Of a stretch of DNA of 64,000 bases, positions 1 to 64,000 are shown one piece after another. Position 1 is the stretch's first letter. Each line of letters starts with the position of its first letter. Under the pieces are notes generated by a model that saw only the letters and a program-made list of their open reading frames with translations, was not told the DNA's origin and did no database searches. Origin of the DNA: Hydnum rufescens UP504 (lineage: Eukaryota > Basidiomycota > Agaricomycetes > Cantharellales > Hydnaceae); assembly GCA_014904985.1 (NCBI GenBank), contig MU128937.1, positions 124,001 through 188,000 of the forward strand. Reading direction: 5' to 3'. The position numbers and the translations under genes are program-made.

Positions 1-825
1 CAATATCATGCTTCCTAAGGAACCAATGATTGAGTGGACCTGGCGTCTCACGAGTACCATCGATCCTCGTGTGGATCACGCCGACACCTTGCAATGACAC
101 GATACTCTTGATGCTTCATTTCTGTTGGATATCAGTCTGTACCTTGCCTCATGCTACACCTTGGCATAATACAAGATGCTGAACAAGTGTCCAATTTTTG
201 AGCTGCTGCATTGTCCCTCGAATTGGAATGAGGGAATCTCGCAACCGTCTCGCTCCCGCCCCGCCCGGTATAGTGATCTGGGCGATATGTTGCTTGGTTC
301 ACGATGTTTGTACAGTATCTGGACTGTGAATGACTTTGATATATGTTGAAAACTGAAAAAGGTGGTTCGTTGAGACGTCGCAAAAGCAAGAATTTATTGC
401 CTACCATCAAAGCACTGTAGTGGTTCGTACGAGTCCAAAATGCTTCCAGTGTGTGGCATCTTCGAGAAATAGCTGTCACGTGCTCGTAGTCACCGAACGG
501 AGTGCGACTGCGTGCAACGCTGCTGCTGCTGCTGCGATTACTGCTATATCGTCATTTGAGAACAATTCTTGGGAAATATTCAACCGAGTTCTAGTTTCCC
601 AAGTTGCAACTTTGAACCAACAGTGAGCTTCCAGAAACGCGCGTCCATATTGTTACTCATACTCGAATAAACGACGCGTCAACCTATCAGAGACTATTTA
701 AGCTGCAATAAGCTGGACCAGGAATGGTTGCGATTATACCAGCAGGGGCGGATTCGCTACCCTCTCCTCCTCTTACTCCCAGTCAGTAATTCACTCACCA
801 CCCCGAATTCAATCCTCGTTCATCA
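1..825. other. No gene supported
   Basis: Only short open frames without recognisable domains are visible on either strand. A short GCT-type trinucleotide run lies at about 519-535. The stretch may hold the promoter of the otubain gene that follows, but I see no site I can define. Confidence 0.5.
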
Positions 826-2427
826 ATGCCTTATTTCCCCATTCCCGAACATCGACCAACTCCTGCCTCGCCCTTCGACATCCCCCCTACTCGTGTTAAC
901 ACCCTCGTGCATGCCGATGACCCACTCTACGACGCTTGGAAACTCATCCTCGCTGCCAAACAATTCTTGACTGATGGGTACAACTATGATGCCTACGGTC
1001 ATAAAGCCCCGCTCAAACCCCACGCCACGATGAATACAGAGCCCAAGCTCTGTCTTCCTCAAATGTCGCCCATCGATAGATCGAGGAAGACAAGACGGTA
1101 GGCCACTTCCGTTGGTGAACGAAGAATTCAAGACTTGAGCTGACTCAAAACAGCAGAAGACATACGGAACATGTCTGATGCTGAAATCTTCTCTCTGACC
1201 CAGAATCTCAAAGACCAACTGATTGCTGCCCATGTGCGTCCTCCACTTGTATCCCCTTCGTCCTTGTATTTATTCCACCTCCAAAAACTAGCCCCTCGTA
1301 GCCCCAACAGTTCCTCTCATAAGGCTAAGATCCGAATATGCTTCCCCCACATACTTGGCTCAGATCGACTGGCTATCTTCCCATGGCTGGACTGGCCTTC
1401 GACGTGCTCGAGGCGATGGGGATTGCTTCTACCGCTCGATGGCTTTCGCTTACGTCGAGAGGATCCTCAATGCCCCTGATCTCCCTCTCGCTGTTGCTAC
1501 AAGCTTGTCCACCATTGAGGGCCGGCTGGCTGATCTCAGAGCTGTGGAGTTCGAACCCTTGTAGTAAGCCCCCAAAAACATTTTAACCCACTTTGACCGG
1601 AGATCCTCACTATACGTCCCCCCAATAGTACGAGGACTTCTATGAAGCCCTTCGCGACCTCGTCCTTAATATCGTCGAACCGGACGTACAGGGCAAGGTG
1701 TTGACTTCTGCAACCCTTCTTCAGCGCTTCCAAGACCCTGAAGGCAAGCTATATTGAGACCTGAAGCATGCCTCTTCATTCTTCTAACATGGTCGCAATA
1801 GTATCCAACTCAATCGTTGTATTCCTCCGACTGCTAACTTCGGCACACATACGGCTTAACGCAGATGACTTTGTTCCTTTCCTCTTCGATCCAGAGACCA
1901 CGGAGCCAGTAGAGGTGCGGCATTTCTGCGAGTCCCAAGTCGAAGCCACGGGTCGCGAAGCCGGTGTGTCCTTCTCGCTCATTGTTTCCATTAGGAGATA
2001 CTCAGCGCTGATGGGATCTACGGGATGTCACAGACCATCCCCAAGTCCTCGCCCTCTCCCGAGCTCTGAAAGTCTCCATCGAAGTCGCATATATGGACGG
2101 AAACGCTGCTACTACGGCTGATGGAGCTGCTGGAGCCGTGAATTTCGTTCGGTTCGACACGGAAGACGCGAGAGGGAACGGGACCATTCCTATCACGCTG
2201 CTCTACCGGTCAGTCACTTACTGGATCTCTCGTACAATATTCCTGGTTTTGACGAATTTTCATTCCCGCGGATGGATAGGCCTGGGCATTACGACATCCT
2301 CGAGAGAAAGAAGGGGAACCAGAGGAATAGTGCTGGCACTGATACTCCAACGCCAGTTCACGACACTCTTTCCTGTACCTCAACCCATGTACTACTTTCT
2401 TGCGCCGAAGCACTTAATCTGATATGA
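826..2427 (+). CDS. Otubain-family deubiquitinase (peptidase C65)
   Basis: Cysteine protease that removes ubiquitin, typically from K48-linked chains, in cytosol and nucleus (family knowledge). The exon at about 1290-1563 carries the otubain core: YLAQIDWLSSHGW, then GDGDCFYRSMAFAY, which supplies the catalytic Asp and Cys. Later exons include LNADDFVPFLFDPET (about 1850) and ALKVSIEVAYMDG (about 2070). The last exon begins RPGHYDIL at 2280, with the catalytic His, so the Asp-Cys-His triad is complete. The intron at 2209-2279 has clean GTCAGT..TAG ends. The start is uncertain: ATG 826 opens a Pro-rich N-terminus, while ATG 1171 opens the conserved helix EIFSLTQNLKDQL. After GHYDIL the reading frame runs about 43 more residues, longer than usual for the family. 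It is convergent with the LOV gene, with stop codons about 165 bp apart. Confidence 0.85.
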
Positions 2428-2591
2428 CAGCCATGTGTGCAATTAGAGTTATTGTGCGTTGGAGGAGTGGTTTCACAGATGGACAATTATTCATACACTT
2501 TCAAGGACGATACATTACGATGCAAGTGTCTTCCAAGAAGGAAAGCGTTCGTGCAGAATCATACAGAAAGAAGACACGACCTACATCGGAG

Positions 2592-3742
2592 CTATGTCTC
2601 TGCCCACGTCTCATCCCCAGGGCCTCTTGGCTCGTCCAATGCGGGTTGTCTGGGCCGTGAGTGGTCCTGGGTTTCGCCTCCGAGCGCCTCGTTTAACTAC
2701 ACCATATCCACCAAAATTTTTCAGCAATCCGGAGAAAGTGTAGGAAATGACGAATGGCATACGTCCACCTGGAATCCCACATAATATTCCTTCTGCTCTC
2801 CAGTACATTCCTCCCTCCAGCGAATCGGAACGACAGATATAAGGTTCAAAAATGCTTCCCCATCTCGTCCTGTGCAAATGATACAATCCAAGGCAGGCAG
2901 CAGTACGGTTAGGACACTACTTGATCACTGAATGAAAGGCAAGAGAACAACGTACGGTAGTTTACGAGGGACGCTTGGCATTCTTGGCCCAACATGAGAG
3001 ACCGCTTGAAAGCTTCGACGGCTTGACTCCTATGGGGCTGTTGTGGGAATGTTACTCCCCCATGTCGCCCAGTAGCATCTGGGGGCGGATATTGTAGGAA
3101 TCGCTGTACATGAAATTAGTGGGTGTCAAGGGCGGCAATGTGCGCATTGGGAAAATAGGTCAAAAACGACGACATTGGTCGTCGGAAACGTGTTGTATTG
3201 CTTACGCAATTTCGCCCAACGATCTCCTCCCGAGAGTATCCCGTAAGTTTATGGAAGTTCTGCGAACAGTAGACGATGGGGAAATCATCCTTTGTCCCGT
3301 CCACGACTACGAAGCTGACAGAATCGTCCACAGGTCCCAGTTCGATCTTGGGGTTGGGCCTAGTGTATACGCGGGAGAGAACGGAGAGGGTGTCAAACTG
3401 GGTGGTGGAATAGAGGCCCGAATGGTTACTTGAGCCGGCTCCCATCTGAAACTGGCTCGGAGTAGCCTGTGAATGCATCAGACGAGTGCGCTCGCGAAGC
3501 CGGGATGTACGGTGCCACTGGTCGACGTCTCTCCATAACAACGTTACTGGAAGAAGGAGACGGATGTGGTGGATGCGACTTGTCTGGTGATCCATCTATT
3601 CTTTGATTCTGATTGGAATGGGCCGGAAACGAAGGGCCCGAACGCCATGTGCGTTCGTCGCTAAGAGCTAGGGATACCTCTGAAAGCAAGGTCAAGTTGT
3701 ATCATAATACCCCATTACGATGTGGGGATCCGCACCAGTCAT
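2592..3742 (-). CDS. Short white-collar-1-type LOV-domain photoreceptor
   Basis: Flavin-binding blue-light sensor domain of the fungal WC-1 type. Exons on the minus strand give LSVLSRVYTRPNPKIELGPV, then FHKLTGYSREEIVGRNC. An intron follows, then RFLQYPPPDATGRHGG, so GRNCRFLQ with the flavin-reactive Cys is intact. Next come NYRRDGEAFLNLISVVPIRW and EYYVGFQVD, the end of the LOV fold. The intron at 2762-2697 (GT..TAG) then leads to a tail of about 34 residues and a TAG at 2594-2592. No PAS-B, PAS-C or zinc finger follows, and the otubain gene ends only 165 bp away, so there is no room for them. The N-terminus is Ser/Pro-rich. The start at 3742 (MTGADPHI followed by a 44-bp intron) is tentative, and an upstream exon at 5021-5283 is possible. 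It could be a VIVID-like LOV-only protein or a truncated WC-1. Confidence 0.8.
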
Positions 3743-5020
3743 GCTATCGGCAGGCTGGATCGTGAATTGTAGCAATTCTGACGTTGAGAACGCCAAGTCG
3801 GACTTCGCCGAATATAAGCCATGGGCTGTGACAGACCGTGACAGGTCACATCCCTCCAGCACGAACGTGTTGTATTGTTCTTGTTGGTCATGGAGAGTGA
3901 ACCTTATACGCTGCAGATTTACAGAAATAATTCTTGTCTGGCTTCCTTTCTCTCTCCTTGAATCTAACTCTATTTCACCAGGAAAACTAGACGCCCATCT
4001 TTGGCATCAGCAAACCAATTGTGCTTTGGAGGCTCTGAAATCGTCGTGGACTGGAAGCTGGGCTTCAAATATTCAGAGACTCTGAAGGACAATCAATGTT
4101 GTTGATGCTTCTTTTCCAGATATTCCAGAACACTGCGGGGCCCTGTTACAGAGTTACACCATGATTCCCCAATTGTGGAGCACATTGGTCAGACTTCTCT
4201 CGTGTGTGAAGACAGAAGCTACAAGTGCTTCCTAACCCGCACCGTAGTGAGATACTTTAGGCAATGACAGCTTCTCTCCGGGCTGAAATCACCGTAATCT
4301 ATCATTGAGACGAGCATATTGCGGCAGTCAGTCCTACCCCGTAACTCCGCATTCTGATTCCAGAAGGGGACCGTCCCCACCTTACACAGACAGGTTGTCT
4401 AGCCAACATGTGAGTAGTAAGCAATTCGTTAAGGTTCTTTATCAGAAGACAAGGAGCGAACGAATGAATAGATATCGCCATCCAAAGAACCCGACGCGGA
4501 ACTCGAGTGCAAGAACAGGCTTCAGGCCTAGCAGCTATGTTATGATGCTACGCGCACACAGTAATCTGCTCTGGCCTTGATTTGTCCTGGCATATGGTGC
4601 AGTGGCCACAAACTCACAATCAAGCGTCTAAGTTCTGATGCTTCTGGCAACAGGTGTCTCCAGTACTTCACACGAAAGCTAAAGCGGATATTCACGCAGA
4701 TTTGTCTTCAATTTCCAATCAGAGCGAATAGGCCCACCTACAGGTCACCCTATAATAGCGTGACTCAATCGCCCAGGACACCGGCGAACTTGAACCTGGA
4801 GCGATGTCACCAGGTCTGAGCACTACAGCGGGCTTCCGGAAGCGTTCTCCTTGTCCATCTGCTGTCGTTTTGGCCTCGACTGTGGCCCGTCCTGTTGCTC
4901 GAAACGACAAAATGTGATGCAGCCGAAGCCGAGGACTCTGAGGATGATGCGAACGTAGAGTGATCCGACCCCACGTCAGGTGCCTAGGTTTGTACCTCCA
5001 CGACCGAAGACAGAACATAC
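3743..5020. other. Mostly non-coding interval between LOV and BAR genes
   Basis: No domain-bearing frame was found. A Ser-rich minus-strand frame at about 4800-4980 sits next to the coding-like segment described separately and could be another exon, but its junction phase does not close with the sites I can see. Confidence 0.3.
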
Positions 5021-5283
5021 CAATTTCCCAATTCATCGTCAAGGATCAAGGGATTAGTACTGGCGATGTGCGCATTGTCTTTTTCGTCATGAGCAGCAGG
5101 TAGGCTTTGCGAATACATCTCCATTTGGGCTCGTCTAGGTGGCCTTTCTTGAGATGAAATTCCCCTCAGAGCAATAATCGTGTCGTGGTGCGGTAAGCGC
5201 GAAGGAACAAGGATACCGCCGGTAGTACTAGAGGCGATAGGCCCATCAAGCGGATATACGCCGATGTCAGCAGGAGTTAGATT
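5021..5283 (-). other. Coding-like open segment, possible upstream exon
   Basis: Minus-strand frame of about 87 codons without a stop, beginning NLTPADIGVYPLDGP and containing SSQERPPRRAQMEMYSQSL and IASTNPLILDDELGN. It ends at a GTATGT donor (5020-5019) with a CTAG acceptor about 45 bp further on, the normal intron size here. Residue composition looks like a disordered regulatory N-terminus. It lies upstream of the LOV gene on the same strand and could be its 5' part, or a separate small gene. No domain is recognised. Confidence 0.3.
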
Positions 5284-5524
5284 TCAGTGGGCTTACACAC
5301 TTTCTGTTCTCCTTTCAAATCGAATCTGCATATATATCAAAACTAGTGTACAAACAATGTCATTTCTGGGACTAGATGCCATGATCGGGTTTATTGAATA
5401 TTGGGACCTCAGGTAAAAGTTCGTGGTTTTTCTGATGACCTACTTGGAACGAAGGGGGTGGCAGAATCTACAAATCGAGAGAATGAGGACTTGAATGTTC
5501 GAAGACCAATCAATATAGGGACTG

Positions 5525-8193
5525 TTAGGCGTCAAAGGGCGACTTGAATGAATCATAAGACCCTTGCTCTCGCACAGTTCTGTTACGTGGGGGTGCAAGA
5601 GGTCTCTGAGAGGGGGGGTGCTTGTTATTGTCGTTGCCGTATGTGCCTCCTACCGACGTTTGTGCGCGTCTAGTAACCGGCGGAGGTGGTGGTGGTTTCT
5701 TTCCGGTAATAATAGACGAGAGCTGGCGCCGGTTCATGCTCGGTCTTTGGGCGGGAGATGGGAGCAGTGGATCCGCAGTCAAGGAAGAGGGAGGTAAGAG
5801 ACCATCTTTGTCTCGGTGAGCTTCTTGTACACTATCACCACCGTCAGAGTCACCGTATCCAAAGTTGTCGTGTGTAGGGCTGTACGCCGCGTTCTGATAT
5901 CTGTGGGCATGATGTTGCTTGTTGATATGGTGTTGGCGGTGAAACTCGTCATGGACACCAGGACCAGCTGACGTGCTGGCATTCAGGTGTTCCCGTCGCA
6001 AGAAGAGATCAGGGGAGCTACTGCTTTTCTGGTTAGGTGGAGGGAAAAAGGATTGTTCTTGACCGGCACGATCGTCATCGAAAGGTGTACGAGAAGTAGC
6101 CAGACCTTTACGGTCGTCGTCTACACCATGTTCGCCACTGTTGGGGGCATCATCCTCACTATACGAATCGAAACTTGTGGGGTCGTCGTTCTTCATGATT
6201 GTGCGATTTGTACGGCTTCGTTCCACAGGAGGGGCCGAGACTTCGCGAGTATAATTGAACGGGATAAGGCCTGTTTGTCCTTTCAACTCCCCTTTGACCC
6301 ACCCATCCGTGCCTGAACCCAGAGGCTCGTCCTCCAGCAGTCTGATAATGTCGCCCTTTTCGAAGGCGAGCTCACCAGTAGCTGTAGCGTGGAAGTCATA
6401 AATTGCTTGCACGGTGCGCATCTTCGATTTCGCGTTCTTCGAGTAAGTGGAAAAGGCAGACGAAGGACGAGATGAGACGTCAACTGGGGGAGGAGGTGGT
6501 CGTCGAATCCGCACTGAGCCGGGGCGAGATGGAACCGGACGCTTCGGGCCGCCCTCGCTGGGATTGTGTTCTGACCCATATGCGTTCCCATCACCGCTAG
6601 CGCGGGGTTCATCAACATCCGAGTCATCATCATCGAGAGACTGGAAATTCTTCTTGCTGACGCTGTTCTTGCGGCTCTTGCCGACACTACTGACCCAGCC
6701 GGTGACACGTTTTGCAGCCCCAGGAGCTCCGGTGCTTGCTGAGGTGGCAACACTGTCACTGCGATGACGGGAGGAGAATTTTGAGGCTCCGGGGACGCTG
6801 TTAGGAGTCTGTGCTTGGTCCCCCGAGGGGTCCGGTTCACGTCTTTGTTGATCGCGGACAGGGGAGGGTGTAAGACTCCGAGTGGTGGATTTACGACTTG
6901 GCAGGGCTGGTTGACGGGCGAAGATGTGCGCAGCGCCTTGTGGACGGGAAAGATCGGCATTGCTCACTGAGGAGCTGCAAGACCAAAAACCATTGGTCAT
7001 GAGGAATCTTCTAAAGATAAACGACTCCAGACTCACATATCTGGCCAATCCTCTTGCAGCTTCAGTAGCGTTGCATAGTATTCAGATACATAAGCTAGTT
7101 CTGTCTTAAGAAATTTGGTGAGGTCCGCGAGTTGTTGAATTTCGTGTTTTTGGATCCCTAACATGCGCTCCTGAACATCCGTTGACATTTCGTCACTGGG
7201 AGAGGTACATATCGTCAACTATACAAGAAACAAAGGCTAGAAAAGACCTACTAGCGTGTGCGTGCAAGATCAAGCTCTTGTTCGGCCTCTGCCTTCTCCT
7301 TGACCTTCTTAGTTTTAGGGACTTTGGTCATGGCTGCATCGAGAGCTAATCTAAGAGAGATTCAGGGCGAGGCACCATTAATTGATGAAAGGACCCACCG
7401 TCGTGAGTCGAGTCTGGATGTTAGCATGATTAGTGAGTGTGAAGACACAAGAAGAACATCGCCTCACTTCTTCCGTTGTGTATAATATTCTTTGATGGAC
7501 CCAATCTGTTCCTCTAGACTGCGGTGGTAAGTCTCCTTGAGAGCCGCTGAATATTCTTCTTGCAGAGTTGCAATCCTACAGTGCTCGCGGCCGAATTTGA
7601 CAAGCGTATTACCTGCATATATCGCATGAACTTGTGTATTGCCCAACATAACAAGCAAATAAATGGACCATAGACAGATCCATCACCAAACTCATTCCCA
7701 TGACCGATCATAACGAGTCCGAGAGCTTCTACTGGATGCGTCTTGCCCGAAATCGTATCTACGTCAATTTCTATCTTCTTGGTCAAGGCTTTGATGTACG
7801 CCTCAGACACCACGCTTAGTCTGTTATAATGTCAATTAGCAAGAATATTCTTATCCGTGAGGAACACATGGCATACCGTTCGACGCTGTGGACAGCGCCA
7901 AGAGAATTAGGTAAAATTCATGGGCGAGAGAACAAGGAACTGACCCCGCGCCACGCAGATTGACATCGGTCTCCAATTCCTATGGGATACAACGTAAGCA
8001 TGAACTACTTGGTGAATGGTGAACGAGGCGATACAGCACCTGGAAGTCCTCCGTGAGCGTGACCTTGTTACTTCGAGATACCTTCTCGCCAGCCCACTGC
8101 CTGAGCTTTCCGATCTATTCACGCCGGAAATATGAGCAGCCAAGCCAACCTTATCCCACCACTGTGCACTCCACTGACCTGTTTACTGGCCAT
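5525..8193 (-). CDS. BAR-SH3 protein (endophilin/amphiphysin-like)
   Basis: Membrane-curvature scaffold expected at endocytic sites. The first exon reads MASKQ, then after an intron IGKLRQWAGEKVSRSNKVTL. The BAR domain follows over several short exons: ELETDVNLRGAG, VSEAYIKALTKKIEID, LVKFGREHCRIATLQEEYS, MLGIQKHEIQQLADL and LAYVSEYYATLLKLQEDWP. The long last exon (about 7000-5525) encodes a Ser/Pro-rich linker and an SH3 domain with the signatures AIYDFHATATGELAFEKGD and TGLIPFNY. After the SH3 comes a tail with Pro runs (KKPPPPPPV) that could bind other SH3 domains, ending KSPFDA and TAA at 5525-5527. ATG 8193 is chosen because MASKQ joins in phase to the BAR N-terminal helix. A degenerate copy of exons 2-3 lies at 13770-13985. 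Confidence 0.85.
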
Positions 8194-8903
8194 GACTGAT
8201 GTTGTCGCCGCACCGAGGCATTCCCTCACGTGCCCTTTTTGATTTGTCAGTATCTCGCTGGGGAGATTGCCGAACCCGACCCGACTACTGACGCCGACTC
8301 TCGCGCCCTAAAAATCCCTCGGGCCCAACCGATGCCCTATGAAGTGCGAGGCTTCATTTTGATTTTTTCTGTGTGTATCCTTCTTCCCCGCCCCCCTGGC
8401 ATCCAAACCATATCCCATCCTAGCCATCAATACTTCAATAGAGAAAAACCTGGAGGGACTTGATTCAATTTCTGGTGTTCGATATCGGCTATCGGCTTGG
8501 CGACACTCGCGCCTGGGGCACAGGTACAGGCACAATTATCATTGTTACTGCTTTAGTCGAATATACCCCTCAACTTGCCAGAGTTGGGCTACAACGCAGC
8601 GGTCATCTTTGTTACCTCGACATCTTCATTGCGTCACACGTCAAAGAAGGCCAGGCAAAAAATTTCTTTCATTGAGCTGGATTTATGACGCATACAGTTT
8701 TGTTCCACAAATGTAGAAGTACAGATTGGATACATATCCCTCTCAGGAATGATGAAGAATACAAATCCAAATGATACGAGTGACGGCGAACGAAGATCGA
8801 ATACAAAAAGGTTGACAGTGAACGAAGAATGAGCAACGTCTTTTGCGAGAAAAAGCACACCTTGTTGTCGGGCCCCCCGAAGAGGGTCAACGAAGATGGC
8901 TAT
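8194..8903. other. Intergenic, with 3' flank shared by both fusion-gene copies
   Basis: No gene supported. The segment at about 8690-8890 resembles 18165-18355, which lies in the same place downstream of the second fusion gene. Shared stretches include TTGTTCCACRAATGT, GATACAAATCCAAATGATAC and AGAAAAAGCACACC. The duplication therefore includes the 3' flank of the enzyme gene. Confidence 0.6.
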
Positions 8904-11900
8904 CTATGAGTCCCATACGGGACCGAAGCAGGCGATACCCCGCTTGGCGCACCCTCGGCGGATCTCAGCCGTCCCCTGTGGATTACTGGTGGCGAAAACG
9001 CATTCGAAGGGCATATTAAGCGTTTCGAAGAGTTCGGGGATGAGTTTCTCCAAGTTGGGTCTGCCCTTTATGCGAGTGTCCCACAAGGTCACCACATCCT
9101 CGAATGTATCGCCAGACCCGTCTGTTGCAATTCCTTCCCGAAGGTCTTTTAGAACCGTGGTTCCGTATGTCTTCTCGAGATTACTGCCAAAGATACCAAT
9201 GTCAGCATATGGCTCTGCTGACCAAGAGAGAAGTTAAACACACCTGGATATCCAGAGCAAATGCCACTTGCTCTTGGGGTCGCGTTGTAAGAAAGGGGAG
9301 AGTCCAACACCGATAGCGGATCCAGTAACAACATACAACCCGCAATGGTACATGGGGCATATGTAAGGGAGCCCGACGAATTTATACTGCCGAGTCCAAA
9401 GATGTGTGGGTGGATTGGCGATGAGATCCAGAGTAAAGTCGCCCTGGCCAACGACACACATGTAGTGCTCGTTAGAGGATCGCGACCTGCTCGCGATCCC
9501 GAAGGCGTGGTTCTCCTTCAAAGGGTGTCTTGCAACTCGCCCAAAGAGACCGCTTCCGACGCCACCTTGGAAGCGAAGCAGAACCACAGTTGGAGAGAGG
9601 ACTTCAGCTTTAATGGGAACCTTTCGCAGCGTCGTCCACCCAATGAAGATGGATACGGTAATCACCAGAGACAAATAAATATCGGCAGTTTTCGCCATGT
9701 TCGAAGCAATAAAGCGATGTTCAGTCACAGACCAACTGTTAGCGAGACATACGAGTATCCACAAGATCCCGAGCCCGGTCCACCCTCCCAATCGATGGAC
9801 GTTCTCGAAGACATTGTGGTAGTTGTTGCGGATTGCGGGGTATGCGCTTATAGCAACAGCCACGAGCAGGGAGCATGCGATGACACTGAAGGCGAGGATC
9901 GAGTGGTGAATCAAAGAAGGCCCCGCTCGGAAGAATTCGATCGTTGCAGTGATAACCCACAACGTCCCCGAAAAGGCGAAGCCCGAGTGGAATCCGCCTA
10001 CGTGGAGTAGGAGGTGTGCAATGGAGTCGCGGAACCACCGTGGGGGCCAGCGTTTGAAGAAGAAGAGAATAATCGCGTAGAATGAGCGAAGGAAAATTTC
10101 ATTGCGAACAAGGAGAGCAGCTAGGATATTTCCAAGGGCGATAGTGGCGACACGCTGTCGCCCACCTTCCCACTTGTGAGCAAGGGTGAACCCAATGCCG
10201 ACGGCGTTGAGCGAGAAAACGAAGGTGAAAAACATGCGGTAAAATGATAGCCATTCGTTGATTCGCCTGCCAAGTGTTGAAGCTGGTCTTTCTCGCTTCT
10301 CTCGTGCTAGAACCGGAATTTCGGGGGGGAAACGGTAATCAGATAATTTCGGGTTCTTCTCCATATCTGGGGTTATGTTCGAAACATCTGTCCCAGACTG
10401 AGTCGATCCCTTCTCACTCTCCGCCAATGTGCTTTCTGAACGGCGGCGTTCAACAGCCAAAGTGGCGGCGAAGGGGCGGGAGTCTGTGATATCGGCACCT
10501 TCAGACGAAAGGGGAGGCTCCACGAGGAGCTTCTTGAGCTCGCGCATCAAGATCTTTCCACTAGGCAGTTTCGGGATAGAGGCGATAAAGTAAACGTCAC
10601 CAAGCCACTTATATTGCGACTATCGCGAGTTTATTCGTGTACGTTAGATGCTGAGCGACGAGGAAGAAGTGAGGGTCCCTAACCTTGCTCGCCCGTACAT
10701 GCCACATGATTTGTTCTTTTACTGATGCAGCATTACGCTCAGCAGCTTCGTTCCCGGCCTTGGTTAGCACGACAAATGCGACCGGGGTTTCCCCAGCACG
10801 ATCATCGGGCTTTCCAACGACGCCGACGTCCTCCACAAAATGGTGAAGCAGAAGATGGCCTTCGAGCTCGGCAGGGCTGACTTGGAATCCCTGCGGTGTG
10901 CGATACCTTAGGAACGAAAGCGGGCGACGGAAAAATTATCAACGGACCTTGTGCTTAATGATATTCTTGAGGCGATCTACGACAAAGATGTCACCGTTGG
11001 GGCGAATTTCGACCTCATCTCCAGTACTATTTGGAAGTCAGAAGTGAGACTGCAACAAGGAGTATAAGTAGGCATACCGAACAAAGCCGTCAGAGTCAAA
11101 AGTGGAGGCATTTGCAGCCTCGTTATCAAGGTATCCGCAACACAGCTGGGGTCCACGAATAAGCAATTCGCCTCGGGATCCCCCAGAAACAGGGTTGTTG
11201 TTCGAATCCACGACTTTGTACTCGATCCCAGGGAGGAAGCGTCCAATAGATCCCGAGCACGGTTCGGCACCTTCCAAGAGAGAAGTGCAGAGTACTGGGG
11301 AGGGTTTATTATGCACATGAGAGGCCTAGTTAATAACTGGTATAAGGTAACATTACCTGTTTCGGTCATGCCAAATCCTTGAGATAGCAAGAATGAGGGA
11401 CCACCTAGCTTTCTAAATGCCGACTCTCTATCAGCATCCAGCGGGCGGCAGCAACAATGCAGGTTTTGAAATAGTCGAAGTGTCGTCCTGCAGCCGCGGG
11501 ATGCTTTAAAAATGCATTGACCAGCGGTGGCGCCAAGAATAGATGGTTGACTCTCAGAGACTCTATGATATCGAGGAAACGCTCGAAGGGAGGCATGGAA
11601 CTGAACAATACCGAGGCGATACCGAGATAGGGGCAGACGAGGAGGAGTGTGAGGAGGCCGAACAAGTGGGAGGATGGAAGTACACCGAGAGCTTTGTCCC
11701 CAGGGGGAGAATTAGCTCCTGGGATAGCCGAAGCAGTTACCTGAAGAATATTGGCTATTACGGCCGAGTGAGGGACGATAACGGCCTTTGGGGAGCCGGC
11801 TGAGTGTTCAGGGAGGTGCATTGTGAGCAAGACAATACATGCGACATAGTCAAAAACGCACTAGTTCCACTGCTGAAACAAAGGAGTGCAACAGAACGCC

Positions 11901-12571
11901 CTGAAGGAATCGGACGTGGAGGCACGATCTGTATTCCTCGGGCCATTGCTTCATTGCCGATGCCAATGAGATCGTCGATGGTGTAAAGGGAAACGCCGGG
12001 TCTGTGTGTGGGACGGAAGTCTTGAGTTGGAAAGGATAAACAATAGTCAGGAGAGTCTTACGAACAATTTATTCAGTAACCCCAAGTCTTTCAAGGTTCC
12101 TCGAGCTAGAACAACGACTTTGCTATGAGGAATGCCCAATGAGTGGGCGGCTTCGAGGACACGATCGAGAGTGCTGGGGTGTGCAAAAATGGCGGTAGTT
12201 CGGGAGAGACGAAATTGGTGGATGAGCTCGTCGACAGTGCTGCTTGCGCTGCAGGGCGCAACGGTGCAACCAATACGATGGGACGCCCATACGCAAGATG
12301 CGAAATCGATGTCGTTCGGGGAAACGATGGCGATGACTGGACCAAGGGTGAAAGGTCGAACTGAAAATTCCTCCTTCCGAACTAGGACACTGAGGTCAAG
12401 ACGCTGCTGAAGACCAGTGGCAAGAGCGTCTGTTCGTTTCTTTACATAACCCGCCGTGTAAGTTTCCCCGGTGAAGGCCTCAATAAACCACGGGGTATCG
12501 TAGGAAGAGGCAGGGAGTGAACCAAGCATAAAATCATAGAGAGTTCTTGTGTCGTTGTCGGACGAATACAT
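8904..12571 (-). CDS. Adenylate-forming / ferric-reductase-like fusion protein, copy A (TmpB-like)
   Basis: Large fusion enzyme. The N-terminal half is an ANL adenylation domain: YDFMLGSLPASSYDTPWF, the phosphate loop SSGTTGSPKAVIVPHS (across the intron near 11820-11870), QGFGMTETG, GELLIRGPQLCCGYLD, and the C-terminal subdomain Lys motif KLPSGKILMRELKK near 10530-10570. After a linker of about 120 residues comes a multi-spanning membrane part (EWLSFYRMFFTFVFSLNAVG, LLVRNEIFLRSFYAIILFFF, FENVHRLGGWTGLGILWILV). A flavin/NAD-binding reductase part follows (HPLKENHAFGIAS, GSAIGVGLSPFLQRDP, and the last exon ending CAKRGIACFGPVWDS). Aspergillus nidulans TmpB, as I recall it, is an adenylation/TmpA-like fusion linked to conidiation signalling; substrate here is unknown. 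No carrier-protein domain is seen. The frame breaks at about 11443-11445, where GGG replaces the GGGG of copy B. Confidence 0.75.
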
Positions 12572-13130
12572 GATGGCCAAGGTCGCTGAGAATGTGACGA
12601 CGAAAACAGGACTCGTATGATGGGGGCCTGAGCGTTCGTCCAGGCAGGACGGGTTTATATGTGCATGAACGACGAATAGTGGTATCGCCATGAGCAGAGC
12701 GCTTGCGAAAAGAGGCAGCGGCTCTTAGGCGAGTAGCCGGGGGTTTTGTATGGACCCACGACGATAGAGCGGACTAGTGATGGGGATCCGCCCTTGTACG
12801 GAAGTCCTGAACGTGGGCGTTGAACGGGCGATGAACTGAACGTCCATTGAGGAAATATTAGCAACCGTCGCTAGACGCAAAATTGTTCATAAATATCATG
12901 GGGTAAGCTGGTATTGTGAGTTGACGACATCCTTGCGGCTGGGTGGAAGCCTACTTGGATTGAGAATAATGAGACGATGTGCGAGCCGTGGCAGCCCTAA
13001 GCGGAGAGACGGAAGGCCACATGACAAGAGAAACCTCTGGATAAAGCAGAAAACGATACCACGAGCATTTCTTCGCCAGGCAGAGGTGAGTCGGCTTCAA
13101 CATCCAAGCCGACTGCAGTAATTTCAAATA
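12572..13130. other. 5' flank of copy A, homologous to the 5' flank of copy B
   Basis: Non-coding. Similarity to 22100-22700 continues upstream of the ATG: GACATCCT, TTGAGAATRRYRMGA, GTGACAAGA-type and GAGTCGGCTTC blocks occur in the same order. The duplicated unit therefore includes the promoter. Confidence 0.55.
12654..12660 (-). promoter_or_regulatory. Candidate TATA box of copy A
   Basis: Minus strand reads CACATATAAACCC about 85 bp before the ATG at 12571. Copy B has the matching CACATATATAATCC at the same distance. Conservation of position between copies supports the call. Confidence 0.5.
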
Positions 13131-13769
13131 GTGGGCGGAGCTTGTGAGGCTCGGCAGATCCAAGCGATATCTGTTCGGATATCCCCGAGAAATCCCGCCT
13201 TGCCTCCGCGTCATCGACAAGAATCATCCGATACTGCGCTGTTGTTGCCATCTCTTGTGTAGATAGAGCCCTAGCCACCCGCGACGGAGCTTGCGGAAAG
13301 CGAAGTCTTGCGAATTTTGCGAAATATTGCACATAGGGACAATAGCGACACTCGAATTTGAATACAGATGCCGAACGGACCCTTTTAATAAAACTTCCCG
13401 AATTCGCGTGGCTGTGAGGCTGCCTCGTTTTCAAAGCTCCAGCCGGCGCGTACAGGTTTCACATGTCCGCCCTGGTGCTATCACCACATCGCCATCTGCC
13501 TCAAACTTATCAATTTCTATTTAAATCCATTCTTTTTCACCTTGTGGTGGCCCAATGTATCGTTCGCGATGTCAGCGAGAACAAAAAGGAGTCAAAACTG
13601 GACCTGACTGACTCAATTCAGTTGGCAGATGGGTGCATGGCTGTAGAGTGGCCATTACCGATCAGTTACCAATGGGAGTTCTAGTGGATACCAGTAGCCT
13701 GAAGGCAGCCGCCCAAGACCCCTCGACACCTCGGCTTATATGACGCAGGCAAGCTCGGACTAAATTTGA

Positions 13770-13985
13770 GGGGCATCCTCATAATAAAGCATATTAAGGA
13801 TATCCTCATGGGTAGGGAACATACACTACGGCATACTGTTCGACGCCATGAAAAGTGCCCAGACAATGTAGTCAAAGCCCATCACAAGAGGAGGAACTGA
13901 CCCCGCGCGCTAAGCACTTTCCACTTCCTATGCGATAGAACGTGAGCACTAGCTACATGGTTAACGGTAAAACGGCACTAGTGAA
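13770..13985 (-). pseudogene. Relic of BAR-SH3 gene exons 2-3
   Basis: Degenerate copy of the BAR-gene segment at about 7820-8030. Shared blocks in order are GGCATACYGTTCGACGC, AGGAACTGACCCCGCGC, TTCCTATGSGATA and AACGTRAGCA, separated by small indels. The exons that read AVHSVER and ELETDVNLRGAG in the intact gene are mutated, and no open frame remains. The relic lies between the two fusion-enzyme copies, as expected if the ancestral tandem unit was BAR gene plus fusion gene. Confidence 0.65.
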
Positions 13986-16900
13986 CGGTGCATACAAGAA
14001 CCGCCGAGATAGCGCTTGCTCCATCGGCGCTAATTCGTGGCCGAGGCCAACCGCAACACCAAATCCGGGATGTGCACCACAGAATGCGGAGTGCCTAGAA
14101 ACATGGGTGTTGCCCTGTGTTACTGTCACGCATCACGGGCGGCTAATCACGCCTTGGCGCCTTTGAAACTCGGAACAAATTTTTGGCCCAGCTTGACACT
14201 TGGTCTTCAATGATGTCTAAGCCCCAGTCACAGACCGCAGGTCACAGGTCACAGAGGCCTCACCCATCCAGGCCACCTGGGGCAGTTGACTTGGCGACTG
14301 GTCACATGTCACAAGGGTCGCGGGGCTTGCCGTAAACCCGTGCCTGGGGGCTACGTAAAGTCACGTGGGGGTTTAAGGCCGTATCACTCCAGTATCATCG
14401 AAATGGCACAGTATTTCTCCCGTCGCCGCTTTCGATTCGATTACAATTTGCATCTTTCCATGCCATTTATTCTTTCCCGCCTTAACCCCTATCAACGCAG
14501 CTGGAAGGGTTTTTCCCCATCTAGATTTGTTCCATGCACTAGTTCTCATCCCAATATAGTACTGATACCGAAGGCCAATGCCATAACTTGATTTGATCAT
14601 CTCTCGTAGACTGGTGACACAATATATTCAGCACATGGACCATACCCAGGTCAATTGAGAATATTCTTGCAATCTCGTTACAATTTACATTCAACATTAC
14701 TGCATCTGTGCCCTTATAACAAGACGATTTCGCTTATGATTCCAGGATCCTGGGGCTGTCCTTTATGTACTTTCCGGATCAAAATTCACAATCGCGTATT
14801 CTGTCTGGCAAGTTTACATCATTTTCACCATGACGCAACAACCAGCGCGCACATCCAATTTTCTCTAACGGGTTGTCCACCGCGACATACCTAAGACGTG
14901 GGTGCCGACCTTAATTTCCTCGGCACGTTATCAGCTCACCGTGATCGTGATTCTGACATGCCTTCAGAGTGAACAGCCATGCAGATCTTCACTTGTTTTG
15001 GCATGTTCTCCTGAGTTTGGTGTCGACTAGATACAGAAGTCCATCTGGTACCAGATCCGAAATTAATTGATTCAGTGACTACATGGGATGGGCGAGCTCT
15101 CATCACTTAGTCAGCATATTTGTTGGGATATACTGAAGTTCCCAAGCATTTGTTGGAATTGGGGATGGGCGAGCTGACGGTCATCGCTTAGTCAGCATAT
15201 CCTCTATATAGTTCCTCGGGTGTGCCGAAGTTCCCTCTATCTTTCCTCTCGTTGTGCGAATCTAAGTGGCTCCACACCGATTCGTCAACAGCATTTGCTT
15301 GAGCTCTGATCAAGCACTCTATCTCTTCTCTGTTGTGTAAATATAAGTGTCTCCGAACCCATTCTTTAACATTCATATTCCACCAAGTCATCCCATCTGT
15401 TCGCTGGCGTTCATGTTGAGGATACAGTCGATGGGTCTTATTCCCATGTCAGTTTTCGGCACCTTTAATTTTAATCTTACCAGAACTCGGGAGTCTTTTT
15501 GTCACGTGATTGATGTTCCCGGTGCCGTCGTTAGATGTACCTTCACTGTCTGCCAAATAAGGGAAAAAACGAATTCATGGTTAATCTACTACTCCTGCGC
15601 AACGGAAGGGGGTGCGGGGTGTCGTCGCAATACCTCCGCTACCAAATAAGCCAATTCACTATTAGTGACTAATATTCTGGCCCCTGTGCGCGGAACGAGG
15701 TCCGATGGCATCCCCACAGCCGTTATTAACAAGCTTCGCGCAGCAGACAGGGCCTACAGGGTACCCTCATAATGCCTAGTCCCACGGAAGTTCCCGTCCC
15801 GTTTATACTATATTTGGTTTGGCGTTGAGTCGGCCCATTGGATCGTGGGAATAAGACCCATCTTGAGTGATGGCAGTTGCCGAAGAGGTTTCGGGGTCCC
15901 CGTCCACTACGTCCAGTCCTGGTGCGACCCTCACCAGGAACCCGCTGTAACGCCATGTTCTTCGGTCTCGCATAATTAATTAATTGTGGATGTACTCGGA
16001 GATAGAGGACTTGTCAGGCACCACAGGCGCCTGCTTGCTTGCAAATCATTCCGTGTGCTATTGTGTCGAGGAACGAAATGTCCGAACCAATCGAAAGCCA
16101 GGAAGTGCAGGTTTATTACATAATTGTGGCGGTGGAAGCGACTTGCAAGCAAGGTGACTACTACTATATGGTTGCGACCAGGCGCAGCAGTGAGAAGAGG
16201 TCCCCTGCATGCTCTAGGGCAGGCGGCATCCTGGTTCCCTCATTTTACCTAAAAACTTGTGTGCAAATTCACTGATTTGGGAAGTACAATTGGCTTCTAA
16301 CATTATAAAAATGGAATAGAACCGCCAGTAACCAACGCAAAACGGAAGCCCTTGATTCCGATTCACAATAGATTTTAGAAGTAGTACGTAGGGGGCCTGA
16401 GGAGCTCCTCAGAGGTGCGGTCATTGTCGTGGCTGGTTCCAGCCTGAGGCCGTGGGATGTTCCCCTTTCTGGTAATAGGTATTTATCTTGGGTTTTCAAG
16501 ACCCTCGCCGGGGATCCCGGCGAAGATGCCAAACAGGGAAGACAACCACTTGTCATCAATCACAGTCACCTTCCAGGTGGCATGGCCCCTGTGAGCTCTA
16601 CGGTAGGCAGTAGTATCCCGCCGATCCGAGAATCTCTCCCAGAATCATTTAACATTTGGGTCAAAATCGCCTCCAAAACCAGCGAAATTGGGGTCTGCCT
16701 CGCCTGCTGGGGCTCCTGAAATCGGTGAGCCTGGAGCCTAGGGTGGGGAAACTCAAAAAAAGCATCCCAGACCCTCAACAACGCTCCAGACGCACTCCCC
16801 ACGCGGTTCCTTCTCAAATTAATTGACGTTCCTCCACTATTTCATTCCCGTCATCCGCCTTTTTCCAATGTCTTGCCATGCGAGGTCGCCTTTGTCATTT

Positions 16901-18110
16901 CTGTCAGCTCGGCGAAGATGGAATCAAGACTCCGTTGGAGCAGAACAAAAACGTAGTTCGGCTCAGACTGGAGTTGAAGAAAACCATCGCGACCGTGTAC
17001 AGTAGTACTCCAAAACCCCAAAAGGAGTGCAAGCATTGACGCCTAAACGGGAACAGCTTAATGAAAAGAAGCTGACCCCCCTTGACCACGACCCGATCAG
17101 TGAACTGGCCGCCAGGTTAGGAGGAGCCTAAATCAGTGAATTTTCCTACATGTTTTGGGCCAAAATTGCCCTCAAAATCGGTGAGCCCATAGAGCTCGCA
17201 GGGGTCCTGCAACGGCAGGGCCTCTCGTATCGGCGTACTGTACTGTAGTGTTGAGCTTAGGTCATCGTCACTTGTCACAGTGGCCTCATGTCATGGCTCA
17301 GAAGGGCAGTTGGGCAACTTCAAATTGAACCGTTCCTATACATGGCGGGAAAGGACTAAATTTGGGAATCAATTTTCTATTTGTGATCCCCTCAAAGTCC
17401 AACAATCTATCACGTCACAAGCCACAAGCTCGCAAAAGCCGCCGCCACCGATAACAATCCGGTAACATTGCCGTTAAGGCGTTGCAATCTAGATCGAGTG
17501 CTAAATCAACTGTCACACACTCGAAAAAGGTGTTCAGACACTGGTTTAGAGCTTCTGGGGCAATATGCAGTTGCAGAAACCGAATTTTCAATTTGGGAAT
17601 CCACCACAGGCCACTTCGGGAGCCAGAAGACAAAAGGAATGAATGGACTGGGGAACGAGCGAACAAATGGATGAGAAAATGAAAAAGGTGAGCAGCACAA
17701 TTGTGACGTCACAAAAGCTTTCCGGTGTTTAGACTTCGATTGTGTACATACACGTACAGTCATCAACACTATTATCATTGGGTCCAGCACATGCAGATGC
17801 CAATGAGAAAGCCATGTGAACGCCTATCAGGAGCTTCTCTGGAACCAGTTACAAGCAGCTCACGTCACTACTGGTGACCAGGTCACATTTCATATTGCTT
17901 AGGTGCTTAGCTGTGGATCTACAGAGGGAAGCATAGATGGTCGTTGGTCACAGGTTACAGCACTCCACTTTTGAGCCTGATGATGCACCGGTTTAACTCA
18001 ATATGGATCGCGAGGCGATAGATGCTGAAACACTGTGTATAGTTAGTGCACACCCTTTTCAATGAAGTTCAATCGCAATCTGACCCCTAGTCTCAACAGT
18101 TCGAACTGCC
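13986..18110. other. Gene-poor insert with degenerate repeats
   Basis: About 4 kb without any recognisable gene. The corresponding interval in the first unit (BAR 5' end to fusion 3' end) is only 0.7 kb, so most of this looks inserted. It has repeated GTCACAG/GGTCACA words (14225-14310, 17265-17290, 17870-17960). Two related stretches at about 16650-16730 and 17145-17190 share TTTGGGYCAAAATYGCCYYCAAAA and AATCGGTGAGCC. I see no transposase, reverse transcriptase, LTR pair or terminal inverted repeat. Confidence 0.45.
15085..15378. repeat. Two adjacent imperfect direct duplications
   Basis: GGGATGGGCGAGCT...CTTAGTCAGCATAT occurs at 15085 and again at 15162 (period about 77). Directly after, CTCTATCT..TCTC..GTTGTG..AAGTGKCTCC occurs at 15235 and 15317 (period about 82). 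A minus-strand frame of 67 codons spans both and reads as an internal protein repeat (WVRRHLYLHNREE, VWSHLDSHNERKD), but its product is not recognised. Confidence 0.6.
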
Positions 18111-18354
18111 ATGTGTAATAATGTATATCCTAGAGGTAATATTCCGCATAACTTCTAATAAGGTTATTGTTCCACGAATGTGGAAGTACGAGTATGTGTG
18201 ATGGAGGATACAAATCCAAATGATACAAGTGAGCGCTGGGGAACGAAATTCGAATGTAAAGGTAGATGGTGAACGAAAAAATTAGCAAGAAGTTTTTTTT
18301 CCAAGAAAAAGCACACCCCGTTGTAAAGCCCACCAAGAGGGGCAACGAAAGTGG

Positions 18355-21300
18355 CTATGAGTCCCATACTGGACCAAAACAAGGGATACCTCGCTTGGCA
18401 CAGCCTCGGACGATTTCAGCCGTCCCCTGTGGATTACTGGTGGCGAAAACGACTTCCACGTTATGCCGTTCAACGAGCTCGGGGATGAGCTTCATTAACT
18501 GGGGCCTGCCCTTTTGCCGAGTGTCCCATATGGTAACCGCGTGCTCGAATGCAGCTTTCTCCTCGTCTACTGCATATGACTCCCGCAGATCTTTCAGGGC
18601 CGTTGTGCCGTACGTCTTCTCGATATTACTACCAAAAATACCAGTGTCAGCAGGTGCCCCTGGTGAATAAGACAGAGTGAAACATACCTCGATACCCAGA
18701 GCAAATGCCACCGGCTCCGGGGGTCTCGTTGTAAGAAAATGGAAAGGGCGACACCGATAGCGGATCCAGTGCAAACATACAACCCGGATCGGTAGAAACT
18801 GCACATGTATGGCAGCCCGACGAATTTATATTGGCGAGTCCAAAGATGAGAAGGTGGATCGGCGATCAGACCCCGAGTAAAGTCGCCCTGGCCGACGACA
18901 TACATGCAATGCTCGCCGGAAGACGGTGACATGCTGGCGATCCCGAATGCATGATTCTCCTTCAAAGGGTGTCTCGAAATCCGCCCAAAGAGACCGCTTC
19001 GGTAGCCATCCCGAAACCGAAGTGCAACCACTGAGCTAGAGAGGACTTCAGCTTTAACGGGAACTTTCCGCACTGTCGTCCACGGAAGAAAGATGCATAT
19101 GGTAACCGCCAGGGCCAAATAAATGTCAGGATCGTTCGTTATCCTCGAACCGATGAAACGATGCTCAGGCACAGACCAACTGTTGGCGAGACATACGAGT
19201 ATCCACAAGATCGCGAGCCCAGTCCACCCTGCCAATCGATGGACGTTCTCGAAGACATTGTGGTGGTTGTTGCGGACCATAGGCATGGCACTAGCACAGA
19301 CCGCCAAGAGCAGGACACCTGCGACAACACTGAAGGCGAGGACCGCGGGATGCATCAAAGCAGGCCCTTGTCGGAAGAATTCGATTGTCGCAGTGACAAC
19401 CCACAATGTCCCCGAAATACCGAAGCCCGAGTGGAATCCCCCTACGTGGAGTAGGAATGTCGCAATAGCGTCGCGGAACCACCGTGGAGGCCAGCGTTGG
19501 AAGAGGAAGAGAAGAACCGTGTATAGTACGCGAAGGAAAATCTCATTGCGAGCGAGGAGAGCGACGAGGATGTTTACAAGGGCGTAGGTGGCGACACTTC
19601 GTCGCCCCTGCCCCCACCGATGAGCAAGGGTAAACCCAATGCCGACAGCGTTGAAGGAGACGATGATGATAAAAAACATCCGGTAATAGGACATCCATTC
19701 GCGAATCTGCCCTGCAACTGTCGGAGCTGCTTCTGCACGCTTCTCCCGTGCCATACGCACGGAATCATCAGAGAAACCATAATCGGATAATTTGGGGTTC
19801 TGCTCAATATTCGCGATCACGTTCATTAAAGTCTGCGTATCTGGCCCAAAAGTGGCGGTAGAGCGAGCCGAGGTGCTTGGAGAGCCCGGAGAAACCGGGG
19901 GCTTCAGAGAAACTGAGGGACCCGGGATTCCATCTATCAATGTGCTTCCTGAAAAGCGGCGTTCATCGACCAAAGTGGCCGCAGAGAAGCGTCGGGAGTC
20001 TGCGATATCGGCTTCCGGTGCAGGCGAAGGGAGAGATTCCACGAGAAGATTCTTAAGCTTTCGCATCAAAATCTTTCCGCTAGGCAGTTTTGGGATGGAG
20101 GCGATAAAATAAACGTCACCAAGCCACTTATATTGCGACTATCCGGAATTGATTCGCGGACGTTAGACGTTGAACGAGGAAGAAGTGAGGGTCATTAACC
20201 TTGCTTGCCCGCACATGCCACATGATTTGCTCTTTCACTGAGGCAGGATCGCGCCCGATAGCGTCTTTCCCCGCCTGGGTTAACACGATGAATGCTACTG
20301 GGGTTTCCCCAGCGCGATCATCGGGCTTTCCAACGACGCCGACGTCCTCCACAAAATGGTGAAGCAGAAGATGGCCTTCGAGCTCGGCAGGGCTGACTTG
20401 GAATCCCTGCGGTGCGCGATACCTTAGGAACGAAAGCGGGCGACGGAAAAATTATTGACGGACCTTGTGCTTAATGATATTCTTGAGGCGATCTACGACA
20501 AAGATATCGCCATTGGGTCGAATTTCGACCTCATCTCCAGTACTATTTGGAGGTCAGAAGTGAGATCGCATTAAGCAATATAGATGGGCGTACCGAAGGA
20601 AGCCGTCGGAGTCGAAAGTGACGGCATTTGCAGCGTCGTTATCAAGGTATCCGCAACACAGCTGGGGCCACGAACAAGCAATTCGCCTCGGGCTCCCGCC
20701 AAAACAGGGTTGTTGTTCGCATCCAGAATCTTGTAATCGGTCTCAGCGAGGAAGCGTCCAATAGATCCCGAGCATGGCTCGACGCCTTCCAGGAGAGAAG
20801 TGCAGAGTCCCGCTGGAGTGGATTTATTACGTACGTGAGGGAGGTTGTTAATGACTGGTGGTGTAAGGGAACATTACCTGTTTCGGTCATGCCAAATCCT
20901 TGAGATAGCAAGAACGAGGGACCACCTAGTTTCCTAAATGCCGACTCTCTATCAGCATCCAGTGGGGCGGCAGCAACAATGCAACTTTTAAAATAGTCGA
21001 ATTGCCGTCCTGCGGCCGCAGGATGTTTCAAAAACGCACTGACTAGGGGTGGCGCCAAGAATAGATGGTTGACTTTCTGAGCCCCTAGAATATCGAGGAA
21101 GCGGTCGAAGGGAGGCATCGAACTGAACAATACCGAAGAGATACCGAGGTAGGGCAGACGTGGATTAGGGTGAGGAGACCGAACATGTGGGAGACTGGGA
21201 TTACACCGAGAGCTTTGTCCCCGGGGGAAGAATTGACTCTTGGAATAGCTGACGCAGTTACTTGAAGAATATTGGCTATTACGGCCGAGTGAGGGACGAT

Positions 21301-22099
21301 AACGGCCTTTGGGGAGCCGGCTGGGGGTTGGAGGTGCATGGTGAGCAAGGCAACACATCCCGCATAGAAAAAAAAAAAAAACGCACTAGTTCCACTGCTG
21401 AAACACAAGAACGCAACAGAACGGCCTGGAGAAGTTGGACATGGAGGTACTATCTGTACTCCTCGGGTCATTGCTTCGTTACCAATACCAATGAGGTCGT
21501 CGATGGTGCAGAGGGGCGCGCCAGGTCTACGTGTAGAATAGAAGTCTCGAGTTGGAAAGGATAAACAATAGGCAAGAGTGTCGTACGAACAATTTATTCA
21601 GTAACCCCAAGTCTTCCAACGTTCCTCGAGCGAGAACAACGATCTTGCTGCTAGGAATGCTTAATGAATGAGCGGCCTCGAGGACACGGTCGAGAGTGCT
21701 GGGATGTGCGAAAATGGCGGTAGTTCGGGAGAGGCGAAATTGATGGATGAGTTCGTCGACAGTACTGCTTGCATTGCAGGGTGCAACGGTGCAGCCAATA
21801 CGGTGGGACGCCCATACGCAAGACGCGAAGTCGATGTCGTTCGGGGAAACGATGGCGATGACTGGCCCGAGGCTGAACGGTCGAACCGGCGTTGAAGGTT
21901 GCTCCTTCTGAACTGGCACGCTGAGGTCGAGGCGTTCCTGAAGACCAGTGGCAAGAGCGTCTGTTCGTTTCTTAACATAACCTGCCGTGAAAGTTTCCCC
22001 GGTGAAGGCATCAATGAACCACGGGGTGTCGCAGGCAGAGGGTGTGAGGGCCCCAAGCATGAAATCATAAAGTGTCGTGTCGTGGCTAGGCAAATGCAT
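18355..22099 (-). CDS. Adenylate-forming / ferric-reductase-like fusion protein, copy B (TmpB-like)
   Basis: Second tandem copy with the same domain order as copy A: adenylation domain (YDFMLGALTPSACDTPWF, GSPKAVIVPHS, QGFGMTETG, GVVGKPDDRAGETPVAF), linker, membrane segments (EWMSYYRMFFIIIVSFNAVG, FENVHRLAGWTGLAILWILV) and reductase end (HPLKENHAFGIAS, GSAIGVALSIFLQRDP, CAKRGIPCFGPVWDS, stop at 18355). The ATG at 22099 matches the start of copy A. The linker is longer than in A. Compared with A, two bases are missing in C runs of the coding strand, at 21152-21154 and 20664-20667, each shifting the frame. It may be a pseudogene or may carry consensus errors. The intron near 21370 contains a 13-base homopolymer. 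Confidence 0.7.
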
Positions 22100-24410
22100 G
22101 ATGGCCAAGGTCGTTAAGCGTATGACCCCCGCCAGACAGGACTCTTATAATCGGGGCTTAAGAGTGTTTGCAAGGCGGAAGGGGGATTATATATGTGCAT
22201 GGAGGGCGAATCGCTCTATCGCCATGAGCAAAAACCCCTGACAAAGGGTCGGCACTCTTAGCTGGATAATCGGACCATTTGTGACTCACGACGATAGTGC
22301 GGAGTGGTCACAGAGATCCGCCCCGTATGGAAATTCTGGAAAATTAAAAGTGGCCCTTGAACGGCATTGAAGTTGGACTTCCACGCCCCTAAAGAAAATC
22401 CATAAGAAGGCCACGTTTCATGAAGAATTGGTCGTAAAGCTCACAGGGTAGGCTACGATTGAGAATTCGCAACATCCTGACGGTTAGCTGGCGGAAGCAG
22501 GCCACTCTTCTCGATTGAGAATGGCACGATGGGTCAGCACGGCAGCTTTTACGCGGTGCGGTGTTCCACCGCGTGACAAGAAAAATAAGGGGGAAAAAAC
22601 TGTGGGAAAAAGCAACAAACAATAGCAGCAGTCCGCTTTTGCTGGGCGGAGTTGAGTCGGCTTCGGTTGATCTCTTTCAAGCGGTGTTGAGTCGGCTTTC
22701 AACGTTTCAAATTGATTACGTACTACAAAAAGCAAAACAAACCCGCCAGATCTCACACCAGATTAATATGAACGATGCCAAGCAGACTTCGACCTCGGTA
22801 ACCCGCCACTTTGGTGACCTTTGCCTGCTCCTCGTAACCCGACACGCACCCCCGTCAACTTTTCTTACCAAAAAGGGTACATCTTCTTGCGATCCAAAGC
22901 ATGCCGGGACCAACCGGTTGCATACCGCCTCCATGTCGGCCCTTGTGAAACGTTTTGTTCCTATATACATATCTGATTCTGTGCCTATATTTTTGGTTGT
23001 GCCTCATGATATCAATACCACCTTGAGCTCGCAGGGGTCCTAGAACTCGAGGAGTGTGTTGAAGATTGAGTTAGTGGACGTGATGACCCATTGTTGGTGC
23101 GATTCAAGGACCGCGAACATACACTAAACATACCTGCATTTCTCTCCCTCTGCCAAGATTTCCAATGTGGGATGTCAAGCGTTTCAGCGGCCCTGGGCAC
23201 GGCTATTGTACATAAATATGGACGTGCAGGGGTAACTCATCTCAAAAGTAATCAAGATGTGGCGTTGGCCATGTAATCGGGCCCCCGCTTTCTCCCCGGT
23301 CGTCGAGGCTAAGTTTGTTCATTCACTCGCACATTGGATATTTTCTCAACGGCATCTTTCTCTGGACCGTCTACCCGGACATGGAATAATTGCGATATCA
23401 ATTTTTGGTTGTAAATAGCGTTGATCCTTCCACAACGAAACAAACGTTTGCCGCCCGTCGTATGGTACCCTGCCCATCTCTGCGGGTAAGAGTCTCTCTC
23501 ACCAAAGTACCTTGCGCATAACCGCCATGCACATTAATATTACAGTAAACTCCAGTCACTTGCTGTTTCGAGCTTCGCTCTCAACTCTAAAGTGCCCGAT
23601 TCTATTTATGTCAAGTCGGTCCGACTGTCATTCTTTAGTACGTCGATCCATGACGTCGGTTTACATGTCATCCTGAGACGAATTTGTCCAATACAAATGC
23701 CACTACTGCCTTGCCACTCAGGAGTCCCGCCTGGCCTCGAGACGGCTATCTAAAAATCCAAACCAAACCTCTGGTCGCTTTCGTCATATTTCTTACGCAC
23801 AGCGACGACATATTAGGCCAGGTGCCATCAATACGACATCTGTCGTACGATCCAAATCTAGCGCCATCCACACACACGGGTCGCCTAAATGTTTCCTCCA
23901 CAGTACTAATACTCATTTTGTTTTGACAAGGACGATCTTCATCTCCCTGGGATCCCAGTGACATATATTGGCTCCCCGAGAGCCATTTGGCCTGGTCAAA
24001 TTGTCATTCGCCATCCGCGTCTCTATTTCGGACACGGTCGGGACGTTTACTGACACTCGCTGAGAGTACTCGTATAGCAATCACCGTCAAGTCCTCGTCC
24101 AAGATCCAATTTGGATGATTCGACCTCGGGACAACGGTCCGTCCATACTGTTCGCAGCAGGCCAGGGAATTAACAGAGTCATGCTCGGACTCAGCGGAGA
24201 CCGGCATTCATGCTCAGCAAGACCTTGCATTCGAACGGCTGTTCACATCGTCACTCCAAGGCATACATCCAACCTACACTATCCACGGATTCGACAAGAT
24301 CTCTTGTGGGCATCACTGAGACCATTAGCCGCGCCGATAGCTTGCGGCAGGGTGCGGTCCCTCCAGCACGAAAGATAGCTTCGCATGATACCCTCCAACG
24401 TTCTCGATTG
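22100..24410. other. Intergenic, no gene supported
   Basis: The first 0.6 kb is the duplicated 5' flank of copy B; GAGTCGGCTT occurs twice, near 22653 and 22689. From about 22730 to 24410 I find only short frames without domain signatures on either strand. Confidence 0.45.
22186..22194 (-). promoter_or_regulatory. Candidate TATA box of copy B
   Basis: Minus strand reads CACATATATAATCC about 90 bp before ATG 22099, the same place as the element before copy A. Confidence 0.5.
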
Positions 24411-25313
24411 TCAACCATTCGCCCTCATCCCAGTGCCAATTGGAGTCGGCGACGTTCTCGCTTCAGCATCATTACCAAGTTTGAAAAAGCTGGGCCGAAA
24501 TGCCAGAGTGCCCTCGAGCGGCGTCATCTCCTTGTGTCGTTCCTCAAAGTCCAAAATAAACTTGAGAGAGAAACAGGAGCCATCGCCAAAAGGTCAACAC
24601 CCCAACAAGGTTAACAACGGGAGCCCCCCTTGTCGACAAAATAAATCCGTTACCTTTGAAACATTCGCGCCTGGATTCACACTAAACCAGGGCTGCTCCA
24701 TCATCCTCTTAACCGCCGTCTTGGACCATGGACCAGAATCTAAGTCTCCCGGAGGTGCGTAACGAAGTGAAGCCCTGAGGACGTCTTGAATGTTGTATTG
24801 CACGTCCTCAGAGGCACCGTCGTAAATCACAGGGGAAGTAGGAGGGCTAAAGCTTCCGCAAAAGAACGCAGCCCAGCAATGTACTGGCTCGAGAGCTTCA
24901 TGATAGTCGAGTCGAATACGATGGTATGTTTGAGCATGAACGGTGTCGTGGATGACATACTCTCCATAGCTGGATGATTAAGAAAGAGGATCTCGAATTT
25001 GGCCTCCTGATTAATACTTTTGCGTAAATAAAAATAGAGAATGAAAGCGGAAGGGAGAGGGTGCTACTTGGAAGGTAAACTTGGGCAGCGCCCATGCCCC
25101 GGTGTTGATCTGCCGGCCGAGTTCGAACATCACAATATGTTTGTCCTCGGGGATCTCTACCCCAATGGCCGCTTCGATTGCGGAAGAGCTCCAGAAAGGG
25201 GATGGGGTGATCCCAGATACATTGGAAGGCAATAGAGCTTGAACAAAGGCCTTCGGTAACAATGCGACGATGCACAATACATCGTAGGTGCCGACAACAG
25301 TTCCCAGACCCAT
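24411..25313 (-). CDS. Possible acetoacetate-decarboxylase-like protein, frame interrupted
   Basis: Exon 1 (ATG 25313) reads GTVVGTYDVLCIVALLPKAF, VQALLPSNVSGITPSPFW and KHIVMFELGRQINTGAWALP. After a 60-bp intron comes EAKFEILFLNHPAMEYVIHD. The Tyr-Leu-Leu-Pro and 'ExKxEIPF' pattern resembles the acetoacetate decarboxylase fold, seen only by eye. Near 24930 the likely frame switches to FMLKHTIVFDSTIMKLSSQY and IAGLRSFAEA. It then switches back to VIYDGASEDVQYNIQDVLR, QPWFSVNPGANVSK and, after an intron, FILDFEERHKEMTPLEGT. It ends at TGA 24413-24411. No GT..AG introns explain both switches, so this may be a pseudogene, hold C-run errors, or be spliced in a way I cannot see. Upstream exons are possible. 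Confidence 0.35.
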
Positions 25314-26284
25314 AGCAACTGACTTGAATGGCGAAGCTACAGGGCTGAAAGCTCAAAGCACGTGGCAAGACCAGGAAACGGCAGCCTGGCGCAATGGGAA
25401 AGCGCGGCTTATTCCGGGACCATAGAAATGCGCATCCGCTGCGGGCATCGGCATCGAAATTCCCGTTGACTTCACGAGGCAGAGAACTCGGCATTGTCAG
25501 GCACATGCATCAACATGCATCCAACACACACATCAACAGGTGTCCAGCACACCCATCTAGGGTGCTGTTTAAAAGGTGGACGCCAAGAACCGGGTTTTAC
25601 GGTAACTAAAGCCTACAGTAGACTCAAATGTTGCGCTGGCAAAAACCTTTCGGCGGTTGTAGACTGTGCACTTTCGTGATCTAACAAAATATACCAGTGT
25701 TTCGACAACTGCGGGGGGCATGGACTCCAACTCTGGCACTGAGAACCGGTTCCCGTAGATCCCATTCACTTGTGACAAGTGACAACTCCAGCAAGGCCAC
25801 GACAGTGCCACGACCCTACGGATGACATCAGGGCCTACGATGACGTCAGTGAAATCTGGGTCGCGCATACAATTCATCAGATGATTTCAATCTTGATCAC
25901 CATCAGAATTCGAGAGGATGATAGGTAGTAGTGACCCATTGTTCGACCTTGACCATCGGAATTCGGTGGTGATGCGCTTTCTGGAGGGTGCAGGTGGTAG
26001 CAGTGGACCCAAGGTTTTTGCTGTTCGGGAGGCCATCTTCTATACATGTTACGTGTTTAAAACTATGGCTGAAACAGGGGAGTGTCTTAAACACACCCCC
26101 TATTGACCGCCTACATAAAACCCTGTCAGAGCCTTTTAAACAGCCCTCCAGCGATGCGGATGCGGATGCGGAAACTTCCGGGCCCGCTTGCCGGTCCGCG
26201 CGATTAACCAACGATAAGCGCAACAATGGCACTGTCACTACAGAGCACAGTCAAAGTGCGATAAAATGCGCCCCTCTAATGATT
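25314..26284. other. Intergenic, divergent promoter region
   Basis: No gene supported. It lies between a minus-strand and a plus-strand start, so it probably holds both promoters. A threefold GATGCG-type hexamer repeat lies at about 26154-26172. Confidence 0.4.
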
Positions 26285-27772
26285 ATGTTTCTTACAGATC
26301 TGATGTTATATAATCGTTGGCCTTGGGCATATCAGCTGAATGATGGCTCGCACATGCCTAGAATTGGTCTTGGTGTGTACGATATGAACAATGAAGTAGA
26401 TTGGTTTTATAGTCTCGCAATCTCTACGACTAATACGGGGATCTATAGGAAGCATATCGATGTACCAAATGGGCACTCGAAGTCAGCTATTCAAACCATT
26501 TTCACTCGTCGACCAGGCAACTTTTGACCCCTCCACTGCGCGCAGGCCGGATACAGGCTTGTCGATACTGCATATTGGTACGAAAACGAGGTAGGTACTG
26601 TATATTTTGTTTCAACAGGCATGTCTCCCACTTTTTCTCCTATTTACCTGCGTTCACCCGTACAGGCGTCATGTGGACGCGCAGTCCTCGATTTTTGTGC
26701 AGAAACTGGGACGCCCCGATCGGAGATTTGGTATACCGTAAGTGGCACTATATTTAAATGATTGATCATTGATCATCTTTTTCGTGGTGTAGACTAAGCT
26801 AATGCACAATCACGGACGTGAGGCCACACACCATGCGATTCGAAGGTCTCTCAAAGAGTCTGGTTTGGATTGCATTGATTTGTATCTTATTCATGGACCT
26901 CTCGGTGGCCCTCGAGCGCGTCTTGAAAGCTGGGAGGAGATAGTAAAGGCGCGGGACGAAGGAATCCTTCGTTCTATCGGCGTCTCGAATTTTGGACTAA
27001 AGCATCTTGAGGAAATGAGGACTGCATGGGAGACCGCCAGGACAGACGGCCCGGGAGCGGAATGGGCTGGCGTAAAACCATCGGTTAATCAGATGGATGT
27101 ACATCGTGAGTGTGGCACATCGTTGATGGACAGACATCTCCTGAGCATCCTCGTGGCGACGGTCATACCTCCCAAAGCCTTTATGGCAAGGGACGCCATC
27201 GTCGCGTTCTGTCGGGACCACGATATTGTTGTGCAGGTTTGTGCATGTCTTATTTCATTTTGTGGGCAGTTGTCCCTGATGTTTGGCATGGTTCTTCAGG
27301 CATGGGCTCCTTTGGTTCGTGCTATGCGCTTCGACCATCCAGTGGTTCTCCGCATTGCCAAAGCAGTAGGCATTCTTGGGCGTCCTGAAGCCGCAATTCA
27401 TCTTAAACTCTATAATTTTTAGCATTGTAAAGAACCGGCGCAGGTCCTCCTTCGATACTCTCTCCAAATGGTGACCCTCTTTGTACAGGTTTTCGCGACA
27501 TCGTTATTCTGACAGAGATGGCATTCATCCGCGTTTCCGGATAGGACTACGCCCCGATCCCGAAGTCGGTCTCCAACGCCCGCATTCGCAGTAACATCGA
27601 GGTGTATGACTTTGAACTGAGCAATACTGAAATGAAAGAGTTGCATTCTTTGGACGAACGTTCGTATCACTATGATCTTTCTCTTATTTATCACTCACGC
27701 TATGATTTTGCCTAATCCCGCTGCCTTATTTCAGGGCTTGTTACTGACTGGGAGGTGACAGAGGCCCCATAG
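26285..27772 (+). CDS. Aldo/keto reductase
   Basis: NAD(P)H-dependent reductase of the AKR superfamily, expected in the cytosol; the substrate cannot be told. Exons give LNDGSHMPRIGLGVYDMNNE, then AGYRLVDTAYWYENE (catalytic Asp and Tyr), EIWYT|TKLMHNH (catalytic Lys) and LDCIDLYLIHGP (catalytic His). These are followed by GILRSIGVSNFGLKHLEEM, KPSVNQMDVH, AWAPLVRAMR and PAQVLLRYSLQM. The coenzyme-phosphate loop is YAPIPKSVSNARIRSNIEVY, and the last exon reads LVTDWEVTEAP with TAG at 27770. All four tetrad residues are present. Introns are short, as elsewhere. The start is the ATG at 26285, though ATG 26302 is also possible. No metabolic partner gene is adjacent. Confidence 0.8.
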
Positions 27773-28280
27773 GCATTGGATCAGGGTCATCTGGCGATGG
27801 AGAGGTACCCATTGACTTCCAGCCTATCTTATTTTATATGACAGTGCCAAACCCGCCTTCTCAAGGACTATATATAACTTACAACAAACCGTGAGACAGG
27901 CTCCATCGCTGGTAGACGAGAATGTAGCGCGGACGGGAATTTTTGCAAACGAGATGTCGAGGGCTGAAGCCACAATACAGTCCTAATGCCCCACACGATG
28001 CCGGGCAGGTCATTCATCCACGAAGCGCTACTGGAATATATATTGACTATGTGGAGGCATCATGCGAAACACATTTTGTGGTTCCGTAAAACTGAAGTCC
28101 AGGAAGTCGGGAGACCAACGAATTAACTGGTCGCGTGTAAGACAATTATCCTCCACGATAAGAACGGGTCCGGCCTTGCCGATACGCAGCGCGCAGGAGG
28201 AGTCAAATGGGTTAGACGAATGAGGAGAACTACCTGTAAGAACACATGACATACAAGAAAGGTGACGGCAGGAACGTCAG
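27773..28280. other. Intergenic between convergent AKR and SRP9
   Basis: About 0.5 kb between two 3' ends; no frame with a recognisable product. Confidence 0.4.
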
Positions 28281-28789
28281 CTACTTCTTTTTCTTCCCCT
28301 TCTTTTTCTTAACACCAGCTGCGGCAGGGCCACTAGCGGTCGCCGCTGCCTGTGATACAGCACCGGGAACCGCAGGAATCGGTGCAGGGTTCGTGGCTAT
28401 AGACGGAGCATTCTGAGGAACAGAAATGGGATTCGGAGGTTTCCGATTCTGCATCTTTTGCATGAGGGATAGATTGAGCGCCTCAAATCGATGAAGAATT
28501 ATGGACGAATATGTCTTGAACTTCAGACACTGGAGATATACGGATCAGTGCACAATAGAGCAGCGGATTTTAACAGTCGTAGATGGGCGCACTGTTGTGT
28601 CGTCGGTAATCTTCAAGACCAACATTCCCTCAGACGACTTCCATTTGACGCAATAACGTGTCTAAGGTACAAGAGGGGTAAGAATAACTAGAAACAATCC
28701 AAGCAAAGCATACGCACTTTGACGGGCTGCTTTGTGTACAATTCCTCTGCCGCAAACGCAAATTCTTCCCAAAGACTGATGTAAACCAT
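28281..28789 (-). CDS. SRP9: Signal recognition particle subunit SRP9
   Basis: RNA-binding subunit of the SRP Alu domain, which slows translation while ribosomes are targeted to the ER. ATG 28789 opens MVYISLWEEFAFAAEELYT. Exon 2, after an intron GTGCGT..TTAG, reads TRYCVKWKSSEGMLVLKITD. Exon 3 reads CLKFKTYSSIILHRFEALNL, then SLMQKMQNRK. These are the conserved elements of the Srp9-21 domain. The C-terminus is a low-complexity Ala/Pro linker ending in a basic tail (VKKKKGKKKK). Only 96 bp separate its ATG from the divergent COQ8 start. Confidence 0.9.
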
Positions 28790-28885
28790 GCAAACTGCCG
28801 CGTCACTGTCGTACGTAAGCTGCACTCCCACGACCGTGACCAGATTCGGTCTGACCCGGGTCTGCAACACGGGTCCAACACGCCC
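28790..28885. promoter_or_regulatory. Compact bidirectional promoter, SRP9/COQ8
   Basis: The two divergent start codons are 96 bp apart, so both 5' UTRs and core promoters must fit here or overlap the genes. No TATA box is obvious. Confidence 0.5.
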
Positions 28886-30946
28886 ATGTCAAGGCGGAAT
28901 GCGCCATTCGATATTTTCTGTATTTTGCAATCGGCCGCGGACATTGCTAGTAGAGCTGCTCAAATACAGGCGCGAAATTCTTATCTAATACTGCGTAATC
29001 GAGTTCCCACGTGGCGGGTCCAGCCAGTGACCCATGACTACTCGCGCCTGGACACAGGGTCGCGGGATGTGGATTCTACGCAAAGCAAGACAGTGGAGCC
29101 GGATGTTACTGTCGGGGTTGTCTCCTCGGCTGATACTGTCGTTGGAGCCCATACCGACTTCAATATGCATACGCCACACACGGCGCGAGCTCTGCCATCT
29201 CCATCGCCCCCACGAAGTCGAATTATCGAAGAACCATCACAGTCGTCGAATGATACCGTAGAAGAGCCTGTTATTAATTCAATGTCCCATCGCATTCTGT
29301 TTTCCTGCTAACTTTCATGGATCCTAGACTTCGGTCACGTTGACCGCCTCTACAGTCCCTTCCTCAAGGATTGGGAGATTATTTCATTATGGAAGTAAGG
29401 TATCCCTTGTTGCTATGCAATCTGTCTCGAGCTAAGAATATTTTAGGCCTGGCCGCTGGTCTCAGCGCAGGAGCTGTCACCCAAATGCTACGCAGCCCGA
29501 CATCATTTTCAAACACGTCGGGAAGCTCCTTATTAATGTCACCAGGGAACGTCGCGAGATTAGTGGATAAGTTGACTAAAATGCGCGGTGCAGCCTTGAA
29601 GCTTGGCCAGTTTTTGAGTATCCAAGGTTCGTCCCCCACGTATCGAGTCTATCAGGATCACTCAACTAGTCCGTGTGATTATAGATTCTCACGTTCTCCC
29701 CGAGCAACTTGAAAAAATCCTCCAAAAAGTTCAAAATAGTGCACACTACATGCCAAATTGGCAAATGGAGGTAGGTAACGTTCTTGAAATCACCGGAGCC
29801 ATTTCTTACATGATAAGTCGTTCGAAGGGAGTCATGTCCAGAGAGCTTGGCCCCGATTGGAGGTCCAATTTTGCAACATTTGATCCAATTCCATTCGCGT
29901 CTGCTTCAATTGGACAAGTTCATCGCGCGACGCTATCCCCCCTCATTTCTCCCTCAACTCCATATCGATCCGTCGCCGTCAAGGTTCAGTTCCCCAATAT
30001 CAAATCCTCCATCCATTCAGATCTGCGTAATCTCTCCCTTCTCTTGCACACGTCGCGTCTATTGCCTAGAGGCCTCTTCCTCAAAAGCTCGCTTGCCGCG
30101 ATGGCCGCCGAACTGGAGGACGAATGCAATTACATATACGAAGCAAACGCTGCTCGACGGTTCGGCAGTTTATTGAAGGGTGACACGAGATTCGACGTCA
30201 TGGGTGTCGTGGATGACCTGAGTACGGCTAATGTCTTGACAATGCAACAAATGGAGGGAGTCCCTATAGTGCGAGCCGTGAAATGGAGTCAAGCAATTCG
30301 GGACGAAGTGTGTATTATGATGTTCACGCTGTCTCGGTCTCATGGTTTTGCACTTAGATTGCGACAAATATCGTGACGCTGTGCTTGCGAGAGCTCTTTA
30401 GTTTCCGGTTCATGCAAACAGATCCTAACTGGAGCAACTTCCTGTATAACCCCAAAACTTGTCGCGTCCGTGGTATTGACACCTATGTGGCATGACCGTC
30501 TTACTCATCAATCTCCACGTTGCAGATCGAGTTGATAGACTTCGGTGCTTCGCGTGAATACTCCAAGCAATTCATGGACGACTGGTATCTTTTGCTACGT
30601 GCCGCAACACTGAATGACGCTTCAGCATGTCACGAATACTCACTGAAGCTGGGCTACCTGACTGGAGATGAAAACAAGGCAAGTGTAGCAAGCGCCTTCC
30701 CTGGTACATCCTCAGTGTATTTACCATTCCACTCACCACTATGTCCCTCATCAGGAAATGTTGAATGCGCATATACAGAGTCTCATGCTCCTCGGACATC
30801 CCTTCAATCCTAACACGCCACAACCTTTTTCTTTCGATCCCTCGTCGCAAGACCTTACCTCCCAAATTCGTGATCTCATACCCGTGATGCTGAAACACCG
30901 GCTGACCCCCCTCCCCGCGAGACGTACAGTCTCAACCGCAAATTAA
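28886..30946 (+). CDS. COQ8: COQ8/ADCK atypical kinase-like ATPase for ubiquinone biosynthesis
   Basis: UbiB-family protein required for the coenzyme Q synthesis complex in the mitochondrial matrix. The N-terminus ([19 protein letters not shown]) is followed by a disordered segment. An intron with branch site CTGCTAAC leads to [17 protein letters not shown]. Family motifs follow in order: KLGQFLSIQ (KxGQ), [12 protein letters not shown] (A-rich loop), [53 protein letters not shown] (HxD-like region) and [12 protein letters not shown] (DFG). The C-terminus reads [18 protein letters not shown] with TAA at 30944. All motifs needed for nucleotide binding are present. The ATG at 28886 is the first in frame after the SRP9 side of the shared promoter. 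Confidence 0.88.
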
Positions 30947-31192
30947 GTGGGGCATTCTTACTATGCGGAAGGTTGAGGGCAAAAGTGGATTGCAGGAGTG
31001 TGTGGGAAAAAGAAACAGAAGGGTATCAACTAGGCTAGAACGTGCAGAAGCCCTACGAGCTTGGGGCTGGGGCCCAGGGAATCCATGGTGTTCGAAAGAG
31101 ATACAAAGAGGGGCATAAGATGTGATGAGACATGCAGTGTAATTGAGCTGATAGCTGCTGCTGTTGAGAGCAGGGACGAGCTGGCTGTAGGT

Positions 31193-32140
31193 CTATTGCG
31201 CCTTGTCCGCCTGCTTCTTCGCCCGAGCGGAGTAAATGGCGTCTGTGAAGGGTCTAGATGGAAAAGAAATCAAAAAGTGCACGCGAGATGGGGGGGGGGG
31301 ACATCGGTTGTACAGACCCTTCCAGTTGTAAAGCAAACCCGTACGCAATGTAGACGAAGGCAGTTATGAATAAACCAGCAGGACGCTGGTACCTACATGT
31401 TTCCGGAGGGCAAGTGCGAAGTGAGAAGGGGGCGTCCTAGAATAAGAAAAAACCACCTGGTATTTACCAGAGAGCCCCGGCGGCGAAGCACATTGTGCTA
31501 CCATCGTACATTGGGTCCGTCAAGATGTTGAAGGGGAATCCTTCTACGCGTTTGTCCATCAGAATGCCAAAGTAGTCTCCAAGGTACGTGCCTCGAGAAC
31601 GCAAATATACACGTTATTTTGCGTCACCTTGCCTCATGATGGAAAAATATGGCACTCACCAGTTATGCCCAAGGCGTACGTGGACGAGAGAACCAAGGTT
31701 TGACCAATGACAAACAGCGCAATAGCGAGAGGTGCGGAAATAGATGGTGGAATAATGTCATACTTTGGCTGATCTAGTAGAGCCATCGTGTAGCTTTTTG
31801 CCGTCGCTAAGCGTCAGCCATGAGGCACACACTCGGGTCCCAGTACTCACAGCGAATCTCGAAAAATTCCCAAACTGAAGATGGTGACAGCAAGAAAATA
31901 GCACCCGTAATACGCATTCCCTTTAAAAATCTTGGTGATAGTTTTGTTCCTGTATTCTTTGTGTCAAGGAACGTGTTAGAGTGCCAGTGAAGGATACATA
32001 AAGTGAGTCCAACCATTGCGAGCGACAATGTTCCAATATGTAGGATTGAAGGCTATAAAAGCCAGGGCGATATATAGAGAGGGCTTCCCGACATCCATAA
32101 TGTCCTCAAATGGAGGAATGGTGATATCCCCCAGTCCCAT
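31193..32140 (-). CDS. OPI3: Phospholipid methyltransferase OPI3
   Basis: ER membrane enzyme that performs the last methylations from phosphatidylethanolamine to phosphatidylcholine with S-adenosylmethionine. ATG 32140 opens MGLGDITIPPFEDIMDVGKP. Exons then give LYIALAFIAFNPTYWNIVAR, EYRNKTITKIFKGNAYYGCY and FLAVTIFSLGIFRDSL. The GT at 31853-31852 joins to an acceptor AAAAAG and continues YTMALLDQPKYDII. The conserved SAM-binding end follows: TYLGDYFGILMDKRVEGFPF and DPMYDGSTMCFAAGALW. The last exon is PFTDAIYSARAKKQADKAQ with TAG at 31195-31193; its C-terminal Lys-rich tail suggests an ER retrieval signal. Hydrophobic segments match the family topology. It is divergent from ARPC5. Confidence 0.88.
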
Positions 32141-32693
32141 AGTGGCGTGGCTGAGTGGTCACGTGTGACCCACCGGACTCAACGCCGTAATCGTTAACAT
32201 TCTCTGCCTCGGACAGCACTATCGTGGGCACAATTGACACTGTCTAGCATGATATATTTAAATGGGAACTAGTCATCCGTTCACTCTCATTCCGCATACG
32301 TCGGGCCTGACTTTGGGTGGACACCACATTCCCTACCGTTGTGAAGACGGCTGTAACATTTTAAATTTAGCTATAGGGAATGAAGTGGGTCGGTCAGTAA
32401 GAGTTTCCTTATGCCTCAAGGAAGCCATTGCATACTCCTTTGGTGTCGGTATTGATAAGGTGATAAGGACAGAAATTTTACAGCAAGCCTATTGAAACTG
32501 GTCCATCCGAACCTGGTGGTAGCCAGGACTCTCCCATCTTGTCAGTCAGGCAATGTACTTGATCATAGGGGCTATTTGTGGGCAGCCCAAACCGGTACAC
32601 AAGAGAGAGCACCACTTAACGAGGAGAAGTAGTCATGTGAGCCAGTCCTCGGCAGGTGCCTGCCGCAGCTGGGACTCACCACCAGCACCAGTT
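32141..32693. promoter_or_regulatory. Divergent promoter region OPI3/ARPC5
   Basis: About 550 bp between two divergent start codons. No inositol-response-like or other named element is clear to me. A tRNA-like A-box word near 32147 lacks a partner B box. Confidence 0.3.
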
Positions 32694-33373
32694 ATGTCTA
32701 CAGCGTTCCGCAAGATCGACATCGACGCCCTCGATGAGGATGTCCTTCTTGAGACTGAGCTATATGAGCCGGACCCACGCGATCCCCATACCGTTCTCGA
32801 CGATGCCAAGCAAAAGACGGCTCAAGTCCGATCTTCACTATCGAGGTAGGCGCCTCTCACGAGAGTGCGGGTTCTTAGGGTCCGATTGCTAGATGTTCCA
32901 TAACGGTCGACTGTATATATCACGCAGAAACGACATTGCGGGAGCTCTTAATGTCATACTATTCGAACCCCCATACGGTCCCAATGTCGATGACGCTAAA
33001 GTCCGCACCAATTCGCTTTTGTGCAGCATTCGCGAACTGACGAAAGCGATATACTTATCCCAGTCTTTGACATTAAATGCACTTCTGCTGATCCTCAACT
33101 CTACAAAAGCGACGGATATCTCAGGGATACTGCGCAACCTCGACATAGATCAACAGGACACGCTGATGAAGTATCTCTACAAAGGCATGGGAAGCCAGGG
33201 GCTTGCCGACGTCAATGGGAGTGTGTTGCTAAGCTGGCATGAAAAGGTATGTAATTTGTGCTGGAGTCGTTTATGAACATTTATGCTGAACCCTCGTCCC
33301 GCCAATTAAGTTGACAGAGATTGCGGGGATAGGTTGCATCGTTCGTGTCATGACAGATCGACGCACTGTATAG
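32694..33373 (+). CDS. ARPC5: Arp2/3 complex subunit 5 (p16-Arc)
   Basis: Smallest core subunit of the Arp2/3 actin-branching complex, acting at cortical actin patches. Four exons join in phase: MSTAFRKIDIDALDEDVLLE, ELYEPDPRDPHTVLDDAKQK, VRSSLSR|NDIAGALNVILF, EPPYGPNVDDAK|SLTLNAL, LLILNSTKATDISGILRNLD and QDTLMKYLYKGMG. The C-terminal exon reads LTEIAGIGCIVRVMTDRRTV with TAG at 33371. All of the family's conserved blocks are present and the length (about 145-150 residues) is normal. The 3' end approaches, and may slightly overlap, the convergent ArAE/DUF2421 gene. Confidence 0.92.
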
Positions 33374-33479
33374 ATATACTTTCGATTAAACTCGATTCCA
33401 TAGCACATGAAAAGTAACTCCGGCCGCCAGATGTACCCGACTTCCAGCCGTAAGCATAAGATTAAAATGAATGAGGCAA

Positions 33480-36400
33480 GGACGTGCCAAACATCAACTG
33501 GCACTGCTTCACTAGCTGCTCTGCACGCTGCATGATCTCGAACTATAAGCGTCTGTACGCAGAGCAGCAACACGATATCACCACGCACCTTGCATAACTC
33601 AATGTATGCGCCCCCAAAGAGAACGAAGTACCTCGTGAGATTGTCGCCCGCCATCTGTGACAAGTGACGATCTAGATCCTCCGACATTGCAATCACATCG
33701 TGTGGGGCTGGAAGCCGGGAGGGGAGGGCTGCTCAGAGTGCAGCGACAAGGAGGCAACATAAAAGAGACTAAGGAGTGATGTGATCTGCACACCGAGGTT
33801 ATTGTTGTCCAAGCGCGACATCCAAAGGACCTCTGACCTGATCTTTTTGAAAGAGCGGCGAAGCGAGTAACTTGGACCTGCTTTCCACATCCAAATCTCG
33901 CGAAACGATGGCCAGGACACCTAACAGATCGAGGATCTCGAATTGGAGTCGTTGCAGGGTAAGGTAGTGCGCCTCGGACCACTGTCGATCAATCGATGGC
34001 TCCAACTTGGCCAGGGAGATCCGGACACTGCTCAGCCGAATCTTGTTATGGATGCTCATCACCCGAGGCCCAATGCGATCCATGAACGAGCCCTTCACTT
34101 GCGGCTGTACGGGCATGTCCTTTATTCGTGCGAGCACAGAAGCTGTGACCGAGCCGATGGCCAATGTAGTCTTTGAGTACGTGATCCGGAGATCTTCTCT
34201 CCCTGTTTTAGGTTTGGGGACAAGATCGATGAGCCAGCTTGCAGTCAAACCAATAAGCACCAAGACAAGACGACGCCAGAAGACGGTGTAACCGAGTCCT
34301 GGGTTGAACGCGACGGGAGCAGTTCTAGGAACCAGGAGACCGTTGATTCCATGTCAAGAGCTGAGAGTGCTGTGACTTGGTTGGAAATTGCTCACGCATC
34401 AACCCAACTGTAACCTGCACATATGGGCTGAAGTGAGCCAATATTCCCTCGGATGATCTTCAGAATGCAGCGCACCGATTACCAACGCTGCTGTCGTCGT
34501 AGCAGTGATAGTCTAAGGAGTCTGATTTTAGAGCCATGTGATTTATCTCAGCAGAGCTCGCTACCTCCAGGAAACTAGCAATTGAGTATGTCAGAAGCAC
34601 GGCTTCAGGTCCTCTATGCACATACAGCTTACTTTGGATGCCAAATGCGATACGGCATGGCATAGCAGAGTACGACGGCACAAACTGCCGCCAGACCGTA
34701 CGCGTTCCCGTTTCCGCTTCCGGTGGAAATATACCTGGAGAGCACTTTAGATCCTCATAAAAGCGAGATACCCAAGAGTAATTACCACATGACGAGACCA
34801 GTGACGCCACCAATGACGGCTCCAATCACACGCTAGAAAAAAAGAGCAGAGTGACAATGAGGAAGTCGTCATTTCCGCTTACGATGATCCTACCTGTATG
34901 AAGCCATAGCTAGATGATAAAGAAATTTGAGTAGATCAAATCCACGCGAACTAGAAGCACGAACGTTGTCTCAGAACTGTAGACCCCTTTCGCTGTTAAT
35001 CCCGTAATCAAGGCCCACACCCCTTAGGAGAAGATCCGTGTCAGAACGTGCCTTAACGACGAGAGTGCACGGGGTGTGTACCTTTATTATCGAAATAAAA
35101 TTTGGCGGATTTATCTGCTTGAATCCAAGCAGGACAGGCCAGCGCGATAGCCAAAAGGCCAACCTTAAAGGCGAAGGAGGATTGTGTGTTGGTTGTGCAG
35201 TGAATTGCATGACGGAGAGCGTGGAAGGCACCCCTTGAGGGCAGGGCATGACCCTCGCCAGCTTCAATATCTGGGGCTGAGAAATAGAGGGGGTAAAGGA
35301 AATTAATGCAACACCAACACGATGGTTGGAATACAACGCATGAAGAAAACTCACGAGTAGTGATACCATTGCCAATGACACTGGGATCATCCTCCCCATC
35401 GGGAATAGGGTCACTTCCTGCAAATAATATCCGTAGGCCAGCGAGAACACCATGCGAAACGGGACGAGACGGATCAGAATCTTTTTGTGTGTTGCTGTGA
35501 ACATTAATGTCCTGGTGGACAGAAGCTCCATCCCCTTCTTCCTTGGGAGGGATACTTCCGAGAGACACAGCGGATTTGGTGGGAATTGTACCGGAATTTT
35601 GCTTCCCCGGGAACCACAATCGGGTCGATTGCTGTTCGACTTTGATTGCAAAATGAAGGAGGTCGAGGACCTGCTCTCCTAAGAACTTGAGTGATTCGAG
35701 ATAAATGGCGTGCAAGAACTGGAGTGACTCGTCATCGTCTGATGAGTCCGAGTCAAGGTTTAGAACTGGTGAAGGGGTCGTAATTCCATGTGCGAATGCC
35801 GCCTTGCCACCTTCACTCTCAGTAATCGGGAGTTGTTGAGGTGAAGCTGCAGGTGCAAGGCTCGCTTGATAATCATCACTCATGGCCCTCTCCAATTGTG
35901 CCAATGCGTCTCTCAGCTCCGTCAGGATCCTCTCTTTCTTGGCGATGCCTTGCGAGGAAGAGATCAGAAGGGCAGGGAACCCAGTGGCAAACCAATCGGT
36001 CTGATGCTCATAGAAGGAGCAAATGGTGCGTAAGGCAGATGCTATCGCGGAGTAACGGACGGAAGAGGTGCGTGCGAGGGAGAGAAGAAGCTCCCGCAGG
36101 GGATCTACAGTAAACTCGTTTTCAGCTTTGGACGGGTCGTGGCCAGATTGAGCGCTCCGTCGGTTTTTCATATGCCGGAAGAAATTACTGAAGCCACCTG
36201 GGTACACCAGTCAAGATTGAATAAAAAGGCAAAGTCGATTGGGAAATAGGAATACAAACCGAGGGTGAGAGATATGTGTCTGATCAAGATCCCTAGTTGC
36301 TTCACGTCGAGACCGCTGGCATTGCCTACTGATATTTCCATCCCCAGATATGGGGATATGACGGTCGCAGAATCAAAGAGTGCACTGCCGGCACCTCTCT

Positions 36401-37515
36401 GGGCTTCATGGGTGGCAAAGGCCGTGGCGACGTCCGAAGGAGATAGTTCGGCGATGGAAGAGACCGAGAGAGCGGCAACGAGCGAGTGCAATATGATGGA
36501 GATGTTCCGTTGAGTTTCCATCAGTGTTTCTGCGACGGAAGTGGGCTAAGCAAGTATGAGGTGGCATGATCAGTATGATATCATCAATCCATACTGATGG
36601 CCACCATCTGCTCACAAAGACGAAAAGCGCAGCGAAAATGGAGGGAGCGAGATAGTAGACATGCGGGAGAAGGTATAGTTCACTGAGTGGTAACACTTCG
36701 ACGGACATCAGCGACATCAAAGGGACTCATTAGAGAGGTCTATTCACCGTAGAAAATCGGAATAAGAGGTGCGAAAGTGGCAAAGAGACTAAGAATTACG
36801 GTCTATTCAACAATAATGAATCAAAGGCTTCAAAATCTCCAGGGGGATTCAGATAAACACGACAAGAGATCATACGCACCGCGAATACCATGACGAAGAA
36901 TAGCCGGACTTGATAGGCTCGAATCAAAAAGACGCTATAAATGCCAACGAAAAGGAAGACGCCCCAGATGGCAGAGGGCCCTGGCTGCAGGAATGCGCCT
37001 TCAAATACGCTGGCAACAAGTTGTCCTAGAAGAGAGTATGAAGGGACCGGAAAGAGGATTGAAATAGACCTTGCCATACCCTCTACTTCTGCCTGAGTGG
37101 CATTAGGATTGTGTCTGAGGACAGATCCCTCGGTTGCATTAGCAGTACGCTGATCTCGCTGATGATCTCGAGTCAGATTACTAAATTTAAGACCAAGAAC
37201 ACACCACGCCCAGGTGATGGCAAGCACGACGGAAGCAAAAAGGGATTGGGCGAGGAAAACGATCGTAGGTTCTGCGGGTGGTTTGATGAAGACGAGGATG
37301 AGGGAGAGAAACACGGCTTGACCTGCAGAATGTTCCACAGGGGAGATGACGAGGACCAAAGCGCACAGCCAGCCGGCGAGCCAACATCGGAATGCGACTA
37401 CAATCGAGAAGGGGTCAGACTTGCTCGAGAGGGTGTATGGATCTCGAGGGATACCTCGACGACTCAGACTTCTCCGGAATTTTTCAAGGAAAAGTAAATC
37501 TTTCCAGGAGCCCAT
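33480..37515 (-). CDS. ArAE_2_N / DUF2421 membrane transporter-like protein (BRE4-type)
   Basis: Large multi-spanning protein of the aromatic-acid-exporter-like superfamily, predicted in the ER or plasma membrane; transport substrate unknown. ATG 37515 opens MGSWKDLLFLEKFRRSLSRR. The first membrane block includes VVAFRCWLAGWLCALVLVIS, GQAVFLSLILVFIKPPAEPT and LFASVVLAITWAWCVLGLKF, as in PF10337. A middle acidic, disordered segment (LDSDSSDDDESLQFLHAIY) precedes a second membrane block and the DUF2421 part (VLIGLTASWLIDLVPKPK, YLTLQRLQFEILDLLGVLAI, LASPLFQKDQ). At about 33726-33728 the likely frame (SLSLHSEQP) continues only in another frame (PSRLPAPHDVIAMSEDLD). This looks like one base lost from a C run of the coding strand. 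The exact 3' end is unclear and may reach 33271. Confidence 0.75.
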
Positions 37516-37942
37516 GGCGGAGGTGGGAGTGACAGGGTTGGGAGCAGAACCAGCAGGCACGGCTCACTCCGGACAGCGGACATTGGTGGCCACAAAGAAT
37601 GTAAAGATAACTATTATCGCCGCTGACCGATCCTGTCTGTCTCCTGCATCACTTCGTACGTAATGCCTCGTGACACCACCCGCGTTCCTGTGTACCCCGT
37701 TCACTCCCTGTCAGCTCCGAGCTCGCACCCCACTCGCTTTATCCCAAAGTGAACAGCCAGCTCCGTGTGTGGCACTCTGTACTTGGTAGTTTTGGATGTG
37801 AAGTCACGCAAATGTTTCATGTAGGGTGCACGTGCCTCAACTTCTCGGCGTCGGAACCGATGCCGACAACAAAACGAAACCTGGGTAAGAGGAGAGCTGC
37901 TATGGGTGCTCGAAATACATTGCTTAGCTGGGTGATACGGTG

Positions 37943-40900
37943 ATGCAGAATATCGTCTTAAGAATGATCCTGCACCCCTTGGTCCGTCCTCCTGCGGAGT
38001 CATGGCTCGTCCTAACATGGCCTGCTCCTCCCCTAGACTCCGACTCGGATTTTAATAATGATGCAGACCTCGAACCTCGCAAGAAGAAACGCCGAAACAC
38101 GCTCTCCAACAAGCGCACGAAGCGTTGTATGTGTATGGTGTCATCACCCCAATATCTAAATGGCTAACCTCAAATTATGAAGCCAAGGAGGCACGGAGAT
38201 CGAATGCAAACGGCCCAGAAGCTGACAGCTCCGATGGGAGCCGAGATCCTTTGCCTTCCCGCCGAAGCAGTGTTCCAGGTGCCCATGCTCGTTCAACACA
38301 GCCACAAACTTCGAAGAGTGAGTTCATGTTGGCCTTGAGTATGATTTTGCGTAATATCAAGATCTCCCACTGACCCTCTAAAAGGCGGCGCGAGGAACCC
38401 ATTTAATCCTCTCTACGCGATGCTCGGGCTAACTCATGACATCTTCGTAACCACCTTCCGCAACACCTCTGAGGACGAAAGTGACGGCATTGAAGCGTGC
38501 ACGGATCCTCAAAATGAGGGAAACCGGAATCCCGAGTTCTTTCCGTCTGTATTACCTGCGTCCACGATTAACGACAGTGGCAGTGAAACAGACGACCAGG
38601 AACCCATCGCTAAAGTGCATCAGCCTGCGGGCCTTGTGGAGGGTGAAGAAACGGAAGACGAGGATGAGGCGCTTATCCCACCCAATACGCTCAAGAAACA
38701 CGGCCAAAAGCCAGATCTCATTGCACGTTCGGACCAAATTGCTACTGGCCGCTTCCGTCTCAAGCGACCCCCCTCTGTGGAAGCAGACGTCTCATCCTCC
38801 TCACCGAGTCTTCCATCTTCTACTTCTCATAGTGTCCCTGCTTCAATCAACAAATTTCTCCGTGATTATCAACGAGACGGTGTGCAGTTCTTCTACACTC
38901 GCTACTGTGAAAATAGAGGGGGAATACTTGGAGATGACATGGGTCTAGGTCCACATCCCACTATCCATTTACTCCATTATTTTTCGCTTACTTCTATCCA
39001 CAGGGAAAACCATTCAGGTCATAGCATTCCTAGCGGCAATCATGCATAAAGAGAACGATCTCAGAGACCTCGATAGGCGGTCTAATCATGTTTCTCGATT
39101 ACAAGATGAGATTTCGGACAACCGGCGTCTCCCTCCCGCAAATTCCCTCTGGCCAACAACATTGATTATCGTGCCTGTCACTGTGATGGGAAATTGGCAG
39201 CGTGAGCTGGACACGGTGGGCATTATCTGGTGCTCGTCCTTACATCCAATGAATAATGAGAATTCTGGTCAGTGGGGATACTTCGAGGTTGGACATTACA
39301 GCGGTACAAAAGACAATCGTGAGAATGTCTTGAAAGATTTTAAGCTTGGTCGCCTCGATATAGGTTGGCCTCAGTGATTCTGACATGTACCATACTCACG
39401 GACGAGGCTGATCCTCCACCATATCCCGATAGTCCTCGCCTCTTTTGAGCTCGTTCGGGATCACATTGACGAGTTTGATGACCAGGCTTGGAGTTGCATC
39501 TTCCTCGATGAGGCGCACAAGATTAAGAACGTCTCAGCATCGATCACAAAGGCCTTCAATCGCTTCCATTGCCAAGTACGGTTCGGACTCACTGTGGGTT
39601 CGCGCATCATATGTCATACTTTGTTCCTTGGCTAAATCCCAATTGAACGATATCTAGGGCACAGCATTGCAGAATGATTACAAGGAACTGTGGCCTTTAT
39701 TGTCGTGGAGTAATCCTGATCGTCTTGGCACCGCGAATGATTGGAAATTCGCCATTACGAAACCACTAACAATAGGCGCCTCGCAATCTGCTTCAGAGGC
39801 CGAGCGCAAGCTTGCTGCAGTCCGTCCGTTCTAATCTTGCCCACAATAAGAGGCTCATCATTTCATTCCCAGGTGATCTCGCGCAATCTCGTCGATAATC
39901 TCTTACCACAATTCTTCCTGCGGAGGTGGGTCTGCCAATTCTACTCTCTTTTTATCGGCCTATGATTTTTTTTGTTTTTATCCCAAATTTAGAACAAAGA
40001 ATCTCATCAAAGACCAGCTTCCGACTAAAATCGACGAAGTGGTTTTTTGTACACCCGTTGTTCGCCCCCCGACCCACGGCCATTCCAGTCTGACGTTTAT
40101 CTCTGGCAGGTCCCCTAACCCCCCTCCAAATCGAAGTATATCAGCGCTTCCTTGACACCGATGATGTCCAGCTCATGATCCGCAAAGACGAGGATTGTGA
40201 CTGCGACAGTGGCAAGCCACGAGGGAAATGCAGTCATTTGACGAATAAGGAGGGTGTCAGGTGGACGGATCTTATGTTGAAATACATCGACCTTTTTATA
40301 AAGGTGGGTCCCAACCTTTTTCGTTCCAATCACCGAATTATTACCTGTGTCTATTGCAAAACAGATATCAAATCATTTGACGCTGCTCTATCACTGTACG
40401 TGGCGCCCCTGGGAATAGATTCAAAGAGCTTATCAGTGACCTTCGTGTCAGCTGACGGCGACAGCGAGGATCAGAGAAGGCGGAGCCAACAGCAACTTAA
40501 AATAGCTTTTCCTCACAGTACAGATATGCAACAGCCTTCAGGGGGGATGAGGCGAGTGGCTTGATTTCTCTTTCTTTTCCTATGCCAGACTGTTCTCTAG
40601 ATTGCTTACAATGTACTGTTAGACCCGGACTATGTGGAAAATGGATCGTGTTAGAGCAGTTGCTCGATACGTGGAAGAAGAAAAGGGCAGAGGCTAACAA
40701 GGTCCTTATATTTTCCAAGAGCGTCAAGGTACTGTAGTCAAGGCTAGTTCTTTGCATGTCTCAATATCGTGCACTGACCATCGGTTCCTTTGGGACGCAG
40801 CTTATGGGTTTCCTGGAACTCGAATTATCGAAAAGTCTGTTAATTGCAACTTCAAATGCCTTCGTCGATAAGGCTTACGAGTTTGTTTCAGAATTCGGGC

Positions 40901-42590
40901 GGGATAAAATATGTTATCTCGACGGGTCAACCAAGAGTGCTGAACGTGGGTGCGGTGGTTCATCAATAAAGCTTAGGCTAATATCAATATTCTGTAGGAA
41001 TGGATATCGTCGACAAGTTTAACAACGACCCCAAGATTTTCGTCTTTTTGATCTCGACGACAGCTGGTGGCACAGGTCTCAATCTAACGGCTGCCAATAA
41101 AGTCGTTATCTTCGGTCTGTGGATTAATTAATCAGTTGTCCCCGTCAGCGGATGCATCTTACAAAGAGACGTCACAATTCTAGATCCAAATTGGAGTGAG
41201 TGTCGAGTCCTGTAGGTCGTTTCCCTCTGACCTAGATTGTTATCACCCTTTCCTTTGGCAGATCCTGCTCATGATCTCCAAGCCATGGATCGTGCTTATC
41301 GATATGGCCAATGTCGAGATGTGTACGTGTATCGGCTGCTGGGTGCTGGATCGCTTGAAGGCAAGTCAAGTTCCCACAACGTTCGCCAGTAATTCTGTTG
41401 GCTTCGTTGGACTGACTCCAGCTTCTCGGTGGAAGAGCTAATTTACGCTCGGCAAATTTATAAACAGCAGCAGATGCTGACAGCCTACGAAGGGGCAGCA
41501 CAGACGCGCTATTTCAAAGGTGTCCAAGGAGACAAGTCTAGACAAGGGTTTGTTTTCTTCTAATTTATCACATCACGCTGTCACGCGCATTGATGATGTC
41601 CGTCTAACAGTGAATTGTTTGGACTGAAGTATGTGGGATTTGCGCACTTTTCTACCTAATCATAATAAGACGCCAACTTGTGTGCAGAAACCTCTTCACA
41701 TTACACCCATCAGCCTACACGACGAAGGCGCACGTTAGTCAAAAAAACATGCATTCCTTCGACGATCTACGTCCTAACCCCATTTTGATCGACAGATTGA
41801 ACGTGCTCTTGTGAAAGAGCTTGAATGGGCCCTGGTCCAGGGTGGCAAAAAGGAAGACGACGATGTAAGAAATGTCCTCTCTCCGGACACTAGTATACTC
41901 ACTCGTTGCTAGTCCAAGAAACTCGGCGCATTTTTGATCGATGGTATGTGGCCCATTTTTTGCAGCGCCCGTACTATCGATTTTGACGATCCGAATATCG
42001 GATAGATGGCACCTTTGGAACCATTGAAGCGAAGCCACCGAAATACGAAGAAGAGCCTGATGACGTGGCCGATATATTGATGGCCACTGGTGTGAAGTAT
42101 CGTCACCGTAATGACCAGATTCTCAAACCCACCAGAGTTGCCACTCAATTGGCACAAGCGGATGTTAAAGTACGCGAATAGAGTCCCGTGACATGACAGT
42201 GAGACATCTTCACAGCTCTCTTGTTATCGTAGGGCAAAGGGAGCAAAAAGCGACGAGAGCGGGTCGCACCAGCGTCTGGTGGAGCAGCATGGCCTCCGAA
42301 ACGCAAGAAGCACGCCAATAGTAAGATTTTGCCGAAGGCTGCGATGACTTCAGAGGAAGAACAGTGGGTAGACCGTCCTCAGCCGGGATATCTATCTTAT
42401 ACACTTCTCATCCAGACTGGAGAAGAGAAAGAACTTGCTTTTAAAGGGGGGGTATATTGTTGATTACGCCGAGGATTACCATCGATTTGCGGTACGATTT
42501 GGACGAATGACTAGTCCCGAACAGCACCAACTGTTCCGAGAACTGGACAATTGGGAATCAGACGATGAGAATGCAGGAGGAGACGAGTAG
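37943..42590 (+). CDS. SNF2-family DNA helicase, ERCC6L2-like
   Basis: DNA-dependent ATPase of the Rad26/ERCC6-like branch, probably nuclear and linked to DNA repair. The N-terminus is basic and disordered ([15 protein letters not shown]) with acidic stretches ([14 protein letters not shown]). Helicase motifs follow: [40 protein letters not shown] (Walker A, split by an intron at 38950-39002), [28 protein letters not shown] (DEAH box), [58 protein letters not shown] and [20 protein letters not shown]. Tyr in RAYRYGQ, in place of the usual RAxRIGQ, and the following [13 protein letters not shown] are like ERCC6L2. The C-terminus ends [14 protein letters not shown]. The start at 37943 is tentative; upstream exons may exist. 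Confidence 0.8.
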
Positions 42591-43108
42591 GGTGCCTCCT
42601 TGGTATGATGTTTTATTCTATTTTATCGTTGACGTAGTTCGACGTTCTGGAGTATGTGTTGTTGGAAATTGAATCCAAGGGGGCATCTTTGGGAACTCAC
42701 GAAACTAGTTGATGTGCTGGGAGGTATGATGGGTTGTAGCAAACCAGCTCGGCGGGCCGTAGTGTCAGGCGTCTCATAGCTTTGTGGCGCCATAATTGGT
42801 GCGACGAAGAGAAGTGTATGATGTACACTTGCCATCGGGTCCTCCAGATACTATGGTGCGCCGTGCAGAACGGCATACTAGACCATTCTCCCAGTATCTT
42901 TCTTTGGAATCAAACCATGACTGACGCGAGCCTAGACTCATTCTGATCTCTGTGGGGCCACAGAGAAGCTGGAGGCGACGACCGCGACGTCCCCGATATT
43001 TCTGGGCGGATCCACTAGAGTGACTAGATATAGTCAACTGTGACCGAAGTCGCGTGACCGGGCGGCTCCCTGTCAATTTCTCTCGCTTTCTTTCTTTCTG
43101 CTAGGGTG
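42591..43108. other. Intergenic between helicase and carrier
   Basis: About 0.5 kb, no supported gene; it should include the helicase 3' UTR and the promoter of the carrier gene. Confidence 0.4.
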
Positions 43109-44624
43109 ATGAGTGTTGCATCGCAAAAAAAGTGTACGTGGGGGTTGTAGCGGATATCGGTTACGCGACGTTCCCAACTTGTCAATGGTGTTCGCGTGAC
43201 CAGAATCGTTCTGCTCATCGTTCTCCATCTAGCTCTGCCCTTCGGGTACCAGTTCCTTGCAGGAGCTATCGCTGGGATATCTGAAATATGTACATTCTAT
43301 CCCCTTGGTGAGTCCTTTCTACTGTCCTCTGCGTCAAGGGCGAACACGATCGCTTACAGCAGGTTCCCCGGTTTGACTGGCCTAGACGTGGTATGTACGC
43401 TCACTTACTCCAAATAAACGTGTTCCTGACAAGCTTGAGCTCTAGGTCAAAACTCGAATGCAGCTGGAACGCGGCCAATCGCCTTCTCTCGTTGCGAGTT
43501 TCCGGAATATCGTTGCTCAGGAAGGGTACGGCGCATCCTCCAACATCATACGTTCCCTTCCCCTCTAATATACTTCGCGATAGATTTGGCCGGCTGTATA
43601 AAGGGCTAGTGCCCCCACTGCTACTTGAGGCGCCAAAGCGTGCTACTAAGTGTCAGTGGTCCCGTCTTCTTGAACCCCCCTTAATGCCTATCGTACTTTC
43701 TGGGTAGTCGCCGCGAATGATTTCTGGGGAAAACCTTTAAGAAATATTCGGGCCAGTCCACGATGACGCTTGGTCTGTCCACTCTCACTGGATGCTCCGC
43801 CGGCGCAACCGAGAGCTTTGTGGTTCGTATTCGCTCCCATGGATCCAAGACGGATGGGCCCATCTGGTTGACATTACAGGTCGTACCTTTCGAGCTCGTC
43901 AAGATTCGCCTGCAAGACAAGGCCACGACGTTCAAAGGCCCCATCGAAGTTATTAAACACATTCTGAAGACCGAAGGGGCTCTGGGCCTGTATAGTACGC
44001 CTTACTCTCTGAATTTTATCCTACGTGGCTCAATTACTTGGATTTAGACGGCATGGAGTCGACGTTCTGGCGGTAGGTCTAGTACTCTTCCGTGGATTGT
44101 TACACCCCTAATTAAATAGGTTTGAACAGGCATTTCTGGTGGAGTCAGGAGCCCCTTCCCCTGAAGTGATACTCCTTTACTCATCCTTTCTGTTATACCT
44201 AGATGGCGGATACTTTGGGACCATTTTTCAAGTCAAGGCCTATCTCCCCAAACCCGATGTGCGTGTCTGGCATTGCCTGGAGGGTATTTAATCGCCTTCA
44301 ACCCGCTGTTTCGATTTGTAGAGTCCACAATCTCGTCTCATGAACGATTTCGTCGCCGGGACCTTTGGAGGACTTGTCGGCACGGCTATGAATACCCCCT
44401 TTGATGTCGTCAAGTCCCGTATACAAGGGGCAGGCAAAGTTCCTGGCGTCGTCCCCAAGTATGGCTGGACATATCCTTCCCTTGCCCTTATCGCACGGGA
44501 GGAGGGTTTGCGTGCATTGTACAAGGGTTTTGTCCCGAAAGTGTTGAGGCTGGCTCCCGGGGGCGGTGTGCTACTCGTAGTTGTCGAGGTGACACTTGGA
44601 TTTTTCAGGAAGGGTGCGTCTTGA
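43109..44624 (+). CDS. Mitochondrial 2-oxodicarboxylate carrier (ODC-type)
   Basis: Inner-membrane carrier of the SLC25 family, best matched to fungal Odc1/2, which exchange 2-oxoadipate and 2-oxoglutarate. The first exon reads MSVASQKK and ends at a GTACGT donor. The next joins in phase as SLPFGYQFLAGAIAGISEIC, TFYPL. Three carrier repeats are visible through PLDVVKTRMQLE, PFELVKIRLQDK and PFDVVKSRIQG, each with the P-x-D/E-x-x-K/R signature (Glu in repeat 2). Other typical pieces are LYKGLVPPLLLEAPKRATKF, GTFGGLVGTAMNTP, ALYKGFVPKVLRLAPGGGVL and VVEVTLGFFRK, the last typical of ODC carriers. Stop at 44624. Some mid-gene junctions (43300-43500 and 43990-44330) were not all closed by eye. Confidence 0.85.
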
Positions 44625-45786
44625 TTTGTGTAAAGTACATTCTGTTGAGGTAGCTGATGTTGCCATGTTTTCTGGTTTCTTAGCACTGGGCCCTCCTTAC
44701 ATTTGATCCATACACATTTTTACAGTGGGCTGTAGCTAGGACTTAAAGTTTCTGTTTGCTTACATTGCGTCACAGGATTTGTTTCTCCGATCAGGGCGAC
44801 CTTACTGTGAATGAGAGTATGAGAATTCTTCTGGTGAATGCATGGTGAATTTATGGGCGCCATCCCGATAGGGCACGATCAATGTTGCATCGATCTTCAT
44901 GTCGAAAGGCACTGTTGCGCAATGCTGTAACTTACTGTCGTCCACTGCAAGTTCTGAGTCATTCAAAGTATTCGTGACTTGATGGCGCCTTGGGACACCT
45001 TGAAATGGAAGCAGCTTGTCGCAATGTTAGCCGTCTCGGCCGCTGCTGAACATGTCGACAGGGTCCTTCGCAATCTGGATGAGCCCAAAATCTTGGCCAC
45101 AGATGGGGCGGCAGGATCGCTAATACCACGCATATCACTCGGACACACCTCATGCTGATAGGGAATTTGGATTTGTTGAGATACCCGAGCTCCTAGATTT
45201 GCCTCAGGGATTGAGGAGATTTTGCTGAAGTTGCCAGTTAGCCCTTTGACAATCACATGTCTACAAAATTGACAATTCCCTACTAGTTGAGCCGTAAGCC
45301 ATTAATATTTTGGGGCTGAAACCAGAGCATCTTGTATATGGAAGTGGTCAAGGCCTTGCGATCGATAAGGTCATGGATAGTGGAAGAGCTTGAAGAGCGG
45401 CGGACCTATTACATGTATATACTGTAGATTCGGCCCAATGGTACTGCGCATGCACAGTCCTTTCAGTGGGTGTTCAGGCGATGTCTCGTGATGAGGTATA
45501 AATTGACCGCATGTTGCAAGCCGCTGCATGACAGTTTCAGATGGTAAGATTTTTTCCTAGTTGGTATCCACGGCAGTGCAGGCTGCTGTGGTCGAATCCA
45601 ATCTGGTCACAAAAATTCCTGCGCAATTCCTTGATTCGGTGTTAATCGGCGGCAGCAACAAGCTGTGCGTTGGAGCAATTACTGCACCGGTAATCGGGAG
45701 GATGAGGAAAGGTTAGGAACTACCCGGGATCCGGCGCCTGGACCAAAAACTGCAGTGGAGAGCCGCAACCACTTGACCACTTTTTT
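44625..45786. other. Intergenic, no gene supported
   Basis: About 1.2 kb upstream of PEPCK. Only short frames without domains. It probably carries the upstream regulatory region of the gluconeogenic gene, but I identify no named binding site with confidence. Confidence 0.45.
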
Positions 45787-45798
45787 TATATAAAAAGG
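45787..45798 (+). promoter_or_regulatory. TATA box of PEPCK copy 1
   Basis: TATATAAAAAGG lies 126 bp before the ATG at 45913, after a T run. A C-rich pyrimidine tract (about 45882-45907) sits directly before the start codon, a common feature of strongly expressed fungal genes. Confidence 0.7.
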
Positions 45799-45912
45799 TG
45801 TTTCAAAACTCAAACCCCTAATCCTACCGCCCGCTCACCGACACTTATCTCATCCTCTTCTCATCCTCTTCCATAGATATTTCCCTTCCCCCCCCCCCTC
45901 CCCCGCCCTAAA

Positions 45913-48193
45913 ATGCCCACCCCTCACGTCACTCCATTCGTTCTCGGCGCCAACAGTTACTTCTATCATCCAGAGAATGCCTGTGAGCATGTCTGGGTGC
46001 AGTTCTTTACTTCCTGGTATTGTTCTCACATCCCTGGTGCTCCCAGTCCTTGGAAAGGGTAAGCTTGTCGTCTTTAAAAATTGTAGCGACCGTCCATCTG
46101 ACCGCCGCCCTGGCTTGTAGATCTCGAGTACTTCTCCCAAGCCGGCTTCGACATGGACCATGTACAGTTGAAACGAAATGCGCCCGTCGCTGAATTGTAC
46201 GAAGACGCCATTCGTTATGAAGGTGCCATCATCTCCGCATCAGGCGCTCTTATCAACTTTTCGGGCAAGAAAACTGGTCGCAGCCCCAAGGACAAACGTA
46301 TCGTTTATGAAGAGACGTCCAAGGATGATATTTGGTGGGGACCTGTAAACATCAAGATGGACGAGCGTCGGTCTCAATCTATCTTAATCGTGCTTCTCGG
46401 AGTCTAATCATATTCCTTATTCAGACACATTTGAGATCAACAGAGAAAGAGCGATCGATTACCTCAACACCCGTGACAATGTTTATGTCTTCGATGGCTT
46501 TGCTGGAGTGAGTGTTTTGTATTGACCCCGTTGGCTCTGTGTTCACGTTTCCGTCGACGTTGAGTGGGATCCAAAGTACCGGATCAAAGTCCGGGTGGTC
46601 TGCGCCCGTGCATATCATGCCCTCTTCATGAACAACATGCTCATCCGTCCCACGGAAGAGGAACTCGCCCAGTTTGGCGAGCCTGATTTTGTTATTTACA
46701 ATGCTGGTCAATTCCCTGCCAATCGCTTCACAACTGGTATGACCAGCACAACTTCCGTCGAGATCAATTTCAAGAGGATGGAAATGGTTATTCTTGGGTA
46801 AATTCCTATCATTGTTCGGCCCTTGGATGATATCTGAATTGCTTGTCCCGAATTCCTTTCACGTAGGACCGAATATGCGGGGGAGATGAAAAAGGGCGTT
46901 TTCAGTGTCATGGTATGCCGATCCATTTCCAGTTATATTATCTATTATTTATCTAGGGGTTTTTCGACAGCATTATCTCCAGCCGGTGAAGTTCGGGCAG
47001 CTATCTCTTCATTCATCGGCAAATATTGGTATGGAGAAGGGCGATGTCACCCTTTTCTTTGGCCTTTCTGGGACCGGGAAGACGTACGTGCTGCTCCACC
47101 ATACTTGTTGGTTTGGGCGATCCATTGACTATTTAATGTAGCACGCTGTCCGCGGACCCTAACCGCGAGCTCATTGGCGATGATGAGCACGTTTGGTCAG
47201 ATACTGGTGTGTTCAACATCGAAGGTGGATGCTATGCTAAATGCATAAACCTCTCCGCTGAGAAGGTTCGTGGTTTCGTCCTTTTCGGGGACGTCCTCCG
47301 TTCTTATCTCCCACGCCCCATAGGAGCCCGAAATTTACAGGGCGATCCGGTTCGGGTCCATTCTCGAGAATGTAGTCTTCAATCCTGCGAACCGACTACC
47401 AGATTACGACGACGTATCCACTACCGAAAATACTCGTTGCGCCTACCCCATCGAGTACATCCCGAATGCGAGGATTCCTTGCATTGCTGACCAGCACCCG
47501 AGCAACATCATCATGCTTACCTGCGATGCCTATGGTGTCCTCCCGCCAGTAAGCAAGCTAACCAGCGCCCAGGCACAATACCACTTCCTTGCCGGTTATA
47601 CCTCGTAAGTATATCGCACCGTTATTCCGGTCGTGTTTCTATTCTTAGACGTTTGCTCGAAGGAAAACACCAGGTACTGAAGATGGCGTGTTGGAACCGA
47701 TCCCGACGTTCTCGACGTGCTACAGTGCTCCATTCATTGTCCTTCACGTATGTCATTTGCTCTGCCTGCAGTACGGGGGTGGGAGGCTTACTTTTGGGTT
47801 GCGCAGCCTGGTCGATACGCTTCGATGCTAGCTTCCAAGATGGAGTCGACCCAAGCTTCCTGTTGGCTGATCAACACAGGTTGGGTTGGTGGTAAATTTG
47901 GGACAGGATCACGCTGCCCGCTGAAATACACCCGAGCGATTATCAATGCAATCCATTCCGGTTCGATCGCGAGTGCCACGTACACGACGTACGATATCTT
48001 TGGCCTGCAGATTCCTACGAGCGTGGAAGGGGTACCCAGTGAGGTTTTGAACCCACGGATGGCGTGGGAGGATACGGAGGCGTTTGAGAAGGAAAGGATT
48101 AGACTTGCTAATATGTTCGCGAAGGCTTTCAAGGGCTTTGAGGATCAAGTTGACAGCGCTGTTAAATCTGCTGGTCCAACCGTCACGATCTGA
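45913..48193 (+). CDS. PCK1: Phosphoenolpyruvate carboxykinase (ATP), intact copy
   Basis: Cytosolic gluconeogenic enzyme converting oxaloacetate and ATP to phosphoenolpyruvate, CO2 and ADP. ATG 45913 opens [14 protein letters not shown]. Exons follow with [76 protein letters not shown] (P-loop), [92 protein letters not shown] and [20 protein letters not shown]. It ends [12 protein letters not shown] with TGA at 48191. Introns near 47084 and 47751 close in phase. I found no frame break in the exons read. A second, inverted and broken copy lies at 62899-64000. Confidence 0.9.
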
Positions 48194-49621
48194 GACCTAG
48201 CAGCTCTATACTTTCGGCCTATCAACAACTGTTTGTGGCCTTGGACCACCGTTCTTTGCTGAAACATGGCCCCATTCGGTGTAGTAGTCCGTTGGCCTGT
48301 GTCGATGTCGATACTGCTGTCTTTTTTTTTCTCCTTCCTCTTTCCGTAGCGCACTTGTAGATGATCCCATGTAACCTGGCTCAAGCTCTTAATAACTACA
48401 TACATGGGGGTCCCGCCCTGAAATCAAAAACAATCAAACGCATTTTCCTTTCCCTGCCCTACCTACGCCTACATTACAGTAATATTAATCCGAGCGCGAA
48501 AACCCCAGGGGTGGTCGTTGAGCGGCGGCTGAGTTGAGACTCGGAGAGGGACCGGCGGTGAAAAAGCACGATTCACTTCTCACCTTTCTTTCTGATCTTC
48601 GGATCCGTGGATCCACCCCCTCCATCCATCATCCATGCCATAATCATAAAAATATTTCACACTCGGTAATTACAATACAGTACAGGTCTACTGTATACTC
48701 ACGGAAAGTGAAAAAAAATGAGGGAACGGCTTGGCCTGCGAAAACTGTCGAAGTGTCGAATTGTCGAGGGTCAATCACGAACAATACTATAGTACTGTAA
48801 GCGGTGCATCAAAGATTACACACACACACACACACACAACGTCAACAACAACAACAGCACAAAGGGGGGGGGGGGGGGTTTGGTTTTCAGGAACCACAGT
48901 CTGGTCGTATAGTATAAACAAGTTCTAAATCCCATTTCCGGTCGCGGTGCAGATTCATTTGGGAAGGGCGGGAGAAGGGCGGGCGCACAGTACAGCACAG
49001 AGCCAAGGGGGGGAAGGGCGGGCGAGAGAAGGCGGGGAGAAGAGGTTGAGGTGAGGTATGAGAGGCTGTTGATATACGCATTTTTGAGCACCGTAAAGAT
49101 GGGACCGGAAGGGGTGTGGGGATTATAATCGCAAGGGACGTCGACCGGAGAATGTTCGTGAGCACCGGTGCCTGTCATTGGTATGTTGATTGGATGTGAG
49201 TAGAGGGACAAAAATATGCCTCGGAAAAGAAGGTGCACAAACCAAAAAAAGAAAGACGCAGTGGGGCGTGGGATGGCATTATTCAGGCTGAAAGCAAAAA
49301 GGCAAGGGATAAGAGAGGATGGAGGACAAGTCTGGATCTCTTCTTGGCATGACGTATTGAGGCTAGTGTATCATGTTGCAAATTGAGACAACAAATAACG
49401 ATAGGCCGGCAGGGCGGGGGAGGGGGGGCGCACGAAGATCCCGGGGTTGGCTTCGGCATCAGATATAAGTCTGTGGTAGCGTGATCGCCGAGTGATCGGC
49501 CGACCGGGTGAGAAAGAAAATAGACTGCAAGGGGAAATAGAACGAACAACGGCCGGAAGGAGAAATGAGAAAGAAGCAGGGAATCAGGAACGGCCGAACA
49601 AGTTCGTGCGTTTTAGGCATA
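48194..49621. other. Intergenic, low-complexity, convergent 3' ends
   Basis: 1.4 kb between the 3' ends of PEPCK and the Zn2Cys6 gene. It has A/T- and G-rich tracts and many short frames, none with a domain. The word GTAAGCGGTGCATCA at about 48797 recurs beside the second PEPCK copy. Confidence 0.45.
48818..48878. repeat. Compound simple repeat (AC)n-(CAA)n-G15
   Basis: An AC dinucleotide run at about 48818-48839 is followed by CAA triplets (48844-48855) and 15 consecutive G at 48864-48878. The related flank of PEPCK copy 2 has the same start without the AC expansion. Confidence 0.85.
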
Positions 49622-52600
49622 TTACAATAGAAGGACTTGGATATCGAAGTCCTCCAGGACACACTTCCAGTCTGCCCGTGCAAGCGAAAGATCTACTCGA
49701 CGCCAAACCTCGTTCACAATTTGCTCAGCAGTATCAATATCGAAGCAACATTTCTTCCTGTGAGAGACGACGGTGGAGCCAGCAAGGTTAAAAGTAAAAT
49801 GATGATCAGCGAAATGGCCCGAGGACCCTGAGCAGGAGATGTGGATTCCCAACTAGGTTCCCAACAAGAAATTGAAATCTCACCTGAAGAGATCAAAAAT
49901 TTCAGGTACCATGCGCCGATATGAATGATCTACTTCACATCCGGCAATGATGACCGGCCACGTTAAGCTGGAAAAGTGGCCCATGTCAGCGATTAGTGCA
50001 TGCCCCGCCCAAACACCATAGTGACGACTAAGGGAAGGGTACCACTTACTCTACACACATGGACATCTTCTGTGCGCTATCCAGGCAGCGCTCCAAGATC
50101 TGCTGTGCAAAAGTTTGCACACGCTGATCATGTCGTTCAACGTTGAAAATCAGGCGCAACAAAACGATCTGAACATGGAGAATGAGGAAGATCAGGCTGG
50201 CATTCAATGCGCGGAGAGAGTCAGCGTGCCTGGAATGCCATCAGATGCGCATGACATCCGTGTTCTATACGCCTTGCTGTCATTGTTTTGAAGTCGATCG
50301 GCTTATTATTTTCATCGGGAGGGATTTCTTCGTCTGCTCCGACCTCAGTGAAGTGAGAAGCGGACGCTAACTCGCTCCTAGAAGCGTCCTCGAGTTCCGT
50401 GAGAAGTGCACACGCTTCAGCGTGGAGAGCTACGACGTCCGCAGGGACAGATCCTTCATCGAAGGGTTCCTCGGTGAATTGGATCGTGTCACCGAGACTT
50501 CGTGCACGGGTGAGCAGTGAGCTAACCTAAAGGTTGGAGCAATAAGACATGAAGACCTAGAAAGCTGGAAAGCAAATGCATACTTTGGCAATAAGAAAGA
50601 GTGACTGCCGTGACATCCCATAGACTTTTTCGATCGAAAACCGATGATAGCTCCCTTCTTCTTCTTGAAACCACCAGGAAGGTCTCCCTTTTCCAAGCAA
50701 AGCAGGCTCTTCTCCTGATGTCAAGGAACCTGACAGGGAGCGGATTAGACTCAGGAAGTAGAAATCAAGTTGGCCAACGTACCAAAGGTATCATAGACTG
50801 CTAGAATCTCGAGGAGAAGCCTGGCAGGCGAGACGTTCACACCTCCGCCGAAGGACGTTCGAGAAGGTGCATTAGCAGCAAGTATCCCCTCCGGACCTCC
50901 GCGGATTCTAATTAGATCCTTGGCTAACAGTAAATTCGACTGAAATCCATGACCACCGGCAAAAATCTTTCACAGCATTTATGTCAGCAATTGTATCAGA
51001 CACACTGGAAAAAGACTACGAACATCAATCAGGGCAATAGTCACACTTGCAGCCAAAGCTGCATCACTCCAGGAGCCGTCGACTGTTTGGCATGCATATG
51101 CCAAGCACTGTGTTGCATTCTGGCGCAGTAAAAGTCCCAAACGAAGGGATTCACCCGACGCTTGAGCGGATGTTGACGGCACTAACTTGGTGGCAGCGGT
51201 CATGGGCAAGGCTCCATTCTGTTGGTAAGATCGTCCGGGATCAGATCGTGAATGCAAAAAAGACTAGCATCCGAGGAAATCAGCTTCTGAAGGGAACGTT
51301 CCAATAGAAAGAGACTGACTTGATGCACCGCTGCCACACCGAGTAAACTGAGCCGAAGTGCCTCAATGGGAGCACTCTGCCGAGGCAGGACGGATAAAAC
51401 CATGGGGAGTGTGCTAGCAAGCACAGGATTTAACGCAGCCGAAGTGTGTATAGCCATGATGAGATCAGTACTGAAGTTGGCGTAGTGCCGGATCTATTCG
51501 CGCCGAAAAGATGGTTGTCAATGGTAACATCCAACCGATAACGCTCGGAACAAGGGGAACTAGAACACAAGGCTCCCGAGGCTAATATCGCTTGGGTCTG
51601 CCGACGCGTGGGAAACAGGGCTATGACAAAGCCAACGAAGCAAAGCTAGGGCTCACCAAGTCACGCTCTTTTAAAGTCCTGAAGAATGGTTCAATGGGAT
51701 CGGGTCCAGAGTTGATAACGAGTGGGGTATTGTTCCACTGCCCATGTGACAGAGCTGTGGCTGATTCATACACAGAGAGGGCTTCTGGGGATGGTGTCGA
51801 ATAAGAGTCGTTGGTGAGTGAGGGAGAGGATATATTAAGGGGGTCAGCTTCGTATTCTGCATTGTAATCGTCGACTTTACTAGTTGCGGCGGGGGTATAT
51901 GCGAATTGTGGCAAGCCGGACTGTGCAAGTGAAGTGCTTGGGATCCATTTGGACGACGGGTCCCCCCCTTGTGGATACGGGAGCTGGTTGAAATCGGGAG
52001 GATCGAGATTAAGAAGGGGGTAAGACATGGGCAAAGGCTGTTGGTATAGAGGAGAGGGTGATGAAGCCGAGGATACTTGGGAAGATGAGGAAGCCGAGAG
52101 AGGAGAAAGCCCGAGGGGGGTTGCAGAGAGGTCTACAGGACCACGTACATTTAAATTGAAGGGGACGCGAGGATCTGAGACATGCGAAGAGAATGTGGGT
52201 GCTGGCCCATACGCGAATTGGGGATAGGGGCCGCCGGAATAGGAAGAGGAAGGTTGAAATACTTGAGAATGAGATGGCCCGGCTAGACGTCGTCGCCTGA
52301 AATCTGATCCCGCAAGATGAGCCCTAGTGCTATGAACATTGTTGTCAAAGGGGGACACGGATAGAAAGAGAGGGCAAGAACACGGACTCATCGCCGGATT
52401 CACTGCTGATACCATCGTCAAACACGCCTGAAGTGCCTGAGAGTGCGCTTCCCGTGTCTTCGGAGGCACTCGAGGCCGAAAGAGAGGACGGAGTGGAAGG
52501 GCGCAATCTCCGAGAAGGGGTGAGGCCATACTGGCTGACTTGGTCGCTAGACCCAAGAGCTGGGAGCGTGTGGGGGACTAGGTGATTTGGTAAGCAGGAT

Positions 52601-53192
52601 AGTAGAATGATTTTTCACGATAAGACCCACCACGATTAGAGGATCTGGATTGGACGGACACATCTTGCTCAGGGGAGGTGGAAGATCGGACACGGCGCGA
52701 CCCCTTTTTCCGATTAGTTTCAGTAGGCCAGGTGCACTCTCGTTGGGCATGGTCGCAACGGGTGCATATGGGCTTGATTTCGTCGCACTGAGGGGGAGGA
52801 GATTAGGATCGGATGAAAAGGAAAACGATGGGGCTGACTTTGATTTTCTTGGTGCGACAGGTGAGGCAACCTGCTTTGCTGCGAGTGTACTTTGGTCGCC
52901 GTTTGGTGTGTGTGGGTGCCTCACCCAATGCACCAGGGTTCATAGGATCGAGAACGTGCATGCTCGCTCGCTGCAAAGTTGAGGAGCGGGGAGGAGGAAG
53001 AGAAGGGTTTGACAGCATTTGCTGGTGCGCCCGGACTCGAGCAGAGGGGTTGTCGAAAAAAGACGAGTCGTCGCCCGAGGAGTAAATGTCGTGAGCGTCG
53101 TTGAAAAAAGCGCTAGGATCAAGCCTAGGAAGGGAGCGAGCATCGCGGGGAAGATATGGGTCAAAAATGGGCAGGGGGGCTGTATCGAGCAT
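49622..53192 (-). CDS. Zn2Cys6 transcription factor with fungal TF domain
   Basis: Nuclear DNA-binding regulator; target genes unknown. ATG 53192 opens a Pro/Ser-rich N-terminus. The zinc cluster spans an intron: KAGCLTCRTKKIK|CDEIKPI, then CTRCDHAQRECTWP. This gives six Cys with the standard CX2CX6C..CX2CX6C spacing. A long disordered Ser/Pro/Gln segment follows (about 52550-51620). The C-terminal part is the Fungal_trans_2 type: ALNPVLASTLPMVLSVLPRQ, SAQASGESLRLGLLLRQNAT, SFGGGVNVSPARLLLEILAV and the terminal VNEVWRRVDLSLARADWKCV, LEDFDIQVLLL. The zinc cluster near residue 110 and the regulatory domain at the C-terminal end are as expected. Internal exons at 49.9-51.6 kb were only partly resolved. 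Confidence 0.82.
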
Positions 53193-53924
53193 GGTGGTTG
53201 CGGGCTGGTACTTACGCAGAGATATTATCCATCCTCCACAGGTCTGATGTTATATACGGAGAAAGAGGAAGAAAGAAGAAAGTCTGGAGAAGTAACGTAA
53301 TGCAATAATGAAATCTTTCAAGGAGACCTCTTTGTGTGGGCGGTGCACATGGGCACACCGGAGGAAAGACAGTGTGTTCTCGAGGGCGGGGAGGGGGGGG
53401 GAGGTAGTGGTGGCGAACAGGCAGAAACCGAGTAGAGCGTGTGCGACGTCGACCGAAGCAGGCACTTGACTGACCACGAATTATTTCGAGCTTGGAGAAC
53501 TTAAAGTCAACTCCGGAGGAGAACGGATCATCATCTTCGCATTTATTTGATTTTTTTATTTTTATTTTTATTTTTATTTTTATCTTGTTTTGGCTGATGT
53601 CTTTACTTAGGACAGGGATAGAGGCTGCAAGTGAATCAGGTTGCGTGGCACCGAGCAACGGTGGTGGCTTGGTCCGCGGGATATGTTGGTGCGATTGGCT
53701 TCATCCCAGATCTGGTTCATTCGGTGCTATCGCCTTGCTGCTCGGTGTGAATCCCGGGCTGAATGTCAGGCTTGATTGCGATTGCGCGTTTGGATTGGAC
53801 TGGGAGGCTGACAATGCCAGGCTGATTTGGGTCTGTCCTGCGGGCTGGACTCGAATGTTGCCTGCTATAAAACAGTACTCTAACCCAAGCTAGTTTTTCA
53901 CTCTAGTCTCGACCACACCCCTCG
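53193..53924. other. Divergent promoter region with TTTTTA microsatellite
   Basis: 730 bp between the Zn2Cys6 start (-) and the hypothetical gene (+). It contains a TTTTTA-type repeat at about 53551-53583 and a G-rich tract near 53382-53401. No coding support. Confidence 0.5.
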
Positions 53925-55233
53925 ATGTCTGACTCAGTACGGGCTTTGAACACTCTCACCGGATATCCATCTGATATCCCACAGTCTCGTATACCTGCTC
54001 TCTCTCGCACTGGGATACCAACACACTTTTCGTCTCCAACTGACTCAGCCAACCCATCCCACCCCTTTTTGTCACGGAAACAACTGGAGATGCGCCACAA
54101 CCTCCACCCATCCAAAAGGCAGCGAGAAATTCAAAGACAGTATATCTATCCAGTGAACCACGTGCCCGTGAGTAAGACTATCCCCTCCGGCCTCCTCGTC
54201 AACCCGGCCGGACTGGGTCGCTATCCAGACTTGACGCCTCTATCAACGCAATTATATGGGTCGGACACCATGGCCATAGCCCCTGCGATAATACCCATTG
54301 GGGAAGGACCAGATATCCCTCGAGCCGTCCTTGGACCCTGCTCGGTCATTGCTCCCTTGCCAACGATTACGACACTTACGAGAGTAAGCCTTGCTGACTC
54401 CGCAGCCATCGGGCACCCAACACGTGGCACCCCACCACCGCCGCGCACGGCCGCGGAACCAAGGCAAAGCCAATCCAGGAACCAGGGGCACCCCGCCCGA
54501 CACCGACATCATGCCACATCACGTACCTCGTTCCCTGGTCCCCTTCGTCGCTCCTCTTCCCTCCATCGAGGTCGTCCCCGCCCACCTCCTGCCCCTAAAA
54601 TTTCGCCCCCCGCCCAACTCGCCTTCCGTGGTCCCCCGTGCTCTGTAGATCCAACACTCGAGCCAAAGGTCGCATAGTAAATCTTGTCAATCTCGAATGC
54701 GAATCCACTACCACATCCCCCAGCACATCAACTGCCCCCGTCGCGAAGTCTATGATCGGGGCGTCATCACCTTGTGAATCTGAATTCCGTCCCCAACCGG
54801 TTTCCCTCGACGTGAGCTCATACCTGGAGGCCCTTTACCATCCTGCGCCCCCCAGAGAACCCCAAATAATGCTTTGTTAATCAGCAGGGCGGTGACTGAA
54901 CATTATCCTACTATACAATACGCTTCCATTCCTGCTCACCATCCAGATAGAGCCCGCGAAACGTGGAAGAAACTCGCCGAATTAGGCATGGCCCCCACGC
55001 CTGTGATAGATTCATCAGCACCGGAGGACTCATCGGGCGACGAGAGTGAGACCACTAGCTATAGTGAAACATGCCAACATGAGCCACCTCCTATAGAATC
55101 AGGGGGTCCTAACGAGGCCCACTACGCACGGCTGAGAAGACTCTGGTCACCCAGAACGCTTGGTTCAAATCGCTCACTCGTCCCTATGCACCCGGATATT
55201 CGGCACGTTCTCTCCGTGCTCCGCTCTCCTTGA
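53925..55233 (+). CDS. Hypothetical disordered protein
   Basis: Not recognised. ATG 53925 opens MSDSVRALNTLTGYPSDIPQ in a frame of about 250 codons rich in Pro, Arg and Ser. Further open pieces follow after probable introns: LECESTTTSPSTSTAPVAKS, PVSLDVSSYLEALYHPAPP and, to 55233, RARETWKKLAELGMAPTPVI with an acidic Ser tract (SSAPEDSSGDESET) and DIRHVLSVLRSP. No membrane segment, signal peptide or catalytic motif is visible. The phase of the joins is not certain, so it might be two genes. It starts head-to-head with the Zn2Cys6 gene. Confidence 0.45.
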
Positions 55234-55968
55234 CTCCTGCCTGCAATGGCCATAACTCGTACGGGTCGTGTTCCTGAGAGTCAGGTCCTGCTTCGTGGTT
55301 TCCCTGGCGCGGGTTACGGCCACCCTCAGGGCATTATAACGAGGCTGGCGAATCTGTAAACCTATATATAACAAGTATTTATGCCCAGATCGGCATTATT
55401 TGAAGGGGCAGCGCGCGATTCAGTATAGACTTCAAGTCTTGATATGGCATTAGGTCAACTGCCAATTACTGTAATCCCAAAAATGGTCAGCTTGTTGGAC
55501 ATTGCATACAAGGGATTGTCAAGTTGAGGGACTCGTAGAGATTAGAATGGGACGCACTCTTGCGACCAATCCCAATTCAGCAAAGTCTGGCAGTGCTAAT
55601 ATAATCCAGTGTCAAAACACCAACAGAGATCATGGTAGATAACAACCCAGGCTCTAGACTGCCTTATGGAGATCATTCGATGCCCAAAAGGTGCTCAGCA
55701 CACTATAGTTGCCGAAGCAAGAGGAGTATTCAGAACCCAAACCGGTCGCGAATTTCCAAAATGGTACAAAATGGTAGGTCTTCGTTATTCAGCTCGATGA
55801 CCTCGATCTGCATCGTCAAGTACACGTAAAATCACTTCACGGGGCAAGGACCCAGGTTATTTTGACTTCCCAAATGTTGATCCACACCTGGGATTGGGAT
55901 GCTTTTGGATTAGGGATAGTAAGGAGGAAAGATACAGCAGGCAGCCAGTGTGTGACGCGGCGAAATGA
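55234..55968. other. Intergenic, no gene supported
   Basis: 0.7 kb between the hypothetical gene and the 3' end of NAA50, containing only short frames. Confidence 0.4.
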
Positions 55969-56673
55969 TCAAGGTTGGTCCGGTGGGGGTGGGGGTGCAA
56001 TCTCCTTCTCTAATAACCATGCATTCCGCGGCTCTAGTCTCTTGTAATATTCTTGAACCTCTGAAACGACTTTGAACCCACACTTTTCATAGAACCGTCG
56101 CGCGTCTGTATTGGAGGTTTGGACATGAAGGTATATATGAGTGATGCGTGGATGTTTGGCATCTATCGTCGGCGGGGGTGTGCTTGCTGCAAGGATTATC
56201 TCATCGAGAGCTGCCGTGCCAATCGAAAAGTTACGATACGGCTGAGTTCATATGTGTCAGTAGAAAGACGGATGTGAGGTTCATGGGACTATGCGATAGA
56301 AAGTCTCACAGCAAGAACACCCATGGTCATCATATATAGCTTTGATTCACCCTCCTTGGAGCCTTTCTCAATCCGACTGCAGGTCGTCCCCACCGGAATA
56401 TCGTTGAAATAGACTTCAAAATAAAGACGCCAGTCAGGCCAAAGAGTTGAAGATAAAGGGAGAGCATGGCTTGTCACTCAGTCTACAGTAGTCTTCAACT
56501 TCAGGTTGTACGATGCTCTTATAGAAAGAGTCCGAATACTTGACCGGGAAGATAACCGAATTCAGTTTGCGGACTGTGCCCAAGTTGTTGATTGTTATCG
56601 CGGAAGTCGTGATCCGCGGAACGAGCGCCGTTTTGGTCCCCGAAGGAGAGACAGTAGTCGGGGTCCCAGACAT
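55969..56673 (-). CDS. NAA50: N-alpha-acetyltransferase 50-like (GNAT)
   Basis: GNAT acetyltransferase of the Naa50 type, which acetylates nascent N-termini and works with the NatA complex. ATG 56673 opens MSGTPTTVSPSGTKTALV. Conserved blocks follow: TVRKLNSVIFPVKYSDSFYK, then after an intron FNDIPVGTTCSRIE, SKLYMMTMGVLAPYRNFSIG (the acetyl-CoA loop; the usual RRxGIG is changed here to YRNFSIG), ITHIYLHVQTSNTDARRFYE and KCGFKVVSEVQEYYKRLEP, ending in a Pro run and TGA at 55971-55969. The YYKR motif and LHVQxSN are diagnostic. The altered acetyl-CoA loop is unusual but basic or glycine-poor variants exist in the family. Divergent from the SLT gene. Confidence 0.85.
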
Positions 56674-56801
56674 CTGCGGTGGTAATGTCGTCGGTTGGAA
56701 TTGCCCAAGTATAATTGCATCCGACTTAACCCCGTTCCATTGTTAGGTACGATTGTCTGTTCAGACTCTGCTGCTTGGTTTCCTGCGTTGGGCCCCCTCA
56801 C
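56674..56801. promoter_or_regulatory. Compact bidirectional promoter, NAA50/SLT
   Basis: Only 128 bp separate the divergent ATG codons of NAA50 (56673) and the secreted lysozyme-like gene (56802). Confidence 0.45.
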
Positions 56802-58186
56802 CATGTTTCCCGCCACCCTCCTTATCCTTCTCTCTCTCGCCGCCCTGCTTGCCAATGCTGCCAGCCACACCGGCCGCCATGGCACCTCTCGCTCTCGCAG
56901 ACGCCTAGCTCCCGCTCTTGGTCAACGTGCCTCTCATGCTTCCAAGAGGTGTAAAGTTCAGCCTGCAGCTTCTCACGCAGTCGTTCCAAAACCCAACCAC
57001 AACTTTTCCTCCTCGACGGTCTCTTCTCATTCCTCAAGCTCCTCAAGTTCCTCAAGCTCCACAGTTCCTGCCCCTTCCGTTAGCCCCCCTAGCTCCCCCC
57101 CACCCAGCTCCCCCAAGCCTGGTGTCATCCAAGTCTCTTCGCAACAGTGCGGTGCCAGTGGTGCCTCTAGTACGTCTCCCCATACATCTTTTGGTCCTCG
57201 CCTTCACACAGTGCCTCTCAACAGCCCAAGTCACTCCTACCGATGGTCCCAACGGTCGTCTTCTGTGGCTCAACGTATGCGTCATGCATTTAGACCCCCT
57301 TGTGAATGCACAAGACTGATTCTTCATTCACTAACTAGTGTGGTGTGGATGGGGGTGGTTGGAATCCTCCCTTCATCCGCGCCTCGGACCTCATTACTCA
57401 GGATCTCACTACGGCCTTGAAAAACCCCAACTCCCCCTTCAAATCGTGCGCCCCGTATCTCGATCTTTTCAACAAGTACGCCAATATCAACGGCAGTCAG
57501 TAGCATTCAGTTTTTATACACACTCCAACCTCATTGCTCCCAATTTAGTCCCTCCTATCCTGGCGACCTCGATTTCCATGCAAGAGTCCGGCTGCAACCC
57601 CGCGACCGTCGGCGGCGCTGGCGAGCAAGGGCTCATGCAGATCACCCAGGATAAATGCGGTGGTGCCCCCGGTGGCAACTGGTGAGTTCCTCGCTAGCAG
57701 TTGCGCCGTGTTGTCTAATGCACTCGTCTTCGAATAGCAGGGACCCTGTAAGTGCCACACCCAGGTTACGTGCCAGTAAGTACGCTAATCCCAAATTCAG
57801 GATTTCAACATCCGGACTGGTCTTGCATACTTCAAATCCACTCTGGACTCAAATGGAGGCAACGTTTTGCTTACGATGGGACAGTACAACGGGTGGGACG
57901 TGGGAATGAGTGAGTCCACTCCCCGCACTTGACCTTTCCAGTGATAACTAATTGTTCGCCGTCTCCACAGCGATTGCTAAAGCCACGGCTGCTGCACATA
58001 CTGGCTGTTGCCGATGCCAGAACAACCTAGATTACCTGCAGCAAGTGATGAACGGCTGGCTTCAGGTTTCTGCGCTTTGCCATGTATCTTCACTTTCGAT
58101 CAACTCACCCGTGCTGCTTTTTACAGAACCTCGACCCCTACGCCGCGAATCTCGGCCTCTACTTCAATCTGAATAAGTGCAACTAG
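56802..58186 (+). CDS. Secreted lysozyme-like transglycosylase (SLT domain)
   Basis: Predicted secreted protein with a soluble lytic transglycosylase fold. ATG 56802 opens a signal peptide (MFPATLLILLSLAALLANA). A basic segment and a long Ser/Pro-rich linker with a Ser run follow. The catalytic domain begins with ILATSISMQESGCNPATVG, where the Glu of QESG fits the SLT general acid, then GEQGLMQITQDKCGGAP, RDPDFNIRTGLAYFKSTL, VLLTMGQYNGWDVGM, NNLDYLQQVMNGWLQ and the end NLGLYFNLNKCN with TAG at 58184. Several Cys suggest disulfides. Such domains cut peptidoglycan in bacteria; in basidiomycetes the role is unproven, perhaps defence against bacteria. Confidence 0.82.
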
Positions 58187-59266
58187 ATGTCTTCAAACGA
58201 CTATGTGACGTTCTTTCGGATGCATCATGCCATACGTTGCTTCATCCATCCCACTGTTTTGTGCCATTTGGCTTTCATTAGCACATACCTCCATTCATCT
58301 CGTTTTTGTTTAACCTTCACTCTGTGCCATGCTGTGCATCTGCAATTCCTGCCACCGATCTCTCCGTAATCATCCATCCTGAATATGCCTTCAGTCCTTA
58401 CCCCTCTCCATCGGTTTTTCTTCGCTGTTCCCCCCCTTCCCCCCTTTGGCTAAACACTATCATCATCCAGGTTGATCAAGGTAGGATCCCAAACCTCGGC
58501 AGGCAGGTACAACCTTGTCGATCTTTTCGCTTTACCCTCACTTCTATACCCCCCTTCCCTCGTTCGTGCGCCCTCTCCTCCTCCATGATTGATTCATGAG
58601 ATACGGAACCACCTTGCCTTGATGGGCTGTCCACTGTTGTATTCTGGCGATACCACTCTTTACATACGTAGTGTACGAAATTTTAAATTGTGTACATGCT
58701 TATCAGTGGCAACTGGTATAGTGCGGGGGACTCGATCACCGTAGAAACGGGGACAAAAAGACCCATCTCGTGTATCTAAGTTATTATCGTTGGCTTAGCA
58801 CCAGCCGTGGCTCAATTCATTTACTCGATTTCGCACCTTATTACTTGCTGGCCATGGAAAGAGGGTGTAGTTATACGCATACAGTACCACAGCCGATTTG
58901 CACTCCTAATTATCGTAACTAATTATCGAAATGCCTGGCCACAAATTTGCATGACTGGGGTGAGTAGTGCGATGGACGGACGCCGGCGAGCGCAGGGGGT
59001 CCATTCCCAAAGCAAAACATCCTTTTTGAGACAACGTTAAGAAGTACACTAAACAGGTTTACAATGGCATCTCCAAGGCCTCCCTTTTCGGACGGTAACA
59101 AGCCTGGCTAAATTACACACAAGGAACTGGACGGTGTTGGTTGGTGGGTTGGTTGGTTGGGACCTCCGTTTGGGCGCGCGCGCAAGTTACAAGTCGGTCC
59201 ACAAATACAAATCGCGCAGAGATAAAAAAAAAAAGAAAGGGGTAAGGGGGGGGGCGGGGCGGGGGG
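58187..59266. other. Intergenic between convergent SLT and DAK genes
   Basis: 1.1 kb without supported genes. A GGTT-type run (about 59140-59160), an A run (59225-59235) and a G-rich tract (59246-59267) lie near the DAK 3' end. Confidence 0.45.
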
Positions 59267-62056
59267 TCACCCAAAGAGAGCGTTCAGGATCACCCAAACG
59301 CCCCATGCACCAGGGTCAGGCACGTTCTGCTCTTTCAATGCTTTCTGATCGACATAGGACCCTCGGCCCACTTTGGCTTCGAGATGCCTGGTTGCTTGAG
59401 CCGCTTCGTGCGCTTCTGAAAGGGCGTGGCTGAGGATCGAATTAGTAGTGGAGCCGGGGGTGGGAGTCTGAAGAGCTTCAATGAAGGCTGATAGTGGGTC
59501 CACGAGTGTGCGGGAAGGAGGTCTTGCACGAGTATCTAGAATGAATAAAGTTGAATTTATTGGCGGTTCTTTAGCACCAATAGTGGGGCTCTGGTCGTCC
59601 TCTGAGGGAGGAATATGGAGCCACTCACATTTAAATAGGACGCTCAGAGCGTCGCTAGATGCCTTGGACCACGCTTGGAATGTCATTTCGGGGGATGCGG
59701 GGTTGGTATCTTGTGCAAAGGAGCGGAGATGACTAGCAAGTCCAGAAAAGAATATGCTTTTGCAGGGTAGCGAGCGATGTACTCGGGTCAAAGTCCAATT
59801 CCAGGTGGTTGGGCGGCTAGAAGGTCTCTACTCACGAGTAGAGGGCGCCACTCGTTCCTCCCATATTAACATCGACGACGTCGGCAATCGCTAATATGTC
59901 TGCAATGACATTGGTACCTGCGATGCGTTTTGCTTCTATGGCTCTGAGGATTCCTTTGGTTGTAGTAGAGAGGGTGAGATAAGGGTTGGGTCCAAAAGGG
60001 AAAATGTAGAACCGGTTCTGAGTTAGGGGCTTCCAGGACGAAACCCGCACATATACTTTTTTCGCTCACGTACCTTCACCACCTGCTTTGAGGGTCAGGC
60101 CGGCATCACCATCACCAGCGAGGGTATCTTGGTGAGTAATTTCAGGCTCAGCAGCGATAAGTGCTGTTGCAGCGCGTGATATGGCAGAGACAAATTCTCC
60201 AGAATTGGATGCTATGGATGGAGTCGGACACATTCATCATGCATAGAAAATATCGATGAAAGTTGTTCGGGATATATTAGGAGGCGCTACGATCAGGAAT
60301 GAATTGTGTGGAGAAGAATACTACTCACGGGCGAGAAGTGGAAGATTATCATGGGTCGTAGGAACTGGCTCCTGTGTCGGGGGGGTGGTGGGTTCGCTCG
60401 AGACAGATGGATCACTTGGGGCATGCCAAGGCCAACCGGGCACTTCCGCTGGGGCGTCAAGAAGCTCTAGGATATCGTCATCAGACCATGGTATATTCCT
60501 CAGTGTCTTGCGTGGAAGAAGCAGGAGCGTCAAACTGAAGCCCAGCATGTTGAGGGATGTCTAGACCCAAGGTCTCGTTGGTCAACAATGTTTGTCAAAT
60601 TCAAGCAAAATTGCCCTGCGTCCGATGTCTCACCATATAAGTTCCTGACAGGACTCGGCGAATAATGAACCCGTGGCTTCGAAGCCATTGAACGGCTACA
60701 TTGCCAAATACCCATGTATTTGGATCTAGCATATGAAGGTACATGTAGTGGAGTTGGGTACGACTGACCTTCTTTCACTATGCCGCCCATCTCCAGTTGA
60801 CTCACCGAACCGAGATTATTCACTAAGAGAACGAATTGATCCTTTCCATCACGTTGAAGGGAGGGGGAAAGGAAACCGCGCTCAGGATCGGTCTCTATTG
60901 ATGAAGTCAGGTGGTTCAGGAGCCGAGCCACCAACTTCTGCAAGGTTGGATACGGTCTTATACGGGCAAATCCTGGTTCATTATGAATCCCCATGCCTAA
61001 AGAGGGTTGCAATAGCGTTGAACAGAACGTCGTGGAAACTGAATGCAAAATAATTACCAACCAAGTTCGAGTTCATCCACAGCCAGACGTGAGGCATGAG
61101 GTTCAGTTCCTGGAATCTAGCATTTTTGTGACCAAGTGCGGTAAGAGTCCATATCCTAACATCACCGAATGGAATGAATTTACATGGCAATGTTCAAGAC
61201 CTACACCGAAAGTGGCGATATTTTTTGCAACAAATTTAGCGAGAGCTTCGACTTGATCGAGAGACCCTCCGCGGTGTGCTAGAGCACCAGCAATCTTATA
61301 AACAAGGACGGTCCCCGCAAGCCCACTATTACAGCCTCGGATGAGCATACAGAATTTCAAAAATCACATCTGAATATTATTCAGGGGGATTCACGCACCG
61401 CCGACCGATCAAACCAGCTTGGGTTCGACCAACAGCCACATCATCGGCGACAATGACGGTGCGAACATCCGCGGATTCAGAATCGTGGGCAGTAGCACGA
61501 TGCTGCTCGGCAGCAAGACCAAAATGTAACACATCTCCAGTGTAGTTTTTGACGATCAATAAAATGCCTTTACTCGAACCTCTGGATACAAGGTTAATCG
61601 CCTGTCGGATCTGGGAGACAGTAGGGCTAGCAAAGATTGATCCGATCACGGCAGCGGAGAGCACTCCAGCACCAACAAAAGACGCATGAGCAGCTGAAAG
61701 ATCGAAGATTCGGGGTCAGTTGCGTGAAGTCCATCAGAGGAAATTTGAGAGATAGATTCACGCTCATGGCCAGCTCCGCCGCCACTTATCAATGACACGG
61801 TTCCTAGTGCAGGGTCTCTAGTATACACAACTGGGAATTCCTGGCTCATTAAATCGAGCCCCGAAGAAAATATAGGAAAATTTACCGCGGTGTTTTTCAT
61901 CGAGGGAAAGAGCTGGATTGAGGTGTACGAGCCCATTCAGACTGTCAAGACCCAATTGCGAAGGCGCATTGAGAAGGTGTTTGTCTATTGATCTTCATAA
62001 ATGAATGACCTCCAGTTTTTTCAATCCAATAAGAGATACAGACGGAGATTGGACAT
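59267..62056 (-). CDS. DAK1: Dihydroxyacetone kinase
   Basis: Cytosolic ATP-dependent kinase that phosphorylates dihydroxyacetone, detoxifying it and feeding glycolysis. The start at ATG 62056 gives MSNLRL, then after a 47-bp intron SIDKHLLNAPSQLGLDSLNG, LVHLNPALSLDEKHR|VVYTR. The DAK1 (K) domain shows TVSLISGGGAGHE, AHASFVGAGVLSAAVIGSIF, KGILLIVKNYTGDVLHFGLA, GRTQAGLIGRR and GLAGTVLVYKIAGALAHRGG. Later come GFIIRRVLSGTYMTSLNM and GFSLTLLLLP. The DAK2 (L) domain shows ITHQDTLAGDGDAGLTLKAG (ATP/Mg-binding Asp), VVDVNMGGTSGALYS and IFFSGLASHLRSF. The protein ends GVWVILNALFG with the stop at 59267. Both domains needed for activity are present in the usual fused eukaryotic order. No frame break was seen. 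Confidence 0.9.
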
Positions 62057-62278
62057 GCAGGCTGAAGAGGAAATCCAGATACCAGTGCGAGTTGAAATAA
62101 GACGCCGCTGGACTATTACCTTGGGCTACTTACGGTGCCGTCCGGTTTCCGAGGCTCTCGGCAATCCCCGAACTCCATTTCCACATTTTCAAGTTTTCTC
62201 GACCAAGGATCCATCAGTCGTGAGGTCACCGTGTACCTTTTCTCTCTCGGAAATATGCCTTTTGCTCTATCTTGAAAT

Positions 62279-62720
62279 ATGGCCGATCCACGCGCATATC
62301 CCATTGCAGATGAGGCGCTCACTAACCAGGTCAGGTCATGGATTTGGGCAAGGCTGAAACATTGCATTTTAACCTCCCGTACGGTCCATATTCTGGACCT
62401 CGTCCAGCAGGCAGTATCCTACAAACAGCTGAAGAAGGGTGCTAATGAAGGTCAGATGGACTGTACGTGTTCGATCCTGCCTTATCCTAATATTTAACGT
62501 GGGGCTCATAGCGACCAAGACTCTCAACCGAGGGGTCTCTGAGTTTATCATCCTCGCCGCTGACACAGAGCCTTTGGAGATCCTCCTTAAGACAGCACTA
62601 GGACGTGCATGTGGAGTCACCCGACTAGTAATTGCAGCAAGTGTGACCACCAACGAAGCCAAAGAACTCTCTAGCCAAATTGAAACAATCAAGGTTGCGA
62701 TCGAGAAGTTGACCTACTAA
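62279..62720 (+). pseudogene. SNU13: SNU13 (15.5K / L7Ae family) with internal deletion and lost splice acceptor
   Basis: Snu13 binds kink-turn RNA in the U4/U6.U5 tri-snRNP and C/D snoRNPs. ATG 62279 reads MADPRAYPIADEALTNQ and later exons [60 protein letters not shown] and [18 protein letters not shown]. Two faults are visible. First, the 60-bp intron expected after TNQ starts GTCAGG but ends CCAT before the next exon instead of AG; it stays open in frame and would add 20 residues. Second, between EILL and KTALGRACG the roughly 18 residues found in Snu13 proteins (core strand and part of the RNA-contact region) are missing at about 62587. The second intron is normal. It may be a pseudogene, a neofunctional copy or an assembly fault. 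Confidence 0.65.
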
Positions 62721-62898
62721 AGCCAAAATTGGGGATTTTGGACCCTCTTCTGCATCCAGATACCTGTTGGCCTTCATGGTTGTATGCTTCATTTGTCCCC
62801 GGAGTGGAATTAAGAGCACATGGTTGTGGTTCAGTGTCTGCGTCTGTGTAATTTCTGATGCACCGCTTACAGTATTGTTCGCGAACTAGAACTCGAAC

Positions 62899-64000
62899 TT
62901 AGATCGTGACGGTCGGACCAGCAGATTTAACAGCACTGTCAACTTGATCCTCAAAGCCCTTGAAAGCCTTCGCGAACATATTAGCAAGTCTAATCCTTTC
63001 CTTCTCAAATGCCTCCGTATCCTCCCACGCCATCTGTGGGTCCAAAACCTCACTGGGTACCCCCCCCCCCCCCCCACGCTCGTAGGACTCTGCAGGCCAA
63101 AGATATCGTACGTCGTGTACGTGGCGCTCACGATCGAACCGGAATGGATTGCATTGATAATCGCTCGGGTGTATTTCAGCGGGCAGCGTGATCCTGTCCC
63201 AAATTTGCCACCAACCCAACCTGTGTTGATCAGCCAACAGGAAGCTTGGGTCACCTCCATCTTGGAAGCTAGCATCGAAGCGTATCGACCAGGCTGCACA
63301 ACCGAAAGTAAGCCTCCCGTCCCCGTACTGCAAGCAGAGCAAATGACATACGTGAAGGACAATAAATGGAGCGCTGTAGCACATCGAGAACGTCGGGATT
63401 GGTTCCAACACACCATCTTCAGTGCCTGATGTTTTCCTTCGGGCAAGAATAGAAACAAGACCGGAATAATAGCACAATATACTTACAAGGTATAACCGGC
63501 AAGGAAGTGGTATTGTGCCTGGGCGCCGGTTAGCTTACTTACTGGTGGGAGGACAGGCATCGCACGTAAGCATGATGATGTTGCTCGGGCTGGTCAGCAA
63601 TGCAAGGAATCCTCGCATTCGGGATGTACTCGATTGGGTAGGCGCAACGAGTGTTTTCGGTAGTGGATACGTCGTTGTAATCCGGTAGCCGGTTCGAAGG
63701 ATTGAAGACCACATTCTCGAGAATGGACCCGAACCGGATTGCCCTGTAGATTTCGGGCTCCTATGGGGCGTACGTGATAAAAACGGAGGACGTCCCCTGA
63801 AAAGGGCGAAACCACAAACCTTCTCAGCGGAGAGGTTTATGCATTTGGCATAGCATCCACCTTCGATGTTGAACACACCGGTATCTGACCAAACGTGCTC
63901 ATCATCGCCAGTGAGTTCGCGGTTAGGGTCCGCAGCATGTGCTACATTAAATAGTCAATGGATCGCCCAAACCGACAAGTATGGTGGAGCAGCACGTACG
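62899..64000 (-). pseudogene. PEPCK second copy, inverted, frame-broken, runs past window end
   Basis: Minus-strand copy of the 3' half of the PEPCK gene at 45.9-48.2 kb, starting within the P-loop exon at the window edge. Introns sit at the same places with close sequence. Three breaks are visible against the intact copy. Two bases are missing right after the P-loop intron (about 63931-63940), where TLSADP should be encoded. About five bases are missing near 63555 (DAYGVLPPV region). A 16-base C run at 63060-63075 replaces the coding GAAGGGG of copy 1 and shifts frame. The last stretch up to [12 protein letters not shown] (stop 62899) is identical in protein. It is most likely a pseudogene; its 5' half lies outside the window. 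Confidence 0.8.
63060..63075. repeat. 16-base C homopolymer within PEPCK copy 2
   Basis: Sixteen C on the plus strand lie where copy 1 has the coding-strand sequence GTGGAAGGGGTACC. The length is incompatible with either flanking frame being continuous. Confidence 0.9.

What the first reader, a model, noticed from the sequence alone, without database searches (positions are those of the whole stretch)
5525..22700. Tandem duplication of a BAR-gene plus TmpB-like-fusion unit, with one BAR copy reduced to a relic
Seen: two full-length fusion genes (8904-12571, 18355-22099) share gene body, 3' flank and promoter including the TATA position. A degenerate fragment of the neighbouring BAR gene (exons 2-3) sits at 13770-13985 between them. 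Inference: the ancestral unit was [BAR]-[fusion], duplicated once, after which the second BAR gene was almost wholly lost and about 3.5-4 kb was inserted before fusion copy B.
Basis: partly seen in the sequence, partly recalled or inferred. Interest (0 to 1): 0.75.

Follow-up and report, generated by a model that had tools for sequence, protein, structure and literature searches.

The report
Old tandem duplicate with gene remnant
A stretch of a fungal genome carrying a redox-enzyme-like gene and the start of its neighbour was copied next to itself long ago; both enzyme-like copies were kept while the neighbour's copy decayed to a fragment among mobile repeats, which is an ordinary kind of genome evolution.

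Summary
Two co-oriented TmpL/TmpB-like fusion genes (8904-12571, 18355-22099, minus strand) match at 80% over 4,382 aligned bases, flanks included, with a TATA-like site 88-95 bp before the ATG in both. Searches of the 63.2 Mb assembly found these two copies and no third. A decayed, co-linear piece of the BAR-SH3 gene lies between them, longer than reported: 13652-14049 against 7698-8096 (score 167; best of 500 shuffles 68). The spacer before copy B is a net 3.5 kb longer, about 1.2 kb of it dispersed repeat. That a whole second BAR gene existed and was lost is not shown: the remnant ends 27 bp from a repeat fragment and no trace of the rest of BAR was found, so it may have been cut short at birth. 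New: a 191-bp tract with 3 mismatches spanning a whole intron, best read as gene conversion; dN/dS 0.16-0.42 and no stops in the long exons; one (A) and two (B) frame breaks in the adenylation exons, recent or assembly errors. Ordinary; low interest.

The parts
5528..8193 (-). BAR-SH3 gene, the only full copy found
   Evidence: SH3_1 E 3.4e-12; BAR PF03114 E 2.9e-31 on hand-spliced exons; relatives with BAR+SH3, e.g. Cantharellus anzutake 50% over 98%; one DNA match, itself, in the assembly
8904..12571 (-). Fusion copy A, TmpL/TmpB-like: AMP-binding domain, membrane segments, putative nucleotide-binding region; one frame break in the adenylation exons as assembled
   Evidence: mechanical splice model
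12572..13129 (-). 5' flank and promoter of copy A shared with copy B, TATA-like site 88-90 bp before the ATG
13474..13624 (.). Fragment of a dispersed repeat (19 other places listed at 68-73%) between the copy A 5' flank and the BAR remnant
13652..14049 (-). Decayed BAR remnant co-linear with 7698-8096 (parts of exons 2-5); stops in all three minus frames
   Evidence: score 167, best of 500 shuffles 68; blastn core 13830-13971; translation; no other copy found in the assembly
15085..15372. Dispersed repeat (35 of the 45 rows, about 32 separate places, 70-87%)
15430..15862 (.). MITE-like element with perfect 17-bp terminal inverted repeats; partial relatives on three other contigs
16195..17208 (.). 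Inverted-repeat element or nested repeats: both arms match one locus on another contig; 16593-16793 inside it matches a further contig
18199..18354 (-). 3' flank of copy B shared with copy A (8750-8903); the similarity probably starts some 30-45 bp earlier
18355..22099 (-). Fusion copy B; two frame breaks in the adenylation exons as assembled
22100..22712 (-). 5' flank and promoter of copy B shared with copy A, TATA-like site 94-95 bp before the ATG
10799..10989 (.). Gene-conversion tract in copy A (3 mismatches in 191 to copy B, whole 74-nt intron included)
   Evidence: 0 of 2000 permutations reach it; intron 97.3% identical
20315..20505 (.). The same tract in copy B

Best explanation
An old direct tandem duplication copied at least 5.4 kb: the 5' part of a BAR-SH3 gene, the intergenic spacer, a whole TmpL/TmpB-like gene (adenylate-forming domain fused to a membrane oxidoreductase-like half) and its promoter. 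Shown: homology, order, orientation, limits, decay of the second BAR piece, repeat-bearing extra DNA, a tract of excess identity, and coding constraint between the fusion copies. Inferred: the second BAR piece was dispensable because the intact gene stayed, and was either truncated at birth or deleted; mobile repeats lengthened the spacer; both fusion copies were kept for most of their history, exchanged at least one tract by gene conversion, and work, or worked until recently, as membrane redox enzymes like TmpL. The frame breaks are recent mutations or assembly errors.
For: Alignment and limits; two fusion copies and no third found; BAR remnant in the expected order and strand, no other BAR DNA copy found; repeats in the spacer; conversion tract; dN/dS 0.16, 0.42 and 0.31 in three intact pieces, below the 0.5 or more expected if one copy had drifted freely; no stops in the 458- and 483-codon long exons, where drift at 0.25 changes per site would leave about 9; uneven codon phase of the differences in 7 of 12 exon blocks at p < 0.05 (two of the seven rest on 3 and 4 differences); family (passages of PMC2766074 and PMC4804170).
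Against: No related genome could be read, so the single-unit ancestor is not shown. If real, the frame breaks mean that neither copy makes a full fusion protein. All three lie in the adenylation exons, which random assembly error would not particularly predict. Five of 12 exon blocks show no significant codon periodicity, one of them beside a break. No Pfam or NCBIfam model matched the C-terminal half, so the oxidoreductase role rests on relatives, hydropathy and papers; the structure model failed (pLDDT 46).
Confidence: 0.85

Rival explanations
1. Variant of the best explanation: the second BAR copy was cut short at birth, the duplication breakpoint lying inside BAR exon 5, so no full second BAR ever existed.
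For: BAR homology stops inside exon 5 and its counterpart starts 27 bp from a repeat fragment; no trace of the rest of BAR in the 522 bp beside it.
Against: The fusion 5' flank homology ends at 13129, so 522 bp of other sequence lies at the junction; a later deletion at the repeat fits as well.
Confidence: 0.45
2. Variant of the best explanation: a full second BAR copy was made and then largely deleted.
For: The remnant is co-linear and strongly decayed, and repeats have disturbed the neighbourhood.
Against: No trace of BAR beyond exon 5.
Confidence: 0.45
3. The two fusion copies are an assembly artefact: diverged haplotypes placed in tandem.
For: 539 contigs; ploidy and nuclear state unknown.
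Against: dS 0.44-0.62 and 80% identity, a decayed BAR piece and a repeat-filled spacer; neither unit was found elsewhere in the assembly.
Confidence: 0.03
4. One or both fusion genes are pseudogenes now, because the frame breaks are real.
For: One break in A and two in B against a relative's protein, each a single-base length difference between the copies; the neighbouring BAR-SH3 exon shows none over 491 residues.
Against: dN/dS and the absence of stops in the long exons mean any loss is recent; single-base length differences are a common assembly error (recalled).
Confidence: 0.3

Closest known systems
TmpL of Alternaria brassicicola and Aspergillus fumigatus (PMC2766074: abstract start and passages seen); TmpB of A. 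nidulans (PMC4804170: passages seen)
   Same: AMP-binding N-terminus followed by about six membrane spans and a C-terminus like that of its relatives; similar length (the A. fumigatus ORF is given as 3,357 bp)
   Different: A tandem pair; GSAIG where the paper names GSGIGP as the NAD(P) motif; frame breaks as assembled; location and role untested
ChNPS12 group of NRPS-like proteins: adenylation domain plus ferric-reductase-type membrane domain (PMC2823734: passages seen)
   Same: Domain order; the paper reports the group as over-represented in basidiomycetes
   Different: No tree was made here, so placement in the group is not tested
Fungal BAR-SH3 proteins, e.g. of Cantharellus anzutake
   Same: BAR then SH3 domain, 98% of the query aligned
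   Different: Nothing notable in the intact gene; its second copy is a remnant
Tandem duplication with decay of a co-duplicated neighbour and gene conversion (recalled general knowledge)
   Same: All processes seen here
   Different: Only the particular genes

Membership tests
TmpL/TmpB-like protein | N-terminal AMP-binding domain | tested here: met
   PF00501 in pieces: A E 2.3e-7 and 3.1e-15; B E 1.4e-8 and 1.9e-6, the last at 27.4 bits below the 29.9 cut-off
TmpL/TmpB-like protein | Six membrane spans after it, copy A | tested here: met
   Six hydrophobic segments before the GSAIG motif
TmpL/TmpB-like protein | Six membrane spans after it, copy B | tested here: inconclusive
   Five segments before the motif at the same threshold
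TmpL/TmpB-like protein | FAD/NAD(P)-binding C-terminus | tested here: inconclusive
   No Pfam or NCBIfam match; GSAIG in place of GSGIGP; relatives P0001-P0003 align
TmpL/TmpB-like protein | One continuous spliced reading frame | tested here: not met
   Frame breaks in the adenylation exons of both copies as assembled; may be assembly error
TmpL/TmpB-like protein | Peroxisome/Woronin-body location and redox role | not testable with these tools
   Needs experiment
BAR-SH3 protein (intact gene) | BAR domain and SH3 domain | tested here: met
   PF03114 E 2.9e-31, SH3_1 E 3.4e-12
Tandem duplication | Adjacent, co-oriented, co-linear copies including non-coding flanks | tested here: met
Tandem duplication | Single-unit state in an outgroup | not testable with these tools
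Gene conversion | Tract of excess identity across exon and intron | tested here: met
   3 mismatches in 191 bp, 0 of 2000 permutations; its intron is 97.3% identical against 78-86% of ungapped columns in the four other introns aligned

The most novel reading that the evidence does not exclude
The frame breaks are real, and the adenylation half is being lost in both copies while the membrane half stays open, so that the only TmpL-type pair found in this genome is moving toward a TmpA-like stand-alone membrane redox protein.
Probability: 0.06. Interest if true: 0.5.

Novelty: new member of a known kind. Interest (0 to 1): 0.2.

Why it matters
It is a clear worked case of a duplicated segment in which one gene was kept twice and its neighbour was not, with a conversion tract that would mislead dating. 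TmpL paralogues are already reported in a basidiomycete (PMC2766074, passage: three in Coprinus), so having two is not surprising.

Tried and rejected
AlphaFold model of the intact C-terminal exon from five rows: mean pLDDT 46.3, pTM 0.35, so no fold search was run. Rfam at gathering score and ARAGORN found nothing in the window; the tandem-repeat rows all lie beyond 25 kb. Ungapped identity of the remnant (75.5%) was dropped as evidence: unrelated 399-bp pairs average 72% with the same loose aligner (that null's maximum is a near-self pair); the local score is what separates it. An intron identity of 59% printed was dropped because the two intervals were out of register; the gapped value is 51 of 61. 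The mechanical BAR model was wrong at its 5' end and was replaced by hand-read exon borders. Recombination between repeat copies at both unit ends was considered; no second copy of the 13474-13624 repeat showed in the window. Weak similarity 8115-8574 vs 14143-14695 (score 64, null maximum 73) was not counted. Unequal rates: with P0001 alone as outgroup 40 residues differ only in A and 37 only in B; where P0001 and P0002 agree 26 and 14; where all three agree 6 and 1; not taken further. A search for papers with at least two of TmpL, tandem duplication and Agaricomycetes listed 8 of 33, none with TmpL.

Full report
WHAT IS THERE. The window lies in contig 29 of an unnamed assembly of 63.2 Mb in 539 contigs. 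The BAR-SH3 protein's best named relative is from Cantharellus anzutake (50%), the next from Tulasnella (39%), so I infer a cantharelloid basidiomycete. On the minus strand lie a BAR-SH3 gene, fusion copy A, a BAR remnant, a repeat-bearing spacer and fusion copy B.

THE DUPLICATION. The two fusion genes and their flanks are the main repeat of the region; at E 1e-6 the only other match in the window is an inverted pair at 47 and 63 kb. Global alignment gives 80.2% over 4,382 columns. Homology starts at least 150 bp past the stop codons (8750/18199) and reaches 13129/22712 upstream (score 158; best of 150 shuffles 76). The TATA-like site starts 88-90 bp before the ATG in A and 94-95 bp in B. One DNA and two protein searches of the assembly found these two copies and no third; the tool calls such counts lower bounds.

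THE BAR REMNANT. blastn gives 7870-8023 vs 13830-13971 (69.7%, E 1e-7). With gaps it spans 7698-8096 vs 13652-14049, score 167 against a null of 42.7 +/- 7.0 and a maximum of 68 in 500 dinucleotide shuffles. It covers parts of exons 2-5, including a 9-nt microexon, and has stops in all three minus frames. None of 15 protein relatives matches it below E 0.2, as expected of a decayed, intron-rich piece. No other copy was found in the assembly.

WHERE THE UNIT ENDS. No significant match was found between 13130-13651 and the rest of BAR, nor between the far 5' flanks of the two fusion genes (13200-13660 vs 22650-24500, score 47, null 45.6 +/- 5.5). 13474-13624 is a fragment of a dispersed repeat with 19 other listed places at 68-73%; in the seven copies examined the shared sequence goes on beyond these borders. 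The remnant starts 27 bp from it. Truncation at birth and later deletion cannot be told apart here.

THE SPACER. From the remnant to the copy B 3' flank is 4,117 bp, against 607 bp in unit A, a net 3,510 bp. About 1,220 bp of it is repeat, including a MITE-like element with perfect 17-bp inverted ends. That end sequence occurs 6 times in the assembly, two of them this element's own ends, and 0 times in the reversed control. The origin of the other 2.9 kb is unknown.

STATE OF THE FUSION GENES. Pfam finds AMP-binding in pieces of both copies. A relative without a named source (P0002, 852 aa) carries AMP-binding and its C-terminal domain. TmpL is described as AMP-binding domain, six membrane spans and FAD/NAD(P)-binding domain (PMC2766074, passages). 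dN/dS is 0.16 (exon 1), 0.42 (long exon) and 0.31 (last exon), dS 0.44-0.62. The differences are uneven by codon phase in 7 of 12 exon blocks at p < 0.05, two of these on only 3 and 4 differences. Drift at 0.25 changes per site would leave about 8.8 stops in the 458-codon exon, and 0 of 1000 simulations had none; both copies have none. Yet P0002 matches copy A in two frames where no intron separates them, and copy B likewise at two places, all in the adenylation exons; each corresponds to a single-base length difference between the copies. They are recent or errors; no reads are at hand.

GENE CONVERSION. 10799-10989 and 20315-20505 differ at 3 of 191 sites; the longest identical run is 100, against a maximum of 69 in 2000 permutations. 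The tract holds a whole 74-nt intron at 97.3%, while four other introns show 78-86% of ungapped columns identical, so protein constraint does not explain it. The permutation treats sites as alike, so the intron is the stronger argument.

VERDICT. The history is ordinary; the loss of a complete second BAR gene is not shown.

Noticed in passing
window 47083-48194 and 62898-64000: An inverted pair, 92% identical over 1.1 kb, reaching the window end; its frame resembles the C-terminus of an ATP-type PEP carboxykinase (name recalled, not tested).
   Followed up: no
window 3116-3595, minus: A LOV/PAS-type piece (YtvA-family model E 1.1e-10, 41.5 bits, below its cut-off of 250), perhaps of a white-collar-like gene (recalled).
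   Followed up: partly
window 21368-21381: A run of 14 A in an intron of fusion copy B where copy A has five.
   Followed up: no
protein P0003: A protein that joins a cyclic-nucleotide-binding domain to a relative of the TmpL membrane half (31% over 77%).
   Followed up: no
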